NCBI GenBank assembly: GCA_951802425.1
Contig: OX637795.1
Span: forward strand, 3,824,501 to 3,888,500
Origin: Clavaria fumosa
Lineage: Eukaryota > Basidiomycota > Agaricomycetes > Agaricales > Clavariaceae
DNA length: 64,000 bases
Direction of reading: 5' to 3'
This document shows, piece after piece, positions 1-64,000 of this stretch. The number at the start of each line of letters is the position of its first letter. Positions within the stretch are counted from its first letter, which is position 1. A program made the position numbers and the translations under genes. The notes beneath the pieces are model-generated. The model was not told where the DNA came from. It did not search any database and was given only the letters and a program-made list of their open reading frames with translations.

Positions 1-1489
1 TACAGCCCTCCTCAATGAGGACCACGGCTCAGCCGCGGCGCCTCCACCTCCGCCGCCGCGCAGCGGATCGCTGGGCCCCGGAGCCAACTCCGCAAGCGTT
101 GTGGCCCCACCCCTTCATCCGGCTGACGACGTGGACCCCCCGTGCGTTCCGCGACTGCTGCTCCCAGCTATCGGCCACGCTCGCCGACTGCTAGGGGGAG
201 TTCGAGATCCGTCCCGAAGACGTCCGCGTCGCACTGGCTGCGCCCCTCCCGTTTGGCGCCGCCGGATTCGGCCGGGCCGGGCTGCCTGGGCAGGAACCCG
301 CGGGGGGGCGCGACGGACTGCCCGACCCGCACACGCCGGCGGTCCGGACGGCCTGCGTTCTAGCCCTCCCCGTGCCAGGCTCAATGCCTGCACCGACGCG
401 CCACGCGCCATCGGCGCCGCGCGCATGAGCCGAGCACCGCCCCCCGAGCCGCGGGCTGCGCGCCTTGCAGCGCGAGGCAGACACGTCCATACTGGGCACG
501 GCACCGGGTGGGTCCGCACGCGACACCGCGCACGACATCACTGCACCGGACCCTACAGCCGGGGAAGGCAGCCCTTGTTCGAACGCCCCTCCAGCGGGCA
601 CACCACCGCTTATCAGACTACCATTACATTCGGTCTTAAGCTTGAGTCTTCTAGACAGAGGCGGATATCGAATTCAGTTAGGCCAGGCAATGTCCCTTGC
701 CCTACCCCTACCTCGCCCGTGTCGGGTGCCCTCTTGAGCAGTGCCAGAGCCAGACACTGAGGCCCTCGCAGCTCTGGAGACCTACAGCCCCTATAAAAAG
801 AAAGACCCTTTCGAGGGACCAGACCAACAAAAAAGGCACGATGTGAGGGAGTATACCCGGCGCAACTACATATACTCGCGGATCGGAGAACGGTGGAGAG
901 TCCGTGCAAGGGGAAACTATGGAAGGGAGGGGAAGACGTCCTGACGGACGAGCGTACGGCCCCTCCCGGCCAAGACAACCGCCATCGCCTCGTCTGTCAG
1001 TAACCCCCTTGTCGCCCATAATAGCCTGTTAATCCATGAGGGACCAAAGAGGTACACTTACGCGGATATGGTCAGGATGTGCGTCAGACGAGGGGACACG
1101 GTGTAGACGGCGGCGACGTACGTATTGGGCGGTGGTGGTGAGCTGGACGACGAATGGGTGATAATGGTCTGACGAACGACACTGAACAACTGTACATCTC
1201 ATAGCTGCTTATCGAATATGGAAAGTGGGTCGTTTATCTCAGGGTAAGTAGTGCATAGGGACGATCTCAGGAAGAAGAATATACGTGTGTTTCTGATCTG
1301 CTGTGCTCGAAGGACTCAAATGTGACTCTACCTCTTCTCAGTACTCACAGGACGTCGGACGTGTGCCTCTGCAAAGAGAAAGAAAGCACCCACCCATAGA
1401 TTGATAGATTGCTTGCGAAGTTGTAACGGAGGGGCATCCTAGTTACATGTGCGCGAGGGGGAGGAGGCTGATAACCCAACACACCTTCG
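1..1489 (+). repeat. Dispersed GC-rich repeat, copy at left window edge
   Basis: This stretch reappears in the same orientation at 62567-64000 with about 95% identity by eye and small indels. Position 1 already lies inside the repeat, so its left border is outside the window. Many short overlapping reading frames occur here, but none is convincing and none keeps its frame in the other copy. An AT-rich motif (TATAAAAAG near 792) and the sequence around it recur near 27.6 and 29.5 kb, so part of this unit is a four-copy family. No protein, terminal repeat or target duplication is visible. Confidence 0.8.
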
Positions 1490-1573
1490 GCGAACCCTGA
1501 CCCCGATATGCGCGTCGAACAACCCGAGCAGCAGCAACTGACGACCGAAGAAGTGCTGGCGGGGTGTCGGGCA

Positions 1574-1710
1574 CATCAGCAAAACAGCTCGGCTAAATGT
1601 AAGTATGGACAGGTATGGACTGGTGTGTAACACCCCAGGTTGTCTTGGGGTGTTACATACCAGTCCATACCTCTCTATACCGACAACTTAGCCGAGCTGT
1701 TTTGCTGATG
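1574..1710. mobile_element. Foldback MITE-like hairpin, 137 bp
   Basis: The ends are perfect 23-bp inverted repeats (CATCAGCAAAACAGCTCGG and its complement, plus 4 more bp). Inside, a second 25-bp inverted pair with one mismatch flanks a loop of about 7 nt, so nearly the whole element can fold on itself. There is no coding capacity. No clear target duplication is visible, so the class is unknown. Confidence 0.6.
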
Positions 1711-1835
1711 CATACCGCATCCGGATTCGAAGCCAGAAAAATCGTTCATCTTCCTGAGCGCATTTAGTGGAAGGGTGGCATCCAAAACAACATTTTCGCT
1801 ATCAACAAACACATATATCTTTGCACATGGTATTA

Positions 1836-2356
1836 TCAATCTAGTCCCTCGCTTGAAAACGACACCACCTCCTTGCCTTTTCCTTTGTCCCCCGTGCTCC
1901 TTGGGTACTCTAACCCATCTCCAATGGACCCGCTAGATGTTCCGGCTATCCCAAGGTCACCATCGGTTAGACTCGATGGCGTTGTGCCAAACTTCCAGTC
2001 AAACTTCCATTTTGTGCTGGATGCTTCTTGTGGGGAATCTGATTCGATACACCATTCTGGCCAGGCAGTGTGGTCCCACTGCATGTTCGAATGATCCCAT
2101 CCACGGTCGATATGCCGGTACGTGGCCATTGTTTCCACATCTCGCCGACGAGGAAAGATGTGGTCGATGATTCGGCTGAGGGCGCCTTTGGGTCGCTGTG
2201 CCGGTGCCACGGCAGTTGCAACTGCGAAAGGAGCTTGAATGTCACGAAGAACCCCGTCAGCTGGATCACTGAAGCTCGCAGGATAGACTCACCATCACAT
2301 TTTTGTTCCTCGTTGAGACTCTCAGCACCTTCTTGACCCAGAACACTTTTATTCAA
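1836..2356 (-). CDS. Hypothetical exon(s), unknown function
   Basis: Two overlapping minus-strand frames (1836-2210, open upstream to about 2277, and 1967-2356) encode hydrophilic protein. The first contains a tryptophan-rich stretch (WDHSNMQWDHTAWPEW) and ends in a Ser/Gly/Lys-rich tail. I recognise no family. It follows the end of the neighbouring minus-strand gene by about 150 bp and could be its 3' exon or a separate small gene. The intron structure is not resolved, because the only GT-AG pair I see between the two frames would give a 24-nt intron, which is too short. Confidence 0.3.
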
Positions 2357-2512
2357 TAATTTGAGCTTTGGAGACTCAAAAATCCGAAGTGGAATCCTTG
2401 TGCGGACGTTGGGAAGACAATGCTAAATTACAACATCAGTCATATGCTGCGTCGACGGGAATCGGATCTTACCGCAATCACTACATTTATTCCTCGAACC
2501 TTTGCTTTGGAT

Positions 2513-4203
2513 TCAACTAGCATCCATGACTGTATCTGGTGCACATAAACGAACGAGAGCGGCGGCGAATTCTATGTGAATTTTGATGTGAGAAAGATAA
2601 AATAGATATCGGAAGGCATGTACTTCGACTTGGTTAATTTCCACTGCCATTACATACTCGGCTTTGATATCTCGCTTGTGGAATTGGTGTTCACCTTTAG
2701 GCCAGCGACAGATCCTGACATTTGAAGTGCGGAAGCTCGAATTATCGTTGTTCCAGTTATCAGCGTTGTGTTCCCAAACCACTATCCAGCGCGGTGCAAC
2801 CTGCGGTGGAGCCATCCTGAGATAAAATAGAGCTGGAGGAACAAGACATACTCCTTCTGCAGCGGCCTCTATTGCAGATGACCCTCCCTGTTCAGCTGAG
2901 AAATCCATTGTTGCCACCAAGCCGAGTTTACCACCAAGTTTGCCCGACCAAGTTCTCCCAGAAATAAACTTCATCTTGAAGTCAGGTTCCGTGTATGCGG
3001 TCAACGGTATGCTAATCGCTTGTTAGGTAGAGATTTTTGAATAGGAAGAATGCTTACATATGTTCGGTCCACAGATATTTCTGTCCATGGGCCAAAAATC
3101 CCACCGAGCCTATCGCAGAATCCACCTCAAAGGATGTGGTGCTTCTTGTCACAAGACAAATATGGGCTCTTACAGCTGGTCCATCCACACCTACTAATTT
3201 GTCCCAATTTGAATTTGGTTCGGGGTAGAACTAGAAGGACATTTGTCACATTCATTATTTGACCATTGCTAAAAGAGGTGGGGAACAAACCTTGGCATTT
3301 ATTACATCAGCAAAATCATGGCCCTGTCATACCACTTTGTGGTATAGAGAAGTATAAAATGGTATAAAATGGTATAAAATGGTATAACCAAGTATAAACC
3401 AGGTTATAACCAGTTTAAGTGTGGTACATACCAGGCTAGGTGTTAAAACTGGTTAAGATTGGTATGACAGTATATACTTTGTTTTACCACCCCAATTATT
3501 CTCCTGATGTAGAACCTTCAGACAATCCCTCTTGTCCTGGTCATCTACCAAAATGCCTAGCTGAATTTCTGATTTGTGAGTAATTTCCTCATCGGTGTTT
3601 GTGCTTCCTTGAGGCGGAGGCACAGGCTTGTCATCATCATCCTCTATTTCATTGTCCTCATGTTCATCTGTGCTATGTGAGCCAATGCCTCTACGCCGAT
3701 AGTGCTTTTTATGGCTCTGGGAGTTCTGGCTGGCACCTGTATTCTGGTCAGTGCCAGAGGGTGGTGCCCCAGAAGAACTTCCATGATTGTCAGTAGAGGA
3801 CATGCTGACATATGTCTTGCAATCTCTGCAAACAATGATATTATTATTAATATAAATGGAAGATCCAAAACCCTCACTTGAAATTAATGGAGGGAATGTC
3901 AACCAGAGGCCGTATGATTACAGGGAAGCCTGAGACATTTGCCAGCTCATCAGCTTGGTGAATGAGCTTTGCTGACATCTCTCCAAAGATTGCTAGTGCT
4001 TCTGACTCAATGGAAAGCATCATAGCCACTGGGCCCCAGCAACCTTGTTTGCGAAGTTTGACCAGGCAAGCATGATCAAAATGGGTATCAATCAATCCAT
4101 GCATCTGCCAGAGTGGGGTCATACACTGAAACAATACAACCCCCAGAATTCCACTGAGTGTCCAGGAGGGAGCAATCCTTAATGCTTGTTGCCACCAATT
4201 TCC
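2513..4203 (-). pseudogene. Multi-exon hypothetical gene broken by a MITE
   Basis: Exons at 4202-3878, 3825-3471, 3323-3291, 3230-3058 and 3011-2513 (minus strand) are separated by introns 3826-3877, 3231-3290 and 3012-3057. All three introns are GT-AG, 46-60 nt long, and phase-compatible. The MITE-like element at 3324-3470 sits between two in-frame segments: removing its 147 bp leaves the frame unchanged, but with it present the frame meets a stop within six codons. The first exon is hydrophobic and helical. The second holds a basic then acidic low-complexity stretch (HKKHYRRR, then EDDDD). The last two form a well-behaved globular region with many Trp and Phe. I do not recognise the family. 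It lies directly after the NLR gene on the same strand, but the junction intron (4203-4266) is out of phase with the NLR exon, so I treat it as separate. Confidence 0.5.
3324..3470. mobile_element. MITE-like element with 11-bp TIRs
   Basis: The ends are CTGTCATACCA and its exact complement. The interior holds a 10-bp tandem repeat (GGTATAAAAT, three copies, 3351-3388) and further TATAACC-type units. It has no coding capacity. It interrupts an exon of the flanking minus-strand gene. A clear target duplication is not visible, so the superfamily is uncertain. Confidence 0.6.
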
Positions 4204-4262
4204 TGCAGAGACAGATTTAATCAAACTTGAAATAATATAATTGGGTTTCCTGATCAGTAATC

Positions 4263-5301
4263 TCACCTTTTTGTGGTGCCAGATACTTGTGGCCTGCAGA
4301 TCACATAGGCAGCTGAGGCTGCCTCCTCTTCATATGTCATTCCTGGGTCTAATGCAAACTCTGCTGTGTAATCTATGGCTGGTGTGATAGCCACAGCTTT
4401 TGGGTTGACAGGCACAGTCTGGGTGACTGATGTATCCACATCTCCACCCTCACTTTTGGAATCAACAAGCTTATTTCCAGCTGAAGATTGAGAAGAATGG
4501 TTCCAGGTAGCATTCAGATATGAATACAGAGCAGTGAACCTGAGGACAACTATGTGTCCCTGAGAAGTGATCACTGCCACAGCATCAGTGATGGAGTCAT
4601 ACATTTTCCGATAAGCCACAGGAAGCCAGCAAAGTTTGGGTTGTGTGAGGGCATTGGATAGCCATCCATTTTCAATGATATATGGCCATGACTTTCCACA
4701 ATTTGAATCATTGTGAATGTGGTCAAGAGCACCAGTGACTGCATCCCACAATCTTACAGTCTTGTCATCAGACCCTGAGACTATCCTTGTGCCATCTGGA
4801 GAGAATGACACTGATGTGACCCAATCAGAATGGCCCTTGAGTTTTTGTAAATGAGCACCAGTGACTACATCCCACAGTCTCACAGTCTTGTCCCAAGACC
4901 CTGAGACTATCCTTGTGCCATCTGGAGAGAATGACACTGATGTGATTGAGTTGGAATGGCCCTTGAGTGTTTGTAAATGAGCACCAGTGACTGTATCCCA
5001 CAGTCTCACAGTCTGGTCCCAAGACCCTGAGACTATCCTTGTGCCATCTGGAGAGAATGACAATGATGTGATACGATTAGAATGGCCCTTGAGTGTTTGT
5101 AAATGAGCACCAGTGACTGCATCCCACAATCTCACTGTCTCATCATAAGACCCTGAGACTATCCTCATGCCATCTGGAGAGAATAACATTGATGTGATAC
5201 AATTAGAATGGCCCTTGAGTGTTTGTAAATGAGCACCAGTGACTGCATCCCACAGTATCAAAGTCTGGTCCCAGGACCCTGAGACAATCCTTGTGCCATA
5301 T
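4263..5301 (-). pseudogene. NLR gene, 3' segment: WD repeats 10-14 and C-terminal tail
   Basis: This frame starts inside WD repeat 10, immediately beside the LTR of element A at 5302. It encodes four further complete WD repeats of 42 residues, each with the GHS...SFSPDGTRIVSGS...TVRLWD pattern, and then a non-repeat tail of about 155 residues. In the tail, the stretch NGWLS...LCWLPVAYRK...HIVVLRF resembles the end of other fungal NACHT-WD40 proteins. The coding sequence continues in phase from 12100-13382 once element A and one copy of CATAT are discounted. The repeats differ mainly at a few positions after GHS (NCITS, NRITS, NSITS, DWVTS), the pattern expected of a ligand-selective WD40 surface. 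It is a fragment because the transposons separate it from its NACHT part. Confidence 0.85.
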
Positions 5302-5589
5302 TGTTAGGATTGCTTACCTAAGCCATCCCAAAAGGAGGTGTTGTGGAGAAATTAGAGAAGATTGTTGGAAGGTCACATGACCTGTGGTGGAGGATTACAT
5401 AATCGGGAGATCACATGACTTGGGCCTGGGCGCATCACATAATCCGAGAGGTCCGAGCGTGGGAACGCCGGCAAATGCCGAAGCGTTCGCTATATATACT
5501 ACGTCTTTTCCATTCTTGTACCCTTTTCCCCTTATCTTAGTATTGTCGTCATGACCTTACGCTTAAGTTGTGTGAGACCCAGTCTGATA
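5302..5589 (+). repeat. 5' LTR of element A copy 1
   Basis: It starts TGTTAGGATTGC and ends CAGTCTGATA. It contains three TCA(C/T)(A/G)TGA-type palindromic sites, a TATA box at 5491-5498, and the predicted RNA start near 5534. U3 is then about 232 nt and R-U5 about 56 nt. Confidence 0.95.
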
Positions 5590-5601
5590 TAATACTAAGA
5601 T
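5491..5601 (+). promoter_or_regulatory. TATA box, predicted RNA start and self-complementary primer site of element A
   Basis: A TATATATA box at 5491-5498 is followed 36-43 nt downstream by ATCTTAGTATT (5534-5544). The expected primer-binding position, one base after the LTR end, reads AATACTAAGAT (5591-5601), its exact reverse complement over 11 nt. This is the arrangement known from Tf1-type elements, where the RNA 5' end itself primes reverse transcription. The same pair occurs in copy 2 (primer site 49508-49518). Confidence 0.75.
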
Positions 5602-6119
5602 CCGCCTGTCCGCCCTAGCCCCGTGTCCTAACCCGGCTAGCCTGGACCCTTAATTTCAAACTGTGACACGTTGTCACAGCTCAGCCCCTATCATCCTCTT
5701 CTCCTTTACCCTGCCTGCGGTGTGTAACAGAACCACGCGAAATTTTTACTGTGTGTAGATACACGTGACCAGACCAGGAGGAAGTCAACTGTGACCCTCC
5801 CCAAGTGATACCGAGTGCCCAAGGCCCGGAACTTTGTTTTACAGCTACGTACCAGTGAATCGTGTAGTGTACAGGGCGAGGAAAGGCCCCTACATAGTCT
5901 TTCTGCAGTTTCCTGGTCCAGTGGACAGGGCCCTTGCTCTGTGACCATTGTCAGAAGGGTGCATGGGCAACTCATTAGGAGTTGTGGAGCGACCACCTGG
6001 GACACCATTTGGGCCCCACGCTACCAATAGTTTCATAGAATAAGAGTTCTATAGGTACATAAGTACACAGAAGAGCAGCCTAAGAGGACAGGACTGTTAA
6101 GAGATCGAAGAAATCCTGA
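5590..6119 (+). other. Element A untranslated leader with hairpin
   Basis: There is no coding sequence here. An inverted repeat CTGTGACA-cgt-TGTCACAG (5661-5679) forms an 8-bp stem and is conserved in copy 2 (about 49431-49449). A short direct repeat around 'gcccaaggcccggaact' occurs twice (about 5816 and 6121), close to the gag start. Confidence 0.6.
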
Positions 6120-6775
6120 GTGCCGAAGGCCCGGAATTTTATTTTACAGTGCTACAGAATGCTGGACCTAGCTGTTGCCCCCTTTGATGGGCAGAAAAGG
6201 AACTTCTGTACATTCCTCCGATCCCTTCGCCTCCTGTTTATGGCGAACCCGACTGTCTATGCTGTGGACCTGGTGAAGGTCCTTTTTGCTCTGAGCAAAA
6301 TTACTGGAGAAGGATTTGCTGCAGAGTGGGCGAATATGAAGGCGGAAGAGATCCTGGGTAGTGGCAAGGCCAGAACCTGGGCAGAGTTTGTGGAGGAGAT
6401 GAAGTGTGCATTCAATGACCCAAATGACCATGCGACTGCCCTTGCCAATATTGCAGGGCTGAAACAGGGTGCCATGACAGCACCAGAGTTCTTCGCGAAA
6501 TTCGAGACGCTGTTCCGACAGGCGAAGTTGAGTGCAGAGAAGGACTCAGGAATCCTAGTCCATTGGCTGGAGTTGAACCTGAGTAGGAGGTTGGTGGAGA
6601 GAATCTATGGTGTCTCCCCGATGCCAGAGACATATGGAGAATGGAAGGTGCTGGCTGAGAGGCTTGATGCCCAGCAAAGGTGACTGGATGGGATACTCAC
6701 GGAACGGACACCGCAACCCACTGTGACCCCCACACGACCCACCACGACCCTACCATGACCTGCCGTGACCATTTC
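6120..6775 (+). pseudogene. gag: gag of element A copy 1 (capsid part), truncated
   Basis: This encodes a capsid-type Gag of about 185 residues, closely matching the intact 213-codon gag of copy 2 (39104-39745), with motifs PFDGQKRNF, WADMKAEE-like and SPMPETYGEWK. The first residues of the intact gag are replaced by unrelated sequence, and the frame ends at a TGA (6681-6683) where copy 2 has CGA. Gag packages the RNA into virus-like particles. This frame has no zinc knuckle; the knuckle is encoded in the next frame. Confidence 0.85.
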
Positions 6776-8646
6776 GCGACCTCTTGTGACCCCTCTGCTG
6801 TGTACTCCAGACGTGGCCATGGCCCGAGGATGGGCCCCTGCTGATGAGAGATGTTGTTTCCAATGCCACCAGACTGGCCATGCTGTCCATTTCTGCCCCC
6901 TGCCTGACACGTGTCTGCAGGTCCCAAGGGCCCAAACCTGGGCAGCACCATGTGCCCCCCAAATGGCGGAGGGATATGAGAAAGAGATTGCATGGCTCTG
7001 AGCCTGCATAGAGCTGTGTGAGAGAGAGAGGAGGACTCCCACTGGGGAGAAGAAGTGTGCCAGCCCCCTTTCCGTCCCTGTGCCTGCTGCAAGTATACCC
7101 CGATATACTATCTTGCAGCGGAGACATACCCGAATTGGGGCTGAGGTGAAGGAGGAAGTGAGACTGGCAGAGCGCCTAACCAGAGTGCGGCCAGAAGTGC
7201 AGAAACATGTGCCACAAGAGCTAGCCATCCAGGTGCACTTGGAGGCTTTCAGCACTGGCAAAGGGACCACAATGAAGGCCCTTGTTGACTCAGGGTGCAC
7301 CAACTGCTTCATGGATTTGGAGTGGGTGAAAGGAGTGGGACTGGAGCCATCTCTCCTGCTGAACCCAATCACCATGTATAATGTGGATGGGACACAGAAC
7401 AGGAATGGAAAGGTCCGGTATGGGATAGAGGTGCTGGTGAGAGTTGGTGACCACCAGGAGCGGATCCACTTTCTGCTGGGAAAGACCCAGTCCCACAAGG
7501 TCATCCTTGGGCATGACTGGCTCAAGCGGCATAACCCGGATATTGACTGGCAGAAGGCAGAGCTGAGCCTTACCCGCTGCCGGCCACAGTGTTCCCCATC
7601 CCCTCAAGCCCCTGCACCCCTGAAAATGAGTACCCTCGCATCCACAAGTATTCTGGACACCCGTTTTCCCAACTCTGGCCCTACCCCTGATTGGCCCAGC
7701 TGCTACCCTTTGGTGTTTAGTGAAGCGAAGTGGGATGAACTTCCCCGCTCCCGACCAGACTTCAATATTAAGATTGAGTTCAAAAAGGACCCTGAGCACC
7801 TCTCTTCCAAGCTGTATTCTTTGACACGGCAGGAGATGGTGGAGATGAACCGTTGGGTGGATGAGCAGCTTGCTTCTGGACAAATCTGGCCCTCGAAATC
7901 CCCATATGCCAGCCCCTTCTTCTTCAAACATGAGAAGGACAAGCTGTGGCTGATCATCGACTACTCGAGGCTGAATGCACACCTGATCAAGGACAAGTAG
8001 CCCCCTTTCCATCCCTGTGCCTGCTGCAAGTATACCCCAATATACTATCTTGCAGCGGAGACATACCCGAATTGGAGCTGAGGTGAAGGAGGAAGTGAGA
8101 CTGGCAGAGCGCCTAACCAGAGTGCGGCCAGAAGTGTGGAAACATGTGCCACGAGAGCTAGCCATCCAGGTGCACTTGGAGGCTTTCAGCACTGGCAAAG
8201 GGACCACAATGAAGGCCCTTGTCAACTCAGGGTGCACCAACTGCTTCATGGATTTGGAGTGGGCAAAAGGAGTGGGACTGGAGCCATCTCTCCTGCTGAA
8301 CCCAATCACCATGTATAATGTGGATGGGACACAGAACAGGAATGGAAAGGTCCGGTATGGGATAGAGGTGCTGGTGAGAGTTGGTGACCACCAGGAGCGG
8401 ATCCACTTTCTGCTGGGAAAGACCTAGTCCCACAAGGTCATCCTTGGGCATGACTGGCTCAAGCAGCATAACCCGGATATCGACTGGCAGAAGGCAGAGC
8501 TGAGCCTTACCCGCTGCCCCCCACAGTGTTCCCCATCCCCTCGAGCCCCTGCACCCCTGAAAACGAGTACCCTCACATCCACGAGTATTCTGGACACCCG
8601 TTTTCCCAACTCTGGCCCTACCCCCGATTGGCCCAGCCGCTACCCT
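6776..8646 (+). pseudogene. pol: Nucleocapsid knuckle, protease and start of RT, tandemly duplicated
   Basis: The first part holds a CCHC zinc knuckle (CFQCHQTGHAVHFC near 6855-6896), then a retropepsin-like domain with LVDSGCTNC (residues after 7290) and the start of RT up to NAHLIKDK, where a TAG follows. About 937 bp then repeat: protease appears again at 8017-8427, now with DSG changed to NSG, and ends at a CAG-to-TAG stop. Several Arg codons of copy 2 are Trp, Gln or Cys here, all explained by CpG transitions. It cannot produce a working polyprotein. Confidence 0.85.
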
Positions 8647-8935
8647 TTGGTGTTTAGTGAAGCAAAGTGGGATGAACTTCCCCGCTCCCGACCAGACTTC
8701 GATATTAAGATCGAGTTCAAAAAGGACCCTGAGCACCTCTCCTCCAAGCTGTATTCTTTGACACGGCAGGAGATGGTGGAGATGAACCGTTGGGTGGATG
8801 AGCAGCTTGCTTCTGGACGAATCCGGCCCTCGAAATCCCCGTATGCCAGCCCCTTCTTCTTCAAACATGAGAAGGACAAACTGCGGCCAATCATCGACTA
8901 CTCGAGGCTGAATGCACACCTGATCAAGGACAAGT
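7062..8935 (+). repeat. 937-bp tandem duplication inside pol
   Basis: Sequence from about 7062 to 7998 is repeated at about 7999-8935, about 97% identical by eye. The junction (near 8000) joins the RT sequence for NAHLIKDK to the region upstream of protease. The intact copy 2 has one copy. Confidence 0.9.
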
Positions 8936-10176
8936 ACCCCCTCCCCCGCATCCGAGACACAGTGGATGTGCTTAAAGGAGCGTGGATCTACTCTAAGATT
9001 GATGCAAAGGGAGGTTTCCCATCTATGCAGGTCTGGCCCAAGCACCAGCACTGCTGCACCTTCCTGACACCCCGTGGACTCTTTGAACCAGCTGTCATGT
9101 GGTTTGGACTGCAGAATGCCCCTGCTACCTTCCAACGCTTCATGAATCATGTGTTGAGGGAGGAGATTGCAGGAGGACATGTGAGGGCCTATGTGGATGA
9201 TGTCATTGTGTTTGCAGAGGACTTGGCTACACACTGGTACTGGATGGATCAGGTCTTGAGGAAGTTTGGAGAGAATGGGTTGTGTCTCAAACTCAGTAAA
9301 TGCGAGTTTGAGAAGAGTGAGATCATCTTCCTGGGGATGAAGATCTCCCACAACAGACTAGAGCATGATCCGGCCAAGGGTGCGGCAGTCCGAGATTGGC
9401 CATGTCCTAAGAATGTGAAGGATGTCCAGAGGTTCAATGGGATGCTGAACTACCTCCGCCGGCACATCCCGAATCTTTCTGCCCAGGCAAAGCCACTCTT
9501 CCGGCTGACTGGGAATGTTCCATGGAAATGGGAGGAGGAGGAGGAAGCAGCCTTCCAAGATCTCCGCCAGGCACTCGTATTGGCCCCAGTCTTGGCTCTG
9601 CCTCAGGACAAAGGGAGATGGAAGGTAGAGACAGATGCGAGCAACCTGGCAACTGGTGGAGTGCTCTCGCAGCAGCAGATGGATGGAACCTGGAGAGTTG
9701 TTGACTATATCTCCAAGGCCCTCACTGCAGCTGAGAAGAACTACAATGTGTACGACAAGGAGTTCTTGGCTGTGATTCGGGCACTTCGTGAGTGGCGAGC
9801 ATACCTCATTGGAGCAGAGGAGACGATCGAGATCTGGACAGACCATGCAAACCTCCAGTACTTCCGGAAGCCCCAGAAGTTGAAGCCGAGGCAGGTTCGT
9901 TGGGTTGGGGAGCTCCAGTGCTTTGACATCGAGATCAAGTATCGCACTGGCAAGTCAAACACAAAGGCAGACGCACTCTCCTGGAGACCAGACTATGGAG
10001 AGATGGTGGAGGAGGATGCACCGGTGCAGGTTTTCCCGGAAATGGAAGTCTGTGTGTCTTTCACATCAGAAATGGAGATGCTACTCCAGAAAAATAGCGC
10101 GGTACACATACAGAAGCCAGAGGAGCTTGATATGAGTGGACACGAGATCGTGCTGGACTCTGGCGAAAGGGGATAG
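8647..10176 (+). pseudogene. pol: Reverse transcriptase and RNase H of element A copy 1
   Basis: This is a 509-codon open stretch. RT motifs include PIIDYSRLNAHL, the catalytic YVDDV (near 9190) and FLGMKIS. RNase H follows with ETDASNLATGG and TDHANLQYF. The catalytic residues are preserved, but the frame is lost near 10130, where one base is missing relative to copy 2 (LDMSG instead of LDDEW). It is therefore disconnected from integrase. Confidence 0.9.
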
Positions 10177-10819
10177 TCACTTGGGTCCCCCTAGGAGCTC
10201 GTGAGGCCGTCCTCAAGTTTGAGCATGACCTCCCTGCTGCTGGACACCCTGGGCCCTGGAAGTTGAGAGCGGCACTAGTGAAGGGTTATTGGTGGCCGGA
10301 CATGGTGAAAGATGCAGATCAGTATGCCCAGGGGTGTGAGACCTGCCAGCGGACGAAGCCTGACTGTACCAAGCGTGCTGCCCCACTGCACCCCCACCCT
10401 GTTCCTGATGGTCCCTGGTCAGTGATCTCATGGGACATAGTCGGTCCACTCCCCCTCTCCCATGGACATAATGCCATCCTTGTCATCGTTGACAAGTTCA
10501 CAAAACGGACACTGCTCAAGGCAATCGGACTTGACCTCACAGGACTTGGAGCAGCACGTCTCCTCTGGGATTGAGTGTTTCATGACCATGGAGTCCCTCA
10601 TAAGGTCGTGAGTGACCAAGGCTCCCAGTTTGTGTCTCGGTTCATGAAGGAGTTCTACTCTATGATCCGAGTAAAGGCAAACCCAAGTATGGCCTTCCAC
10701 CCACAGACTGATGGACAGACAGAGCAGGCGAATCAGGAGATGGAGATCTATCTCTGGGCCTATGTGGACCACCTCCAGGACGATTGGGCTGAGTGGTTGT
10801 TGACTGCTGAGTTTGCTCT
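10177..10819 (+). pseudogene. pol: Integrase, N-terminal and catalytic part, element A copy 1
   Basis: It encodes the HHCC zinc-binding region (GYWWPDMVKDADQYAQGCETC), the first catalytic Asp (SWDIVGPLP), then SDQGSQF (Asp retained, neighbouring Arg changed to Gln) and QTDGQTEQANQE with the catalytic Glu. A CGA-to-TGA stop lies at 10572-10574. The frame is cut at 10819 by a solo LTR and resumes at 11116. Confidence 0.85.
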
Positions 10820-11110
10820 TATCAGACTGGGTCTCACACAACTTAAGCATAAGGTCATGATGACAATACTAAGATAAGGGGAAAAGAGTACAAAAAAGGA
10901 AAAGCGAAAGTACTTATAGCGAACGCTTCGGCACTTGCCGGCGTTCCCACGCTCGGACCCTCAGATCACGTGATGCGCCCAGGCCCCAGGTCATGTGATC
11001 TTACATGATTACATAATCCGACCCAGCCACAGGTCATGTGACCTTCCAACAACCCTCCCCAGTTTCTCCACAACTGCACTTTGGGATGGCTTACATAAGC
11101 GATCCTAACA
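10820..11110 (-). mobile_element. Solo LTR of family A nested in integrase
   Basis: It is a 291-bp LTR of family A in reverse orientation to its host element, beginning TATCAGACTGGG and ending GATCCTAACA on the plus strand. The target duplication GCTCT is at 10815-10819 and 11111-11115. No internal sequence remains, as expected after LTR-LTR recombination. Confidence 0.95.
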
Positions 11111-11115
11111 GCTCT

Positions 11116-11800
11116 TAACAATCGTGAGCACTCCGCGACAGGACAGACACCTTTCTTCCTCGATTATGGATGACACCCTTGGAATGGGGGACTCCACCCA
11201 TCTTCTGAGGTGAACCCAGCAGCGGATGAGTGGATGGCTAAGCTCACAGAGTCCCGAAGAGCAGCCAAGGAGGCAATGGAGAAAGCAGTGGCAGCGATGA
11301 AGAAGAGCTACGATAAGGGGAAACGCCCAAGTCAGGAGTACTCTGAGGGAGATCTGGTCTGGCTGGATACTAGAAACCTAAAGATGGACCGGCCCTTTAA
11401 AAAGCTTGACAACAAGAGAGCAGGCCCCTTTGCAGTTGAGGAGAAGGTGGGACCTGCTGGGTATCGCCTCAAGCTCCCTCGGGCCTGGCACATCCATCGG
11501 GTCTTCAACGAGTTGCTGTTGACGCCATACCATCCCCCTTCCTTCCCTTCCCAGAATCTACCTCCCCCTCCACCCCCTACAATTGAAGATGACCACCTGG
11601 AGTATGATGTGGAGGCAATCCTTGATGTCAAGAAGGTGGGGCGTGGGGTGAAGTACTTGGTGAAATGGTTGGGATACCCAGTGGAGGAAAATACTTGGGA
11701 GCCCTGTAGGAACCTCACCAATGTAGCACTGCTGCTCGGGGACTTCTTCCTTGCCCACCCTGACAAAGCCAAGCTAGCTGGTCAAGATGCCCAGCCTTAA
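11116..11800 (+). pseudogene. pol: Integrase C-terminus and chromodomain, element A copy 1
   Basis: The 196-codon frame from 11210 carries the GPY/F-type region (GPFAVEEKVGPAGYRL), a proline-rich linker and a chromodomain (EYDVEAILDVKKV...YLVKWLGYP...NTWEP). In chromoviruses this domain targets integration to chromatin marks such as H3K9 methylation. It ends 11 bp before the 3' LTR. Confidence 0.9.
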
Positions 11801-11811
11801 GAGGGGGGTGA

Positions 11812-12099
11812 TGTTAGGATTGCTTACCTAAGCCATCCCAAAAGGAGGTGTTGTGGAGAAATTAGAGAAGATTGTTGGAAGGTCACATGACCTGTGGTGG
11901 AGGATTACATAATTGGGAGATCACATGACTTGGGCCTGGGCGCGTCACGTGATCCGAGAGGTCCGAGCGTGGGAATGCCAGCAAATGCCGAAGCGTTCGC
12001 TATATATACTACGTCTTTTCCATTCTTGTACCCTTTTCCCCTTATCTTAGTATTGTCATCATGACCTTATGCTTAAGTTGTGTGAGACCCAGTCTGATA
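11812..12099 (+). repeat. 3' LTR of element A copy 1
   Basis: It has the same ends and length as the 5' LTR. The differences are almost all C/T or G/A at CpG sites, for example GCGCATCACATAATCC against GCGCGTCACGTGATCC. Confidence 0.95.
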
Positions 12100-13382
12100 C
12101 ATATGGAGAGAATGACACTGATGTGATTGATTTGGAATGGCCCTTGAGTGTTTGTAAATGAGCACCAGTGACTGCATCCCACAGTCTCACAGTCTTGTCA
12201 TCAGACCCTGAGACTATCCTTGTGCCATCTGGAGAGAATGACAATGATTTATTCCAGATAGAATGACCATTGACTGTTGGTAGATGAACCCCAGTGACTG
12301 CATCCCACAGTCTCACAGTCTGGTCCCAAGACCCTGAGACTATCCTTGTACCATCTGGAGAGAATGACACTGATGTGATTGAGTTGGAATGGCCCTTGAG
12401 TGTTTGTAAATGAGCACCAGTGACTGTATCCCACAGTCTCACAGTCTGGTCCCAAGACCCTGAAACTATCCTTGTGCCATCTGGAGAGAATGACACTGAT
12501 GTGATTGGGTTGGAATGGCCCTTGAGTGTTTGTAAATGAGCACCAGTGACTGCATCCCACAGTCTCACAGTCTCATCATAAGACCCTGAGACTATCCTTG
12601 TGCCATCTGGAGAGAATGACATTGATGTGACACAATTAGAATGGCCCTTGAGTGTTTGTAAATGAACACCAGTGACTGCATCCCACAGTCTCACAGTCTG
12701 GTCCCAGGACCCTGAGACTATCCTTGTGCCATCTGGAGAGAATGACACTGATGTGATTGGGTTGGAATGGCCCTTGAGTGTTTGTAAATGAGCACCAGTG
12801 ACTGCATCCCACAGTCTCACAGTCTCATCATAAGACCCTGAGACTATCCTTGTACCATCTGGAGAGAATGACACTGATGTGACTTGCCCAGAATGGCCCT
12901 TGAGTGTTTGTAAATGAGCACCAGTGACTGCATCCCACAGTCTCACAGTCTCATCATAAGACCCTGAGACTATCCTTGTTCCATCTGGAGAGAATGACAC
13001 TGATGTGATTGAGGTGGAATGGCCCTTGAGTTTTTGTAAATGAGCACCAGTGACTGCATCCCACAATCTCACAGTCTTGTCATCAGACCCTGAGACTATC
13101 CTTGTGCCATCTGGAGAGAATGACACTGATGTGATTGAGGTGGAATGGCCTTTGAGTTTTTGTAAATGGGCACCAGTGACTGCATCCCACAATCTCACAG
13201 TCTTGTCATCAGACCCTGAGACTATCCTTGTGCTATCTGGAGAGAATGATGCTGATATCACCTCACTAGAATGCTCCATGACCTGCACACATGCACTCCA
13301 ATGTTTTTGCAATGCTCCTTCTACCAATACTGATCCATCTGTTTTATCATGATGTGTTATGTAAAGTTCTGTACCCACTGGA
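12100..13382 (-). pseudogene. NLR gene, middle segment: linker and WD repeats 1-10
   Basis: Reading on the minus strand from 13382, a linker of about 50 residues is followed by WD repeats beginning EHSSEVIS and then by nearly identical 42-residue units. The DNA unit is 126 bp. Identity between units is so high that only the positions after GHS (TSITS, GQVTS, NPITS, NCVTS, NSITS, IWNKS, KSITS) and after GS (DDKT, YDET, WDQT) vary. Repeat 10 is cut by element A at CATAT. Together with 4263-5301 the array totals 14 repeats, enough for two seven-bladed propellers. High identity and diversity at surface positions are known from HET-D/HET-E-type recognition proteins; relevance here is inferred. Confidence 0.9.
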
Positions 13383-13799
13383 TGTCGGGCTTGTGACAGC
13401 AAAACCCCTTTGGTGTGCAAGGGTAGAGCGAAGGGTCTGCTCAGTTTCTAAGGCTAGTCGGTAGTCCTGGCGGACTTGTCTCTCGATATGCAGGGAATAC
13501 TCCTGCAGTAGTCGAAGTGTCTGGTAATAAGTCTGGGGATTGGCTTGGAGTAGCCAGTCCTTTATCCAAGTTCTTGTATACCTTTGGTAGTACTCGAACT
13601 GATAGAGGTTCTGCTCAATCGATGGGTGGCTGGTGAAACTCTCAGGAGGGATGACTTGTGACCTTAAGGGTGGGAAGACAAATCCTTCCAGCACAAAGTT
13701 CTCAGCAGCGACATTTGCTGTCAGACTTAGTTGAGGTCTCTCAAGTAAGTGTATAGACGAAAAGATCGAAGCTAGGGTACATGTGGGTTGGTCCCAGGT

Positions 13800-14255
13800 C
13801 TTATATACTCTAGCTATGGGCTGTACATGATGTATGAGTCATTGATTAAATATCGGAATCTGATAGATGATCAGGAAAGCTGCGTGCTTGCACTGGAATG
13901 ATGAGTCTGAGCAGTGTCGATCTTTGTTGGGATCCTTGTGATGATGATGTCATCAGCGATCAGATAGGGTCCCCGCTTCGATGCATTACATCACAGTCAG
14001 CTGCGTCTGATCTTGTTGGGGATATGATCGGAGGATCAGATGATCTGTGATCGAGCTGTTCTGAGTCATGATTACTTGATCGATTGGTGTGATGCAGTGA
14101 TCGAGTGAAACTGATCTTTGATCAGAGATCTTCTTAGGGGTGATCGTGTCTGGTGGATAGGGGTCTGCCCAATCGAGGTCGAGATCAGCCCGTGGTGGTT
14201 ATTGGATAAAAGGACGGTCTTCCTTCTTTCGCTGTCTCTTCAGAGTCTGCCTGCT
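13800..14255. promoter_or_regulatory. Putative divergent promoter in the element B LTR, GATC-rich
   Basis: Between the sense TATA box (GAGTATATAAGACC on the minus strand, about 13800-13812) and the antisense gene start (14256) lie about 16 GATC tetramers in some 320 bp; about one would be expected. Several are GATCGA or TGATCA. A TATA-like GGATAAAAGG (about 14205) lies about 50 bp before the antisense ATG. GATCGA is reported as a White Collar photoreceptor site in Neurospora; whether that applies here is inference. Confidence 0.5.
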
Positions 14256-15042
14256 ATGTGTTTCCAAGGCCACCACCTTGTCGAGTTCTTCCACAGCTCT
14301 TCTCTCTTCGCTCCCCGCACTGGGATCAAGCTCTCCTGCGATACCTTCCACTGGTGGGTTCAACTCGTCCCTGCCGATGCGGACCTCTATTGGGTCCTCG
14401 ACCGGTGCTTCACCTGTGGGGATCCCTCCCACCTTGTCAAGGATTGCTCCTTGACTCAAGGTCCCTACCGACGTATCTGTGACCTTCTCGAGGACCCTCA
14501 TGGTGAGCTAGCCGAGCTGCTTCTCTCTGTCTCCAGTAAGTCTGATTCTTTATAGATTGGGACTGGGCTCCTCCCCGTTCTCCCTTGCCAACTGTTTGGG
14601 CCACCACCCCTTGGGGTGACCAAGGTACCTGGTACCAAGGTGGGCAGGATTGGGCTGAGATCGGTTCTGGTCCTGTACACCTGGCTTACCGTCCCCAGGT
14701 CCAGACCTCCAACCTCTGGATACCCCGTTGGTGGCGCCTCCTCCGTCGCCCTCCCTTCCTACCGTTGACCTCCCCCCCGCCTATTCCTCCCTCCCGTCTC
14801 CTACTCTGGACGACGGAGGTTCTCTCGGCACTGTGCGAGATCTGCGAGAGGCTGCCCTGGAGGTGGGAATCTGGGATGGTCAGTTTGCCTCCCATCCCTT
14901 GAGGGTAGCTCTCAGGTTCGTGGGTGAGTCTGACTTCTCAGACTCTTCAGATGAGTTGTGGGAAGAGGAGTCTTGGGGATCTGAGTACGGCGCCTCGGGC
15001 TCCTCCCTTGATGAAGAGGGGTCTTGGCTTTCTTTCGTGTAG
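14256..15042 (+). CDS. LTR-encoded antisense zinc-knuckle protein (element B copy 1, 3' LTR)
   Basis: Exon 1 (14256-14535) starts at ATG and encodes MCFQGHHLVEFF... followed by a CCHC knuckle CFTCGDPSHLVKDC (C-x2-C-x4-H-x4-C). A 5' splice site GTAAGT (14536) pairs with CCCCAG (14698), giving a 163-nt intron. Exon 2 (14699-15042) is then in phase and is proline-rich with an acidic Ser-rich end, for 207 residues in total. If unspliced, the frame stops at 14555 (99 residues from the ATG). Against the B2 copy, exon 1 differs at 15 sites, of which 14 are synonymous in this frame; exon 2 shows no such bias (about 3 synonymous, 7 replacement), so exon 2 is tentative. The transcript runs antisense to gag-pol. 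The knuckle suggests nucleic-acid binding; the role is unknown. Confidence 0.6.
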
Positions 15043-15063
15043 ATAAGTATTGTACTTATCTTG
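15042..15063. promoter_or_regulatory. Palindromic GATA pair in element B LTR
   Basis: GATAAGTA-ttg-TACTTATC gives two inverted GATAAG sites, and CGATAAA follows. It lies about 115 bp inside the U3 end and directly after the antisense gene stop, so it could act as a GATA-factor site or as a 3'-end hairpin. It is present in all five B LTRs. Confidence 0.4.
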
Positions 15064-15465
15064 CGATAAAATATATAGTTGGGGTTTAGCCCCTTGTTCG
15101 CTTGATTTGCATGGTGTTTCTTAAGTTAAAGGATTGAAATTTGCTGGCCTGATAGTACAGACGACGCTTTCATGACACGACCCTCTCTCTTAAGCTTCAC
15201 CGGAGATTTTCGAGGATGAACCACAGGCCTTCCTCTTCTTTGCAGTCATCCAGACGAACTCTGGATGGGTGTCATGAAAGTGCCTAATTGCCTCTTCTGC
15301 GTGTCCCAATTCTTTCTCTGGCTTCCACATGTCTTCGTTTGGTCCATACCCTTCCCATCCGACTAGGTATTGTTTCTGACTTTGCCATAGTCATCCATCC
15401 TTGATCTCTCCAATCTCATACTCCTCCTCTCCCTCCACTTCCACTGGTGGTGGTGGGGGTTCTAT

Positions 15466-17093
15466 TCATCCTGGAATCATTGATTCTTTGTATGGATATA
15501 GTAGGGAGATGTGAAACACTGGGTGGACCTGAATCGAGGTTGGTAGTTCCAATTTGTAGTTGACGTCAGAGAGAACTTCAATGATTTCAAATGGCCCTAG
15601 TTGTCGATCGGCCAGTGTCTTGCTGGGGGCTGTAGTGGTGATATTTCTGGCATCTAACCACACCTTCTGTCCTAGTTTAAATGGTGATTCTTTCTGACGG
15701 TCCTTGTCGTAGTACCACGCCATTTGTTCCTGAGACAGCTTCATAGCTGCTCTCAGTTCGTCCTGTACCTGATGGAGATGGCTGATCACTTCCTCCGCCT
15801 TGGGCACCCCTGTATCTTTTCCTGTGTCAAATGTCATCCTTGGATGATACCCTCTCGCAGCATAGAAGGGAGATTGCTTAGTGGTGGTGCTAACATTGTT
15901 GTTGTAGGCGAATTCTGCCATTGGCAGGTAGTGGCTCCAGTCATTCTGTCGATAGCGACAGAAGAGTCGTAAATATTGCTTCAAGGTCTGATTGATTCGC
16001 TCAGTCTGTCCATCTGTCTGTGGGTGGTATGCAGTGGAATAGGCCCCCTGTACACCTAATTTCTTGAACACTCCTCTCATCAGCTTGGATGTGAATTGTG
16101 TTCCTCGGTCCGAGATCATCTTTTCTGGGACCCCATGCAGCTTCCAGACATGTTGTAAATACAAGTCAATGGTCTCTTCTGTGTCGATGTCTGACTTGAC
16201 TGGAATGAAATGTGCTTCCTTGGTTAGATGGTCCGCTACCACCCAAATTCCATCATATCCTGCCGACTTAGGTAATCCCACAATGAAGTCATTGGTGGCC
16301 ACCTGCCAAGGTTGTTCTGCTGGTGGAATGGGTCGAAGTTCCCCTCTGGGCTTCTGCGCCCAGTTCTTCTTCCGATTGCAGGTGTCGCAGGTTTCTACGT
16401 AATGCTTGATGTACCTGGTCATTCCTGGCCACCAGTAGTTTCGGGAAATAAGTTCCATTGTCTTGTAGACCCCTGGATGGCCTACTTCCAGTGAGTCGTG
16501 GTGTAGTTTAACCAGATCTCTTCGTATCCCTGGGTTATCTGGTACGCATACCTTCCCCTGGAAGAGTAGCAGTCCGTCTTCCAGGTTCCAATCTTCCAGT
16601 CCCTTTCGCAGTTGCCTTGGTCCCATCTTCAGGAGTTTCATTGCTTCCATTACCTCAGGGTCATATTCTACTTCCTTCCTAATTCGTTTCTGAATAGGAT
16701 GATCCTGGAGGCTCGAAGCATGTCCTCTCTTCATGGCACAGATCCTAATCCTTTCTGGTTGTAGTGCTTCTGGGGAGTTCAGCTGTAGGACCTGCCATCC
16801 CTGGTTGTCTGGGGTTTCTGGCTTATGGTCGGGTCTCCGTGATAGTTTGTCTGGCTTCCCTCCCAGCCGTCCAGGTCGATGCTTGATCTTGTAATCAAAT
16901 CGTGTCAGGAATAAACCCCACCTCACCTGCCTCCGGGTAAGTGTCTGTGCTCCTCCAAAGTACTGTAAGTTCTGATGGTCGGATAGAATGGTTACCCGGT
17001 GTCGTGCCCCTTCTAAGTAGTGTCGCCACTGCTTAAGAGCCAGAATGATAGCCAGTAACTCCTTGTCGTAAATCTGATAGTTCCTTTCAGCGG
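15466..17093 (-). pseudogene. pol: RNase H end, integrase and C-terminus of pol, element B copy 1
   Basis: Minus-strand frame with the end of RNase H, the integrase zinc region (HHDSLEVGHPG...CDTCNRKK), catalytic ATNDFIVGLP, SDRGTQFTS and DGQTERINQTL, then the GPF/GPY region. It stops at 15466 (CGA-to-TGA), just before the chromodomain that B2 still encodes. Its upstream end is cut at 17093 by a solo LTR. The interrupted RNase H sequence continues at 18893. Confidence 0.9.
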
Positions 17094-18887
17094 TGTCATG
17101 AAAGCGTCGTCCGTACTATCAGGCCAGCAAATTTCAATCCTTTAACTTAAGAAACACCATGCAAATCAGGCGAACAAGGGGCTAAACCCCAACTATATTT
17201 TATCGCAAGATAAGTACAATACTTATCTACACGAAAGAAAGCCAAGACCCCTCTTCATCAAGAGAAGAGCCCGAGGTGCCGTACTCAGACCCCCAAGGCT
17301 CCTCTTCCCACGACTCATCGGAAGAGTCTGAGAAGTCAGACTCATCTATGAACCCGAGAGCTACCCTCAAGGGATGGGAGGCAAACTGACCATCCCAGAT
17401 TCCCGCCTCCAGGGCAGCCTCTCGCAGATCTCGCACAGCGCCGAGAGAACCTCCGTCGTCCAGAGTAGGAGACGGGAGGGAGGAATAGGCGGGGGGGAGA
17501 TCAACGGTAGGAAGGGAGGGCGACGGAGGAGGCGCCACCAACGGGGTATCCAGAGGTTGGGGATCTGGACCTGGGGACGGTAAGCCGGATGTACAGGACC
17601 AGAACCGATCTCAGCCCAATCCTGCCCACCTTGGTACCAGGTACCTTGGTCACCCCAGGGGGTGGTGGCCCAAACAGTTGGCGAGGGAGGACGGGGAGGA
17701 GCCCAGTCCCAATCTATAAAGAATCAGACTTACTGGAGATAGAGAGAAGCAGCTCGGCTAACTCACCATGAGGGTCCTCGAGAAGGTCACAGATACGTCG
17801 GTAGGGACCTTGAGTCAAGGAGCAATCCTTGACAAGGTGGGAGGGATCCCCACAGGCAAAGCATCGGTCGAGGACCCAGTAGAGGTCCGCATCGGCAGGG
17901 ACAAGTTGAACCCACCAATGGAAGGTGTCACAGGAGAGCTTGATCCCAGTGCGGGGAGCGAAGAGGGAAGAGCTGTGGAAGAACTCGATGAGGTGGTGGC
18001 CTTGGAAACACATAGCAGGCAGACTCTGAAGAAACGGCGAGAGGAGGAAGACTGTCCTTTTATCCAATAACCGCCACAGACTGATCTCAACCTCGATTGG
18101 GCAAACCCCTATCCACCAGACACGATCACCCCTAAAGAAGATCTCTGATCAAAGATCAGTTTCACTCGATCACTGCATCACACCGATCGATCAAGTGATC
18201 ATGACTCAGAACAGCTCGATCACAGATTACCTGATCCTCCGATCATATCCCCAACAAGATCAGACGCAGCCGACCGTGATGTAATGCATCGAAGCAGGGA
18301 CCCTATCTGATCGTTGATGACATCATCATCACAAGGATCCCAACAAAGATCGACACTGCTCGGACTCATCATTCCAGTGCAAACGCGCAGCTTTCCTGAT
18401 CATCTATCAGATTCCAATATTTAATCAATGACTCACACATCACGTACAGCCCATAGCTAGAGTATATAAGACCTGGGACCAACCCACATGTACCCTAGCT
18501 TCGATCTTTTCGTCTATACACTTACTTGAGAGACCTCAACTAAGTCTGACAGCAAACGTCGCTGCTGAGAACTTCGCACTGGAAGGATTCGTCTTCCCAC
18601 CTTTAAGGTCGCAAGTCATCCCTCCTGAGAGTTTCACCAGCCACCCATCGATTGAGCAGAACCTCTATCGGTTCGAGTATTACCAAAGGTATACGAGGAC
18701 CTGGATAAAGGACCGACTACTCCGAGCCAATCCCCAGACTTATTACCAGACACTCCGACTACTGCAGGAGTATTCCTTGCACATTGAGAGACAAGTCCGC
18801 CAGGACTATCGACTAGCGTTAGAAACTGAACAGACCCTTCGCTCTACCCTTGCACACCAAAGGGGTTTTGCTGTCACAAGCCCGACA
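17094..18887 (+). mobile_element. Solo LTR of family B nested in RNase H
   Basis: It is a full 1794-bp LTR in the opposite orientation to its host element. The target duplication is AGCGG at 17089-17093 and AGTGG at 18888-18892; the intact B2 sequence has AGCGG, so the right copy carries one C-to-T change. No internal sequence remains. Confidence 0.95.
17227..18013 (-). CDS. LTR-encoded antisense zinc-knuckle protein (solo LTR copy)
   Basis: This is the same gene as at 14256-15042, here on the minus strand because the solo LTR is inverted. Exon 1 is 18013-17734, intron 17733-17571, exon 2 17570-17227. Both exons are open, the CCHC knuckle reads CFACGDPSHLVKDC, and the GTAAGT and CCCCAG splice signals are kept. 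Being in a solo LTR, it could be expressed independently of gag-pol. Expression is not shown. Confidence 0.55.
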
Positions 18888-18892
18888 AGTGG

Positions 18893-20628
18893 CGTTCATT
18901 GCTTTTGACATGAAGGCTATCGGGTGCACATTCCCATCCTCTCCCTTCTGTGATAGTACTGCTCTGACTGCAAAGTCTGAAGCATCACACTCCACTACAT
19001 AAGGCTCCTCTGGATTTGGGATGATCAGGACAGGGGCATCCTTGAACTTATCCTTGTACTGTCTGAACGCTTGTCTTTGTTCCTCTCCCCACTCGAAGAC
19101 TTTCCCTTTCTTCAATAGACTAGTCAAAGGTCTGACCTGTTCAGAGTACCCCTTGATAAATCTTCGGTAGAAGTTGCCGAACCCCAAGACTTCTTGTATC
19201 CCTTTCATGGTTGTTGGTTCTGGCCAGTCCATGATGGCCTGTACCTTCGCTGGATCCATTCTGATTTGATTGTGTGAAATCAAAAATTCTAAGTACTCTG
19301 TCTCTTCACGGAAGAACTTGCACTTTTCTGGTTTACAGAATAGGTCATTCTCCTGTAGTCATTGAAGCACCTCCAGGACTGTTGTCACATGTTCTTCTAT
19401 TGTCTCTGAGAATATCAGGATGTAGGTATACCACCACATTGGCCATATCTTTGAATATGTCATGCATCATCCTCTGGAAGGTTGCCGGGGCATTGCACAG
19501 TCCGAATCCCATAACCTCTGGCTCGTACAATCCTTCCTCAGTCACGAAGGCGGCCTTGTACTGGTCTCCATCCCTTACTCGGACGTTATTGTATCCCCAC
19601 CGTAGATCCAAGGCCGTGAAGTAATAGGCTAGGGCCAGCTTGTCGAGCAAGGTCTGAGTCAAGGGTAGTGGGAATCAATCCTTGATGGTAATCACATTCA
19701 GCTTCCTATAATCGACCACTAATCTCAGACTACCATCCTTCTTCTTGATGAAGAACACCGGTGAGGCTGCTGGTGACCCTGGTCCTTCTGATTTCCTGAT
19801 GTACCCCTTGGCTAGGTTCTCGTCCAAGTACTCCATCAGGGCTTCTCTTTCTTTCGGGGACATGGCATACTTCTTGGAGTTAGGTAAGGGAGCTCCTTCC
19901 TCCAAGTTTATTGCGTGGTCCCATGGTTTCCTCTCGGGAAGTCGTTCTGATGCCTTTTGTTCGAACACCTTCTTGTACCTTCGAAACTCCTTGGGTATCA
20001 TTTCTTCAAACGTTCGTACCTTCTCTTGTCGAAGTACCTGTTCTGCTATTTGCTGTGACTTGGTAAACCCTGCAGCAATTTGCATGATCCTTTCTGTATC
20101 CGTAACTTCGAATACTTGGTCTCCTTCCTCGGGTTGGTCGTCTTCATTGGGTTCTTCCTCTTCTCCCTCTAGACATTCAGTGATGTCTTCGAATTCCTTC
20201 ATCAGCCTCTGAAAGGTGTCCTTTGCATTTATTCCTCCAAAGTTCATTGTCACTGGGGTATAGCGCTTCCCTTTCTCTTTCGTGCAGCTCACTGGGTACT
20301 TGGAGAATGTGAACTTCCCTGTTCTCCAATCTATGGTTGGGTTGTGTCTCCTCAACCAGTCGATTCCTATGATGACGTCTTCGACCCCTATGTCTGCTAT
20401 CAATAGGTTCTCCTTTGATTCATGCCCCTGTGCCTTCAGGGTCGCCCTTACTTGATGGGTGATCTTCCCGATCTGATTAGGGGTCCCGTCAATATTGGTC
20501 AGGGAAATTGCCTTTCTGAGGTGTTGTCGCCTGAATCGCTTGGCCAGTCTTGGGGATATGAACAGACTTGAGGCCCCACTGTCCACCAGTGCCTTTACCT
20601 TAGTTTTTATTCTTTCAGTCTCCAGCAT
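18893..20628 (-). pseudogene. pol: Protease, RT and start of RNase H, element B copy 1
   Basis: Protease shows ALVDSGASSLFI. RT motifs VVDYRKLN and ISHNQIRMDPAKV are present, and RNase H starts ECDASDFAV. Relative to B2 there is a CGA-to-TGA stop at 19675 and a 5-nt deletion near 19425 that removes the catalytic YLDD motif and shifts the frame. The segment ends at the solo LTR. Confidence 0.9.
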
Positions 20629-20726
20629 GATGTCAAGATAAATATGGTCATCATTGGGGACTGATCAAATAAATACAGGTGTAGACTCTGGGGTACTATA
20701 GGTCGAAGAGTTTGTGGGTTCTCTCT

Positions 20727-22071
20727 TCAACCTTCCTGAAAATCCTCTTCTTTCTTGGTTTCCTCGTTTGCTGTTCCTCGGATTTGCATTCTCTGTTGCT
20801 GAGGACATTCATGGGCAAGGTGTCCTTTCTGATCACAAATAAAACATGTTCCTTCTTTGAGTCGTCTCATCCGTTCTGCCGGGGCGAGTCTTGAGGCTTT
20901 GATCGCTACTCTGTTCATGTCTCCCCTAGCTGTCTCTCCTTTGAAGGGTTGTCTGGGTGTCTTCCAGACTGGTCCCCTTTCTCTGATTCTCGTTAGGATA
21001 CCCTGTTCATACTGGATGGCCACTCCAAGCAGTCCGGACACCATCTCTGGTCTCTCGACATGCACCAGGAGATCCTTGATTGCTGGTTTCAATCCATGGT
21101 AGAACATCTCTCCTAAGGCGATTTCATTGTATCCACTCAGTACTGACCATCTGGTGAACATGGCATGGTACTCAGATACTGTCTTCTCTTGTTTGAGTTC
21201 TCTGAGTTTCGCTCTGGCCATCTGTGGTTCATTGATGGGGCCCCAGAGTTTGGCAGCTTCTTCGAGGAGCACGTTCCAATCATTGAGGAAGGGATGTCCC
21301 TATTGTTGTCAATAATCCATAGGCCCAAGTCTTCACTACAGGTCCTTCAAACCATCGTAGGAACTGTAGGCACCTCGCTTTGTCCTGACCTGCTCCAAAG
21401 TAGAATGGGTATGCTGCGAAATATAGGTATGCCTGCACCACGAATGGTCCCCAGTTCTCTCGTTCTCCATCAAATGGGACGGGGGGTGTTGGCTTTGGTG
21501 GTTTAGGTATTCCTATCCTTTCTGGCATTCCGACCATTCCTGGGTATCCTCCTCCTGGTGGGCCTCCTCCTGGTGGGCCTCCTCCTGGTGGGCCTCCTCC
21601 TGGTGGTTCCCCTCCTGGTGGTCTCCTCCCGAAAGGTTCACTCCCAGAAGGGTCCCTTCCTGGTGGGCCTCCACCTGGTGGTTTGCTTCCGGTCCCTCTT
21701 GGTAAGGTGAAGGGGTTATACTCTGCTGCAGGTGTGGTGCCTTCCTTTACTCCTTCGAAGGGATCTGTCAACATGGTGACCCTTCCTTTGCCCTTTGGTG
21801 CTGGTGTTGGTGTTGTCGGTTCCTGCTTGGGTATAAAGTATTCTTGTTCTGCACTCACGGAGGTCTCCACCTCTGGTAGTCCCATCCTTGCCCTATATTT
21901 GGCTTCTTCTTCCCTGTGTGCAGCCATTCTGGCTTCAAACTCTCTTTCCTTCTTGAAGATGTCTTCCTCTAGACTTGATGCCATGAGTGAAGTCTGTCTT
22001 TCTGCTGTATAGGCTGTGGCAATCTTTGCCCCTCCCTTGCTCCCTGGAATATCTTCTTTAACGGAGCTCAT
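20727..22071 (-). pseudogene. gag: gag of element B copy 1, frameshifted
   Basis: The N-terminal 263 codons (22071-21280) include a Gly-Pro tandem array (GGPPGGGPPGGG, DNA 21545-21610) and the start of the capsid domain. A small deletion near 21300 shifts the frame, and 21272-20727 resumes the capsid and the zinc knuckle CFICDQKGHLAHEC. B2 has the same gene as one 456-codon frame. Confidence 0.9.
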
Positions 22072-22100
22072 CGGTATGACTTCTTCTTTCGTGTGGGTTC

Positions 22101-22931
22101 CTGCAAATGATCTCTATGATCCTTCCTTCCAGGTTACACTCGATTTGTACTTCTGCTCTGAGTGCGTCAAGCCAGGTGATTGGGTACCCTAGGTTGGTGT
22201 AGTCTCGGTGTTTAAACTCGAGTGCGGGCACAAATGAGATGACTGGATTTCTCTATCCCTTCCTGGGCAGCGTATAATACTTGCAGGTTCCGATGTGCAG
22301 TTCTCCTCTGAATGGTTCTGGGGGGTATTACTCTCCCTAAAGGTTGTGTCCACAATACTGCGGCGTCTAAGACTCGTCCCACTACGTTCTGTTCCAAATT
22401 GGTAACAGAGATATCTGAATCGTCTGGGTCAATGTGTCTTCTTCTTCTTCAAGGTAGTCTCTCTCGTCTTTCTTCAGAGGTGTCTGTGGTCTCCCAATCC
22501 GGTTCTCTCTCTTGCTCTAGGCTTACTGAAGAGCTTTGATCTTGTGTCGGGCTTGTGACAGCAAAACCCCTTTGGTGTGCAAGGGTAGAGCGAAGGGTCT
22601 GCTCAGTTTCTAAGGCTAGTCGGTAGTCCTGGCGGACTTGTCTCTCGATATGCAGGGAATACTCCTGCAGTAGTCGAAGTGTCTGGTAATAAGTCTGGGG
22701 ATTGGCTTGGAGTAGCCGGTCCTTTATCCAAGTTCTTGTATACCTTTGGTAGTACTCGAACCGATAGAGGTTCTGCTCAATCGATGGGTGGCTGGTGAAA
22801 CTCTCAGGAGGGATGACTTGCGACCTTAAGGGTGGGAAGACAAATCCTTCCAGCGTGAAGTTCTCAGCAGCGACATTTGCTGTCAGACTTAGTTGAGGTC
22901 TCTCAAGTAAGTGTATAGACGAAAAGATCAA
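22101..22931 (-). pseudogene. ORF1 of element B copy 1 (starts in LTR, no ATG)
   Basis: This frame runs from R-U5 of the 5' LTR through the leader towards gag. Protein features: helical, Arg/Gln/Tyr-rich (YYQRYTRTW, RQVRQDYR), then acidic. It is interrupted near 22449 by a CGA-to-TGA stop, and a further piece is visible at 22212-22397. See the B2 copy (46798-47686). Confidence 0.45.
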
Positions 22932-24339
22932 AGCTAGGGTACATGTGGGTTGGTCCCAGGTCTTATATACTCTAGCTATGGGCTGTACATGATGTATGAG
23001 TCATTGATTAAATATTGGAATCTGATAGATGATCAGGAAAGCTGCGCGCTTGCACTGGAATGATGAGTCTGAGCAGTGTCGATCTTTGTTGGGATCCTTG
23101 TGATGATGATGTCATCAGCGATCAGATAGGGTCCCCGCTTCGATGCATTACATCACAGTCAGCTGCGTCTGATCTTGTTGGGGATATGATCGGAGGATCA
23201 GATGATCTGTGATCGAGCTGTTCTGAGTCATGATTACTTGATTGATCGGTGTGATGCAGTGATCAAGTGAAACTGATCTTTGATCAGAGATCTTCTTAGG
23301 GGTGATCGTGTCTGGTGGATAGGGGTCTGCCCAATCGAGGTCGAGATCAGCCCGTGGTGGTTATTGGATAAAAGGACAGTCTTCCTTCTTTCGCTGTCTC
23401 TTCAGAGTCTGCCTGCTATGTGTTTCCAAGGCCACCACCTTGTCGAGTTCTTCCACAGCTCTTCTCTCTTCACTCCCCGCACTGGGATCAAGCTCTCCTG
23501 CGATACCTTCCACTGGTGGGTTCAACTCATCCCTGCCGATGCGGACCTCTATTGGGTCCTCGACCGATGCTTCACCTGTGGGGATCCCTCCCACCTTGTC
23601 AAGGATTGCTCCTTGACTCAAGGTCCCTACCGACGTATCTGTGACCTTCTCGAGGACCCTCATGGTGAGCTAGCCGAGCTGCTTCTCTCTGTCTCCAGTA
23701 AGTCTGATTCTTTATAGATTGGGACTGGGCTCCTCCCCGTCCTCCCTCGCCAACTGTTTGGGCCACCACCCCCTGGGGTGACCAAGGTACCTGGTACCAA
23801 GGTGGGCAGGATTGGGCTGAGATCGGTTCTGGTCCTGTACACCTGGCTTACCGTCCCCAGGTCCAGACCTCCAACCTCTGGATACCCCGTTGGTGGCACC
23901 TCCTCCGTCGCCCTCCCTTCCTACCGTTGACCTCCCCCCTGCCTATTCCTCCCTCCCGTCTCCTACTCTGGACGACGGAGGTTCTCTCAGCGCTGTGCGA
24001 GATCTGTGAGAGGCTGCCCTGGAGGCGGGAATCTGGGATGGTCAGTTTGCCTCCCATCCCTTGAGGGTAGCTCTCGGGTTCGTGGGTGAGTCTGACTTCT
24101 CAGACTCTTCAGATGAGTTGTGGGAAGAGGAGTCTTGGGGGTCTGAGTACGGCGCCTCGGGCTCCTCCCTTGATGAAGAGGGGTCTTGGCTTTCTTTCAT
24201 GTAGATAAGTATTGTACTTATCTTGCGATAAAATATATAGTTGGGGTTTAGCCCCTTGTTCGCCTGATTTGCATGGTGTTTCTTAAGTTAAAGGATTGAA
24301 ATTTGCTGGCCTGATAGTACAGACGACGCTTTCATGACA
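22545..24339 (-). repeat. 5' LTR of element B copy 1
   Basis: It is 1795 bp. It carries the antisense gene at 23418-24204, but exon 2 there has a CGA-to-TGA stop (about 24007), so this copy is broken. The self-primer pair (22924-22935 and 22532-22543) both carry the same CpG change and stay complementary. Confidence 0.95.
23418..24204 (+). pseudogene. LTR-encoded antisense zinc-knuckle gene, broken copy
   Basis: Exon 1 (23418-23697) is open with the knuckle CFTCGDPSHLVKDC, and the splice signals are kept. Exon 2 (23861-24204) has a premature TGA where the other copies have CGA. It is the only one of five copies with a stop in the predicted spliced frame. Confidence 0.55.
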
Positions 24340-27006
24340 CTGGAATGAAAGGCAGTGCAGTGAAATACACCTGCAAGGCAGACACACTAAGTGCTGGAAA
24401 GAACTCTTGAATCATTCTTTCACTGTCATAAAGCAGTGCTAAGACAACTGGATCTCTAGAGCTATTCATCTGCAAAATATCACTTGTCAGCATTGTCTGT
24501 CCCAGAGCTTCAAACCATGCACATACCTTCAAGCATCCCTGCACAGCCACCAACATCTGAATTGCATCTTTCAGATATCCAAGGAGACTGCAGACCTCAA
24601 TCCAGTTCACCAAATACTTCAAGCAAAAATCTTTCAAAAGCTGCAATAGGTCACTTGAAAGCAATCCACTGCAAATATGCAATCCCCAATGTCTACATGC
24701 ATACTCTAGACTGCATGAGATATCTCTTGATATCTTTTCTGAGAGACCTGGCACTTCATGGTTGAATTTTGTAGGATCTCCTATGCCACATATATCCTTC
24801 TTCAGCCTTGCCATCAAAGTCAAGCACCTCTTGGCAAGAATGGTGTGTTGCATTTGGGGATTGACTCTGAACTGTAGTGCCTGCACTTTCTGGCATCTGT
24901 TGTGGTCCACAATAAAGTCAACAAATGATGGGTGGATTAACTGGATAACTCCAGCACTGTCTGCTGGGATAATCATGATTGACTGCAATTGCTGAAGATA
25001 GTGGTTGTGGTCAAGCAGATCCTCCAATTGATCTAATGGGAGGGGATCCTGGAGGAGAGCAATAGCTCCAAGAAACAAGTGCAATTTGGCTGCAAGTTGA
25101 TCAGAAATATTTGAAAATGTGCTTTTGAGCACTTGAGAGTACAACTGATCTAGATGCTGCTGTGGAGATGTGCCAGCAACAGGCTTTTTTTGCAAAAGTA
25201 CCTCCAATTGTGCCACAGGATCACCTGGATCAGCCATCCCAATGAACCTTACTGCAGTGGCAGCAAAAATGAAGAGGCCTGAAGACATATGTGTCAAGGT
25301 TTCAATATCTATAGAAGATGGCCAGGGAGCAAGAATGTGATATTGATCCTTGATCTCATCAAATTGCTGTTCCAAATAATGCTTGATATCACTTTCAACA
25401 ATGTCCGAGTCAACTTGATGAAGAATCAAAGGTCTGGTTTCATTGCTGAGATATGGATATTGAATGGGTCTACTGGTGATGAGGAATTGCAATGGGAACA
25501 GCTTGTTAATGTGTTGAGACAAGGATGCCAAAATGGTTGATGTGGCATTGTCATCTTTGCACTCATCCAATGCATCAATCACAACCACACTCCGAGGAAA
25601 CTTCTCTCCAACAGCAAGCAGTGGCTTCACAATCAACTTCTGCAGCTGATAGGAGACATCAGAGTAGACAATTTCCGGGTCAGACCTAAGAATATCTGAA
25701 AGGACAGCCTTGAACTCCGGGCAAAATTTTCCCATCTGATAGGCAATGGTAGTGAACACCAGTTTGATGTCACTGCAATCAGCATTATCCCTGGAGCAAA
25801 AGAAGTTTGCAGCCAGGATGCCTTTGTCCTGACAATGCTCTGCACAGGTAAACGCAATTGTTGTCTTCCCACTTCCAGCTAAACCATTGATCCAAAATAT
25901 TGGACTCCCCACCCCTGCAGGTCTACCAAAGCCTGGAGAGGGGACAGGTACACCCTCCTGGTCCCAGGTGCACTCAGGATAACTAATCCACTGGAATACT
26001 TCTTCAAGAACTTTGACACGGGTTCCAGGGAGACAAGGAACTAGCTTCCCCCTGTAACGGAAATGGGCCCCAATTGCATAGGGAAGATTCAAACCACCTG
26101 TACAAGTCAGCATCAGTAATGTACTGCAGCCGGACTAAACTATTACCATAAGCATCAGGTTTTATCTTGATTTCCTGATACATGATTTAAGTCAGAGACT
26201 GGACAAGGAATGCCGACAGAACAAAACACGCTTCAATGCCCTCTTGATTTCTCTCAATCTTTTCCTCAATTCGGGTCATAACTTTTCCTGTGAACCCAAC
26301 ATGTTCCTAGTCATTTAAACAATCAGGTTTTGGCTTTTGTCAGATTTGACACTGATAAACTTACCTCAAGGGCAAACTCTAACTTGCTTTGAGCCTGACA
26401 TCCAGGCAGCTCCATTTAGAGAGTGTAAATGGCACAGCATATATACTCACCAGAAAACTTTCAATAGACCGATGGATAGCAGAAATGCAGCTTGCAATCT
26501 CATGAGCATCTCGACGGTGGGCGAAGACGTGTTTGGCATAGTTCCGATCAACTATGTTTTGGGCCCGGGCACCCATGGACTTCCATGATCTTCCATCCAG
26601 GATAAGCAATGCGCACACCAAGGGATGGTGGCTTACTCAGAAAGACTGTTGATACGGTCAACCATGGCTTCTGATAAGACACCTTTATTGGTATTCAACA
26701 CCCTCTTCAGCATGGCATCCAAGTCCTGAACACGTTGGGCCAGTGAAACCAAGTCATCGCCGATTTGTTTGGTTTTCTGGATGAGGGACAGGTGAGAAGT
26801 GCGACAGTCCAGTAAATGAGATGGATTTTGCACACCTGAACAGCATCAAGGAGGATGACGAAGCCCTTGATGCCTTCTTGAAGCCCTGGCACACCCGTCC
26901 TGCCTGCGACCTCCTTGAACCGGTCGAGAGCATTCTGGAGACTGACGAAGGCAATTGAGCGGGGTCCTAACTTCAGCTTCTCCGCTACAGGGCTTTGTGG
27001 CCCCAT
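24340..27006 (-). pseudogene. NLR gene, 5' segment: helical N-terminus and NACHT
   Basis: Probable start ATG at 27006 (MGPQSPVAEKLKL). Exons 27006-26836, 26776-26637 and 26589 to about 26453 are joined by introns 26777-26835 (59 nt) and 26590-26636 (47 nt), both in phase. They encode a helical domain (FKEVAGRTGVPGLQEGIK; QIGDDLVSLAQRVQDLD) resembling the MLKL-like four-helix domains of many Agaricomycete NLRs. Short exons follow down to about 26.1 kb, not fully resolved. The NACHT frame (26113-24340) has a P-loop GLAGSGKT (residues 77-84), Walker B VVVIDALDE (176-184) and sensor ITSRP (211-215), then a helical region. It is cut by element B at CTGGA; without B the frame runs into 13382. The expected role is NTP-dependent oligomerisation leading to cell death in non-self recognition; this is inferred from the family. 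Confidence 0.85.
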
Positions 27007-27439
27007 ACTGATACAGGAGTTTGTATAGCACTTGTCGATGATGAGTGGCAAATCCAAGACAGACGCTGCGTTGCTTATTGATAACGACGAATGAACCCCG
27101 TGCGCCCTGTTGATGCGTGTTATTCCGAGGCGGTGTTGCGGCACACATGCCCAAACAAAGCTGTATCGAAGACGAAAGCGCTCGACAAATCGTTGGCTGG
27201 ATGTTGTGAGCTTCGCAATGGCACGTAAGTGCGCAAACGCGAATCCGGAGTCATCTGCTAGTCATTATGAGTTACCCAGGAGGCTTGGGCCCGGCCAGTC
27301 GTCACGTGATGAAGAATAGAGTCCATTCCTTCGCTTGTTTTCCCTTTCTTTGTTGTCATCGACATCGCTTTCTCACCAACAAAATGCACATCTCCCGCCT
27401 CTCGTCCACCAGCACCCACCACTTTTTATGGCAATGCGA
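27007..27439. other. Region upstream of the NLR gene
   Basis: This is the probable NLR promoter and 5' leader. Short plus-strand frames exist here but show no recognisable domain. No transposon end or clear TATA box was found. Confidence 0.3.
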
Positions 27440-28740
27440 AGTCAACACGTGCTGGGAGGGCCCCTCTTCTCAAGCGCCTTTCACATTCAATCAGAGCCCA
27501 GGTAATGTCCCTTCCTCTACCCCCTACCTCGTCCATGCCGGGGCGCCTAGTGCCCTCTTGGGCAGTGCCAGAGCCAGACGCAGGCCCTCGCGGCTCCGGA
27601 GACCTACAGGAAGAGAGACCCTTCCGAGGGACCAGACCAAACAAAAAAGGCACGATGTGAGGGAGTATCTCCGGCGCAACTATATATATATATATGGATG
27701 GATGCGAGGAAGGCGGAGAGTCCGTGCAGCGGGCGACTGTGGGTGGGAGGGGAAGACGTCCTGACGGACGAGCGAACGGCCCCTCCCATCGTCTGACCGG
27801 CGATGCGCGACAAACCTTGCACCCATTGGGGAGGTGTCTGTCAGTCCCCGGAACCCCCTTTGACGCCCCGTCTACTGCAACAATATCCTGCAATCCACCG
27901 GGGACGGCCAAGAAAGTAGACCTACGCGGATGTGTGCCAGACGAGGGGACAACGTGCAGACGGCGGCAACGTGGTGAGCTGTGCACATCTTATAGCTACT
28001 TACCTAATATGGAAAGAGGGCGTCATCATTCATCGTTGATCTCAGGGTGAGCAGTGCACAGGAACGATTAGCGTACCCTGCTGTGTCGATGTTACTGTGC
28101 GCGTCAGTAACGCGGTATAAACTCTACTCGTTGCAATATATATATATATCAATTTGTATCTACATTGATGGCAAGAGGGCGGTGGCGGGTGGGACTACAA
28201 AGGAGATGATGATGGCAGCAAGTACAGCCCTGGCGCAACAAATCAGAATTGGAAAAGCTGGCGATTCAAGGTACACGTTGAGTGGGGGGTGGGTGGTGGT
28301 AGGGGTATTTGGGCGGTGGACGAACAAACGGGCGGGCGGTCCCTTCGTGTGTCTGGTATGGAAACACCGGCGGTGCAAAGAATTTTTCGCGTCCCCGAAG
28401 CCGGGGGGGGGGGGGGGGGGGGCAAGGCAGTTCTCAATATCTACCTTTCGATGGGCGCAGTGGGCCTGCGTAGGGCCAGACGGGAGGAGGGTGCCCCCAT
28501 TGATACACCTGCGTGTCATGGGTTAGGGATGCATAACATGTGCGAGGAACGCGGCGGCGGCGGCGACGTACGAAAGGGGCGGCGGTGGCGAGCTGGAAGA
28601 GCTGGAGGAGGAGGAGGATGAGGTAGAGCTGGAGAGGGCGAGAGATTGGGGATGGCATTCGTGGTGGTGGGTGGGTGCGAGTGAGGGTGGAATGAAGGAC
28701 TGGGGGTTGGTCTCTCTTCAGTGGATGGCTTTTATTTTAT
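27440..28740 (+). repeat. Dispersed repeat unit, tandem copy 1
   Basis: It shares with 29330-30500 both a 5' half (also related to 670-1260 and 63190-63780, with motifs such as GAGGGACCAGACCAA and CGGCGCAACTATATATA) and a 3' half (CGAACAAACGGGCGGGCGG, GGAAACACCGGCG). The 3' half ends in sequence that is coding in copy 2 (EVELERAR-like) but is out of frame here. A (TA)n run lies near 27681 and another near 28139. Confidence 0.7.
28403..28422 (+). repeat. Homopolymer of 20 G
   Basis: Twenty consecutive G in the 3' half of repeat copy 1; the tandem copy has only a short mixed G/C stretch at this place. It can form a G-quadruplex and is prone to assembly error. Confidence 0.9.
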
Positions 28741-29329
28741 AGGTTCGCGCTGATAGGGGCAGGGCAGTAGGGACAGCGCGGGTGGGGCGGCACACGCGGG
28801 TCTAGTGGATCCTTCATCACCGGTTTGATCCCGTTGATGCGAGGAAACTCGAGCTACTCCTTCTTGAGCGGATTAACGCCGTCCGTTTGCATTAGAATTG
28901 GATTTGAATTTTATTCTTGTTGAAAGCTTTCATTCCAAAGTCGCTAGACACTTTGAATGATGGGAGGGGGATCGGAAATCAGATTTGCTGATTACTATGT
29001 TACTGCCGGAGCTGCTTTGCCCTTTGGTGTTCGTCTGAGAAAGTAGGCGTCGAGTTAGTTGAGTGCGGGGATCATGGTGGAAGATGAGTCGCCTAACTGT
29101 GTAACGAGGAGTGACATCTGTCAACGCGTGCGGTACTCTGCTTACGTGCGGAGGCCATGTCGTTCTGCGTGGGTCAATGCTGTGCACTTCTTATTCTATA
29201 TCGCCGACCACCGGTTCCAATCCCCCCGACTCCCTTGCTTCCTGGAGGATCACGAACCATGCCATTCGCTTACGGGGTCAACTGAACGCCTGGGGATGAC
29301 GTCGGGGTGTGTGCGAAGTCAACACGTAG
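28741..29329. other. Spacer between repeat units
   Basis: It holds short frames on both strands with no recognisable protein, and neither tandem unit covers it. Nothing else was identified. Confidence 0.4.
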
Positions 29330-30312
29330 TGGGAGGGCGCAACCTCTATAAACAGACTTCTCAAGCGCCTCTCACATTCAGTCAAGCCAGGCAATGTCCC
29401 CTGCCCTACCTCGCCCATGCCGGGCCGCCTAGTGCCCTCTTGGGCAGTGCCAGAGCCAGATACAGGCCCTCGCGGCTCCGGAGACCTACAGAAAGAAAGA
29501 CCCTTCCGAGGGACCAGACCAAACAAAAAGGCGCGATGTGAAGGTGTATCCCCGGCGCAACTATATATACGTATGGATGGGAGGAAGGCGGAAGGTCCGT
29601 GCAAAGGGAGACTGGCGAACGAGCGGACGGCCCCTCCCGTCGTCTGACTGGCGATGCGCGGCAAACGTCGCATCCTTGGGGAGGTGTGTAGACCGTGAGG
29701 CTCCTCAGCCAAAACAGCCGCCACCGCCGTGTCTGTCAGCCCCAGTAACCTCCTTTGACGCCCCGTTTACTGTATCAATATCCTGCAATCCACCGGGGAC
29801 GGCCAATAATGCAGACCTACGCGGATGTGCGCCCGACGAGGGGACAACGTGCAGACGGCGGCGACGTACGTCACGGCAAGGGGCGGTGGTGGTGAGCTGG
29901 ATGACAGATGGGTGACGGATGGTCTGACGAACGACACTGAAGAACTGCGCTATTTACCTAATATGGAAAGAGGCGTCATCGTCGATCTCAGGGTAAGTGC
30001 GGTGTGTTACGGTATATGTGGGGGGTTATTTTGGGGTGGTAGGGGGTATTTGGGCGGTGAACGAACAAACGGGCGGGCGGTCCCTTCGTCTGTCTGGCAT
30101 GGAAACACCGGCGATGCAAAGAACTCGCCGCGTCCCCGGGGCCGGAGACTGCTCTCAATATCTCCCCCTTTCGATGAGCCCAGTGGCCCGCGTAGGGCCA
30201 GGCGGGAGGAGGGTGCCCCCATTGGTACACCTGCGTGTCAGTCATGGGTTAGGGATATGTGCCAGAAACGCGCCGCGGCGGCGGCGACGTACGAAAGGGG
30301 CGGCGGTAGCAA
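29330..30312 (+). repeat. Dispersed repeat unit, tandem copy 2
   Basis: It matches 27440-28600 with substitutions and small indels (about 85% by eye). A long plus-strand frame (29825-30502) crosses most of it, but its N-terminal part is low-complexity and probably not protein. Only the last part (from about 30313) looks coding. Confidence 0.7.
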
Positions 30313-30691
30313 GCTGGAAGAGCAGCAGGAGGATGAGGTAGAGCTGGAGAGCGCGAGAGAGTGGGGATGGCATTGGTGTGTACGAGTGAGGGTGAATGAG
30401 ACGCTGGTGTGCATGCTGCAGGAGGCGTTCTGCGGGGGGTGCATGGTCGGGCGGGACGATCTGGCGCGGCTTGTGGTGTACTGGGTGGTCCCGAATGGGT
30501 GAGTTGATGCCGTTTTTTTATTTCCTTTTTTCGTTTGGTCCTGGATGTGGGTGTGGCTGATGTTGGTGCTTGACTTGCGGCGAAGGTGCTGGATCGTGGT
30601 CCCCTCGATGATCGTCTGGATGCTTGGGAAGGACCTCGTCGAGCTGCTGCACGTCGCGCAGGAGAAAACGGATGACAAGAAGACGATATGA
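30313..30691 (+). pseudogene. C-terminal fragment resembling EBP/EXPERA membrane proteins
   Basis: Exon end 30498 (…VVYWVVPNG) joins in phase across a GT-AG intron (30499-30585) to exon 30586-30691 (CWIVVPSMIVWMLGKDL, then a Lys/Asp-rich tail ending KKTI). The pattern of a Tyr-Trp membrane segment, Asn-Gly, Trp-Ile-Val-Val-Pro and a basic tail resembles the last membrane helix of emopamil-binding protein (sterol isomerase) and EXPERA relatives. The N-terminal part is missing, and repeat-derived sequence lies in its place. It may be a captured fragment; the assignment is tentative. Confidence 0.4.
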
Positions 30692-30812
30692 GCGTGTCTG
30701 ATCTACCAGCCGTGTTTTTGTTTTGTGGTCTTGGTTAACCTCTCGTCGTTTATGCCTGCTGCTCGATGCCTGCTGCTCGAAATGGACAGCTTAGACAACC
30801 ACGTGACATGTG

Positions 30813-31914
30813 GGGTAGGTCGCACGAGCCCGGCTGTGTAACCTATCACGTAAATAGGGCCAAATGAAAGTACAGCCAGCTGTATTTGACTGTTTTCCCC
30901 ACACCATATTGGGCATGTATAGTGTACACCCCACCATATCTTCAGCTCTAATATGGTAGGCTCCACACCATATGGCCATGTATAGTGTACACTTCACCAT
31001 ATCTTCAGCTCTAATATGGTAGGCTCCACACCATATCAACTCAAGGTGGAAATATGGTGGGCTCCACACCATATCAACTCAAGGTAGAAATATGGTGGGC
31101 TCTACACCATTTTGGCTCAAGGTGGAAATATGGTAGGCTCCACACCATATCAACTCAAGGTGGAAATATGGTAGGCTCCACACCATATCAACTCAAGGTG
31201 GAAATATGGTAGGCTCTACACCATATCAACTCAAGGTGGAAATATGGTGGGCTCTACACCATATCAACTCAAGGTAGAAATATGGTGGGCTCTACACCAT
31301 TTTGACACAACTTTTTTGCATGGCTTGCAAACTAGACAAATTATATATCAAAAAATCGCTAAAATTCAGCAGATTCTGATTCTGGAAACTATATGTCTGT
31401 ACCTCGTTTCGTTCAGCTGCAATTTGCAAAATACACAAAATATATTCATTTGTCCTCAGTTCTGCAGTACCCTGGCTTGAAAATGGATTAGATAACTGGA
31501 GGACCCACATACTGCCTGTGGGTATATGGCAAGGGTGTGGATTAGTTTTAACTACCCACCCACCATCTCTGTCACCTCCCTGAAGTGTGTTACTAGGAAT
31601 TAGGGTGTTATTGGCCTGGGAGCATGGCTATTTGTTATATTGCAAATTCCAGCCATCAGACTACACCTTATGACATCTAATACAATCATACAAAGCCCAT
31701 AATATTTGGTGCAAAATTACAGATTCCCCATGTCTATTTTCCCAAAATTCTCAAAATCTCTCCCCAGATAGCCCCCTTTGTCAAATCACATATTCCTGCG
31801 GTCAAATAGCTGACAATGTATACATGAAGACATGTGCAAAGTTTGGTGAAGTTAGGAAAAGTTCTCAGGAAGATAGCTCAGAATGTGTCTCTTGGAGTGT
31901 AAGGCAAGGTAATG
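30813..31914 (+). repeat. Left inverted arm of the foldback element
   Basis: It is the reverse complement of about 56340-57498, over 90% identical by eye, with unequal numbers of 38-bp units. A minus-strand 93-codon frame and other short frames here are by-products of the repeat array. No gene was seen. Confidence 0.85.
31013..31310 (+). repeat. 38-bp tandem array, left arm
   Basis: About eight units of 38 bp built around ATATGGT-AGGCTCCACACCATAT and CAACTCAAGGTGGAA. Each unit contains its own inverted repeat (ATGGTnnnnnnACCAT type). Subterminal arrays of this kind are common transposase-binding regions in foldback elements. Confidence 0.85.
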
Positions 31915-31919
31915 CCTTG

Positions 31920-32144
31920 TGTAATACTTTCTATCCCTCAAAAGAACTGGACTCAACTGTATATTGAGTATGGTAGTTCTATGTAGAGGGATCTACCCTC
32001 TCTGTACAGTCGTGACGCGATATATATAGGCGAGCGGCCCTCTAGGGGCTGCTGATGTAAGCATGGCCTAAGCGGCTATGCTAGTAGACTATTATAGTAT
32101 GTATATTATGTAATAAAAGAATAGAAAAGGCCTATAGCCTTACA
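31920..32144 (-). repeat. 3' LTR of element C
   Basis: It is 225 bp and reads TGTAATAC...CCTTACA on the plus strand. It carries a TATA-like GATATATATAGG. The stretch 32145-32441 that follows holds the polypurine tract and no gene. Confidence 0.93.
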
Positions 32145-32441
32145 CCCTCCCCCTCCGGAGAGGCCCCAACCAGAGGCAACGCGCGGGTGGCGCGGGACGA
32201 CGAGCAGAAGTAGAATAGCGTTACAAGGGGCGCATCCCCTTGGGCAGGGTTACCGCCATGTCACCGGGCGCGATCCCCTCCTGGGGCCTTCGCCTGGTGC
32301 TGACGGGTCCTACCCGGTGGTCTGCGCGACCTGCCCCCAGTTGGACAGCGTGTCACGAGCGGCACGCCCCGGTGGGGGGTGCCCCAAGTGCCGCTGTCTC
32401 GTCCTGCGGGGTAGGCATATGTTTTTAAAGGGCTCGGACGC

Positions 32442-34553
32442 TTAGTCCGAGCCCTGCTCGTAGTCGCACGGCGGCTCGCCCTCGTCGTCGCTCCAGTCGG
32501 GCGACGACACAACAGGCCCCTTCGCGGCCTTAGCGGCTGATGATTTAGCCACTTTCTTCTGTTTTTGAGAGGGCCCCGCACCCTCTGTCTGGGATATTGT
32601 TAAACCCCCAATAGGTAGCCCTAGGGGGTTTCTAACGGTGGACGTGCTTCCACCGTCTTCCAGGGGCGCATCGCCCCTCCGTTCGTCTCCCGCCTTCTCG
32701 CTTAACCGAAGACGGCACGGACGCGCCCCATGCCCTATGCACTCTAGCAGTGCATATGTCCGGGGTGGTACGGGAGGCTTCTCCCGTTCACCCAGCGCTA
32801 GCTGGATATCATCGTCCAAGGGGGCATTCCCCTTTCGCATGTACTCGCGTGCCCACGCGAGTACAAACTCGTCCCAGAACTCCATTTCCCCAACGGAGAC
32901 TCCGGCATCTACAAACGCCTCAATTGTCTGCGCGACAGTTGGCGTTATCTTTGTGTTCCAGTGCCTGGAACGTCGTGCAGGGAGGACTCTCCCTTTAATG
33001 GCCTGCGCGTATGCCCCCTTTGACACAAAGAGGGCTACAGCCATTGCTAGGAATGGGCGCCGCATTCGGGCCCGGGACGGTGCGCACGCCATTATGGTAC
33101 GCCAGATGGCCACCTTACGTGCAAAGGACAGGGGTGAATCCCCGTCCTTATCAATACCAAGGACGGCCGCTCTGCCCATCCTTATGTCAGCGGCCCAGCA
33201 GCGCAGGTCTGACACTGCGCCTCTGTCGCCTTTCGGGTTCATAGGGGGAATTTCTCCCTTCTCCCCTACAAAGGAGAGCCACAGCTCTTGGGGGAGCAAC
33301 GGCTCCCCGGTCTCTACAAACTCCCTAATGGGAGGCGCAACCACTCTTGCCGCTGTCAGCGGCAATGTCTGGTATGACGGATAGGAGGGTGCTCCCCCTC
33401 CTGCGACTTCCAAGGGTCCTGCCCTCAGGGATGGGTCGCCCATCCCTCCGCTCTCTCGCAACATCTGCCCCTGCAGATGGCGTGCCACCCGGTCTGCCGA
33501 TTTCTCAATGCCGGCAGGAACTCTCCAGTTCCTCAACAGCCAGTCCTCAACTGGCGTAGGCAGCTTTCCCGCTGCCATGTTCTTCTGGGCCTCCTTAACG
33601 GCCCATCGCATCTTCATTACGGCAGTCATATCATAACTGCCGTCAGGCGCTCCATGGTGCGCCTGCTGGTTGAGGGCTATCACCTCTTCAACCGTCTTCA
33701 ACTCGACAGCCCATGCCCCGGGCTTGACGGACATCCCCGATGGCCAGGGATAGCCATCCGGAGCCCTGTCCGGGCGGGGGGCATTAAAGGGATAACCCCT
33801 TGTTGGAGGCGCAAGCACCGTCTCTGCAAACATTCGTTTATGCCTCAGTGAGGCATCAGGGTTCTGCTGGCTAACACCAGCAGGTGGAAGAGGGGGATAC
33901 CCCTCCTCAATGTTCATGGGGACGTCCACGTCCCCCATAGGTGGTGCTATGTCCGTGTATGAGACAGCAGTGCGGGCCCTTTTAGGGTCCCGCTCCAAGG
34001 GATCCCTGTCAGGTCCCTTCCCTTTCGCCGCCGTTCGCACCGCGGCGAGCTCCTCGTTGGCGCTTGCCAACTTTTCTGTCAAGGAGAGAACCTTCTCCTT
34101 CGCCTTTCTAAGGTCGGCCTCGACCTTATCCAGGCTATCGTAAGCTTTTTCAAGCTTTTGCCGATGCCCGGCGCAAAGGGCATTGCCCTTCTCATACTCT
34201 TCATGCAAGTCATCCAACTTGCATTGTATCATTCCGAGCTCCGGCTCGAGCTCACGCTTAGCGCTTTCCTGTGCTTCCTTAAGCGTTTGTTGAAACACTT
34301 CGTCCGAGTGCAGCAGCGACTCGAAGATGTGACGACGGAATCCAATACACTGAGTGCACCGGGATCCGTGGGTGATCGCATGGATCATGCGATCCTGGAC
34401 CCAGGGGAGAGTTTCCTCCCCTTGCGACAACGACGGCTGGGACAACCCAGCCGTTCCGACGATGCTCGTCGGCAGCGAGTTCCCTGGCGCAAGGCCAGGG
34501 ACGGCGGCGCGGGTAGCGTGAGGAGATGGGGTTTCCCCCATCGGATCATCCAT
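32442..34553 (-). CDS. Element C ORF3, 703 residues, unknown function
   Basis: An intact frame lies between the chromodomain and the 3' LTR, on the same strand as pol; its start is ATG (MDDPMGETPS). Layout: residues 1-60 low complexity; a Cys pair in SRCTQCIGFRRH (about 70-81); a long coiled coil (about 90-175, heptad-rich in Glu/Lys/Leu); a basic, possibly nuclear-targeting patch (ERDPKRAR); a globular helical part from about 260 to 590; and an acidic tail (WSDDEGEPP...). No signal peptide or membrane segment is visible, so it is not an envelope protein although it sits in that position. I recognise no family. The frame is open although gag and pol of this element are broken, which suggests recent selection or chance; this cannot be decided here. 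Confidence 0.75.
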   Translation of the reverse strand: MDDPMGETPSPHATRAAVPGLAPGNSLPTSIVGTAGLSQPSLSQGEETLPWVQDRMIHAITHGSRCTQCIGFRRHIFESLLHSDEVFQQTLKEAQESAKRELEPELGMIQCKLDDLHEEYEKGNALCAGHRQKLEKAYDSLDKVEADLRKAKEKVLSLTEKLASANEELAAVRTAAKGKGPDRDPLERDPKRARTAVSYTDIAPPMGDVDVPMNIEEGYPPLPPAGVSQQNPDASLRHKRMFAETVLAPPTRGYPFNAPRPDRAPDGYPWPSGMSVKPGAWAVELKTVEEVIALNQQAHHGAPDGSYDMTAVMKMRWAVKEAQKNMAAGKLPTPVEDWLLRNWRVPAGIEKSADRVARHLQGQMLRESGGMGDPSLRAGPLEVAGGGAPSYPSYQTLPLTAARVVAPPIREFVETGEPLLPQELWLSFVGEKGEIPPMNPKGDRGAVSDLRCWAADIRMGRAAVLGIDKDGDSPLSFARKVAIWRTIMACAPSRARMRRPFLAMAVALFVSKGAYAQAIKGRVLPARRSRHWNTKITPTVAQTIEAFVDAGVSVGEMEFWDEFVLAWAREYMRKGNAPLDDDIQLALGEREKPPVPPRTYALLECIGHGARPCRLRLSEKAGDERRGDAPLEDGGSTSTVRNPLGLPIGGLTISQTEGAGPSQKQKKVAKSSAAKAAKGPVVSSPDWSDDEGEPPCDYEQGSD

Positions 34554-34687
34554 TGTAACAAATGGCTGATGAGGAAAAAGGAGAAAAAGAGGGCGGGCCC
34601 TCTTAAGGTTTTGTACCTTACGGTGGAGCCACCACGTGACTTAGTCACTGTGGCTAACGACCCAGCGGTCTGGCTCGATCGCGTTTA
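34554..34687 (-). promoter_or_regulatory. Hairpin-rich spacer between element C pol and ORF3
   Basis: Three adjacent inverted repeats: AAGAGGGC-gg-GCCCTCTT (34587-34604), AAGGT-tttgt-ACCTT (34605-34619) and GGTGG-ag-CCACC (about 34622-34633). They lie directly 5' of ORF3 and may serve its expression (internal promoter or translation signal). This is inference. Confidence 0.4.
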
Positions 34688-35002
34688 CTACTCCGCGCAG
34701 GCATTCCGTCCGCGCTCTGCTCGAGGGCGCCTAGGTAGCGCCCTCCACGAGTCTACACCTTGTAGTTCAAGGTAATGGTCTAGAGCAGCCAGCTCTTTGA
34801 CCCCCATGTACGGCTCCCAGGTCGTATCCCCGAGGTTCCATCGAACCTCGCATTCCAGGTGGCGGCCTTCCCACCTATGGCCAATAATGGCGTCTACTAG
34901 CCATTCCTCCTTTGGATCCACACCAAAGTCATAAAAGACTTTCACTTCACGACGCGGAAACAACGCGTCGTCGTTTGGTTCATGTCGCCGCAACCGGCTG
35001 AC
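34688..35002 (-). pseudogene. pol: Chromodomain end of element C pol
   Basis: This gives EEWLVDAIIGHRWEGRHLEC...WNLGDTTWEPY, a chromodomain fold with the conserved aromatic and Trp-Glu-Pro positions. It is cut on its upstream side at 35002 by element A copy 2. Before that insertion it followed the integrase C-terminus now at 49815-50160. Confidence 0.85.
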
Positions 35003-35292
35003 TATCAGACTGGGTCTCACACAACTTAAGCGTAAGGTCATGACGACAATACTAAGATAAGGGGAAAAGGGTACAAGAATGGAAAAGACGTAGTATATAT
35101 AGCGAACGCTTCAGCATTTGCCGGCGTTCCCACGCTCGGACCTCTCGGATCACGTGATGCGCCTAGGCCCAGGTCATGTGATCTTATGATTATGTAATCT
35201 GACCACAGCCACAGGTCATGTGACCTTCCAACAACCCTCCCCAGTTTCTCCACAACTGCACTTTGGGATGGCTTACATAAGCAATCCTAACA
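35003..35292 (-). repeat. 3' LTR of element A copy 2
   Basis: 290 bp, with the same ends as copy 1. It carries three E-box-like sites (TCACGTGAT, TCATGTGATC, TCATGTGACC on the plus strand) and a TATATATAG box. Confidence 0.95.
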
Positions 35293-35303
35293 TCACCCCC
35301 CTC

Positions 35304-38300
35304 TTAAGGCTGGGCGTCCCGACCAGCTAGCTTGGCCTTGTCGGGGTGGGAGAGGAAGAAGTCCCGGAGAAGCAATGTTACGTTAGTGAGGTTCCTACGG
35401 GGCTCCCAAGTGTTTTCCTCCACTGGATATCCCAACCACTTCACCAAGTACTTCACCCCACGTCCCACCTTCTTAACATCAAGGATCGCCTCCACATCAT
35501 ACTCCAGGTGGTCGTCATCAATCGTAGGGGGTGGAGGGGGAGGCAGGTTCTGAGAAGGGAAGGAGGGGGGGTGGTATGGTGTCAACAGCAACTCATTGAA
35601 GACCCAATGGATGTGCCAGGCCCGAGGGAGCTTGAGGCGATACCCAGCAGGTCCCACCTTCTCCTCAACTGCAAAGGGGCCTGCTCTCTTGTTGTCAAGC
35701 TTTTTACAGGGCCGGTCCATCTTCAAGTTTCTAGTATCCAGCCAGACCAGATCTCCCTCAGAGTACTCCCGACTTGGGCGTTTCCCCTTATCGTAGCTCT
35801 TCTTCATCGCTGCTACCGCTTTCTCCATTGCCTCCTTGGCTGCTCTTCGGGACTCCGTGAGCTTAGCCATCCACTCGTCTGCCGCCGGGTTCACCTCAGA
35901 AGGTGGCCGGAGCCCCCCATTCCATGGGTGTCGTCCATAATCGAGGAAGAAAGGTGTCTGTCCTGTCGCTGAGTGCTCACGATTATTAAGAGCAAACTCC
36001 GCAGTGGACAACCATTCAGCCCAGTCATCCTGGAGATGGTCCACATAAGCCCGGAGATAGATCTCCATCTCCTGGTTTGCCCGTTCCGTCTGTCCATCAG
36101 TCTGTGGATGAAAGGCAGTACTTGGATTTGCCTTTACCCAGATCATGGAGTAGAACTCCTTCATGAAGCGGGACACAAACTGGGACCCCCGGTCACTCAC
36201 AACCTTGTGAGGGACTCCATGGTCACGAAACACTCGATCCCGGAGGAGACGCGCCGCTCCAAGTCCTGTGAGGTCGAGCCCAATCGCTTCGAGCAGTGTC
36301 CGTTTCGTGAATTTGTCGACAATAACAAGGATGGCATTATGTCCACGGGAGAGGGGGAGGGGACCAACTATGTCCCATGAAATCACCAACCAGGGACCAT
36401 CGGGCACCAGATGGGGGTGCAGTGGGGCAGCACGCTTGGTACGGTCGGGCTTCATCCGCTGGCATGTCTCACACCCCTGGGCATACCGATCCGCATCTTT
36501 TACCATGTCCAGCCACCAATAACCCTTCACTAGTGCTGCTCTCAACTTCCGGGGCCCAGGGTGTCCAGCAGCGGGGAGGTCATGCTCAAACTCGAGAACG
36601 GCCTCACGAGCTCCTAGGGGGACCCAAGTGACTATCCCCTTCCGCCAGAGTCCAGCACGATCTCGTGTCCACTCATCATCAAGCTCCTCCGGCTTCTGTA
36701 TGTGTACCGCGCTATTTTTCTGGAGTAGCGTCTCCATTTCCGATGTGAATGACACACGGACTTCCGTTTCCGGGAAAACCTGCACTGGTGCATCCTCCTC
36801 CACCATCTCTCCATAGTCCGGTCTCCGGGAGAGTGCATCTGCCTTTGTATTCGACTTGCCAGTGCGATACTTTATCTCAAAGTCAAAGCACTGGAGCTCT
36901 CCAACCCAACGAACCTGCCTCGGCTTCAACTTCTGGGGCTTCCGGAAGTACTGGAGGTTTGCATGGTCCGTCCAGATCTCAATCGTCTCCTCTGCTCCAA
37001 TGAGGTATGCTCGCCACTCGCGAAGTGCCCGAATCACAGCCAAGAACTCCTTGTCGTACACATCGTAGTTCTTCTCAGCTGCAGTGAGGGCCTTGGAGAT
37101 ATAGTCAACAACTCTCCAGGTTCCATCCATCTGCTGCTGCGAGAGCACTCCACCAGTTGCCAGGTTGCTTGCATCTGTCTCTACCTTCCATCTCCCTTTG
37201 TCCTGAGGCAGAGCCAAGACTGGGGCCGATATGAGTGCCTGGCGGAGATCTCGGAAGGCTGCTTCCTCCTCCTCCTCCCATTTCCATGGAACATTCCCAG
37301 TCAGCCGGAAGAGTGGCTTTGCCCGGGCAGAAAGATTCGGGATGTGTCGGCGGAGGTAGTTCAGCATTCCATTGAACCTCTGGACATCCTTCACATTCTT
37401 GGGACGTGGCCAATCTCGGACTGCCGCACCCTTGGCCGGATCATGCTCTAGTCTGTTGTGGGAGATCTTCATCCCCAGGAAGATGATCTCGCTCTTCTCA
37501 AACTCGCATTTACTGAGTTTGAGACACAGCCCATTCTCTCCAAACTTCCTCAAGACCCGATCCATCCAGTACCGGTGTGTAGCCAAGTCCTCTGCAAACA
37601 CAATGACATCATCCACATAGGCCCTCACATGTCCTCCTGCAATCTCCTCCCTCAACACATGATTCATGAAGCGTTGGAAGGTAGCAGGGGTATTCTGCAG
37701 TCCAAACCACATGACAGCTGGTTCGAAGAGTCCACAGGGTGTCAGGAAGGCGCAGCGGTGCTGGTGCTCGGGCCAGACCTGCATAGATGGGAAACCTCCC
37801 TTTGCATCAATCTTAGAGTAGATCGACGCTCCTTTAAGCACATCCACTGTGTCTCGGATGCGGGGGAGGGGGTACTTGTCCTTGATCAGGTGTGCATTCA
37901 GCCTCGAGTAGTCGATGATTGGCCGCAGTTTGTCCTTCTCATGTTTGAAGAAGAAGGGGCTGGCATACGGGGATTTTGAGGGCCGGATTCGTCCAGAAGC
38001 AAGCTGCTCATCCACCCAACGGTTCATCTCCACCATCTCCTGCCGTGTCAAAGAATACAGCTTGGAGGAGAGGTGCTCAGGGTCCTTTTTGAACTCGATC
38101 TTAATATCGAAGTCTGGTCGGGAGCGGGGAAGTTCATCCCACTTCGCTTCACTAAACACCAAAGGGTAGCGGCTGGGCCAATTGGGGGTAGGGCCAGAGT
38201 TGGGAAACCGGGGGTCCAGAATACTCGTGGATGCGAGGGTACTCGTTTTCAGGGGTGCAGAGGCTCGAGGGGATGGGGAACACTGTGGGGGGCAGCGGGT

Positions 38301-39107
38301 AAGGCTCAGCTCTGCCTTCTGCCAGTCGATATCCGGGTTATGCCGCTTGAGCCAGTCATGCCCAAGGATGACCTTGTGGGACTGGGTCTTTCCCAGCAGA
38401 AAGTGGATCCGCTCCTGGTGGTCACCAACTCTCACCAGCACCTCTATCCCATACCGGACCTTTCCATTCCTGTTCTGTGTCCCATCCACATTATACATGG
38501 TGATTGGGTTCAGCAGGAGAGATGGCTCCAGTCCCACTCCTTTCGCCCACTCCAAATCCATGAAGCAGTTGGTGCACCCTGAGTCAACAAGGGCCTTCAT
38601 TGTGGTCCCTTTGCCAGTGCTGAAAGCCTCCAAGTGCACCTGGATGGCTAGCTCTCGTGGCACATGTTTCCGCACTTCTGGCCGCACTCTGGTTAGGCGC
38701 TCTGCCAGTCTCACTTCCTCCTTCACCTCAGCCCCAATTCGGGTATGTCTCCGCTGCAAGATAGTATATCGGGGTATACTTGCAGCAGGCACAGGGACGG
38801 AAAGGGGGCTGGCACACTTCTTCTCCCCAGTGGGAGTCCTCCTCTCTCTCTCACACAGCTCTATGCAGGCTCGGAGCCGTGCAATCTCTTTCTCATATCC
38901 CTCTGCCATTTGGGGGGCACATGGTGCTGCCCGGGTTTGGGCCCTTGGGACCTGCAGACGCGTATCAGGCAGGGGGCAGAAACGGACAGCATGGCCAGTC
39001 TGGTGGCATCGGAAACAACATCTCTCATCAGCAGGGGCCCATCCTCGGGCCATGGCCACATCTGGAGTACACAGCAGAGGGGTCACAAGAGGTTGCGAAA
39101 CGGTCAC
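35304..39107 (-). CDS. pol: Element A copy 2 pol: knuckle, protease, RT, RNase H, integrase, chromodomain
   Basis: A single 1267-codon frame. In order: a nucleocapsid knuckle CFRCHQTGHAVRFC (near residue 30), protease LVDSGCTNC (near 170), RT with DYSRLNAH and catalytic YVDDV (near 520), RNase H ETDASNLATGG, integrase zinc region and D,D,E motifs (SWDIVGP, SDRGSQF, GQTERANQE), a GPF region and a C-terminal chromodomain (YLVKWLGYP, NTWEP). No ATG starts the frame; the upstream open stretch overlaps gag by about 80 nt and is in the -1 frame, so expression by -1 frameshifting is likely. The zinc knuckle is here, not in gag. All catalytic residues look intact. Confidence 0.93.
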   Translation of the reverse strand: MTVSQPLVTPLLCTPDVAMARGWAPADERCCFRCHQTGHAVRFCPLPDTRLQVPRAQTRAAPCAPQMAEGYEKEIARLRACIELCERERRTPTGEKKCASPLSVPVPAASIPRYTILQRRHTRIGAEVKEEVRLAERLTRVRPEVRKHVPRELAIQVHLEAFSTGKGTTMKALVDSGCTNCFMDLEWAKGVGLEPSLLLNPITMYNVDGTQNRNGKVRYGIEVLVRVGDHQERIHFLLGKTQSHKVILGHDWLKRHNPDIDWQKAELSLTRCPPQCSPSPRASAPLKTSTLASTSILDPRFPNSGPTPNWPSRYPLVFSEAKWDELPRSRPDFDIKIEFKKDPEHLSSKLYSLTRQEMVEMNRWVDEQLASGRIRPSKSPYASPFFFKHEKDKLRPIIDYSRLNAHLIKDKYPLPRIRDTVDVLKGASIYSKIDAKGGFPSMQVWPEHQHRCAFLTPCGLFEPAVMWFGLQNTPATFQRFMNHVLREEIAGGHVRAYVDDVIVFAEDLATHRYWMDRVLRKFGENGLCLKLSKCEFEKSEIIFLGMKISHNRLEHDPAKGAAVRDWPRPKNVKDVQRFNGMLNYLRRHIPNLSARAKPLFRLTGNVPWKWEEEEEAAFRDLRQALISAPVLALPQDKGRWKVETDASNLATGGVLSQQQMDGTWRVVDYISKALTAAEKNYDVYDKEFLAVIRALREWRAYLIGAEETIEIWTDHANLQYFRKPQKLKPRQVRWVGELQCFDFEIKYRTGKSNTKADALSRRPDYGEMVEEDAPVQVFPETEVRVSFTSEMETLLQKNSAVHIQKPEELDDEWTRDRAGLWRKGIVTWVPLGAREAVLEFEHDLPAAGHPGPRKLRAALVKGYWWLDMVKDADRYAQGCETCQRMKPDRTKRAAPLHPHLVPDGPWLVISWDIVGPLPLSRGHNAILVIVDKFTKRTLLEAIGLDLTGLGAARLLRDRVFRDHGVPHKVVSDRGSQFVSRFMKEFYSMIWVKANPSTAFHPQTDGQTERANQEMEIYLRAYVDHLQDDWAEWLSTAEFALNNREHSATGQTPFFLDYGRHPWNGGLRPPSEVNPAADEWMAKLTESRRAAKEAMEKAVAAMKKSYDKGKRPSREYSEGDLVWLDTRNLKMDRPCKKLDNKRAGPFAVEEKVGPAGYRLKLPRAWHIHWVFNELLLTPYHPPSFPSQNLPPPPPPTIDDDHLEYDVEAILDVKKVGRGVKYLVKWLGYPVEENTWEPRRNLTNVTLLLRDFFLSHPDKAKLAGRDAQP

Positions 39108-39745
39108 GGCAGGTCGCGGTAGGGTCGCGCGGGGGTCACAGTGGGTCGCGGTGTCCGTTCCGTGAGTATCCCATCCAGTCGCCTTTGCTGGGCATCAAGC
39201 CTCTCAGCCAGCACCTTCCATTCTCCATATGTCTCTGGCATCGGGGAGACACCATAGATTCTCTCCACCAACCTCCTACTCAGGTTCAACTCCAGCCAAT
39301 GGACTAGGATTCCTGAGTCCTTCTCTGCACTCAACTTCGCCCGTTGGAACAGCGTCTCGAATTTTGCGAAGAACTCTGGTGCTGTCATGGCACCCTGTTT
39401 CAGCCCTGCAATATCGGCAAGGGCAGTCGCACGGTCATTCGGGTCATCGAATGCGCGCTTCATCTCCTCCACAAACTCTGCCCAGGTTCCGGCCTCGCCA
39501 CTACCCAGGATCTCTTCCGCCTTCATATTCGCCCACTCTGCAGCGAATCCTTCTCCAGTAATTTTGCTCAGAGCAAGAAGGACCTTCACCAGGTCCACAG
39601 CATAGACAGTCGGGTTCGCCATAAACAGGAGGCAAAGGGATCGGAGGAACGTACGGAAGTTCCTTTTCTGCCCATCAAAGGGGGCAACAGATAGGTCAAG
39701 CCTCATAGGTTGGGCTACAGGCGGGGCGACATGGTCTGCCATCAC
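39104..39745 (-). CDS. gag: Element A copy 2 gag (matrix/capsid)
   Basis: 213 codons from ATG (MMADHVAPPVAQ). A helical capsid-type protein with PFDGQKRNFRTF near residue 20 and SPMPETYGEW near 170. It lacks a zinc knuckle. It ends ARPYRDLP with the stop overlapping the pol frame. Copy 1 shows the same gene with CpG-type damage. Confidence 0.9.
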   Translation of the reverse strand: MMADHVAPPVAQPMRLDLSVAPFDGQKRNFRTFLRSLCLLFMANPTVYAVDLVKVLLALSKITGEGFAAEWANMKAEEILGSGEAGTWAEFVEEMKRAFDDPNDRATALADIAGLKQGAMTAPEFFAKFETLFQRAKLSAEKDSGILVHWLELNLSRRLVERIYGVSPMPETYGEWKVLAERLDAQQRRLDGILTERTPRPTVTPARPYRDLP

Positions 39746-39886
39746 AGGCCCTGGATGCTGTAAATAAAGTTCCAGGCCTTGGGCACTCAGGATTTCTTCG
39801 ATCTCTTAACAGTCCTGTCCTCTTAGGCTGCTCTTCTGTGTACTTATGTACCTATAGAACTCTTATTCTATGAAACTTTTGTTAAC
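39746..39886 (-). other. Element A copy 2 leader, downstream part
   Basis: Non-coding leader that continues at 49095-49519 beyond element B. The GTGGG target duplication of B2 is at 39887-39891 and 49090-49094. Confidence 0.9.
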
Positions 39887-39891
39887 GTGGG

Positions 39892-41685
39892 TGTCGGGCT
39901 TGTGACAGCAAAACCCCTTTGGTGTGCAAGGGTAGAGCGAAGGGTCTGTTCAGTTTCTAATGCTAGTTGATAGTCCTGGCGGACTTGTCTCTCGATGTAC
40001 AGGGAATACTCCTGCAGTAGTCGAAGTGTCTGGTAATAAGTCTGGGGATTGGCTCGGAGTAGTCGGTCCTTTATCCAAGTCCTTGTATACCTTTGGTAAT
40101 ACTCGAACCGATAGAGGTTCTGCTCAATCGATGGGTGGCTGGTGAAACTCTCAGGAGGGATGACTTGCGACCTTAAGGGTGGGAAGACGAATCCTTCCAG
40201 TGCGAAGTTCTCAGCAGCGATGTTTGCTGTCAGACTTAGTTGAGGTCTCTCAAGTAAGTGTATAGACGAAAAGATCGAAGCTAGGGTACATGTGGGTTGG
40301 TCTCAGGTCTTATATACTCTAGCTATGGGCTGTACGTGATGTATGAGTCATTGATTAAATATCGGAATCTGATAGATGATCAGGAAAGCTGCGTGCTTGC
40401 ACTGGAATGATGAGTCCGAGCAGTGTCGATCTTTGTTGGGATCCTTGTGATGATGATGTCATCTGCGATCAGATAGGGTCCCCGCTTCGATGCATTATAT
40501 CATGTCGGCTGCATCTGATCCTGTTGGGGATATGATCGGAGGGTTAGCTGATCTGTGATCGAGCTGTTCTGAGTCATGATCACTTGATCGATCGGTGTGA
40601 TGCAGTGATCGAGTGAAACTGATCTTTGATCAGAGATCTTCTTAGGGGTGATCGTGTCTGGTGGATAGGGGTCTGCCTAATCGAGGTCGAGATCAGTCTG
40701 TGACGGTTATTGGATAAAAGGACGGTCCTCCTCCTCTCGCCGTCCCTTCAGAGTCTGCCTGCTATGTGCTTCCAAGGCCACCACCTTGTCGAGTTCTTCC
40801 ACAGCTCCTCCCTCTTTGCTCCTCGTACTGGAATCAAGCTCTCTTGCGATACCTTCCACTGGTGGGTTCAACTCGTCCCTGCCGATGCGGACCTCTACTG
40901 GGTCCTCGACCGATGCTTCGCCTGTGGGGATCCCTCCCACCTTGTCAAGGACTGCTCCTTGACCCAAGGTCCTTACCGACGTATCTGTGACCTTCTCGAG
41001 GACCCTCATGGTGAGTTAGCCGAGCTGCTTCTCTCTGTCTCCAGTAAGTCTGATTCTTTATAGATTGGGACTGGGCTCCTCCCCGCCCTCCCTCGCCAAC
41101 TGTCTGGGCCACCACCCCTTGGGGTGACCAAGGTACTTGGTACCAAGGTGGGCAGGATTGGGCTGAGATTGGTTCTGGTCCTGTACATCCGGCTTACCGT
41201 CCCCAGGTCCAGATCCCCAACCTCTGGATACCCCGTTGGTGGCGCCTCCTCCGTCGCCCTCCCTTCCTACCGTTGACCTCCCCCCCGCCTATTCCCCCCT
41301 CCCGTCTCCTACTCTGGACGACGGAGGTTCTCTCGGCGCTGTGCGAGATCTGCGAGAGGCTGCCCTGGAGGCGGGAATCTGGGATGGTCAGTTTGCCTCC
41401 CATCCCTTGAGGGTAGCTCTCGGGTTCGTGGGTGAGTCTGATTTCTCAGACTCTTCAGATGAGTCGTGGGAAGAGGAGTCTTGGGGGTCTGAGTACGGCA
41501 CCTCGGGCTCCTCCCTTGATGAAGAGGGGTCTTGGCTTTCTTTCGTGTAGATAAGTATTGTACTTATCTTGCGATAAAATATATAGTTGGGGTTTAGCCC
41601 CTTGTTCACCTGATTTGCATGGTGTTCCTTAAGTTAAAGGATTGAAATTTGCTGGCCTGGTAGTACGGACGACGCTTTCATGACA
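39892..41685 (-). repeat. 3' LTR of element B copy 2
   Basis: 1794 bp, with the same layout as the B1 LTRs. It contains about 17 GATC sites at 40374-40700, and the sense TATA at about 40310-40318. Confidence 0.97.
40764..41550 (+). CDS. LTR-encoded antisense zinc-knuckle protein (B2, 3' LTR)
   Basis: Exon 1 40764-41043, intron 41044-41206 (GTAAGT...CCCCAG, 163 nt), exon 2 41207-41550, predicted 207 residues. The knuckle reads CFACGDPSHLVKDC. Exon 1 differs from the B1 copy (14256) at 15 sites with only one replacement (Thr/Ala in the knuckle). The overlapping open frame on the sense strand (41009-40707, 100 codons) absorbs the same changes mostly as replacements, which points to the antisense frame as the constrained one. 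The function is unknown; it could affect RNA or control the element's own expression. Confidence 0.65.
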
Positions 41686-41697
41686 CGACCCTCTCTC

Positions 41698-44600
41698 TTA
41701 AGCTTCACCGGAGATTTTCGAGGATGAACCATGGGCCTTCCTCTTCTTAGCAGTCATCCAGACAAACTCTGGATGGGTGTCATGAAAGTGTCTGATTGCC
41801 TCTCCCGCGTGTCCCAATTCCTTCTCTGGTTTCCACATGTCTTCGTTTGGTCCATATCCTTCCCATCCGACTAGGTACTGTTTCTGACTTCGCCATAGCC
41901 GTCCATCCTTGATTTCACCAATCTCGTATTCCTCCTCTCCCTCCACTTCCACTGGTGGCGGTGGGGGTTCTACTCGTCCTGGAATCATCGATTCTTCGTA
42001 TGGATATAGCAGGGAGATGTGAAACACTGGGTGGACCCGAATCGAGGTTGGTAGTTCCAATTTGTAGTTGACGTCAGAGAGAACTTCAATGACCTCAAAT
42101 GGTCCTAGTCGTCGATCGGCCAGTGTCTTACTGGGGGCTGTGGTGGTGATATTTCTGGCATCTAACCACACCTTCTGTCCTAGTTTAAATGGTGATTCTT
42201 TCTGACGGTCCTTGTCGTAGTACCGCGCCATTTGTTCCTGAGACAGCTTCATAGCTGCTCTCAGTTCGTCCTGTACCTGATGGAGATGGCTGACTACTTC
42301 CTCCGCCTTGGGCACCCCTGTATCCTTTCCTGTGTCAAATGTCATCCTTGGATGATATCCCCTCGCAGCATAGAAGGGAGATTGCTTAGTGGTGGTGCTA
42401 ACGTTGTTGTTGTAGGCGAATTCTGCCATTGGCAGGTAGTGGCTCCAGTCATTCTGTCGATAGCGACAGAAGAGTCGTAAGTATTGCTTTAAGGTCTGAT
42501 TGATTCGTTCGGTCTGTCCATCTGTCTGTGGGTGGTATGCAGTGGAATAGGCCCCCTGTACGCCTAATTTCTTGAACACTCCTCTCATCAGCTTGGATGT
42601 GAATTGTGTTCCTCGGTCTGAGATCATCTTCTCTGGGACTCCATGCAGCTTCCAGACATGTTGTAAATACAAGTCAATGGTCTCTTCTGTGTCAATGTCT
42701 GACTTGACTGGGATGAAATGTGCTTCCTTGGTTAGATGGTCTGCTACCACCCAAATCCCATCGTATCCTGCCGACTTAGGTAATTCCACGATGAAGTCAT
42801 TGGTGGCCACCTGCCAAGGTCGTTCTGCTGGTGGAATGGGTCGAAGTTCCCCTCTGGGCTTCTGCGCCCAGTTCTTCTTCCGATTGCAGGTGTCGCAGGT
42901 TTCTACGTAATGCTTGATGTACTTGGTCATCCCTGGCCACCAGTAGTTCCGGGAAATAAGTTCCATTGTCTTGTAGACCCCTGGATGGCCTACCTCCAGT
43001 GAGTCGTGGTGCAGTTTAACCAGATCTCTTCGTATCCCTGGGTTGTCTGGTACGCATACCTTCCCCTGGAAGAGTAGCAATCCATCTTCCAGGTTCCAAT
43101 CTTCCAGTCCTTTTCGCAGTTGCCGTGGTCCCATCTTCAGGAGTTTCATTGCTTCCATCACCTCCGGGTCGTATTCTACTTCCTTCCTAATTCGTTTCCG
43201 AATAGGGTGATCCTGGAGGCTTGAAGCATGTCCTCTCTTCATGGCACAGATCCTAATCCTTTCTGGTTGTAGCACCTCTGGGGAGTTCAGCTGTAGGACC
43301 TGCCATCCTTGGTTGTCTGGAGTTTCTGGCTTATGGTCGGGCCTCCGTGATAGTTTGTCTGGCTTCCCTCCCAGTCGTCCAGGTCGATGCTTGATCTCGT
43401 AGTCAAATCGTGTCAGGAATAAACCCCACCTCGCCTGTCTCCTAGTGAGTGTCTGCGCTCCCCCAAAGTATTGCAAGTTCTGATGGTCAGATAGAATGGT
43501 TACCCTGTGTCGTGCCCCTTCCAAGTAATGTCGCCACTGCTTAAGAGCCAGAATGATAGCCAGTAGCTCCTTGTCGTAAATCTGGTAGTTTCTTTCAGCG
43601 GCATTCATTGCTTTTGACATGAAGGCTATTGGGTGCACATTCCCATCCTCTCCCTTCTGTGACAATACTGCTCCGACTGCAAAGTCTGAAGCATCACACT
43701 CTACTACATAGGGCTCCTCCGGATTTGGGATGATCAAGACAGGGGCGTCCTTGAACTTATCCTTGTACTGTCTGAATGCTTGTCTTTGTTCCTCTCCCCA
43801 TTCAAAGACCTTCCCTTTCTTCAATAGACTAGTCAAAGGTCTGACCTGTTCAGAGTACCCTTTGATAAACCTTCGGTAGAAATTGCCGAACCCCAGGACT
43901 TCCTGTATCCCCTTCACAGTTGTTGGTTCTGGCCAGTCCATGATCGCCTGTACCTTTGCTGGATCCATTCTGATTTGATTGTGTGAAATCAAAAACCCTA
44001 AGTATTCCGTCTCTCCACGGAAGAACTTGCACTTCTCTGGTTTACAGAATAGGTCATTCTCTTGTAGTCGTCGAAGCACCTCCAGGACTGTCGTCACATG
44101 CTCCTCTCTTGTCTCTGAGAATATCAGGATGTCGTCCAGGTATACCACCACGTTGGCCATATCTTGGAATATGTCGTGCATCATCCGCTGGAAGGTTGCC
44201 GGGGCGTTACACAGTCCGAACCCCATAACCTCCGGTTCATACAATCCTTCCTCAGTCACGAAGGCAGCCTTGTACTGGTCTCCTTTCCTTACCCGGACGT
44301 TATTGTATCCCCACCGTAAATCCAAGGCCGTGAAGTAATAGGCCAAGGCCAGCTTGTCAAGTAAGGTCTGAGTCAAGGGTAGTGGGAATCGATCCTTGAT
44401 GGTAATTGCATTCAGCTTCCTATAATCAACCACTAACCTCAGGCTACCATCCTTTTTCTTGATGAAGAACACTGGTGAGGCTGCTGGTGACCCTGGTCCT
44501 TCTGACTTCCTGATGTACCCTTTGGCTAGGTTCTCGTCCAAGTACTCCATCAAGGCTTCTCTTTCTTTCGGGGACATAGCGTACTTCTTGGAGTTAGGTA

Positions 44601-45522
44601 AGGGTGCTCCTTCCTCCAAGTTTATTGCGTGGTCCCATGGTTTCCTCTCGGGAAGTCGTTCTGATGCCTTTTGTTCGAACACCTTCCTGTACCTTCGAAA
44701 CTCCTTGGGTACCATTTCTTCGAACGTCCGTACCTTCTCTTGTCGAAGTACCTGCTCTGCTATTTGCTGTGACTTGGTAAACCCTGCCGCAATTTGCATG
44801 ATCCTTTCTGTATCCGTAACCTCGAACACTTGGTCTCCCTCTTCGGGTTGGTCATCTTCATTGGGTTCTTCTTCTTCTCCCTCTAGACATTCAGTGGTGT
44901 CTTCGAATTCCTTCATCAACCTCTGAAAGGTGTCCCTTGCATTTATTCCTCCAAAGCTCATTGTCACTGGGGTATAGCGCCTCCCTTTCTCTTTCGTGCA
45001 GCTCACCGGGCACTTGGAGAATGTGAACTTCCCTGTCCTCCAATCTATGGTTGGGTTGTGTTTCCTCAACCAGTCGATTCCTATGATGACGTCTTCGACC
45101 CCTATGTCTGCTATCAATAGGTTCTCCTTTGATTCATGCCCCTGTGCCTTCAGGGTCGCCTTCACTTGATGGGTGATCTTCCCGATCTGGTTAGGGGTCC
45201 CATCAATATTGGTCAGGGAAATTGCCTTTCTGAGGTGCTGTCGCCTGAATCGCTTGGCCAGTCTTGGGGATATGAACAGACTTGAGGCCCCACTGTCCAC
45301 CAGTGCCCTTACCTTAGTATTTATTCTCTCAGTCTCCAGCATGATGTCAAGATAAATATGGTCATCATTTGGGACTGATCGAATAAATACAGGTGCAGAC
45401 TCTGGGGTACTATAGGTCGAAGAGTTTGTGGGTCCTCCCTTCAACCTTCCTGAAAATCCTCTTCTTTCTTGGTTTCTTCGTTTGCTGTTCCTCGGATTTG
45501 CATTCTCTGTCGTTGAGGACAC
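41698..45522 (-). CDS. pol: Element B copy 2 pol: protease, RT, RNase H, integrase, chromodomain
   Basis: A 1274-codon frame. Protease ALVDSGASSLFI (near residue 75), RT with VVDYRKLN and catalytic VYLDDILIF, RNase H ECDASDFAVGA and SDHQNLQYF, integrase zinc region (HHDSLEVGHPG...CDTC), D,D,E motifs (TNDFIVEL, SDRGTQFTS, GQTERINQT), GPF region and a chromodomain (EYEIGEIKDGR...YLVGWEGYG...DMWKPE). The frame opens with GTG, not ATG, and overlaps the end of gag by 82 nt in the -1 frame, so -1 frameshifting is the likely route. No classical slippery heptamer is obvious. All catalytic residues are present. Confidence 0.94.
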   Translation of the reverse strand: MSSTTENANPRNSKRRNQERRGFSGRLKGGPTNSSTYSTPESAPVFIRSVPNDDHIYLDIMLETERINTKVRALVDSGASSLFISPRLAKRFRRQHLRKAISLTNIDGTPNQIGKITHQVKATLKAQGHESKENLLIADIGVEDVIIGIDWLRKHNPTIDWRTGKFTFSKCPVSCTKEKGRRYTPVTMSFGGINARDTFQRLMKEFEDTTECLEGEEEEPNEDDQPEEGDQVFEVTDTERIMQIAAGFTKSQQIAEQVLRQEKVRTFEEMVPKEFRRYRKVFEQKASERLPERKPWDHAINLEEGAPLPNSKKYAMSPKEREALMEYLDENLAKGYIRKSEGPGSPAASPVFFIKKKDGSLRLVVDYRKLNAITIKDRFPLPLTQTLLDKLALAYYFTALDLRWGYNNVRVRKGDQYKAAFVTEEGLYEPEVMGFGLCNAPATFQRMMHDIFQDMANVVVYLDDILIFSETREEHVTTVLEVLRRLQENDLFCKPEKCKFFRGETEYLGFLISHNQIRMDPAKVQAIMDWPEPTTVKGIQEVLGFGNFYRRFIKGYSEQVRPLTSLLKKGKVFEWGEEQRQAFRQYKDKFKDAPVLIIPNPEEPYVVECDASDFAVGAVLSQKGEDGNVHPIAFMSKAMNAAERNYQIYDKELLAIILALKQWRHYLEGARHRVTILSDHQNLQYFGGAQTLTRRQARWGLFLTRFDYEIKHRPGRLGGKPDKLSRRPDHKPETPDNQGWQVLQLNSPEVLQPERIRICAMKRGHASSLQDHPIRKRIRKEVEYDPEVMEAMKLLKMGPRQLRKGLEDWNLEDGLLLFQGKVCVPDNPGIRRDLVKLHHDSLEVGHPGVYKTMELISRNYWWPGMTKYIKHYVETCDTCNRKKNWAQKPRGELRPIPPAERPWQVATNDFIVELPKSAGYDGIWVVADHLTKEAHFIPVKSDIDTEETIDLYLQHVWKLHGVPEKMISDRGTQFTSKLMRGVFKKLGVQGAYSTAYHPQTDGQTERINQTLKQYLRLFCRYRQNDWSHYLPMAEFAYNNNVSTTTKQSPFYAARGYHPRMTFDTGKDTGVPKAEEVVSHLHQVQDELRAAMKLSQEQMARYYDKDRQKESPFKLGQKVWLDARNITTTAPSKTLADRRLGPFEVIEVLSDVNYKLELPTSIRVHPVFHISLLYPYEESMIPGRVEPPPPPVEVEGEEEYEIGEIKDGRLWRSQKQYLVGWEGYGPNEDMWKPEKELGHAGEAIRHFHDTHPEFVWMTAKKRKAHGSSSKISGEA

Positions 45523-46811
45523 TCACGAGCAAGGTGTCCTTTCTGGTCGCAAATAAAACATGTTCCTTCTTTGAGTCGTCTCATCCGTTCTGCTGGGGCG
45601 AGTCTCGAGGCTTTGATTGCTACTCTGTTCATGTCTCCCCTAGCTGTCTCTCCTTTGAAGGGTTGTCTGGGCATCTTCCAGACTGGTCCCCTTTCTCTGA
45701 TTCTTGTTAGGATACTCTGTTCATATTGAATGGCCACTCCAAGCAGTCCGGACACCGTCTCTGGTCTCTCGACATGCACCAGGAGATCCTTGATTGCTGG
45801 TTTCAATCCGTGGTAGAACATCTCTCCTAAGGCGATTTCATTGTATCCACTTGGTACTGACCATCTGGTGAACATGGCGTGGTACTCGGATACTGTCTTC
45901 TCCTGTCTGAGTTCCCTGAGTTTTGTTCTGGCCATCTGTGGTTCATTGATGGGACCCCAGAGTTTGGCAGCTTCCTCAAGGAGTGCGTTCCAATCGTTGA
46001 GAAAGGGATGTGGCTGCGGGGTCCCTATTGTTGTCAATAATCCATAGGCCCAAGTCTTCACTACAGGTCCTTCAAACCATCGCAGGAACTGCAGGCACCT
46101 TGCTTCGTCTTGACCAGCTCCAAAATAGAATGGGTATGCTGCGAAATATAGGTATGCCTGTACCACGAATGGTCCCCAGTTCTCTCGCTCTCCATCAAAT
46201 GGGACAGGGGGTGTTGGCTTTGGTGGTTTAGGTATTCCTATCCTCTCTGGCATTCCGATCATTCCTGGGTATCCTCCTCCTGGTGGGCCCCCTCCTGGTG
46301 GGCCTCCTCCTGGTGGGCCTCCTCCTGGTGGGCCCCCACTTGGTGGTTCCCCTCCTGGCGGTCTCCTCCCGAATGGTTCACTCCCAGAAGGGTCCCTCCC
46401 TGGTGGACCTCCACCTGGTGGTTTGCTTCCGGTCCCTCTTGGTAAGGTGAAGGGGTTAAACTCTGCTGCAGGTGCAGTGCTTTCCTTCACTCCTTCGAAG
46501 GGATCTGTTAACATGGTGACCCTTCCTTTGCCCTTTGGTGCTGGTGTTGGTGTTGTCGGTTCCTGCTTGGGTATGAAGTATTCTCGTTCTGCGCTCACGG
46601 AGGTCTCCACCTCTGGTAGTCCCATCTTTGCCCTGTATTTGGCTTCTTCTTCCCTGTGTACAGCCATTTCGGCCTCGAACTCCCTTTCTCTTCTAAAGAT
46701 GTCTTCTTCCAATCCTGATGCCAGGACTGAAGTCTGTCTTTCTGCTGTATAGGCCGTGGCAATCTTTGCCCCTCCCTTGCTCCCTGGAATATCTTCTTTA
46801 ACGGAGCTCAT
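45441..46811 (-). CDS. gag: Element B copy 2 gag
   Basis: 456 codons from ATG (MSSVKEDIPGSKGG), which is the first ATG of the predicted RNA. Layout: charged N-terminus, Pro/Gly tandem array (GGPPGGGPPGGG, about residues 135-185, DNA 46265-46345), capsid-type domain (PFDGERENWGPFVVQAYLYF), and a zinc knuckle CFICDQKGHLAREC near the end. The start overlaps the end of ORF1 by 14 nt. Confidence 0.93.
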   Translation of the reverse strand: MSSVKEDIPGSKGGAKIATAYTAERQTSVLASGLEEDIFRREREFEAEMAVHREEEAKYRAKMGLPEVETSVSAEREYFIPKQEPTTPTPAPKGKGRVTMLTDPFEGVKESTAPAAEFNPFTLPRGTGSKPPGGGPPGRDPSGSEPFGRRPPGGEPPSGGPPGGGPPGGGPPGGGPPGGGYPGMIGMPERIGIPKPPKPTPPVPFDGERENWGPFVVQAYLYFAAYPFYFGAGQDEARCLQFLRWFEGPVVKTWAYGLLTTIGTPQPHPFLNDWNALLEEAAKLWGPINEPQMARTKLRELRQEKTVSEYHAMFTRWSVPSGYNEIALGEMFYHGLKPAIKDLLVHVERPETVSGLLGVAIQYEQSILTRIRERGPVWKMPRQPFKGETARGDMNRVAIKASRLAPAERMRRLKEGTCFICDQKGHLARECPQRQRMQIRGTANEETKKEEDFQEG

Positions 46812-47686
46812 CGGTATGACTTCTTCTTTCGTGCGGGTTCCTGCAAATGATCTCTATGATCCTTCCTTCCGGGTTACGCTCGATCTGTACTTCTGCTCTG
46901 AGTGCGTCAAGCCAGGTGATTGGGTACCCTAGGTTGGCGTAGTCTTGGTGTTTAAACTCGAGTGCGGGTACAAATGAGATGACTGGATTTCTTTCTCGCT
47001 CTGCTATCCCTTCCTGGGCAGCGTATAATACTTGCAGGTTCCGATGTGCAGTTCTCCTCTGAATGCTTCTGGGGGGTATTACTCTCCCTAAGGGTCGTGT
47101 CCACAATACTGCGGCGTCTAAGACTCGTCCCACTACGTTCTGTTCCAAATTGGTAACAGAGATATCTGAATCGTCTGGGTCAACGTGTCTTCTTCTTCTT
47201 CGAGGTAGTCTCTCTCGTCTTTCTTCAGAGGTGTCTGTGGTCTCCCAATCTGGTTCTCTCTCTCGCTCTAGGCTTACTGAAGAGCTTCGATCTTGTGTCG
47301 GGCTTGTGACAGCAAAACCCCTTTGGTGTGCAAGGGTAGAGCGAAGGGTCTGTTCAGTTTCTAATGCTAGTCGATAGTCCTGGCGGACTTGTCTCTCGAT
47401 GTACAGGGAATACTCCTGCAGTAGTCAAAGTGTCTGGTAATAAGTCTGGGGATTGGCTCGGAGTAGTCGGTCCTTTATCCAAGTCCTTGTATACCTTTGG
47501 TAATACTCGAACCGATAGAGGTTCTGCTCAATCGATGGGTGGCTGGTGAAACTCTCAGGAGGGATGACTTGCGACCTTAAGGGTGGGAAGACGAATCCTT
47601 CCAGTGCGAAGTTCTCAGCAGCGACGTTTGCTGTCAGACTTAGTTGAGGTCTCTCAAGTAAGTGTATAGACGAAAAGATCGAAGCT
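46798..47686 (-). pseudogene. Element B copy 2 ORF1: ATG-less frame spanning R-U5 and leader
   Basis: From the predicted RNA start (47686) to the gag ATG (46811) no ATG occurs in any frame, yet one frame stays open for about 295 codons apart from one CGA-to-TGA change (near 47427) that the 3' LTR lacks. The protein is helical and rich in Arg, Gln and Tyr, then Arg-rich (RERLPRRRR) and acidic, ending HTDELR inside gag. Between B1 and B2 I count about 6 synonymous and 2 replacement changes in the LTR part, so it may be translated, perhaps from a near-cognate codon. Alternatively it is a leader shaped only by ATG avoidance. It is called a pseudogene because of the stop. Confidence 0.45.
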
Positions 47687-47722
47687 AGGGTACATGTGGG
47701 TTGGTCTCAGGTCTTATATACT
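47283..47722 (-). promoter_or_regulatory. TATA, RNA start and self-complementary primer site of element B
   Basis: On the minus strand a GAGTATATAAG TATA box (47714-47722) is followed about 30 nt downstream by AGCTTCGATCTT (47686-47675). One base after the LTR end lies its complement (plus-strand AGCTTCGATCTT at 47283-47294), 12 nt exact. This matches Tf1-type self-priming and sets the RNA start near 47686. Confidence 0.75.
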
Positions 47723-49089
47723 CTAGCTATGGGCTGTACGTGATGTATGAGTCATTGATTAAATATCGGAATCTGATAGATGATCAGGAAAGCTGCGCGC
47801 TTGCACTGGAATGATGAGTCCGAGCAGTGTCGATCTTTGTTGGGATCCTTGTGATGATGATGTCATCTGCGATCAGATAGGGTCCCCGCTTCGATGCATT
47901 ATATCATGTCGGCTGCATCTGATCCTGTTGGGGATATGATCGGAGGGTTAGCTGATCTGTGATCGAGCTGTTCTGAGTCATGATCACTTGATCGATCGGT
48001 GTGATGCAGTGATCGAGTGAAACTGATCTTTGATCAGAGATCTTCTTAGGGGTGATCGTGTCTGGTGGATAGGGGTCTGCCTAATCGAGGTCGAGATCAG
48101 TCTGTGACGGTTATTGGATAAAAGGACGGTCCTCCTCCTCTCGCCGTCCCTTCAGAGTCTGCCTGCTATGTGCTTCCAAGGCCACCACCTTGTCGAGTTC
48201 TTCCACAGCTCCTCCCTCTTTGCTCCTCGTACTGGAATCAAGCTCTCTTGCGATACCTTCCACTGGTGGGTTCAACTCGTCCCTGCCGATGCGGACCTCT
48301 ACTGGGTCCTCGACCGATGCTTCGCCTGTGGGGATCCCTCCCACCTTGTCAAGGACTGCTCCTTGACCCAAGGTCCTTACCGACGTATCTGTGACCTTCT
48401 CGAGGACCCTCATGGTGAGTTAGCCGAGCTGCTTCTCTCTGTCTCCAGTAAGTCTGATTCTTTATAGATTGGGACTGGGCTCCTCCCCGCCCTCCCTCGC
48501 CAACTGTCTGGGCCACCACCCCTTGGGGTGACCAAGGTACTTGGTACCAAGGTGGGCAGGATTGGGCTGAGATTGGTTCTGGTCCTGTACATCCGGCTTA
48601 CCGTCCCCAGGTCCAGATCCCCAACCTCTGGATACCCCGTTGGTGGCGCCTCCTCCGTCGCCCTCCCTTCCTACCGTTGACCTCCCCCCCGCCTATTCCC
48701 CCCTCCCGTCTCCTACTCTGGACGACGGAGGTTCTCTCGGCGCTGTGCGAGATCTGCGAGAGGCTGCCCTGGAGGCGGGAATCTGGGATGGTCAGTTTGC
48801 CTCCCATCCCTTGAGGGTAGCTCTCGGGTTCGTGGGTGAGTCTGATTTCTCAGACTCTTCAGATGAGTCGTGGGAAGAGGAGTCTTGGGGGTCTGAGTAC
48901 GGCACCTCGGGCTCCTCCCTTGATGAAGAGGGGTCTTGGCTTTCTTTCGTGTAGATAAGTATTGTACTTATCTTGCGATAAAATATATAGTTGGGGTTTA
49001 GCCCCTTGTTCACCTGATTTGCATGGTGTTCCTTAAGTTAAAGGATTGAAATTTGCTGGCCTGGTAGTACGGATGACGCTTTCATGACA
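47296..49089 (-). repeat. 5' LTR of element B copy 2
   Basis: 1794 bp, U3 about 1403 nt and R-U5 about 391 nt by the predicted start. It differs from the 3' LTR at about five C/T or G/A sites. Confidence 0.97.
48168..48954 (+). CDS. LTR-encoded antisense zinc-knuckle protein (B2, 5' LTR)
   Basis: Exon 1 48168-48447, intron 48448-48610, exon 2 48611-48954. Identical by eye to the 3' LTR copy at 40764-41550. In this position it runs from the 5' LTR away from gag, towards the flanking leader of element A. All comments on the other copies apply. Confidence 0.65.
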
Positions 49090-49094
49090 GTGGG

Positions 49095-49519
49095 GCCCAA
49101 ATGGTGTCCCAGGTGGTCGCTCCACAACTCCTAATGAGTTGCCCGTGCGCCCTTCTGACAATGGTCACAGAGCAAGGGCCCTGTCCACTGGACCAGGAAA
49201 CTACAGAAAGACTATGTAGGGGCCTTTCCTTGCCCTGTACACTACACGATTCACTGGTACGTAGCTGTAAAACAAAGTTCCGGGCCTTGGGCACTCGGTA
49301 TCACTTGGGGAGGGTCACAGTTGACTTCCTCCTGGTCTGGTCACGTGTATCTACACACAGTAAAAATTTCGCGCGGTTCTGTTACACACCGCGGGCAGGG
49401 TAAAGGAGAAGAGGATGATAGGGGCTGAGCTGTGACAACGTGTCACAGTTTGAAATTAAGGGTCCAGGCTAGCCGGGTTAGGACACGGGGCTAGGGCGGA
49501 CAGGCAGATCTTAGTATTA
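49095..49519 (-). other. Element A copy 2 leader, upstream part
   Basis: Non-coding. It carries the conserved CTGTGACA hairpin near 49431-49449 and the primer site 49508-49518 next to the LTR. A 100-codon plus-strand frame here is a by-product; the homologous frame in copy 1 is also non-coding leader. Confidence 0.9.
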
Positions 49520-49809
49520 TATCAGACTGGGTCTCACACAACTTAAGCGTAAGGTCATGACGACAATACTAAGATAAGGGGAAAAGGGTACAAGAATGGA
49601 AAAGACGTAGTATATATAGCGAACGCTTCGGCATTTGCCGGCGTTCCCACGCTCGGACCTCTCGGATCACGTGATGCGCCTAGGCCCAGGTCATGTGATC
49701 TTATGATTATGTAATCTGACCACAGCCACAGGTCATGTGACCTTCCAACAACCCTCCCCAGTTTCTCCACAACTGCACTTTGGGATGGCTTACATAAGCG
49801 ATCCTAACA
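49520..49809 (-). repeat. 5' LTR of element A copy 2
   Basis: 290 bp. It differs from the 3' LTR at two sites (GCTTCGGC/GCTTCAGC and AAGCGATC/AAGCAATC), both CpG transitions. Confidence 0.95.
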
Positions 49810-49814
49810 CTGAC

Positions 49815-50160
49815 ATGGAACGTTGGGTGGATTCTCCTCGACTTTAATGAGTCGGGGAGCTCCAGCTCGTACGTAGACGATTCCGGTCTACATGACCGTA
49901 TTGGGTATGGCCCAATAAACTTCGGCATGAGCTTTCTAGCTCGTTTTTTAGGGAGATTCAAGTTCTCCGTTGAGAGGTAGACTAATTCTCCCTCTCTAAA
50001 CGGGTGCTCTGCCCGTCTATGCTGGTTAGCGTAAAACGTTTGGTGGATGCGACTTTCTATAATCGCGTCGTGCGCCATTGCCAGGTTGAGCGTGGCTTTC
50101 TCCGCGAACATCCGTACCCCTCTGGGCACCGCCCGGAGGTCGTCTGGCAACTCTGCCATC
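49815..50160 (-). pseudogene. pol: Integrase C-terminal region of element C
   Basis: Minus-strand sequence with AEHPFREGELVYLSTENL and FIGPYPI (GPY motif) and RIHPTFHVS. It is separated from the integrase core by a hAT MITE (50169-50480) and from the chromodomain by element A copy 2. Confidence 0.85.
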
Positions 50161-50168
50161 ATCTGGGG

Positions 50169-50480
50169 TAGGCTTGGTCATGAGTCCCAGTCACTCACAG
50201 ATCTCCACAGGTAAACTCGTGGGAAAACCCATGAGTCAGGAAACTCGTGAGTCTGAGTTTGCCTACTGTGGGCTTTTTGAGGATCTTTGAGGATCTGAGT
50301 CAATGGTCTTGACAAGATTTTGGCTGGTGAATCATCAATTACTTGTGAGTACTTGTGAGTACTTGTCATGAGTACTCATGGGGATGAGTTTCCCACGGAT
50401 CCAAGTAAGGCCCCATGCACCATGAGTTACCCGCACACACGGATCCAGGTGATCCGCGAGTGCACTCGTGACCAAGCCTA
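50169..50480 (+). mobile_element. hAT-type MITE, copy 1
   Basis: 312 bp with terminal inverted repeats TAGGCTTGGTCA and target duplication ATCTGGGG (50161-50168, 50481-50488). The 8-bp duplication fits the hAT superfamily. The interior has repeated CTCATGAG/CTCGTGAGT-type motifs. It has no coding capacity. The sequence is identical by eye to copy 2, in the opposite orientation. Confidence 0.92.
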
Positions 50481-50488
50481 ATCTGGGG

Positions 50489-53004
50489 CATGTACCCATA
50501 GGTGAGCTCAAACGGGGCAAACCCTGTCGACGCGCTTATTGACGCGTTAATGGCGAATTCGACCATTGGGATTCGCTCCACCCAGTCTGTCTGGTCCGGT
50601 TGGACCACCGATCGGAGGACCTGAGACATGGATCGGATCGACCGTTCCGTCGCTCCATCCATCTGCGGATGGAAAGCTGTGGACATCCGCAGCTTGACAC
50701 CAAGTAATCGGTGTGTTTCCTGCCAAAAGGCAGACGTAAATCTCGGATCACGATCAGACACAATCGATCCTGGCAACCCATGCAGTCTCACTACCTGGGT
50801 TAGGAAGAGCCAGGCTAGCTCTGCTGCCGTTACCGAAACGGTAACTGGTACTAGGTGTACCAGTGAAGTGAGGCGGCAGATCACCACCCAGAGGTAGTCC
50901 GCCTCTTTCGACATAGGAAATGGACCTACGAAGTCCATTCCTATTGATTCCCAGGGCCGCCTGGGGATCGGAAGGGTGTGTAGAAGCCCCTGTGGCTTCT
51001 GAGGGGAAGTCTTGCTCGTTTGGCACACGCCACACGACGAGCAAAACTTATCGATGTCTTTAGACACCGATGGCCACCAGTAGTAACGGCGGACGTAATC
51101 CATCGTTATCCGCGCCCCCATGTGTCCTAGGACCGCATGGGCTTCCTGGATTATTCTCCCAGGGATGCTTTTCCCTTCATGAGGGGTACAAGGCACACAG
51201 AGCACCTCGTCTCCTTTTTTATTCTCAGCTAAGATCAGGTCATCCCTGATCTTAAAACCAGTGTAGTTTCCCAGTTTCTCCAAAATTATTTTGAACAGGC
51301 AATCCTGTTCATAGCCGTCATGGATGCTTTGCAGCATCCTGCTATCCCCCCCTTCCACGCGGGGCCTTAAGGGCACGAGCGTCTCGTCCCTCACATCCCC
51401 GTCCGCTTGGGGCATAGGCGGCGGTTGCTCCTGCTCGGTCTCCTGGTCCGCGGCAGGTGCGCGTACTCGCAGTGCGCGCACCTCCTCCAGGCGTCTGCGG
51501 GGCAACTCGTCCCCTTCCGGGTCAAGGCGAACGTCCGCCTTTACATACTCATGATCCGGATGAATCTCATCCGTCGCGTCACTCATATGGTAATGCGAAA
51601 GGCCATCCGCAACTTTGTTGCTCTCGCCTTTAATGTAAGTGATGGAGTAGTTAAACCTCTCCATATATTCCATCCACCTGGCCTGCCGGCCAGACAAGCG
51701 CGTTTGGTTCTTAAAGAACCCCAGCGCTTCGTGGTCGGTGACCACGTTGATTCGTCTACCGAGGAGTTTATCCTCCCATTTCTGTAGCGATTCTACAATC
51801 GCTAAGGCCTCCCGGTCCCAGGTTTTGTAACTAAACTGGGCCGGGCTAAACCTTTTAGACATAAACCCCACCGGACGGCAGGTTTCCCATGTCTTTCCCT
51901 GGCCATACATGGCCCCTACGCCCGACACTGACGTGTCGCACACGAGCCAGATTGGCTCCTGTACTGCCGTGTCTACCGGGCGTAATATTGGCGTTTTACA
52001 TGCCAATGCCTTAATCATCTCCATGCACTTGTCATGGAGTGGTCTCCAGTGAAACGTTCGCGTTTCACTACACAGACTAGCCAAAGGGCCAGTGTAAGCG
52101 GACAGATCGGGCATGAACTGTCCGATGTACTGTACTAATCCGAGGAACCTCTGCACCTCGTTAACGCTTGTCGGCGTTTTCCAGTTACGGATTTTATCCA
52201 TTTTATCCACTGTGACGTGGATTCCTCGGGCATCTATAATATGCCCTAAGCAATCTACGCTCTTCGTGTATAACGAGCACTTCTTCTTGCTCAAGAAAAG
52301 GCTCGCGCCTTTGAGGGTCTCAAAGACCATCTTTAAGTGATGCTCATGGTCCTCCAGGGTCTTGGAGAAGACGAATACATTGTCTAAGTACACGTGCACG
52401 TACTTTCCCAATTGATGACGAAATATATGCGTCATCAGGGGCTGGAAGGTAGCAGGGGCATTACAATCCCCTATCTGCATCACCTGTGAGAACATGGTGC
52501 CCAAGACGGTCGCGAACGCCATCTTCCACACGTCCTCAGGCTCTATGCGTACTTGCTTGTACGCGTCCGATAGGTCAATCTTTGACCTATACGCGGCTCT
52601 AGCCACATCCTGCCTGATCTGGTCCTGATCAGGCAATGGGGTAATATCCCGTACTGTGTTCGCATTCCGTTTCCGACAGTCCACGACTGTCTGTAGCAGC
52701 GGGTTCCGGCTGCTTTTTGGTATGCATAACATAGGAGCTGCTTGCGATGCCGCTCCTGCTTCCCACCAACCGTTAGTAATATAACGGTTCACTTTCTCAA
52801 GGAATTGTTCCTTAAATGCCTCAGCACACCAAGGCAGGTAATAATTATAGACTTGCTTTTCGTCTATTAAGGGTATGCGGTGGTTCACTGCCCGAAACGG
52901 CGGCGGTCTGGGTGGAACTCCCCCAAAGAGCTCAGCGTACTGGTTAAACCAGTACTCACGCCTGCCTTCGAGGTAGGCGTCGTCTATCTTTACAGAGGCA
53001 TTAG
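50489..53004 (-). pseudogene. pol: RT, RNase H and integrase core of element C
   Basis: RT motifs include VDCRKRN and an active site that reads YLDN where family members have YxDD, so one catalytic Asp is lost (one G-to-A change at a CpG). RNase H and the tether follow (VCDTSVSGVG, TDHEALGFF). Integrase has the zinc region (HAVLGHMGA...CGVCQ), MDFVGPFP, SDRDPRF and DGATERS. It is cut at the MITE. The reading frame is the same as gag-protease upstream, with only one in-frame TGA between (53054-53056). Confidence 0.9.
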
Positions 53005-53053
53005 CCTCTCCCCCCTTCCAGGGCTCACCCGCATCCCGGGGGCCCGAGTGTAG

Positions 53054-54370
53054 TCAGCTCTTTTGAGCTCCCTTCCTCGGCGCGTTCTTAGCCGATATAC
53101 GGACACGTAATGCTTCCGTCTCCTCACTGGGCGACATCGCCTGAAGGGTTTTTCCCTTCCCTTCGCCAATCCGGATTGCACGTCGGTGCACATCCAGTAT
53201 CACACGGCGGTCATACATGAATGCCGTTCCAACTATGATATCATAGCGGTCGATGTTCGCTATATCAAAATACTGGTCCTCCACCAGTATTCCTCCCAAA
53301 TCCACCACTACGCGGCATCCGCGTGTGATCGTCGATCGGCTGCCGATACAGCCGAGTTGGATAGGAACTGGATTATCCAGTTGGAAGGTTGGTACCTTCG
53401 TCACCCGGGCAAAGTCCAGGCTCATCAGGTCCAGGGTACTTCCAGAATCGAAAAGCGTATACGTTTTTACACCGTTCACAGTGATGTAGGCCGCGAGGCA
53501 TTGCCTAGCCTCCTTTGTTACTACCGGGTGCGATCCCGTCCGCTCCTTCCGGACGTGCGCCCGAAATGGCCTGTTGTCAACATGGCCGATGTGTACTTCT
53601 GTCGTGTAGAGGACTTCGTCCTCTTCTAATTCTAATTCCTGGATTCCAGCGACCTGGTCGCTTTCCGCCTCCTCCTCGAGCCCTTCAAGGACGAAGAGCT
53701 CGTCCGAATCGTACTGGTCCCCGTGACCAGTGTAGTCGTCTTCCGCGACTTCCTCCGGTAGGGCTTCACCCTCCGGCTCCTCGCTTTCAACCGCCGGTGT
53801 TTCTGGCGGTTCCTCGGGCTCCAACTCGCCCGGCTCCTCTTGTAAGGCGTAGTTCCTTACATTTCCCCTCAAAGCCTCTGGCTTTCGCTGTGACTGAGGG
53901 CACACATTCGCGTAGTGCCCTGCTTTCCCGCACATATAGCATGTTAGAGGAGCTTTCCGCTCCTCTCCGCCTCGTACCCCTATCTTGGGCACTGCCTTAG
54001 GCGGTTCTAGCCGGGGTTTGCTTCCTCCGGTTTGCACGCGCTCGTCTCGCGTGTGGTCAATCCGCAGGGGAACAGGTTCCCCTGGCCTACGGTCTGTGTG
54101 CGGCCAATACGGCCGCAGTCTCACAAACCTCTGCCCCACAGGCACTCTGCCTGTAGGCGGGTTTCCTTTGGGACCTGCCTGGTTCCCTACCGAAGGCACC
54201 GCCCTCCGCTGCTGGAGGTAGTGGAGGGTCGCTTCCACTTGGCGACTAGCGTCGATAATATCCTCAACCGAGGATAACTTGACGCTAATCGCGCGAGTTT
54301 TGAAGATGGCCTCCACCAACTCGTTAGGCAGTCCATTAAGGAACTGCCTTTTCATCGTACCGGCGTCAGG
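53054..54370 (-). pseudogene. gag-pol: Gag end, zinc knuckle and protease of element C
   Basis: It opens after the second hAT MITE with the end of the capsid domain (FLNGLPNELVEAI), then the knuckle CYMCGKAGHYANVC, a long acidic linker and a retropepsin-like domain (TYTLFDSGSTLD, then IVGTAFM). A TGA followed by CTA ends this frame, and pol continues in the same frame. Confidence 0.9.
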
Positions 54371-54682
54371 TAGGCTTGGTCACGAGTGCACTCGCGGATC
54401 ACCTGGATCCGTGTGTGCGGGTAACTCATGGTGCATGGGGCCTTACTTGGATCCGTGGGAAACTCATCCCCATGAGTACTCATGACAAGTACTCACAAGT
54501 ACTCACAAGTAATTGATGATTCACCAGCCAAAATCTTGTCAAGACCATTGACTCAGATCCTCAAAGATCCTCAAAAAGCCCACAGTAGGCAAACTCAGAC
54601 TCACGAGTTTCCTGACTCATGGGTTTTCCCACGAGTTTACCTGTGGAGATCTGTGAGTGACTGGGACTCATGACCAAGCCTA
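54371..54682 (-). mobile_element. hAT-type MITE, copy 2
   Basis: 312 bp, same TIRs as copy 1, target duplication GCGTCAGG (54363-54370, 54683-54690). Identical by eye to copy 1, so both moved very recently, after element C inserted. Confidence 0.92.
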
Positions 54683-54690
54683 GCGTCAGG

Positions 54691-56039
54691 CGGGGTGAGC
54701 ATTCTCTCCGCCGCCTGGGCCAATTCGTTCCAGAAGCCCAAGGCACCCTTCGCCTTTGTAAACTTCACCTGATAGAAGGCATCCACTGCCTTCTGCGCCG
54801 TTACCTCGGTCAGGAACCGCTTAAACATAGCGGTTATCAATTCCTCGAAGGTCCACCTTCGAGGAGCATGGGATAGACCCATTACTTCTTGGGTATACCA
54901 AGTAGTGGCTATTCCGCTTAAACGTGACCCCGCTAGCATAACGTGTTGGTGCTCCAACTGCAGGCCGACTACTCTATATAAGTAGAAGTAATTAAGGAGG
55001 CCATCGAGCCACCTTTCCCAGACGACGAGGTCGTCTCGTCCGTCATAAAGCTCAGGGGGGTCAATCTTAATCCCCCTAATCTCAGCTATTGCCTCTGGCA
55101 ATAGCGAGGTTTTATCTCGTATCATCACAAGGTAGCAATGAAATACATCGCTCTGGTAGTTTGTAGAACTCGGGGACACCTCCCGAGTAATCTCCTGCTC
55201 CTTCTGGGGCGGTTCCATCCATCCGAACGGACCCATCCAGCCCGTTGGCTCTCGCTGACCCAGCTGTGGGTAGCGCGACATAAGCCGCGGCTCCGGCCCC
55301 GCTATTTCTCAAGGGCTACCACCCTCCATTCCTGGTTCGCCAGGGGTTCGAGAACCGTCCACGCGGTTCTCCCTTCGCCACCCTTCCTCGCGGTCGGCTG
55401 GCGCCTGACTCGGCAGGGCAGGCCCCGCTTCGGGTTCCACCGAATCACGGCGTTGCCGCCGTAAGGGAGCCGCTAGCGCGGTTCCCTGCTCATCTAGCGA
55501 GTCCAGCACCCGCCTAACGCGGGTAGCCTCCTCGCTTAGCCGTTGCCGAATAGTGGCTTGGCGATTTTTCATCGCCCTTACAAGAGCCTCAAACTCTTCG
55601 TCCTGGTGGGAAAGTTCCGCCTGAATGTCCGAGAGTCTCTCGGCTACAGCGTTAGCTCGCGCTATCGCTGTAGGCTCATCTCCACTATTGGAGGGAGCCC
55701 GCGAGCTTGACCGCTCTCGCGGGTTTCTAAGGGCTCTCTGCCCTTTCCTTTTGAAGGTCCGGCCTTCTCGAGCGATGGCGCTTCGCCAGTGACTTGGCGC
55801 GTTGTGGCGCCCTCCTCGTGGCGATTGCCACGTGTCGACGGCGTTTCGGACCTAATGCCGTCGTCAGGGGCCGGTGACACCACGTCAGCCCTTAGCGGGG
55901 GCTCACCGCTGGGCTCGACAGAGGGTCCTATTCCCTCTGGCTGCGCGACGCCTGTGTCGCGCAGAGGTCCTACCAAGGGAGGAGTTTCTCCTCCCTTCCT
56001 GTTGTGCTTCTTCTGCGTGGCTATATGGGTGTAACCCAT
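54691..56039 (-). pseudogene. gag: N-terminal gag of element C
   Basis: Probable ATG at 56039 (MGYTHIATQKK). Parts: a low-complexity charged N-terminus, a coiled coil (about 55670-55470, AERLSDIQAELSHQDEEF and beyond), then the capsid-type domain (YDGRDDLVVWERWLDG, FWNELAQAAERML) up to the MITE. A frameshift near 55700 and an in-frame TGA near 55309 break it. Confidence 0.8.
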
Positions 56040-56077
56040 TTCTAGCCACACTCGTTGTGTTGAAGGTTCAAAAAAGT

Positions 56078-56302
56078 TGTAATACTTTCTATCCCTCAAA
56101 AGAACCGGACTCAACTGTATATTGAGTATGGTAGTTCTATGTAGAGGGATCTACCCTCTCTGTACAGTCGCAACGCGATATATATAGGCAAGCGGCCCTC
56201 TAGGGGCCGCTGATGTAAGCATGGCCTAAGCGGCTATGCTAGTAGACTATTATAGTATGTATATTATGTAATAAAAGAATAGAAAAGGCCTATAGCCTTA
56301 CA
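56078..56302 (-). repeat. 5' LTR of element C
   Basis: 225 bp. No self-complementary primer site of the A/B type was found next to it. The sequence after it (ACTTTTTTGAACC on the minus strand) might pair with a tRNA T-arm, but this is unsure. Confidence 0.93.
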
Positions 56303-56307
56303 CCTTG

Positions 56308-57498
56308 TCTTTGCCTTCACTTCAGAGTATCCCCCCAAGAGACACATTCTGAGCTATCTTCCTGAGAACTTTTCCTAACTTCACCAAACTTTGCACATGT
56401 CTTCATGTATACATTGTCAGCTATTTGACCGCAGGAATATGTGATTTGACAAAGGGGGCTATCTGGGGAGAGATTTTGAGAATTTTGGGAAAATAGACAT
56501 GGGGAATCTGTAATTTTGCACCAAATATTATGGGCTTTTGTATGATTGTATTAGATGTCATAAGGTGTAGTCTGATGGCTGGAATTTGCAATATAACAAA
56601 TAGCCATGCTCCCAGGCCAATAACACCCTAATTCCTAGTAACACACTTCAGGGAGGTGACAGAGATGGTGGGTGGGTAGTTAAAACTAATCCACACCCTT
56701 GCCATATACCCACAGGCAGTATGTGGGTCCTCCAGTTATCTAATCCATTTTCAAGCCAGGGTACTGCAGAACTGAGGACAAATGAATATATTTTGTGTAT
56801 TTTGCAAATTGCAGCTGAACGAAACGAGGTACAGACATATAGTTTCCAGAATCAGAATCTGCTGAACTTTAGCGATTTTTTGATATATAATTTGTCTAGT
56901 TTGCAAGCCATGCAAAAAAGTTGTGTCAAAATGGTGTAGAGCCCACCATATTTCTACCTTGAGTTGATATGGTGTAGAGCCCACCATATTTCCACCTTGA
57001 GTTGATATGGTGTAGAGCCTACCATATTTCCACCTTGAGTTGATATGGTGTGGAGCCTACCATATTTCCACCTTGAGCCAAAATGGTGTAGAGCCCACCA
57101 TATTTCTACCTTGAGTTGATATGGTGTGGAGCCTACCATATTTCCACCTTGAGTTGATATGGTGTGGAGCCTACCATATTTCCACCTTGAGTTGATATGG
57201 TGTGGAGCCTACCATATTTCCACCTTGAGTTGATATGGTGTGGAGCCTACCATATTTCCACCTTGAGTCGAAATGGTGTGGAGCCTACCATATTAGAGCT
57301 GAAGATATGGTGAAGTGTACACTATACATGGCCATATGGTGTGGAGCCTACCATATTAGAGCTGAAGATATGGTGGGGTGTACACTATATATACATGCCC
57401 AATATGGTGTGGGGAAAACAGTCAAATACAGCCGGCTGTACTTTCATTTGGCCCTATTTACGTGATAGGTTACACAGCTGGGCTCGTGCGACCTATCC
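56308..57498 (-). repeat. Right inverted arm of the foldback element
   Basis: It is the reverse complement of 30813-31914, with about ten 38-bp units (56930-57300) against about eight on the left. A short asymmetric loop next to the element C insertion (about 56308-56340) is not mirrored. No gene was seen. Confidence 0.85.
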
Positions 57499-57683
57499 GT
57501 GACATGTGGAACGAGAGCTGAAAGTCCGCCTTCCAACGCTGAACGTTGAACCCATTTCTCGCAAGTTCTCTGTGTCGTTTTTCCTAGACCACGAGTCATG
57601 GCTCAAAACTCGCACTCGACACCTTGAAATGCAATAGTGCCTCGAACTCATGAACAAACACGGGAAGTGCCAGCACGCCGCCT

Positions 57684-60225
57684 ATGACACAAGGTGACCT
57701 CAAAGACATGATGAAGGGGGCGCTCATCTGCGCTGCGTGGCAGAGTCATGATATCATATCCGATTTACTCCCTCATGACAGCGAGGTCGTCGAGCGGGTT
57801 TGCGAACGGCTTGCAAAGGAAATGGAGCTATCCCCCCATTCGCACTACTTTGAGCAACACACCGAAATGAAACAGCCTTGACCCGAGAAGCACTATTACG
57901 GTCCCTTTACCTATCTGCTCAACACTGCTTTCGCAATTGCGCGAGAAGAATTGACATTACATGCGGGCTCCTACTATGAATCTTTGCACTTTTCTACATA
58001 CGGCCGACCCATGACAGATGGCATTGAAGGTTCCTGGGTACTCAAACCGGATGTTGTTCGTTGCAACGAAGAAATCGCTGGCGACAAGAGTGCTTCCTGG
58101 CGAGATATCCGCATACCCGTTGAAATCAAAAATATCTGGCCAGACATGGTGGTGCAAGCTGGAACATACGCTCGCTGTATGTTTGCTTCCTCGCACGGTC
58201 AACAATATATTCTCGTAATCGCATTCAACCACTCATCCAAGGTAGTCTGGTTTGTATTTATCCACCGCGGCGGCATGACGGCTAGTCCAGCCGACTTGAC
58301 ACGACCGGACGGTTGGAAACACTTCGTTGCCGTCATGGTTGGCCTAGGTTCTGTAAACAATCGCCAATCAGCTGGGCTAGACGACTCTTGCGATAACTCT
58401 CACCGTAACTTGCCTGTTGTTGGCCTCTGCCAAGTGGACAAGCGTATCTCCAGCCGGATTTGTGTTCGTGGGCGGGCAACTCAGGTTATTCAAGTGAAAA
58501 GAGATCAGCTCGGCTCTCAGACGTAGATACAAATGAAGATGCCGGCGCGCTTACCTTCGCCCTCGTCGAGACCCGATATCTCTCCTTCCAAGCCTGAACG
58601 TCGAAATGACCACGCAGGGAGGGGGCCAGCCTACTGCACTCGTGCCGCCATGCATTCACGGCAACCACCTGTGGTATCATCTGACTGCGGGTTTGGTTCT
58701 CAGTTAGGAAGCGACGGCATGCCGAGGCCAGCGAGCGGGAGCAAGTCAAAGCTAACGAGGGGCAGCGGTACGACGAGGAGCAGCGGTTCGAAGGCGGTGA
58801 GGGGCAGCGGGTCGAGAATAGCGAGGGAGAGCGGATCAAAACCGGCCACGGTGGGGTCGATGCGCACGAGGGTTATCTGCCCAGAACCAATTGAGCCGCA
58901 GCCCGAAAACCAGATCCTTACATGCCACGACGACATCCCCAGTCTCCGCCTCGAAGATGTCCCCTCATCGTTCATCGTCAAAGACTCTTGGCCCTTGCTC
59001 ATTCGAAATACTGAGGCGGCGATGTATCGAGATGCGCAAGGGCTCTTTGGAGTCCCGGAGGTTCTTGGCTCCTATAATGTCAAAGGGCCCAATATAAAAG
59101 TCCACCTCACGAAGGACTTTATACCTGCTGGCTCGGAACCTTTCTCTTCCGTCATAAAGACCTGGGGAATGTTCAACCGGAAGAGCGCTTTCAGTCTTGC
59201 CATTTGTTCAGAACCGAGAGGCGAGATCTTCTTGACGCTTCGTCCCCTCACGAACTGCTTGAGGGCATATTGCATATCATAATAGGTCTGTGACCTATGT
59301 ATGCCCTGACGCTCTCCGCCTCTGATCACTTATGTGGCTCCCGAAGGTTACCTGAACTACTATGAGCAAGGATGGGTGCATCGCGATGTCAGTGTCGGGA
59401 ACGTAATGCTGCTGAAGGAAAGGTTGACCCGACCGCCTTGCTCGCGGTGAGGATTGCTTAGAAAGCCGAATTCACTCAGAGTTCTCATACATGTTTTCAG
59501 CATTGAAATTGTATCGGGATGGAATGAATGTATTGGTGTACTCACTGATGGAGATCACGCCATTCAATGGAGAGACCATGACCGCGAACGAGCCACGCGT
59601 CGATCGGTCAGCTTATCATTCTCGCTCGACGACGCATCAACAATTCCTGATGTCTCTTTAGGGCACCCTGCCGTTTTTATCCATGCGGCTCGTTGAAATT
59701 TGGGCATATGATTTGCCCTATCAACACACAACACTCGATGATATTTTTTTTGGTTGCTGTTATGGTGTATATTTTGCATCATCGAAGAGAAAGGCAAGTT
59801 GGACCGAGCAGAGGCCCACCACCTTAAGCAGCTCCGATCTACGGATATCGAATCACATTTTTATGGTAGACCGGGAATCCTGGCCATGATTCAGCACACG
59901 CTTAAGCGCCGCACCGCGAGCGCAATGGTGGAGATATTTCAACCCTTGTTGTTTGAGCGGCACAAGATTTCCACTGAGTCCAGTGATCAAGTTCGCATTA
60001 CAGGAGAACCCGACCCCCCTCGATGACGATCATTTATATAAACTCACCTATGAATGTTTTGGTAACTTTCTCGCCAAAGGGGCTGCTCACCTGAAGAATC
60101 TGCCAACAAGTTGGGATGAGATCTTTGCCAGTAGGCCTACTCCTTTGCGCTGGAGATGGGAGTGTCGCTCATGTTCTGTCTCTAGCACCGCCATAGAGCA
60201 TTTATCACCCGCACTACCCTCATGA
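57684..60225 (+). pseudogene. FunK1-type fungal protein kinase, decayed
   Basis: Recognisable pieces in order: an N-terminal helical part (57684-57878), the FunK1 N-lobe region (YYESLHFSTYGRPM, LKPDVV; 57951-58526), a Ser/Gly/Lys-rich insertion (58700-58870), VKDSWPLLIRNTEAAMYRD (about 58980), the catalytic loop HRDVSVGNVML (about 59380), GDHAIQW, and after an in-phase 55-nt intron (59607-59661) GTLPFLSMRL. Later EEKGKLDRAEAHHLKQLRST and a C-terminal helical end follow. Damage: in-frame TGA (57879-57881) and TAG (58524-58526), a one-base loss in a T8 run (59744-59751), and another frame break near 59990. FunK1 kinases are an expanded family in Agaricomycetes; targets are mostly unknown. Confidence 0.75.
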
Positions 60226-60670
60226 ACGAACATATCAACTATATCAACTCCATGACCAACTAGAAACCCCAAATAATTTTCTGTCGCGACGCTATCAAAA
60301 TAGGGCCTTCGATATGTACAACAACCTATTGTAACAATAAGAGCAATGTTGTTGTACCATCACTGAGGGCCGCCGAAATGAGCGAGGGCGAGCCGACAGC
60401 GCACGCGAAGGTGGAAGGAAGGTTATAGGCGCACTGCATCCTGTGAGTCCTGTGTAATAAACGAAAGGAAGCAAATGAAATGAGGTGTTGGAATTCTATC
60501 ATCTTATTACTAAGTCTAATCCAACTTGTACTACTTTACATTCCATCATTATAAACATCCAATGCAAGGGCTCTGTCGCTTCTTCTCAGTACAAGTGTCA
60601 TCAACAACTGTGGCGCGATCGATCCCTCTGAGTCTCGACCTCCCTCGACCACTTCCATCACCAACCACCA
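60226..60670. other. Intergenic stretch
   Basis: No coding or transposon signal was identified. A plus-strand frame (60526-60795) only overlaps the start of the NAA10 remnant in another frame. Confidence 0.4.
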
Positions 60671-61100
60671 CCCCACCTCCGCCCCGTGCGCATCGACGAC
60701 CTCCTGGGCATGCAAGCCTGCAACCGGCAGAGCCTACCCGAGAACTACACCATGAAGCTCTGTGCGTCGCCTCGCCTCACCCCGCCGCGCACTGACCCAC
60801 TGACCCACTGCACGCGTGCAGACATGTACCACGCGCTCACCTGACCGTCACTCTCCTAAGTCGCCAAGGACCAGAAGGGCCGCATCGTCGGCTACGTGCT
60901 CGCCAAGATGTGCGTGCGCCGCCCCCGTTCCCGTTCTCGCCCGCCATGTCTGCGCTGCGCTGACCACTGACCGCTGACCGTCACCAGGGAAGAGGAGTCC
61001 ACGCAGCAGGCGCCGCACGGGCACGTCACCTCGGTCGGCGCTCGTACCGGCGCCTCGGGCTCGCAAAGAAGCTCCTGCTGCGCCTCTCGTATGAGCCGCG
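60671..61100 (+). pseudogene. NAA10: NAA10 (ARD1) N-terminal acetyltransferase, truncated pseudogene
   Basis: Three exon-like pieces match the family: VRIDDLLGMQACN...LPENYTMK, then YMYHALT...VAKDQKGRIVGYVLAK, then EEES...APHGHVTSV and RSYRRLGLAKKLL (acetyl-CoA loop, RxxG/A type). Introns with GT-AG ends separate them (about 60762-60821 and 60911-60987). Exon 2 has Trp-to-stop (TGA) and Tyr-to-stop (TAA) changes, and exon 3 has a small deletion with frameshift before the acetyl-CoA loop. The C-terminal half is absent. NAA10 is the catalytic subunit of NatA, which acetylates nascent N-termini; this copy cannot. Confidence 0.75.
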
Positions 61101-61813
61101 CGGTCTCAAGGCCCAACCGGTAATACCCATCGTTGGTGGCGGCGCCGAACATGCCCGTGTGCGCCCGAATCTCGTCCGACGCAAACGTGTTAGATACCGG
61201 CACGAAGTGCGTGGAAAAGGGGGATCCGTGCGGCGGGAGCAGCATGAAGGTCTGTTCGGTGCGCTGCCGCGGGGGCGACAGCAGGATGGACGTGTGAAGA
61301 CTAGCGCAGCAGCGGCTCAAGATTTCGCGCGTATTTTCCTACACACACCCTGCGAGGCAACTCAATTTTTGAACACGACGCCGCGCTCCTTCTCGACGCC
61401 GACGAGCCGCTCGACGCGCCGCCTCAGCGCCGTCTCGTCCCACAGATGGCCGATTGGGCCAGAGGGGCGTCCCGGCCCGGATGCGTCCGAGGAGGGCGTC
61501 GGCAGCGAGCAGGTCGCCCATGTTGCGGTGGGCGGACGGCGGGTCGGTGAGGACAGGTGCGACGTTCGCGATGGGGGGCGATGGGCATGCAATGCATGCT
61601 GTGTTTACCTGTGTCCACAAAGGACGACATGGGCCAATCCAGCAGGTCTGGAAAAGTCTTCTCCACGATCGCCTGCGGTTCTGGCCTCGTTGAATCGAGC
61701 AGACATCTCAGGCGTGCTCTATAAGACGTGTCTTTGAGGTCTTTCCCCATTTCCTTCCCCTCTACGATGCCTTTCACCATCGCCATGCGCAATTTCTTCG
61801 AGTCTGCTATCAC
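60990..61813 (-). pseudogene. Unidentified minus-strand coding remnant
   Basis: Three stretches look like real protein: MIADSKKLRMAMVKGIVEG (61813-61590), WDETALRRRVERLVGVEKE (about 61445-61362, different frame), and FASDEIRAHTGMFGAATND followed by GYYRLGLETARLI (about 61210-61085). Introns between them are plausible but not resolved. The last stretch overlaps the NAA10 remnant on the other strand, so a rearrangement joined two genes here. I do not recognise the family. Confidence 0.35.
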
Positions 61814-62566
61814 AGCATTTATTCCTGCTCGAACTCAACTCCGCAGTACAGGCGACAGTCACGAACCCCGCTGGTGCATCGCCGAACGAGCATATCCAGG
61901 TGAACGCGTAAGCAATTCACCAGCCTTCCCCATTACCCGTGCAATCTTACATTCTGAATCGCAGGCCCATCACATTATCTCAGGGGCATCGGCGTTCCCC
62001 CCCCATAGAGAAGAGATTTCTAGTCTTCGCTCATCAAGTCGGCCTGCCCGTACTCTGTTTCCTTGGCAACAGACTGATGACAATCTTGGCTCTGCGCAGG
62101 TTGTCAACCCAGCTTCGTCATCGATCGGCGTCGTCTATGGCAAAGCACCCATTTCCAGGCCGATAGGGCGGAGACGGGTGAATAGTCCGTGCAGGCATCC
62201 GTGACGCAATCGCTAGTTCACGTCACAGAGCGTCGCGCTGCACCCAGCACCGGCACCAGTCTGCTCCCTTCGCCGGCTGCATCCGCTACGCCGATCCTGC
62301 AATCGAGCGACCAGCACGAGGGCGCCAAGGGCGCTGAACACTCATCGCTTCTGCAAATGCGTGGGCAAGCCCAAAACAACGCCGAAGAACCAGCTTCTGT
62401 GCGCGCTCTCTCATCCCTTGGCGACAAGGAGACGGAACCAGAAGAGGTTAACGCGTCTGAGAATATTCGCTCCCCGGAGGACGCGACCGCCTTTCTTGGC
62501 GGTGCCTCCGACGACGATGCCCTGGAGTCCCTCGAAGGTAATACGAACACCGCGCATCGCCATCGA
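61814..62566 (+). CDS. Possible low-complexity hypothetical protein
   Basis: A plus-strand frame (62189-62584) encodes a Ser/Ala/Glu-rich hydrophilic stretch (SENIRSPEDATAFLGG) and runs into the repeat at 62567. No family is recognised and the opposite strand is also open, so coding status is doubtful. The rest of the interval shows nothing clear. Confidence 0.2.
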
Positions 62567-64000
62567 TACAGCCCTCCTCAATGAGGACCACAGCCCAGCC
62601 GCGGCGCCTCCACCTCCGCCGCCGCGCAGCGGATCGCTGGACCCCGGAGCCAACTCCACAAGCGTTGTGGCCCCCTCCTCCGGCTGACGACGCGGACCCC
62701 CCCGTGCGTTCCGCGACTGCTGCTCCCAGCTGTCGGCCGCGCTCGCCGACTGCTAGGGGGAGTTCGAGATCCGTCACGAAGACGTCCGCGTCGCACTGGC
62801 TGCGCCCCTCCCGTTTGGCGCCGCCGGATTCGGGCTGCCTTCTGGGCAGGAACCCGGACACGCCGGCGGTCCGGACAGCCTGCGTTCTAGCTCTCCCCGT
62901 GCCAGGCTCGACGCCTGCACCGACGCGCCACGCGCCATCGCCGCCGACCGCGCGCATGAGCCGAGCACCGCCCCCGAGCCGCGGGCTGCGCGCCGTGCAG
63001 CGCGAGGCAGACACGTCCATACTGGGCACGGCACCGGGTAGGTCCGCACGACACCACTGCACCGGACCCTGCAGCCGGGGAAGGCAGCCCTTGTTCGAAC
63101 GCCCCTCCAGCGGGCGCACCACCGCTTATCAGACTACCATCACATTAGGCTTTAAGCCTGAGTCTTCTAGACAGAGGCGGATATCGAATTCAGTTAGGCC
63201 AGGCAATGTCCCTTGCCCTACCCCTACCTCGCCTATGCCGGGTGCCCTTTTGGGCTGTGCCAGAGCCAGACACTGAGGCCCTCGCAGCTCTGGAGACCTA
63301 CAGCCCCTATAAAAAGAAAGAACCTTTCGAGGGACCAGACCAACAAAAAAGGCGCGATGTGAGGGAGTACACCCGGCGCAACTACATATACACAAGGCGG
63401 AGGGGAAGACGTCCCGACGGACGATCGAATGGCCCCTCCTGGCCAAGACAGCCGCCACCGCCGCGTCTGTCAGTAACCCCCTTGTCGCCCCCTTTACTCC
63501 CATAATAGCCTGTTAATCCACAAGGGACGGCCAAAGAGGTACACTTACGCGGATGTGGCCAGGATGTGCGCCAGACGAGGGACACGGTGTAGACGGCGGT
63601 GACGTACGTAATGGGCGGTGGTGAGCTGGACGACGGATGGGTGACGATGCATCAATGATGGTCTGACGAACGACACTGAACCACTGCACACCTCATAGCT
63701 ACTTACCGAATATGGAAAGTGGGCGCTATCGTCATTGTTTATCTCAGGCTAAGTGGTGCACAGGAACGATCTTAGGAAGAAGAATATATGTGTGTTTCTG
63801 ATCTGCTGTGCTCGAAGGACTCAAATGTGACTTTACCTCTTCTCAGTACTCGCACGACGTCGGACGCGTGTGCCTCTGCAAAGAGGAGGAGAGCAGGCCG
63901 GAAGCACTCACCCATAGATTTCTTGCGAAGTTGTAACGAATGGAAATCTTAGTTATATATGCGCGAGGGAGAGGAGACTGATAACCCCAACACGCCTTCG
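62567..64000 (+). repeat. Dispersed GC-rich repeat, copy at right window edge
   Basis: It corresponds to 1-1489 in the same orientation, with indels (for example the shorter CACCTTCATCC region and extra bases near 63650). It runs past the window end. No convincing gene was found inside. Confidence 0.8.

Follow-up and report, generated by a model that had tools for sequence, protein, structure and literature searches.

The LTR and its antisense reading frame

The window, i.e., the whole 64-kb stretch of DNA that was analyzed, contains five copies of an LTR of ~1.8 kb (family B; blastn within the window). The element carrying it is a chromovirus (Ty3/Gypsy), as Pfam recognizes RT, RNase H, integrase, and a chromodomain in its pol (41698–45522, minus strand); the complete gag-pol of the element B2, comprising a gag with CCHC, protease, RT, RNase H, integrase, and chromodomain, occupies 41698–46811 (minus), the strand opposite to that of the gene in the LTR. 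The LTR copy on which our coordinates are based is the 3′ LTR of the element B1 (13383–15178; element sense minus). The other four are 95.3–98.4% identical to it: the 5′ LTR of B1 (22545–24340, minus; 98.4%; antisense ATG at 23418 on the plus strand, one stop in exon 3), an inverted copy (17093–18887, plus; antisense ATG at 18013 on the minus strand), the 3′ LTR of B2 (39892–41686, minus; antisense ATG at 40764, plus), and the 5′ LTR of B2 (47296–49089, minus; antisense ATG at 48168, plus), the last three being open throughout. As an earlier note on this DNA had described, all five carry a frame antisense to gag-pol with an ATG, a CCHC knuckle, and a GTAAGT. Four of the five are open, and this holds both for the structure proposed in that note (first stop at codon 208) and for the corrected one given here.

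In our model, a TATA-like box GATAAAAGG (14205–14213, plus), which is present in 71 of 79 LTR rows and lies ~50 nt before the antisense ATG, is a candidate antisense promoter. Exon 1 (14256–14502, plus) encodes residues 1–82 plus one base and holds the zinc knuckle (C51, C54, H59, C64). It is followed by a predicted intron 1 of 53 nt (14503–14555; GTGAGC ... CTGAT ... TTTATAG), of which the GT and a CTRAY branch site occur in all 113 aligned copies (GTGAGT in 96 and GTGAGC in 14; CTGAT in 111 and CTAAT in 2) and the AG in 112. Exon 2 (14556–14639, plus; WDWAPP...WATTPWGDQGTWYQG) is shifted in phase by intron 1 and is separated by a probable, less certain intron 2 of 59 nt (14640–14698; GTGGGC ... 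CTTAC ... CCCCAG) from exon 3 (14699–15042, plus), which encodes a Pro-rich part and then an acidic tail and ends with the stop TAG at 15040–15042 (TAG in 93 of 100 rows with data). The predicted product of the three exons is 224 residues long. Gene and TATA-like box (14205–15042) lie wholly within the LTR and not between pol and the 3′ LTR. We consider it highly probable (roughly 0.85) that this is a protein-coding gene, antisense to gag-pol and entirely inside the ~1.8 kb chromovirus LTR, which is under selection and spliced.

Selection on the antisense frame and the exon–intron structure

The genome searched consists of 48.8 Mb in 17 contigs, and the abundance of KDZ transposase matches in it points to an Agaricomycete mushroom. 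A protein search of it returned family B copies at 78–100% amino acid identity and a second group at 35–46% (best 150 of 190 candidates scored). The resulting alignment has 113 family B rows, with nucleotide identities to the window copy down to 81%; 101 of these have sequence past exon 1 and 94 of the latter are well aligned over all exons. Twelve copies were taken as exon 1 only and are absent from the three-exon counts, the 94-row frame test, and the final pN/pS values, from which seven rearranged rows (L046, L079, L090, L098, L100, L104, and L108) were also left out. The splice-signal counts and the strand test use all 113 rows, and the sliding phase scan and other early scans include the rearranged rows. 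In 90 of 113 copies exon 1 is intact, i.e., it has the ATG and the GT donor and is free of stops and frameshifts, and all three exons are intact in 70 of the 94 well-aligned copies, the other 24 being broken; these counts are blind to insertions relative to the window copy. An artefact of sampling by protein search was rejected as the source of the apparent selection, since the family B matches reach down to 78% amino acid identity and the next one is a mosaic at 46%, while neutral LTRs of 83–88% nucleotide identity would be expected in the gap (best 150 of 190 candidates scored).

Parsimony changes were classified in six frames as non-synonymous (N), synonymous (S), or nonsense (X), and the counts were set against those obtained when the changes were distributed randomly over matching bases (500 shuffles; 94 well-aligned copies, 88 of them distinct), r being the observed over the expected ratio of non-synonymous to synonymous changes; the shuffles treat changes as independent, so that small segments can look significant by chance. 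All three exons show frame-specific constraint, each in its own phase. For exon 1 in phase 0 the distinct changes amount to N66 S108 X3 (expected 115/55/6.6) and those on internal branches to N27 S79 X2 (expected 65/39/3.8; r 0.21). For exon 2 in phase 2 the corresponding values are N32 S32 X2 (expected 41/19/6.1) and N13 S29 X0 (expected 25/13/3.6; r 0.21). Exon 3 in phase 1 (14701–15039) has N124 S136 X2 (expected 170/83/9.0) and an r of 0.34 on internal branches. In none of these six comparisons was any of the 500 shuffles as low. The earlier note held that the last exon lacks the bias, a statement that is contradicted by the exon 3 counts, which were obtained in the very frame that it had proposed. 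Its count of 15 substitutions between B1 and B2 in exon 1 was reproduced (identity 0.946 over 14256–14534; N1 S13 in the first 82 codons), and the alignment of many copies in the frames of both strands, which it had suggested as a check, identifies the antisense frame as the constrained one.

The level of constraint differs among the exons. The pN/pS values are 0.080, 0.160, and 0.230 for exons 1, 2, and 3 (exon 1: 600 random pairs of the 94 rows; earlier values with rearranged rows included were 0.086, 0.178, and 0.377). Exon 1 is about as strongly constrained as pol, for which a single pair, B1 vs. B2, gives 0.082, and exons 2 and 3 are looser.

The paired LTRs of a single insertion have diverged since that insertion, and their changes indicate when selection acts. 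Fifteen LTR pairs, hand-picked from the copies by their spacing of ~7.4 kb (9.2 kb for B1 owing to its nested LTR), show near-neutral change, i.e., N43 S24 over the three exons (expected 47/20) and N10 S7 in exon 1 alone (expected 12/5). A sixteenth, doubtful pair (L076/L077, 8.46 kb apart) was dropped from this final count; with it included the result (N+X 49, S 37) departs from neutral (0.0035 of shuffles as low). Terminal branches, which mix time before and after insertion, are still constrained (ratios of 0.44 for exon 1 and 0.50 for all exons; rearranged rows included). Thus, constraint peaks in comparisons among elements and change within an insertion is close to neutral, as would be expected of a gene that replicating elements need.

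An alternative cause of this pattern would be selection on the sense strand, or on the structure of the LTR as DNA or RNA (R-U5), of which the antisense frame would be a shadow. The earlier note had stated that the overlapping sense frame takes nearly all of the exon 1 changes as replacements. The sense frames do take them mostly as replacements, except for the one that shares the wobble position, the only comparable one, which in exon 1 has almost the same ratio on internal branches as the antisense frame (0.23 vs. 0.21). This sense frame, however, contains 3 to 8 stops in exon 1 in each of the 113 copies and a stop in exon 3 in 100 of 101 copies. Of the variants shared by three or more copies, those that are silent on just one strand favor the antisense strand by 8:1, 1:1, and 13:3 in exons 1–3, or 22 to 5 overall, and r is lower for the antisense than for the sense frame in exon 2 (0.21 vs. 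0.41) and exon 3 (0.34 vs. 0.48). Furthermore, the two changes of phase coincide with splice signals and the amino acid sequence is kept between two families whose LTR DNA is hardly alignable (see below). We reject the sense strand as the constrained one, with the least confidence for exon 2, in which 72 of 100 copies have an open sense frame and the variants that tell the strands apart are evenly divided; as an explanation of the whole pattern it seems extremely unlikely.

Given selection on the antisense strand, the phase of the coding signal bears on the exon boundaries. In the sliding scan (rearranged rows included) the plus-strand coding phase is 0 up to ~14503, then 2, and then 1. For the change from 0 to 2, the length removed must equal 2 modulo 3, as is the case for the 53 nt of 14503–14555, and this segment has no frame signal of exon strength (lowest plus-strand ratio 0.49, 12/500; one minus-strand frame 0.39, 3/500). 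The earlier note had instead extended exon 1 to 14535 and predicted a single intron (14536–14698) and a product of 207 residues. In favor of this structure, perhaps as that of a minor isoform, are the openness of its frame in four of five window copies and the GTAAGT at 14536, of which the GT is kept in 112 of 113 copies. However, this GTAAGT sits inside the 53-nt intron and overlaps its branch site, no single frame is favored in 14503–14535 (similar r of 0.51 and 0.43 in phases 0 and 1; rearranged rows included), 14556–14639 is coding in another phase, and the intron of family C is found at the position of 14503, for which reasons this structure was rejected as very improbable. The note had also mentioned that removal of a 20-nt stretch ending in TTTATAG would lead into another open frame; that open frame is indeed there and is exon 2, but the stretch forms the 3′-terminal part of predicted intron 1 rather than an intron of its own. 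A literal 20-nt intron (14536–14555) was rejected, as the donor at 14503 already accounts for that acceptor.

The second change of phase, from 2 to 1, requires an intron 2, and the 59-nt segment 14640–14698 meets the requirement. Among rows with data, its GT is present in 100 of 100 and its CAG in 100 of 101. The donor falls in the least variable 25-bp bin of the LTR (14633–14657). Yet the bias of the exon 2 phase persists across 14640–14698 (r 0.48, 6/500 shuffles as low), and the join is, therefore, probable rather than proven and may be wrong or one of several. Exons 2 and 3 could instead be joined by −1 ribosomal frameshifting, which is the shift required, or by another intron further downstream, for which other conserved GT/AG pairs of fitting length are present. 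The conserved splice signals argue against both, as does the phase 1 bias, which is already present in 14701–14800 (r 0.55, 4/500), and no XXXYYYZ slippery heptamer was found in 14640–14705 of the window copy. We consider these alternatives to splicing of 14640–14698 to be rather unlikely.

The predicted protein, its relatives, and a second LTR family

All four ligands of the zinc knuckle (C51-x2-C54-x4-H59-x4-C64) are present in the window copy. Its match to the Pfam zf-CCHC model (PF00098; 19.6 bits) is under the cut-off of 20.8 bits, while E-values of 0.1 or lower were obtained for 17 of 20 aligned members, the best being 2.1e-05. Apart from zinc knuckles and one weak match to Per1, Pfam detected nothing in exon 1 of this copy and 19 relatives. 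In the PDB, the knuckle profile hits retroviral nucleocapsid as well as other knuckles that bind RNA. An hhalign comparison with the gag of B2 aligned 32 columns around the knuckle, at a probability of 50%, and revealed no homology to Gag outside this motif. The tail contains Pro and Trp and is acidic (24 D/E and 5 K/R of 142 residues), and AlphaFold models are poor (mean pLDDT of 56 and 58). The product may be a nucleic-acid-binding accessory protein of the element.

In a profile search, 11 public proteins among 2463 candidates matched at E ≤ 10. Eight of these (P0001–P0008) are homologous, with E-values of 5e-11 or better, so that the search for relatives elsewhere, as proposed in the earlier note, was successful; in P0009–P0011 the match covers 17–18% of the query only. 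P0001–P0008 are at most 85% identical over at least 60 residues to any genomic copy compared and, consequently, are probably from other species. All eight have kept the motif ICxLLxDP. WATTPWGDQGTWYQG is unchanged in P0004, P0005, and P0007, where it is in one frame with exon 1 through the would-be intron 1, and P0006 and P0008 represent a third, more distant type. Among viral contigs 35 stretches matched a pattern, of which none was confirmed.

A second family of elements (family C) carries a version of the same gene, which here too lies wholly within the LTR. Two such elements (L042 and L044) each have two LTRs of ~1.69 kb (1687 bp) that are 99.2–99.6% identical, with gag-pol on the other strand. 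Exon 1 of family C is 42.7% identical to that of family B in amino acid sequence over 82 residues (E 2e-22), the next best pair of frames being those of the opposite strand (E 9e-11); the pol proteins of the two families are 52% identical. The LTR DNA of the two families can be aligned at E < 0.1 over 27 bp only (14474–14500 of the window; 92.6%, E 1e-06). This short stretch encodes ICDLLEDPH, just before the donor of intron 1, and possibly serves as a signal in splicing or as a point of exchange. The intron of family C has the same codon position and phase as intron 1 of family B, with a GT, CTGAT, and AG, and is 52 nt long in six copies and 55 nt in one. A TATATAA box is found 40–45 nt before the ATG and the product, of 145 residues, has a tail different from that of family B (both in all seven copies examined). 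The pooled pN/pS of exon 1 in these seven copies is 0.20. With the mosaic described below included, 28 of the 47 C-type matches that cover the whole exon are without a stop (best 150 of 201 candidates scored). Exon 1 of family C alone as query retrieved no public protein.

One LTR (L039; G000 C12:2155500–2160000) is a mosaic in which a C-type exon 1 is joined to B-type exons 2–3; the TATA pattern used is absent within 100 nt upstream of its ATG. Two other sequences match exon 1 of family C, one at G000 C2:2829162 (60%, residues 3–50) and one at C5:381774 (49%, residues 1–83, one TAA), and these perhaps belong to yet another LTR family carrying this gene. Eleven C-type matches cover approximately residues 25–84 only, at 87–98% identity (among the matches listed, best 150 of 201), i.e., G000 C3:21565, C14:21358, C14:111038, C15:7581, C12:2608392, C11:2866572, C4:4565937, C7:73042, C9:75789, C1:5171665, and C2:4848630. 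Ten of them (C14:111038 uncounted) are located within ~195 kb of a contig end, eight within less than 80 kb, and they represent a piece of the C LTR inside a possible subtelomeric repeat.

Possible role and comparison with known antisense genes

The proposal of the earlier note that an antisense protein is translated is supported by the constraint specific to the antisense frame in 94 copies, by changes since insertion that are nearly neutral in 15 LTR pairs (less so with the sixteenth), by the amino acid identity with family C, and by the public homologues. Judging from the DNA, the TATA box inside the LTR would drive an antisense mRNA from which the 53-nt intron, and probably the second one of 59 nt, would be spliced out, giving the 224-residue protein with a conserved Cys/His-rich head, including one retroviral-type zinc knuckle, and a Pro/Trp-containing acidic tail. 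This accessory protein would bind nucleic acid, most likely the RNA or DNA of the element itself, and would be needed by the lineage producing it, either as a replication cofactor or as a regulator of sense expression. A role as suppressor of host silencing is possible as well.

We moderately favor an accessory protein serving the producing lineage over one that, like HBZ of HTLV-1, regulates the sense expression or assembly of its own element and thereby limits copy number rather than acting as a replication factor. The acidic tail would fit such a regulator, and the HTLV antisense proteins are described as repressors of sense expression (PMC9822710). The end of the gene (15042) adjoins a sense TATA-like stretch near 15066–15076 (read by eye), so that the sense and antisense units would converge there, and old copies could still provide the regulator, as the gene would be retained in full by a solo LTR. 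However, exon 1 is as constrained as pol, while a trans-acting restraint would be expected to erode as public goods do, and no regulator domain was detected by Pfam in exon 1, the part that was scanned. We consider a protein that limits copy number to be rather unlikely.

A gene held inside an LTR is known from MMTV, of which Sag shares this location with the present gene but differs in its sense orientation and its role as a superantigen. An antisense gene inside an LTR was not found in our literature search, which covered titles, starts of abstracts, and some passages. The gene brtn of Boty-like Gypsy elements in Botrytis cinerea and Sclerotinia, the role of which is given as unknown (Zhao et al., 2011, as cited in PMC7264820, PMC8365987, and PMC4227169), is likewise an extra gene that a fungal Gypsy element carries on the strand opposite to gag-pol. 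It is, however, placed between pol and the 3′ LTR (PMC7264820) and not inside the LTR. In the accounts cited, the antisense ORFs of plant elements (maize Grande gene23, rice RIRE2, and Retand with a TRP28 domain) likewise occur in most copies and are thought to bind nucleic acid or to regulate (PMC7264820, PMC11963269), but these accessory ORFs lie between pol and the 3′ LTR and have other domains. HBZ (HTLV-1) and APH-2 (HTLV-2) are described as spliced antisense genes expressed from the LTR, with start sites in the 3′ LTR that are without a TATA box (PMC9822710), and resemble the spliced antisense gene that is predicted here. HBZ is a bZIP factor starting without a TATA box, whereas the present gene has a TATA-like box and no bZIP was found in its exon 1.

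What looks new is the LTR as a location together with a new protein family, which would be added to the few antisense genes known from retroelements. More tentatively, and with somewhat less than even chances in our estimation, this may be an undescribed class of retroelement genes that are spliced, antisense, and wholly within the LTR, in which well over one hundred loci would supply a common trans-acting nucleic-acid-binding protein that controls or serves the population of elements, and in which the 5′ exon is exchangeable between families, as in the mosaic LTR. Each provirus would then hold two copies of the gene and a solo LTR still one. By the usual view, LTRs regulate and do not code, while here they hold an apparent intron-containing gene on the other strand in two families. 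If this gene is expressed, genome annotation and libraries of transposable elements miss a protein family, and solo LTRs are potential genes. It would also offer a tractable case for the role of antisense genes of retroelements, with a small zinc-knuckle protein, two diverged versions, and a natural mosaic.

The window contains further repeats and genes besides the elements described. A second chromovirus pol with its own chromodomain is located at 35304–39107 (minus; Pfam). Arrays of WD40 repeats, with units that are 87–96% similar, occur at 12059–13420 (minus) and 4727–5299, and a NACHT/NPHP3_N frame at 24332–26113 (minus; Pfam); these are perhaps parts of fungal NLR-like genes. A KDZ transposase family has at least 185 matches genome-wide.
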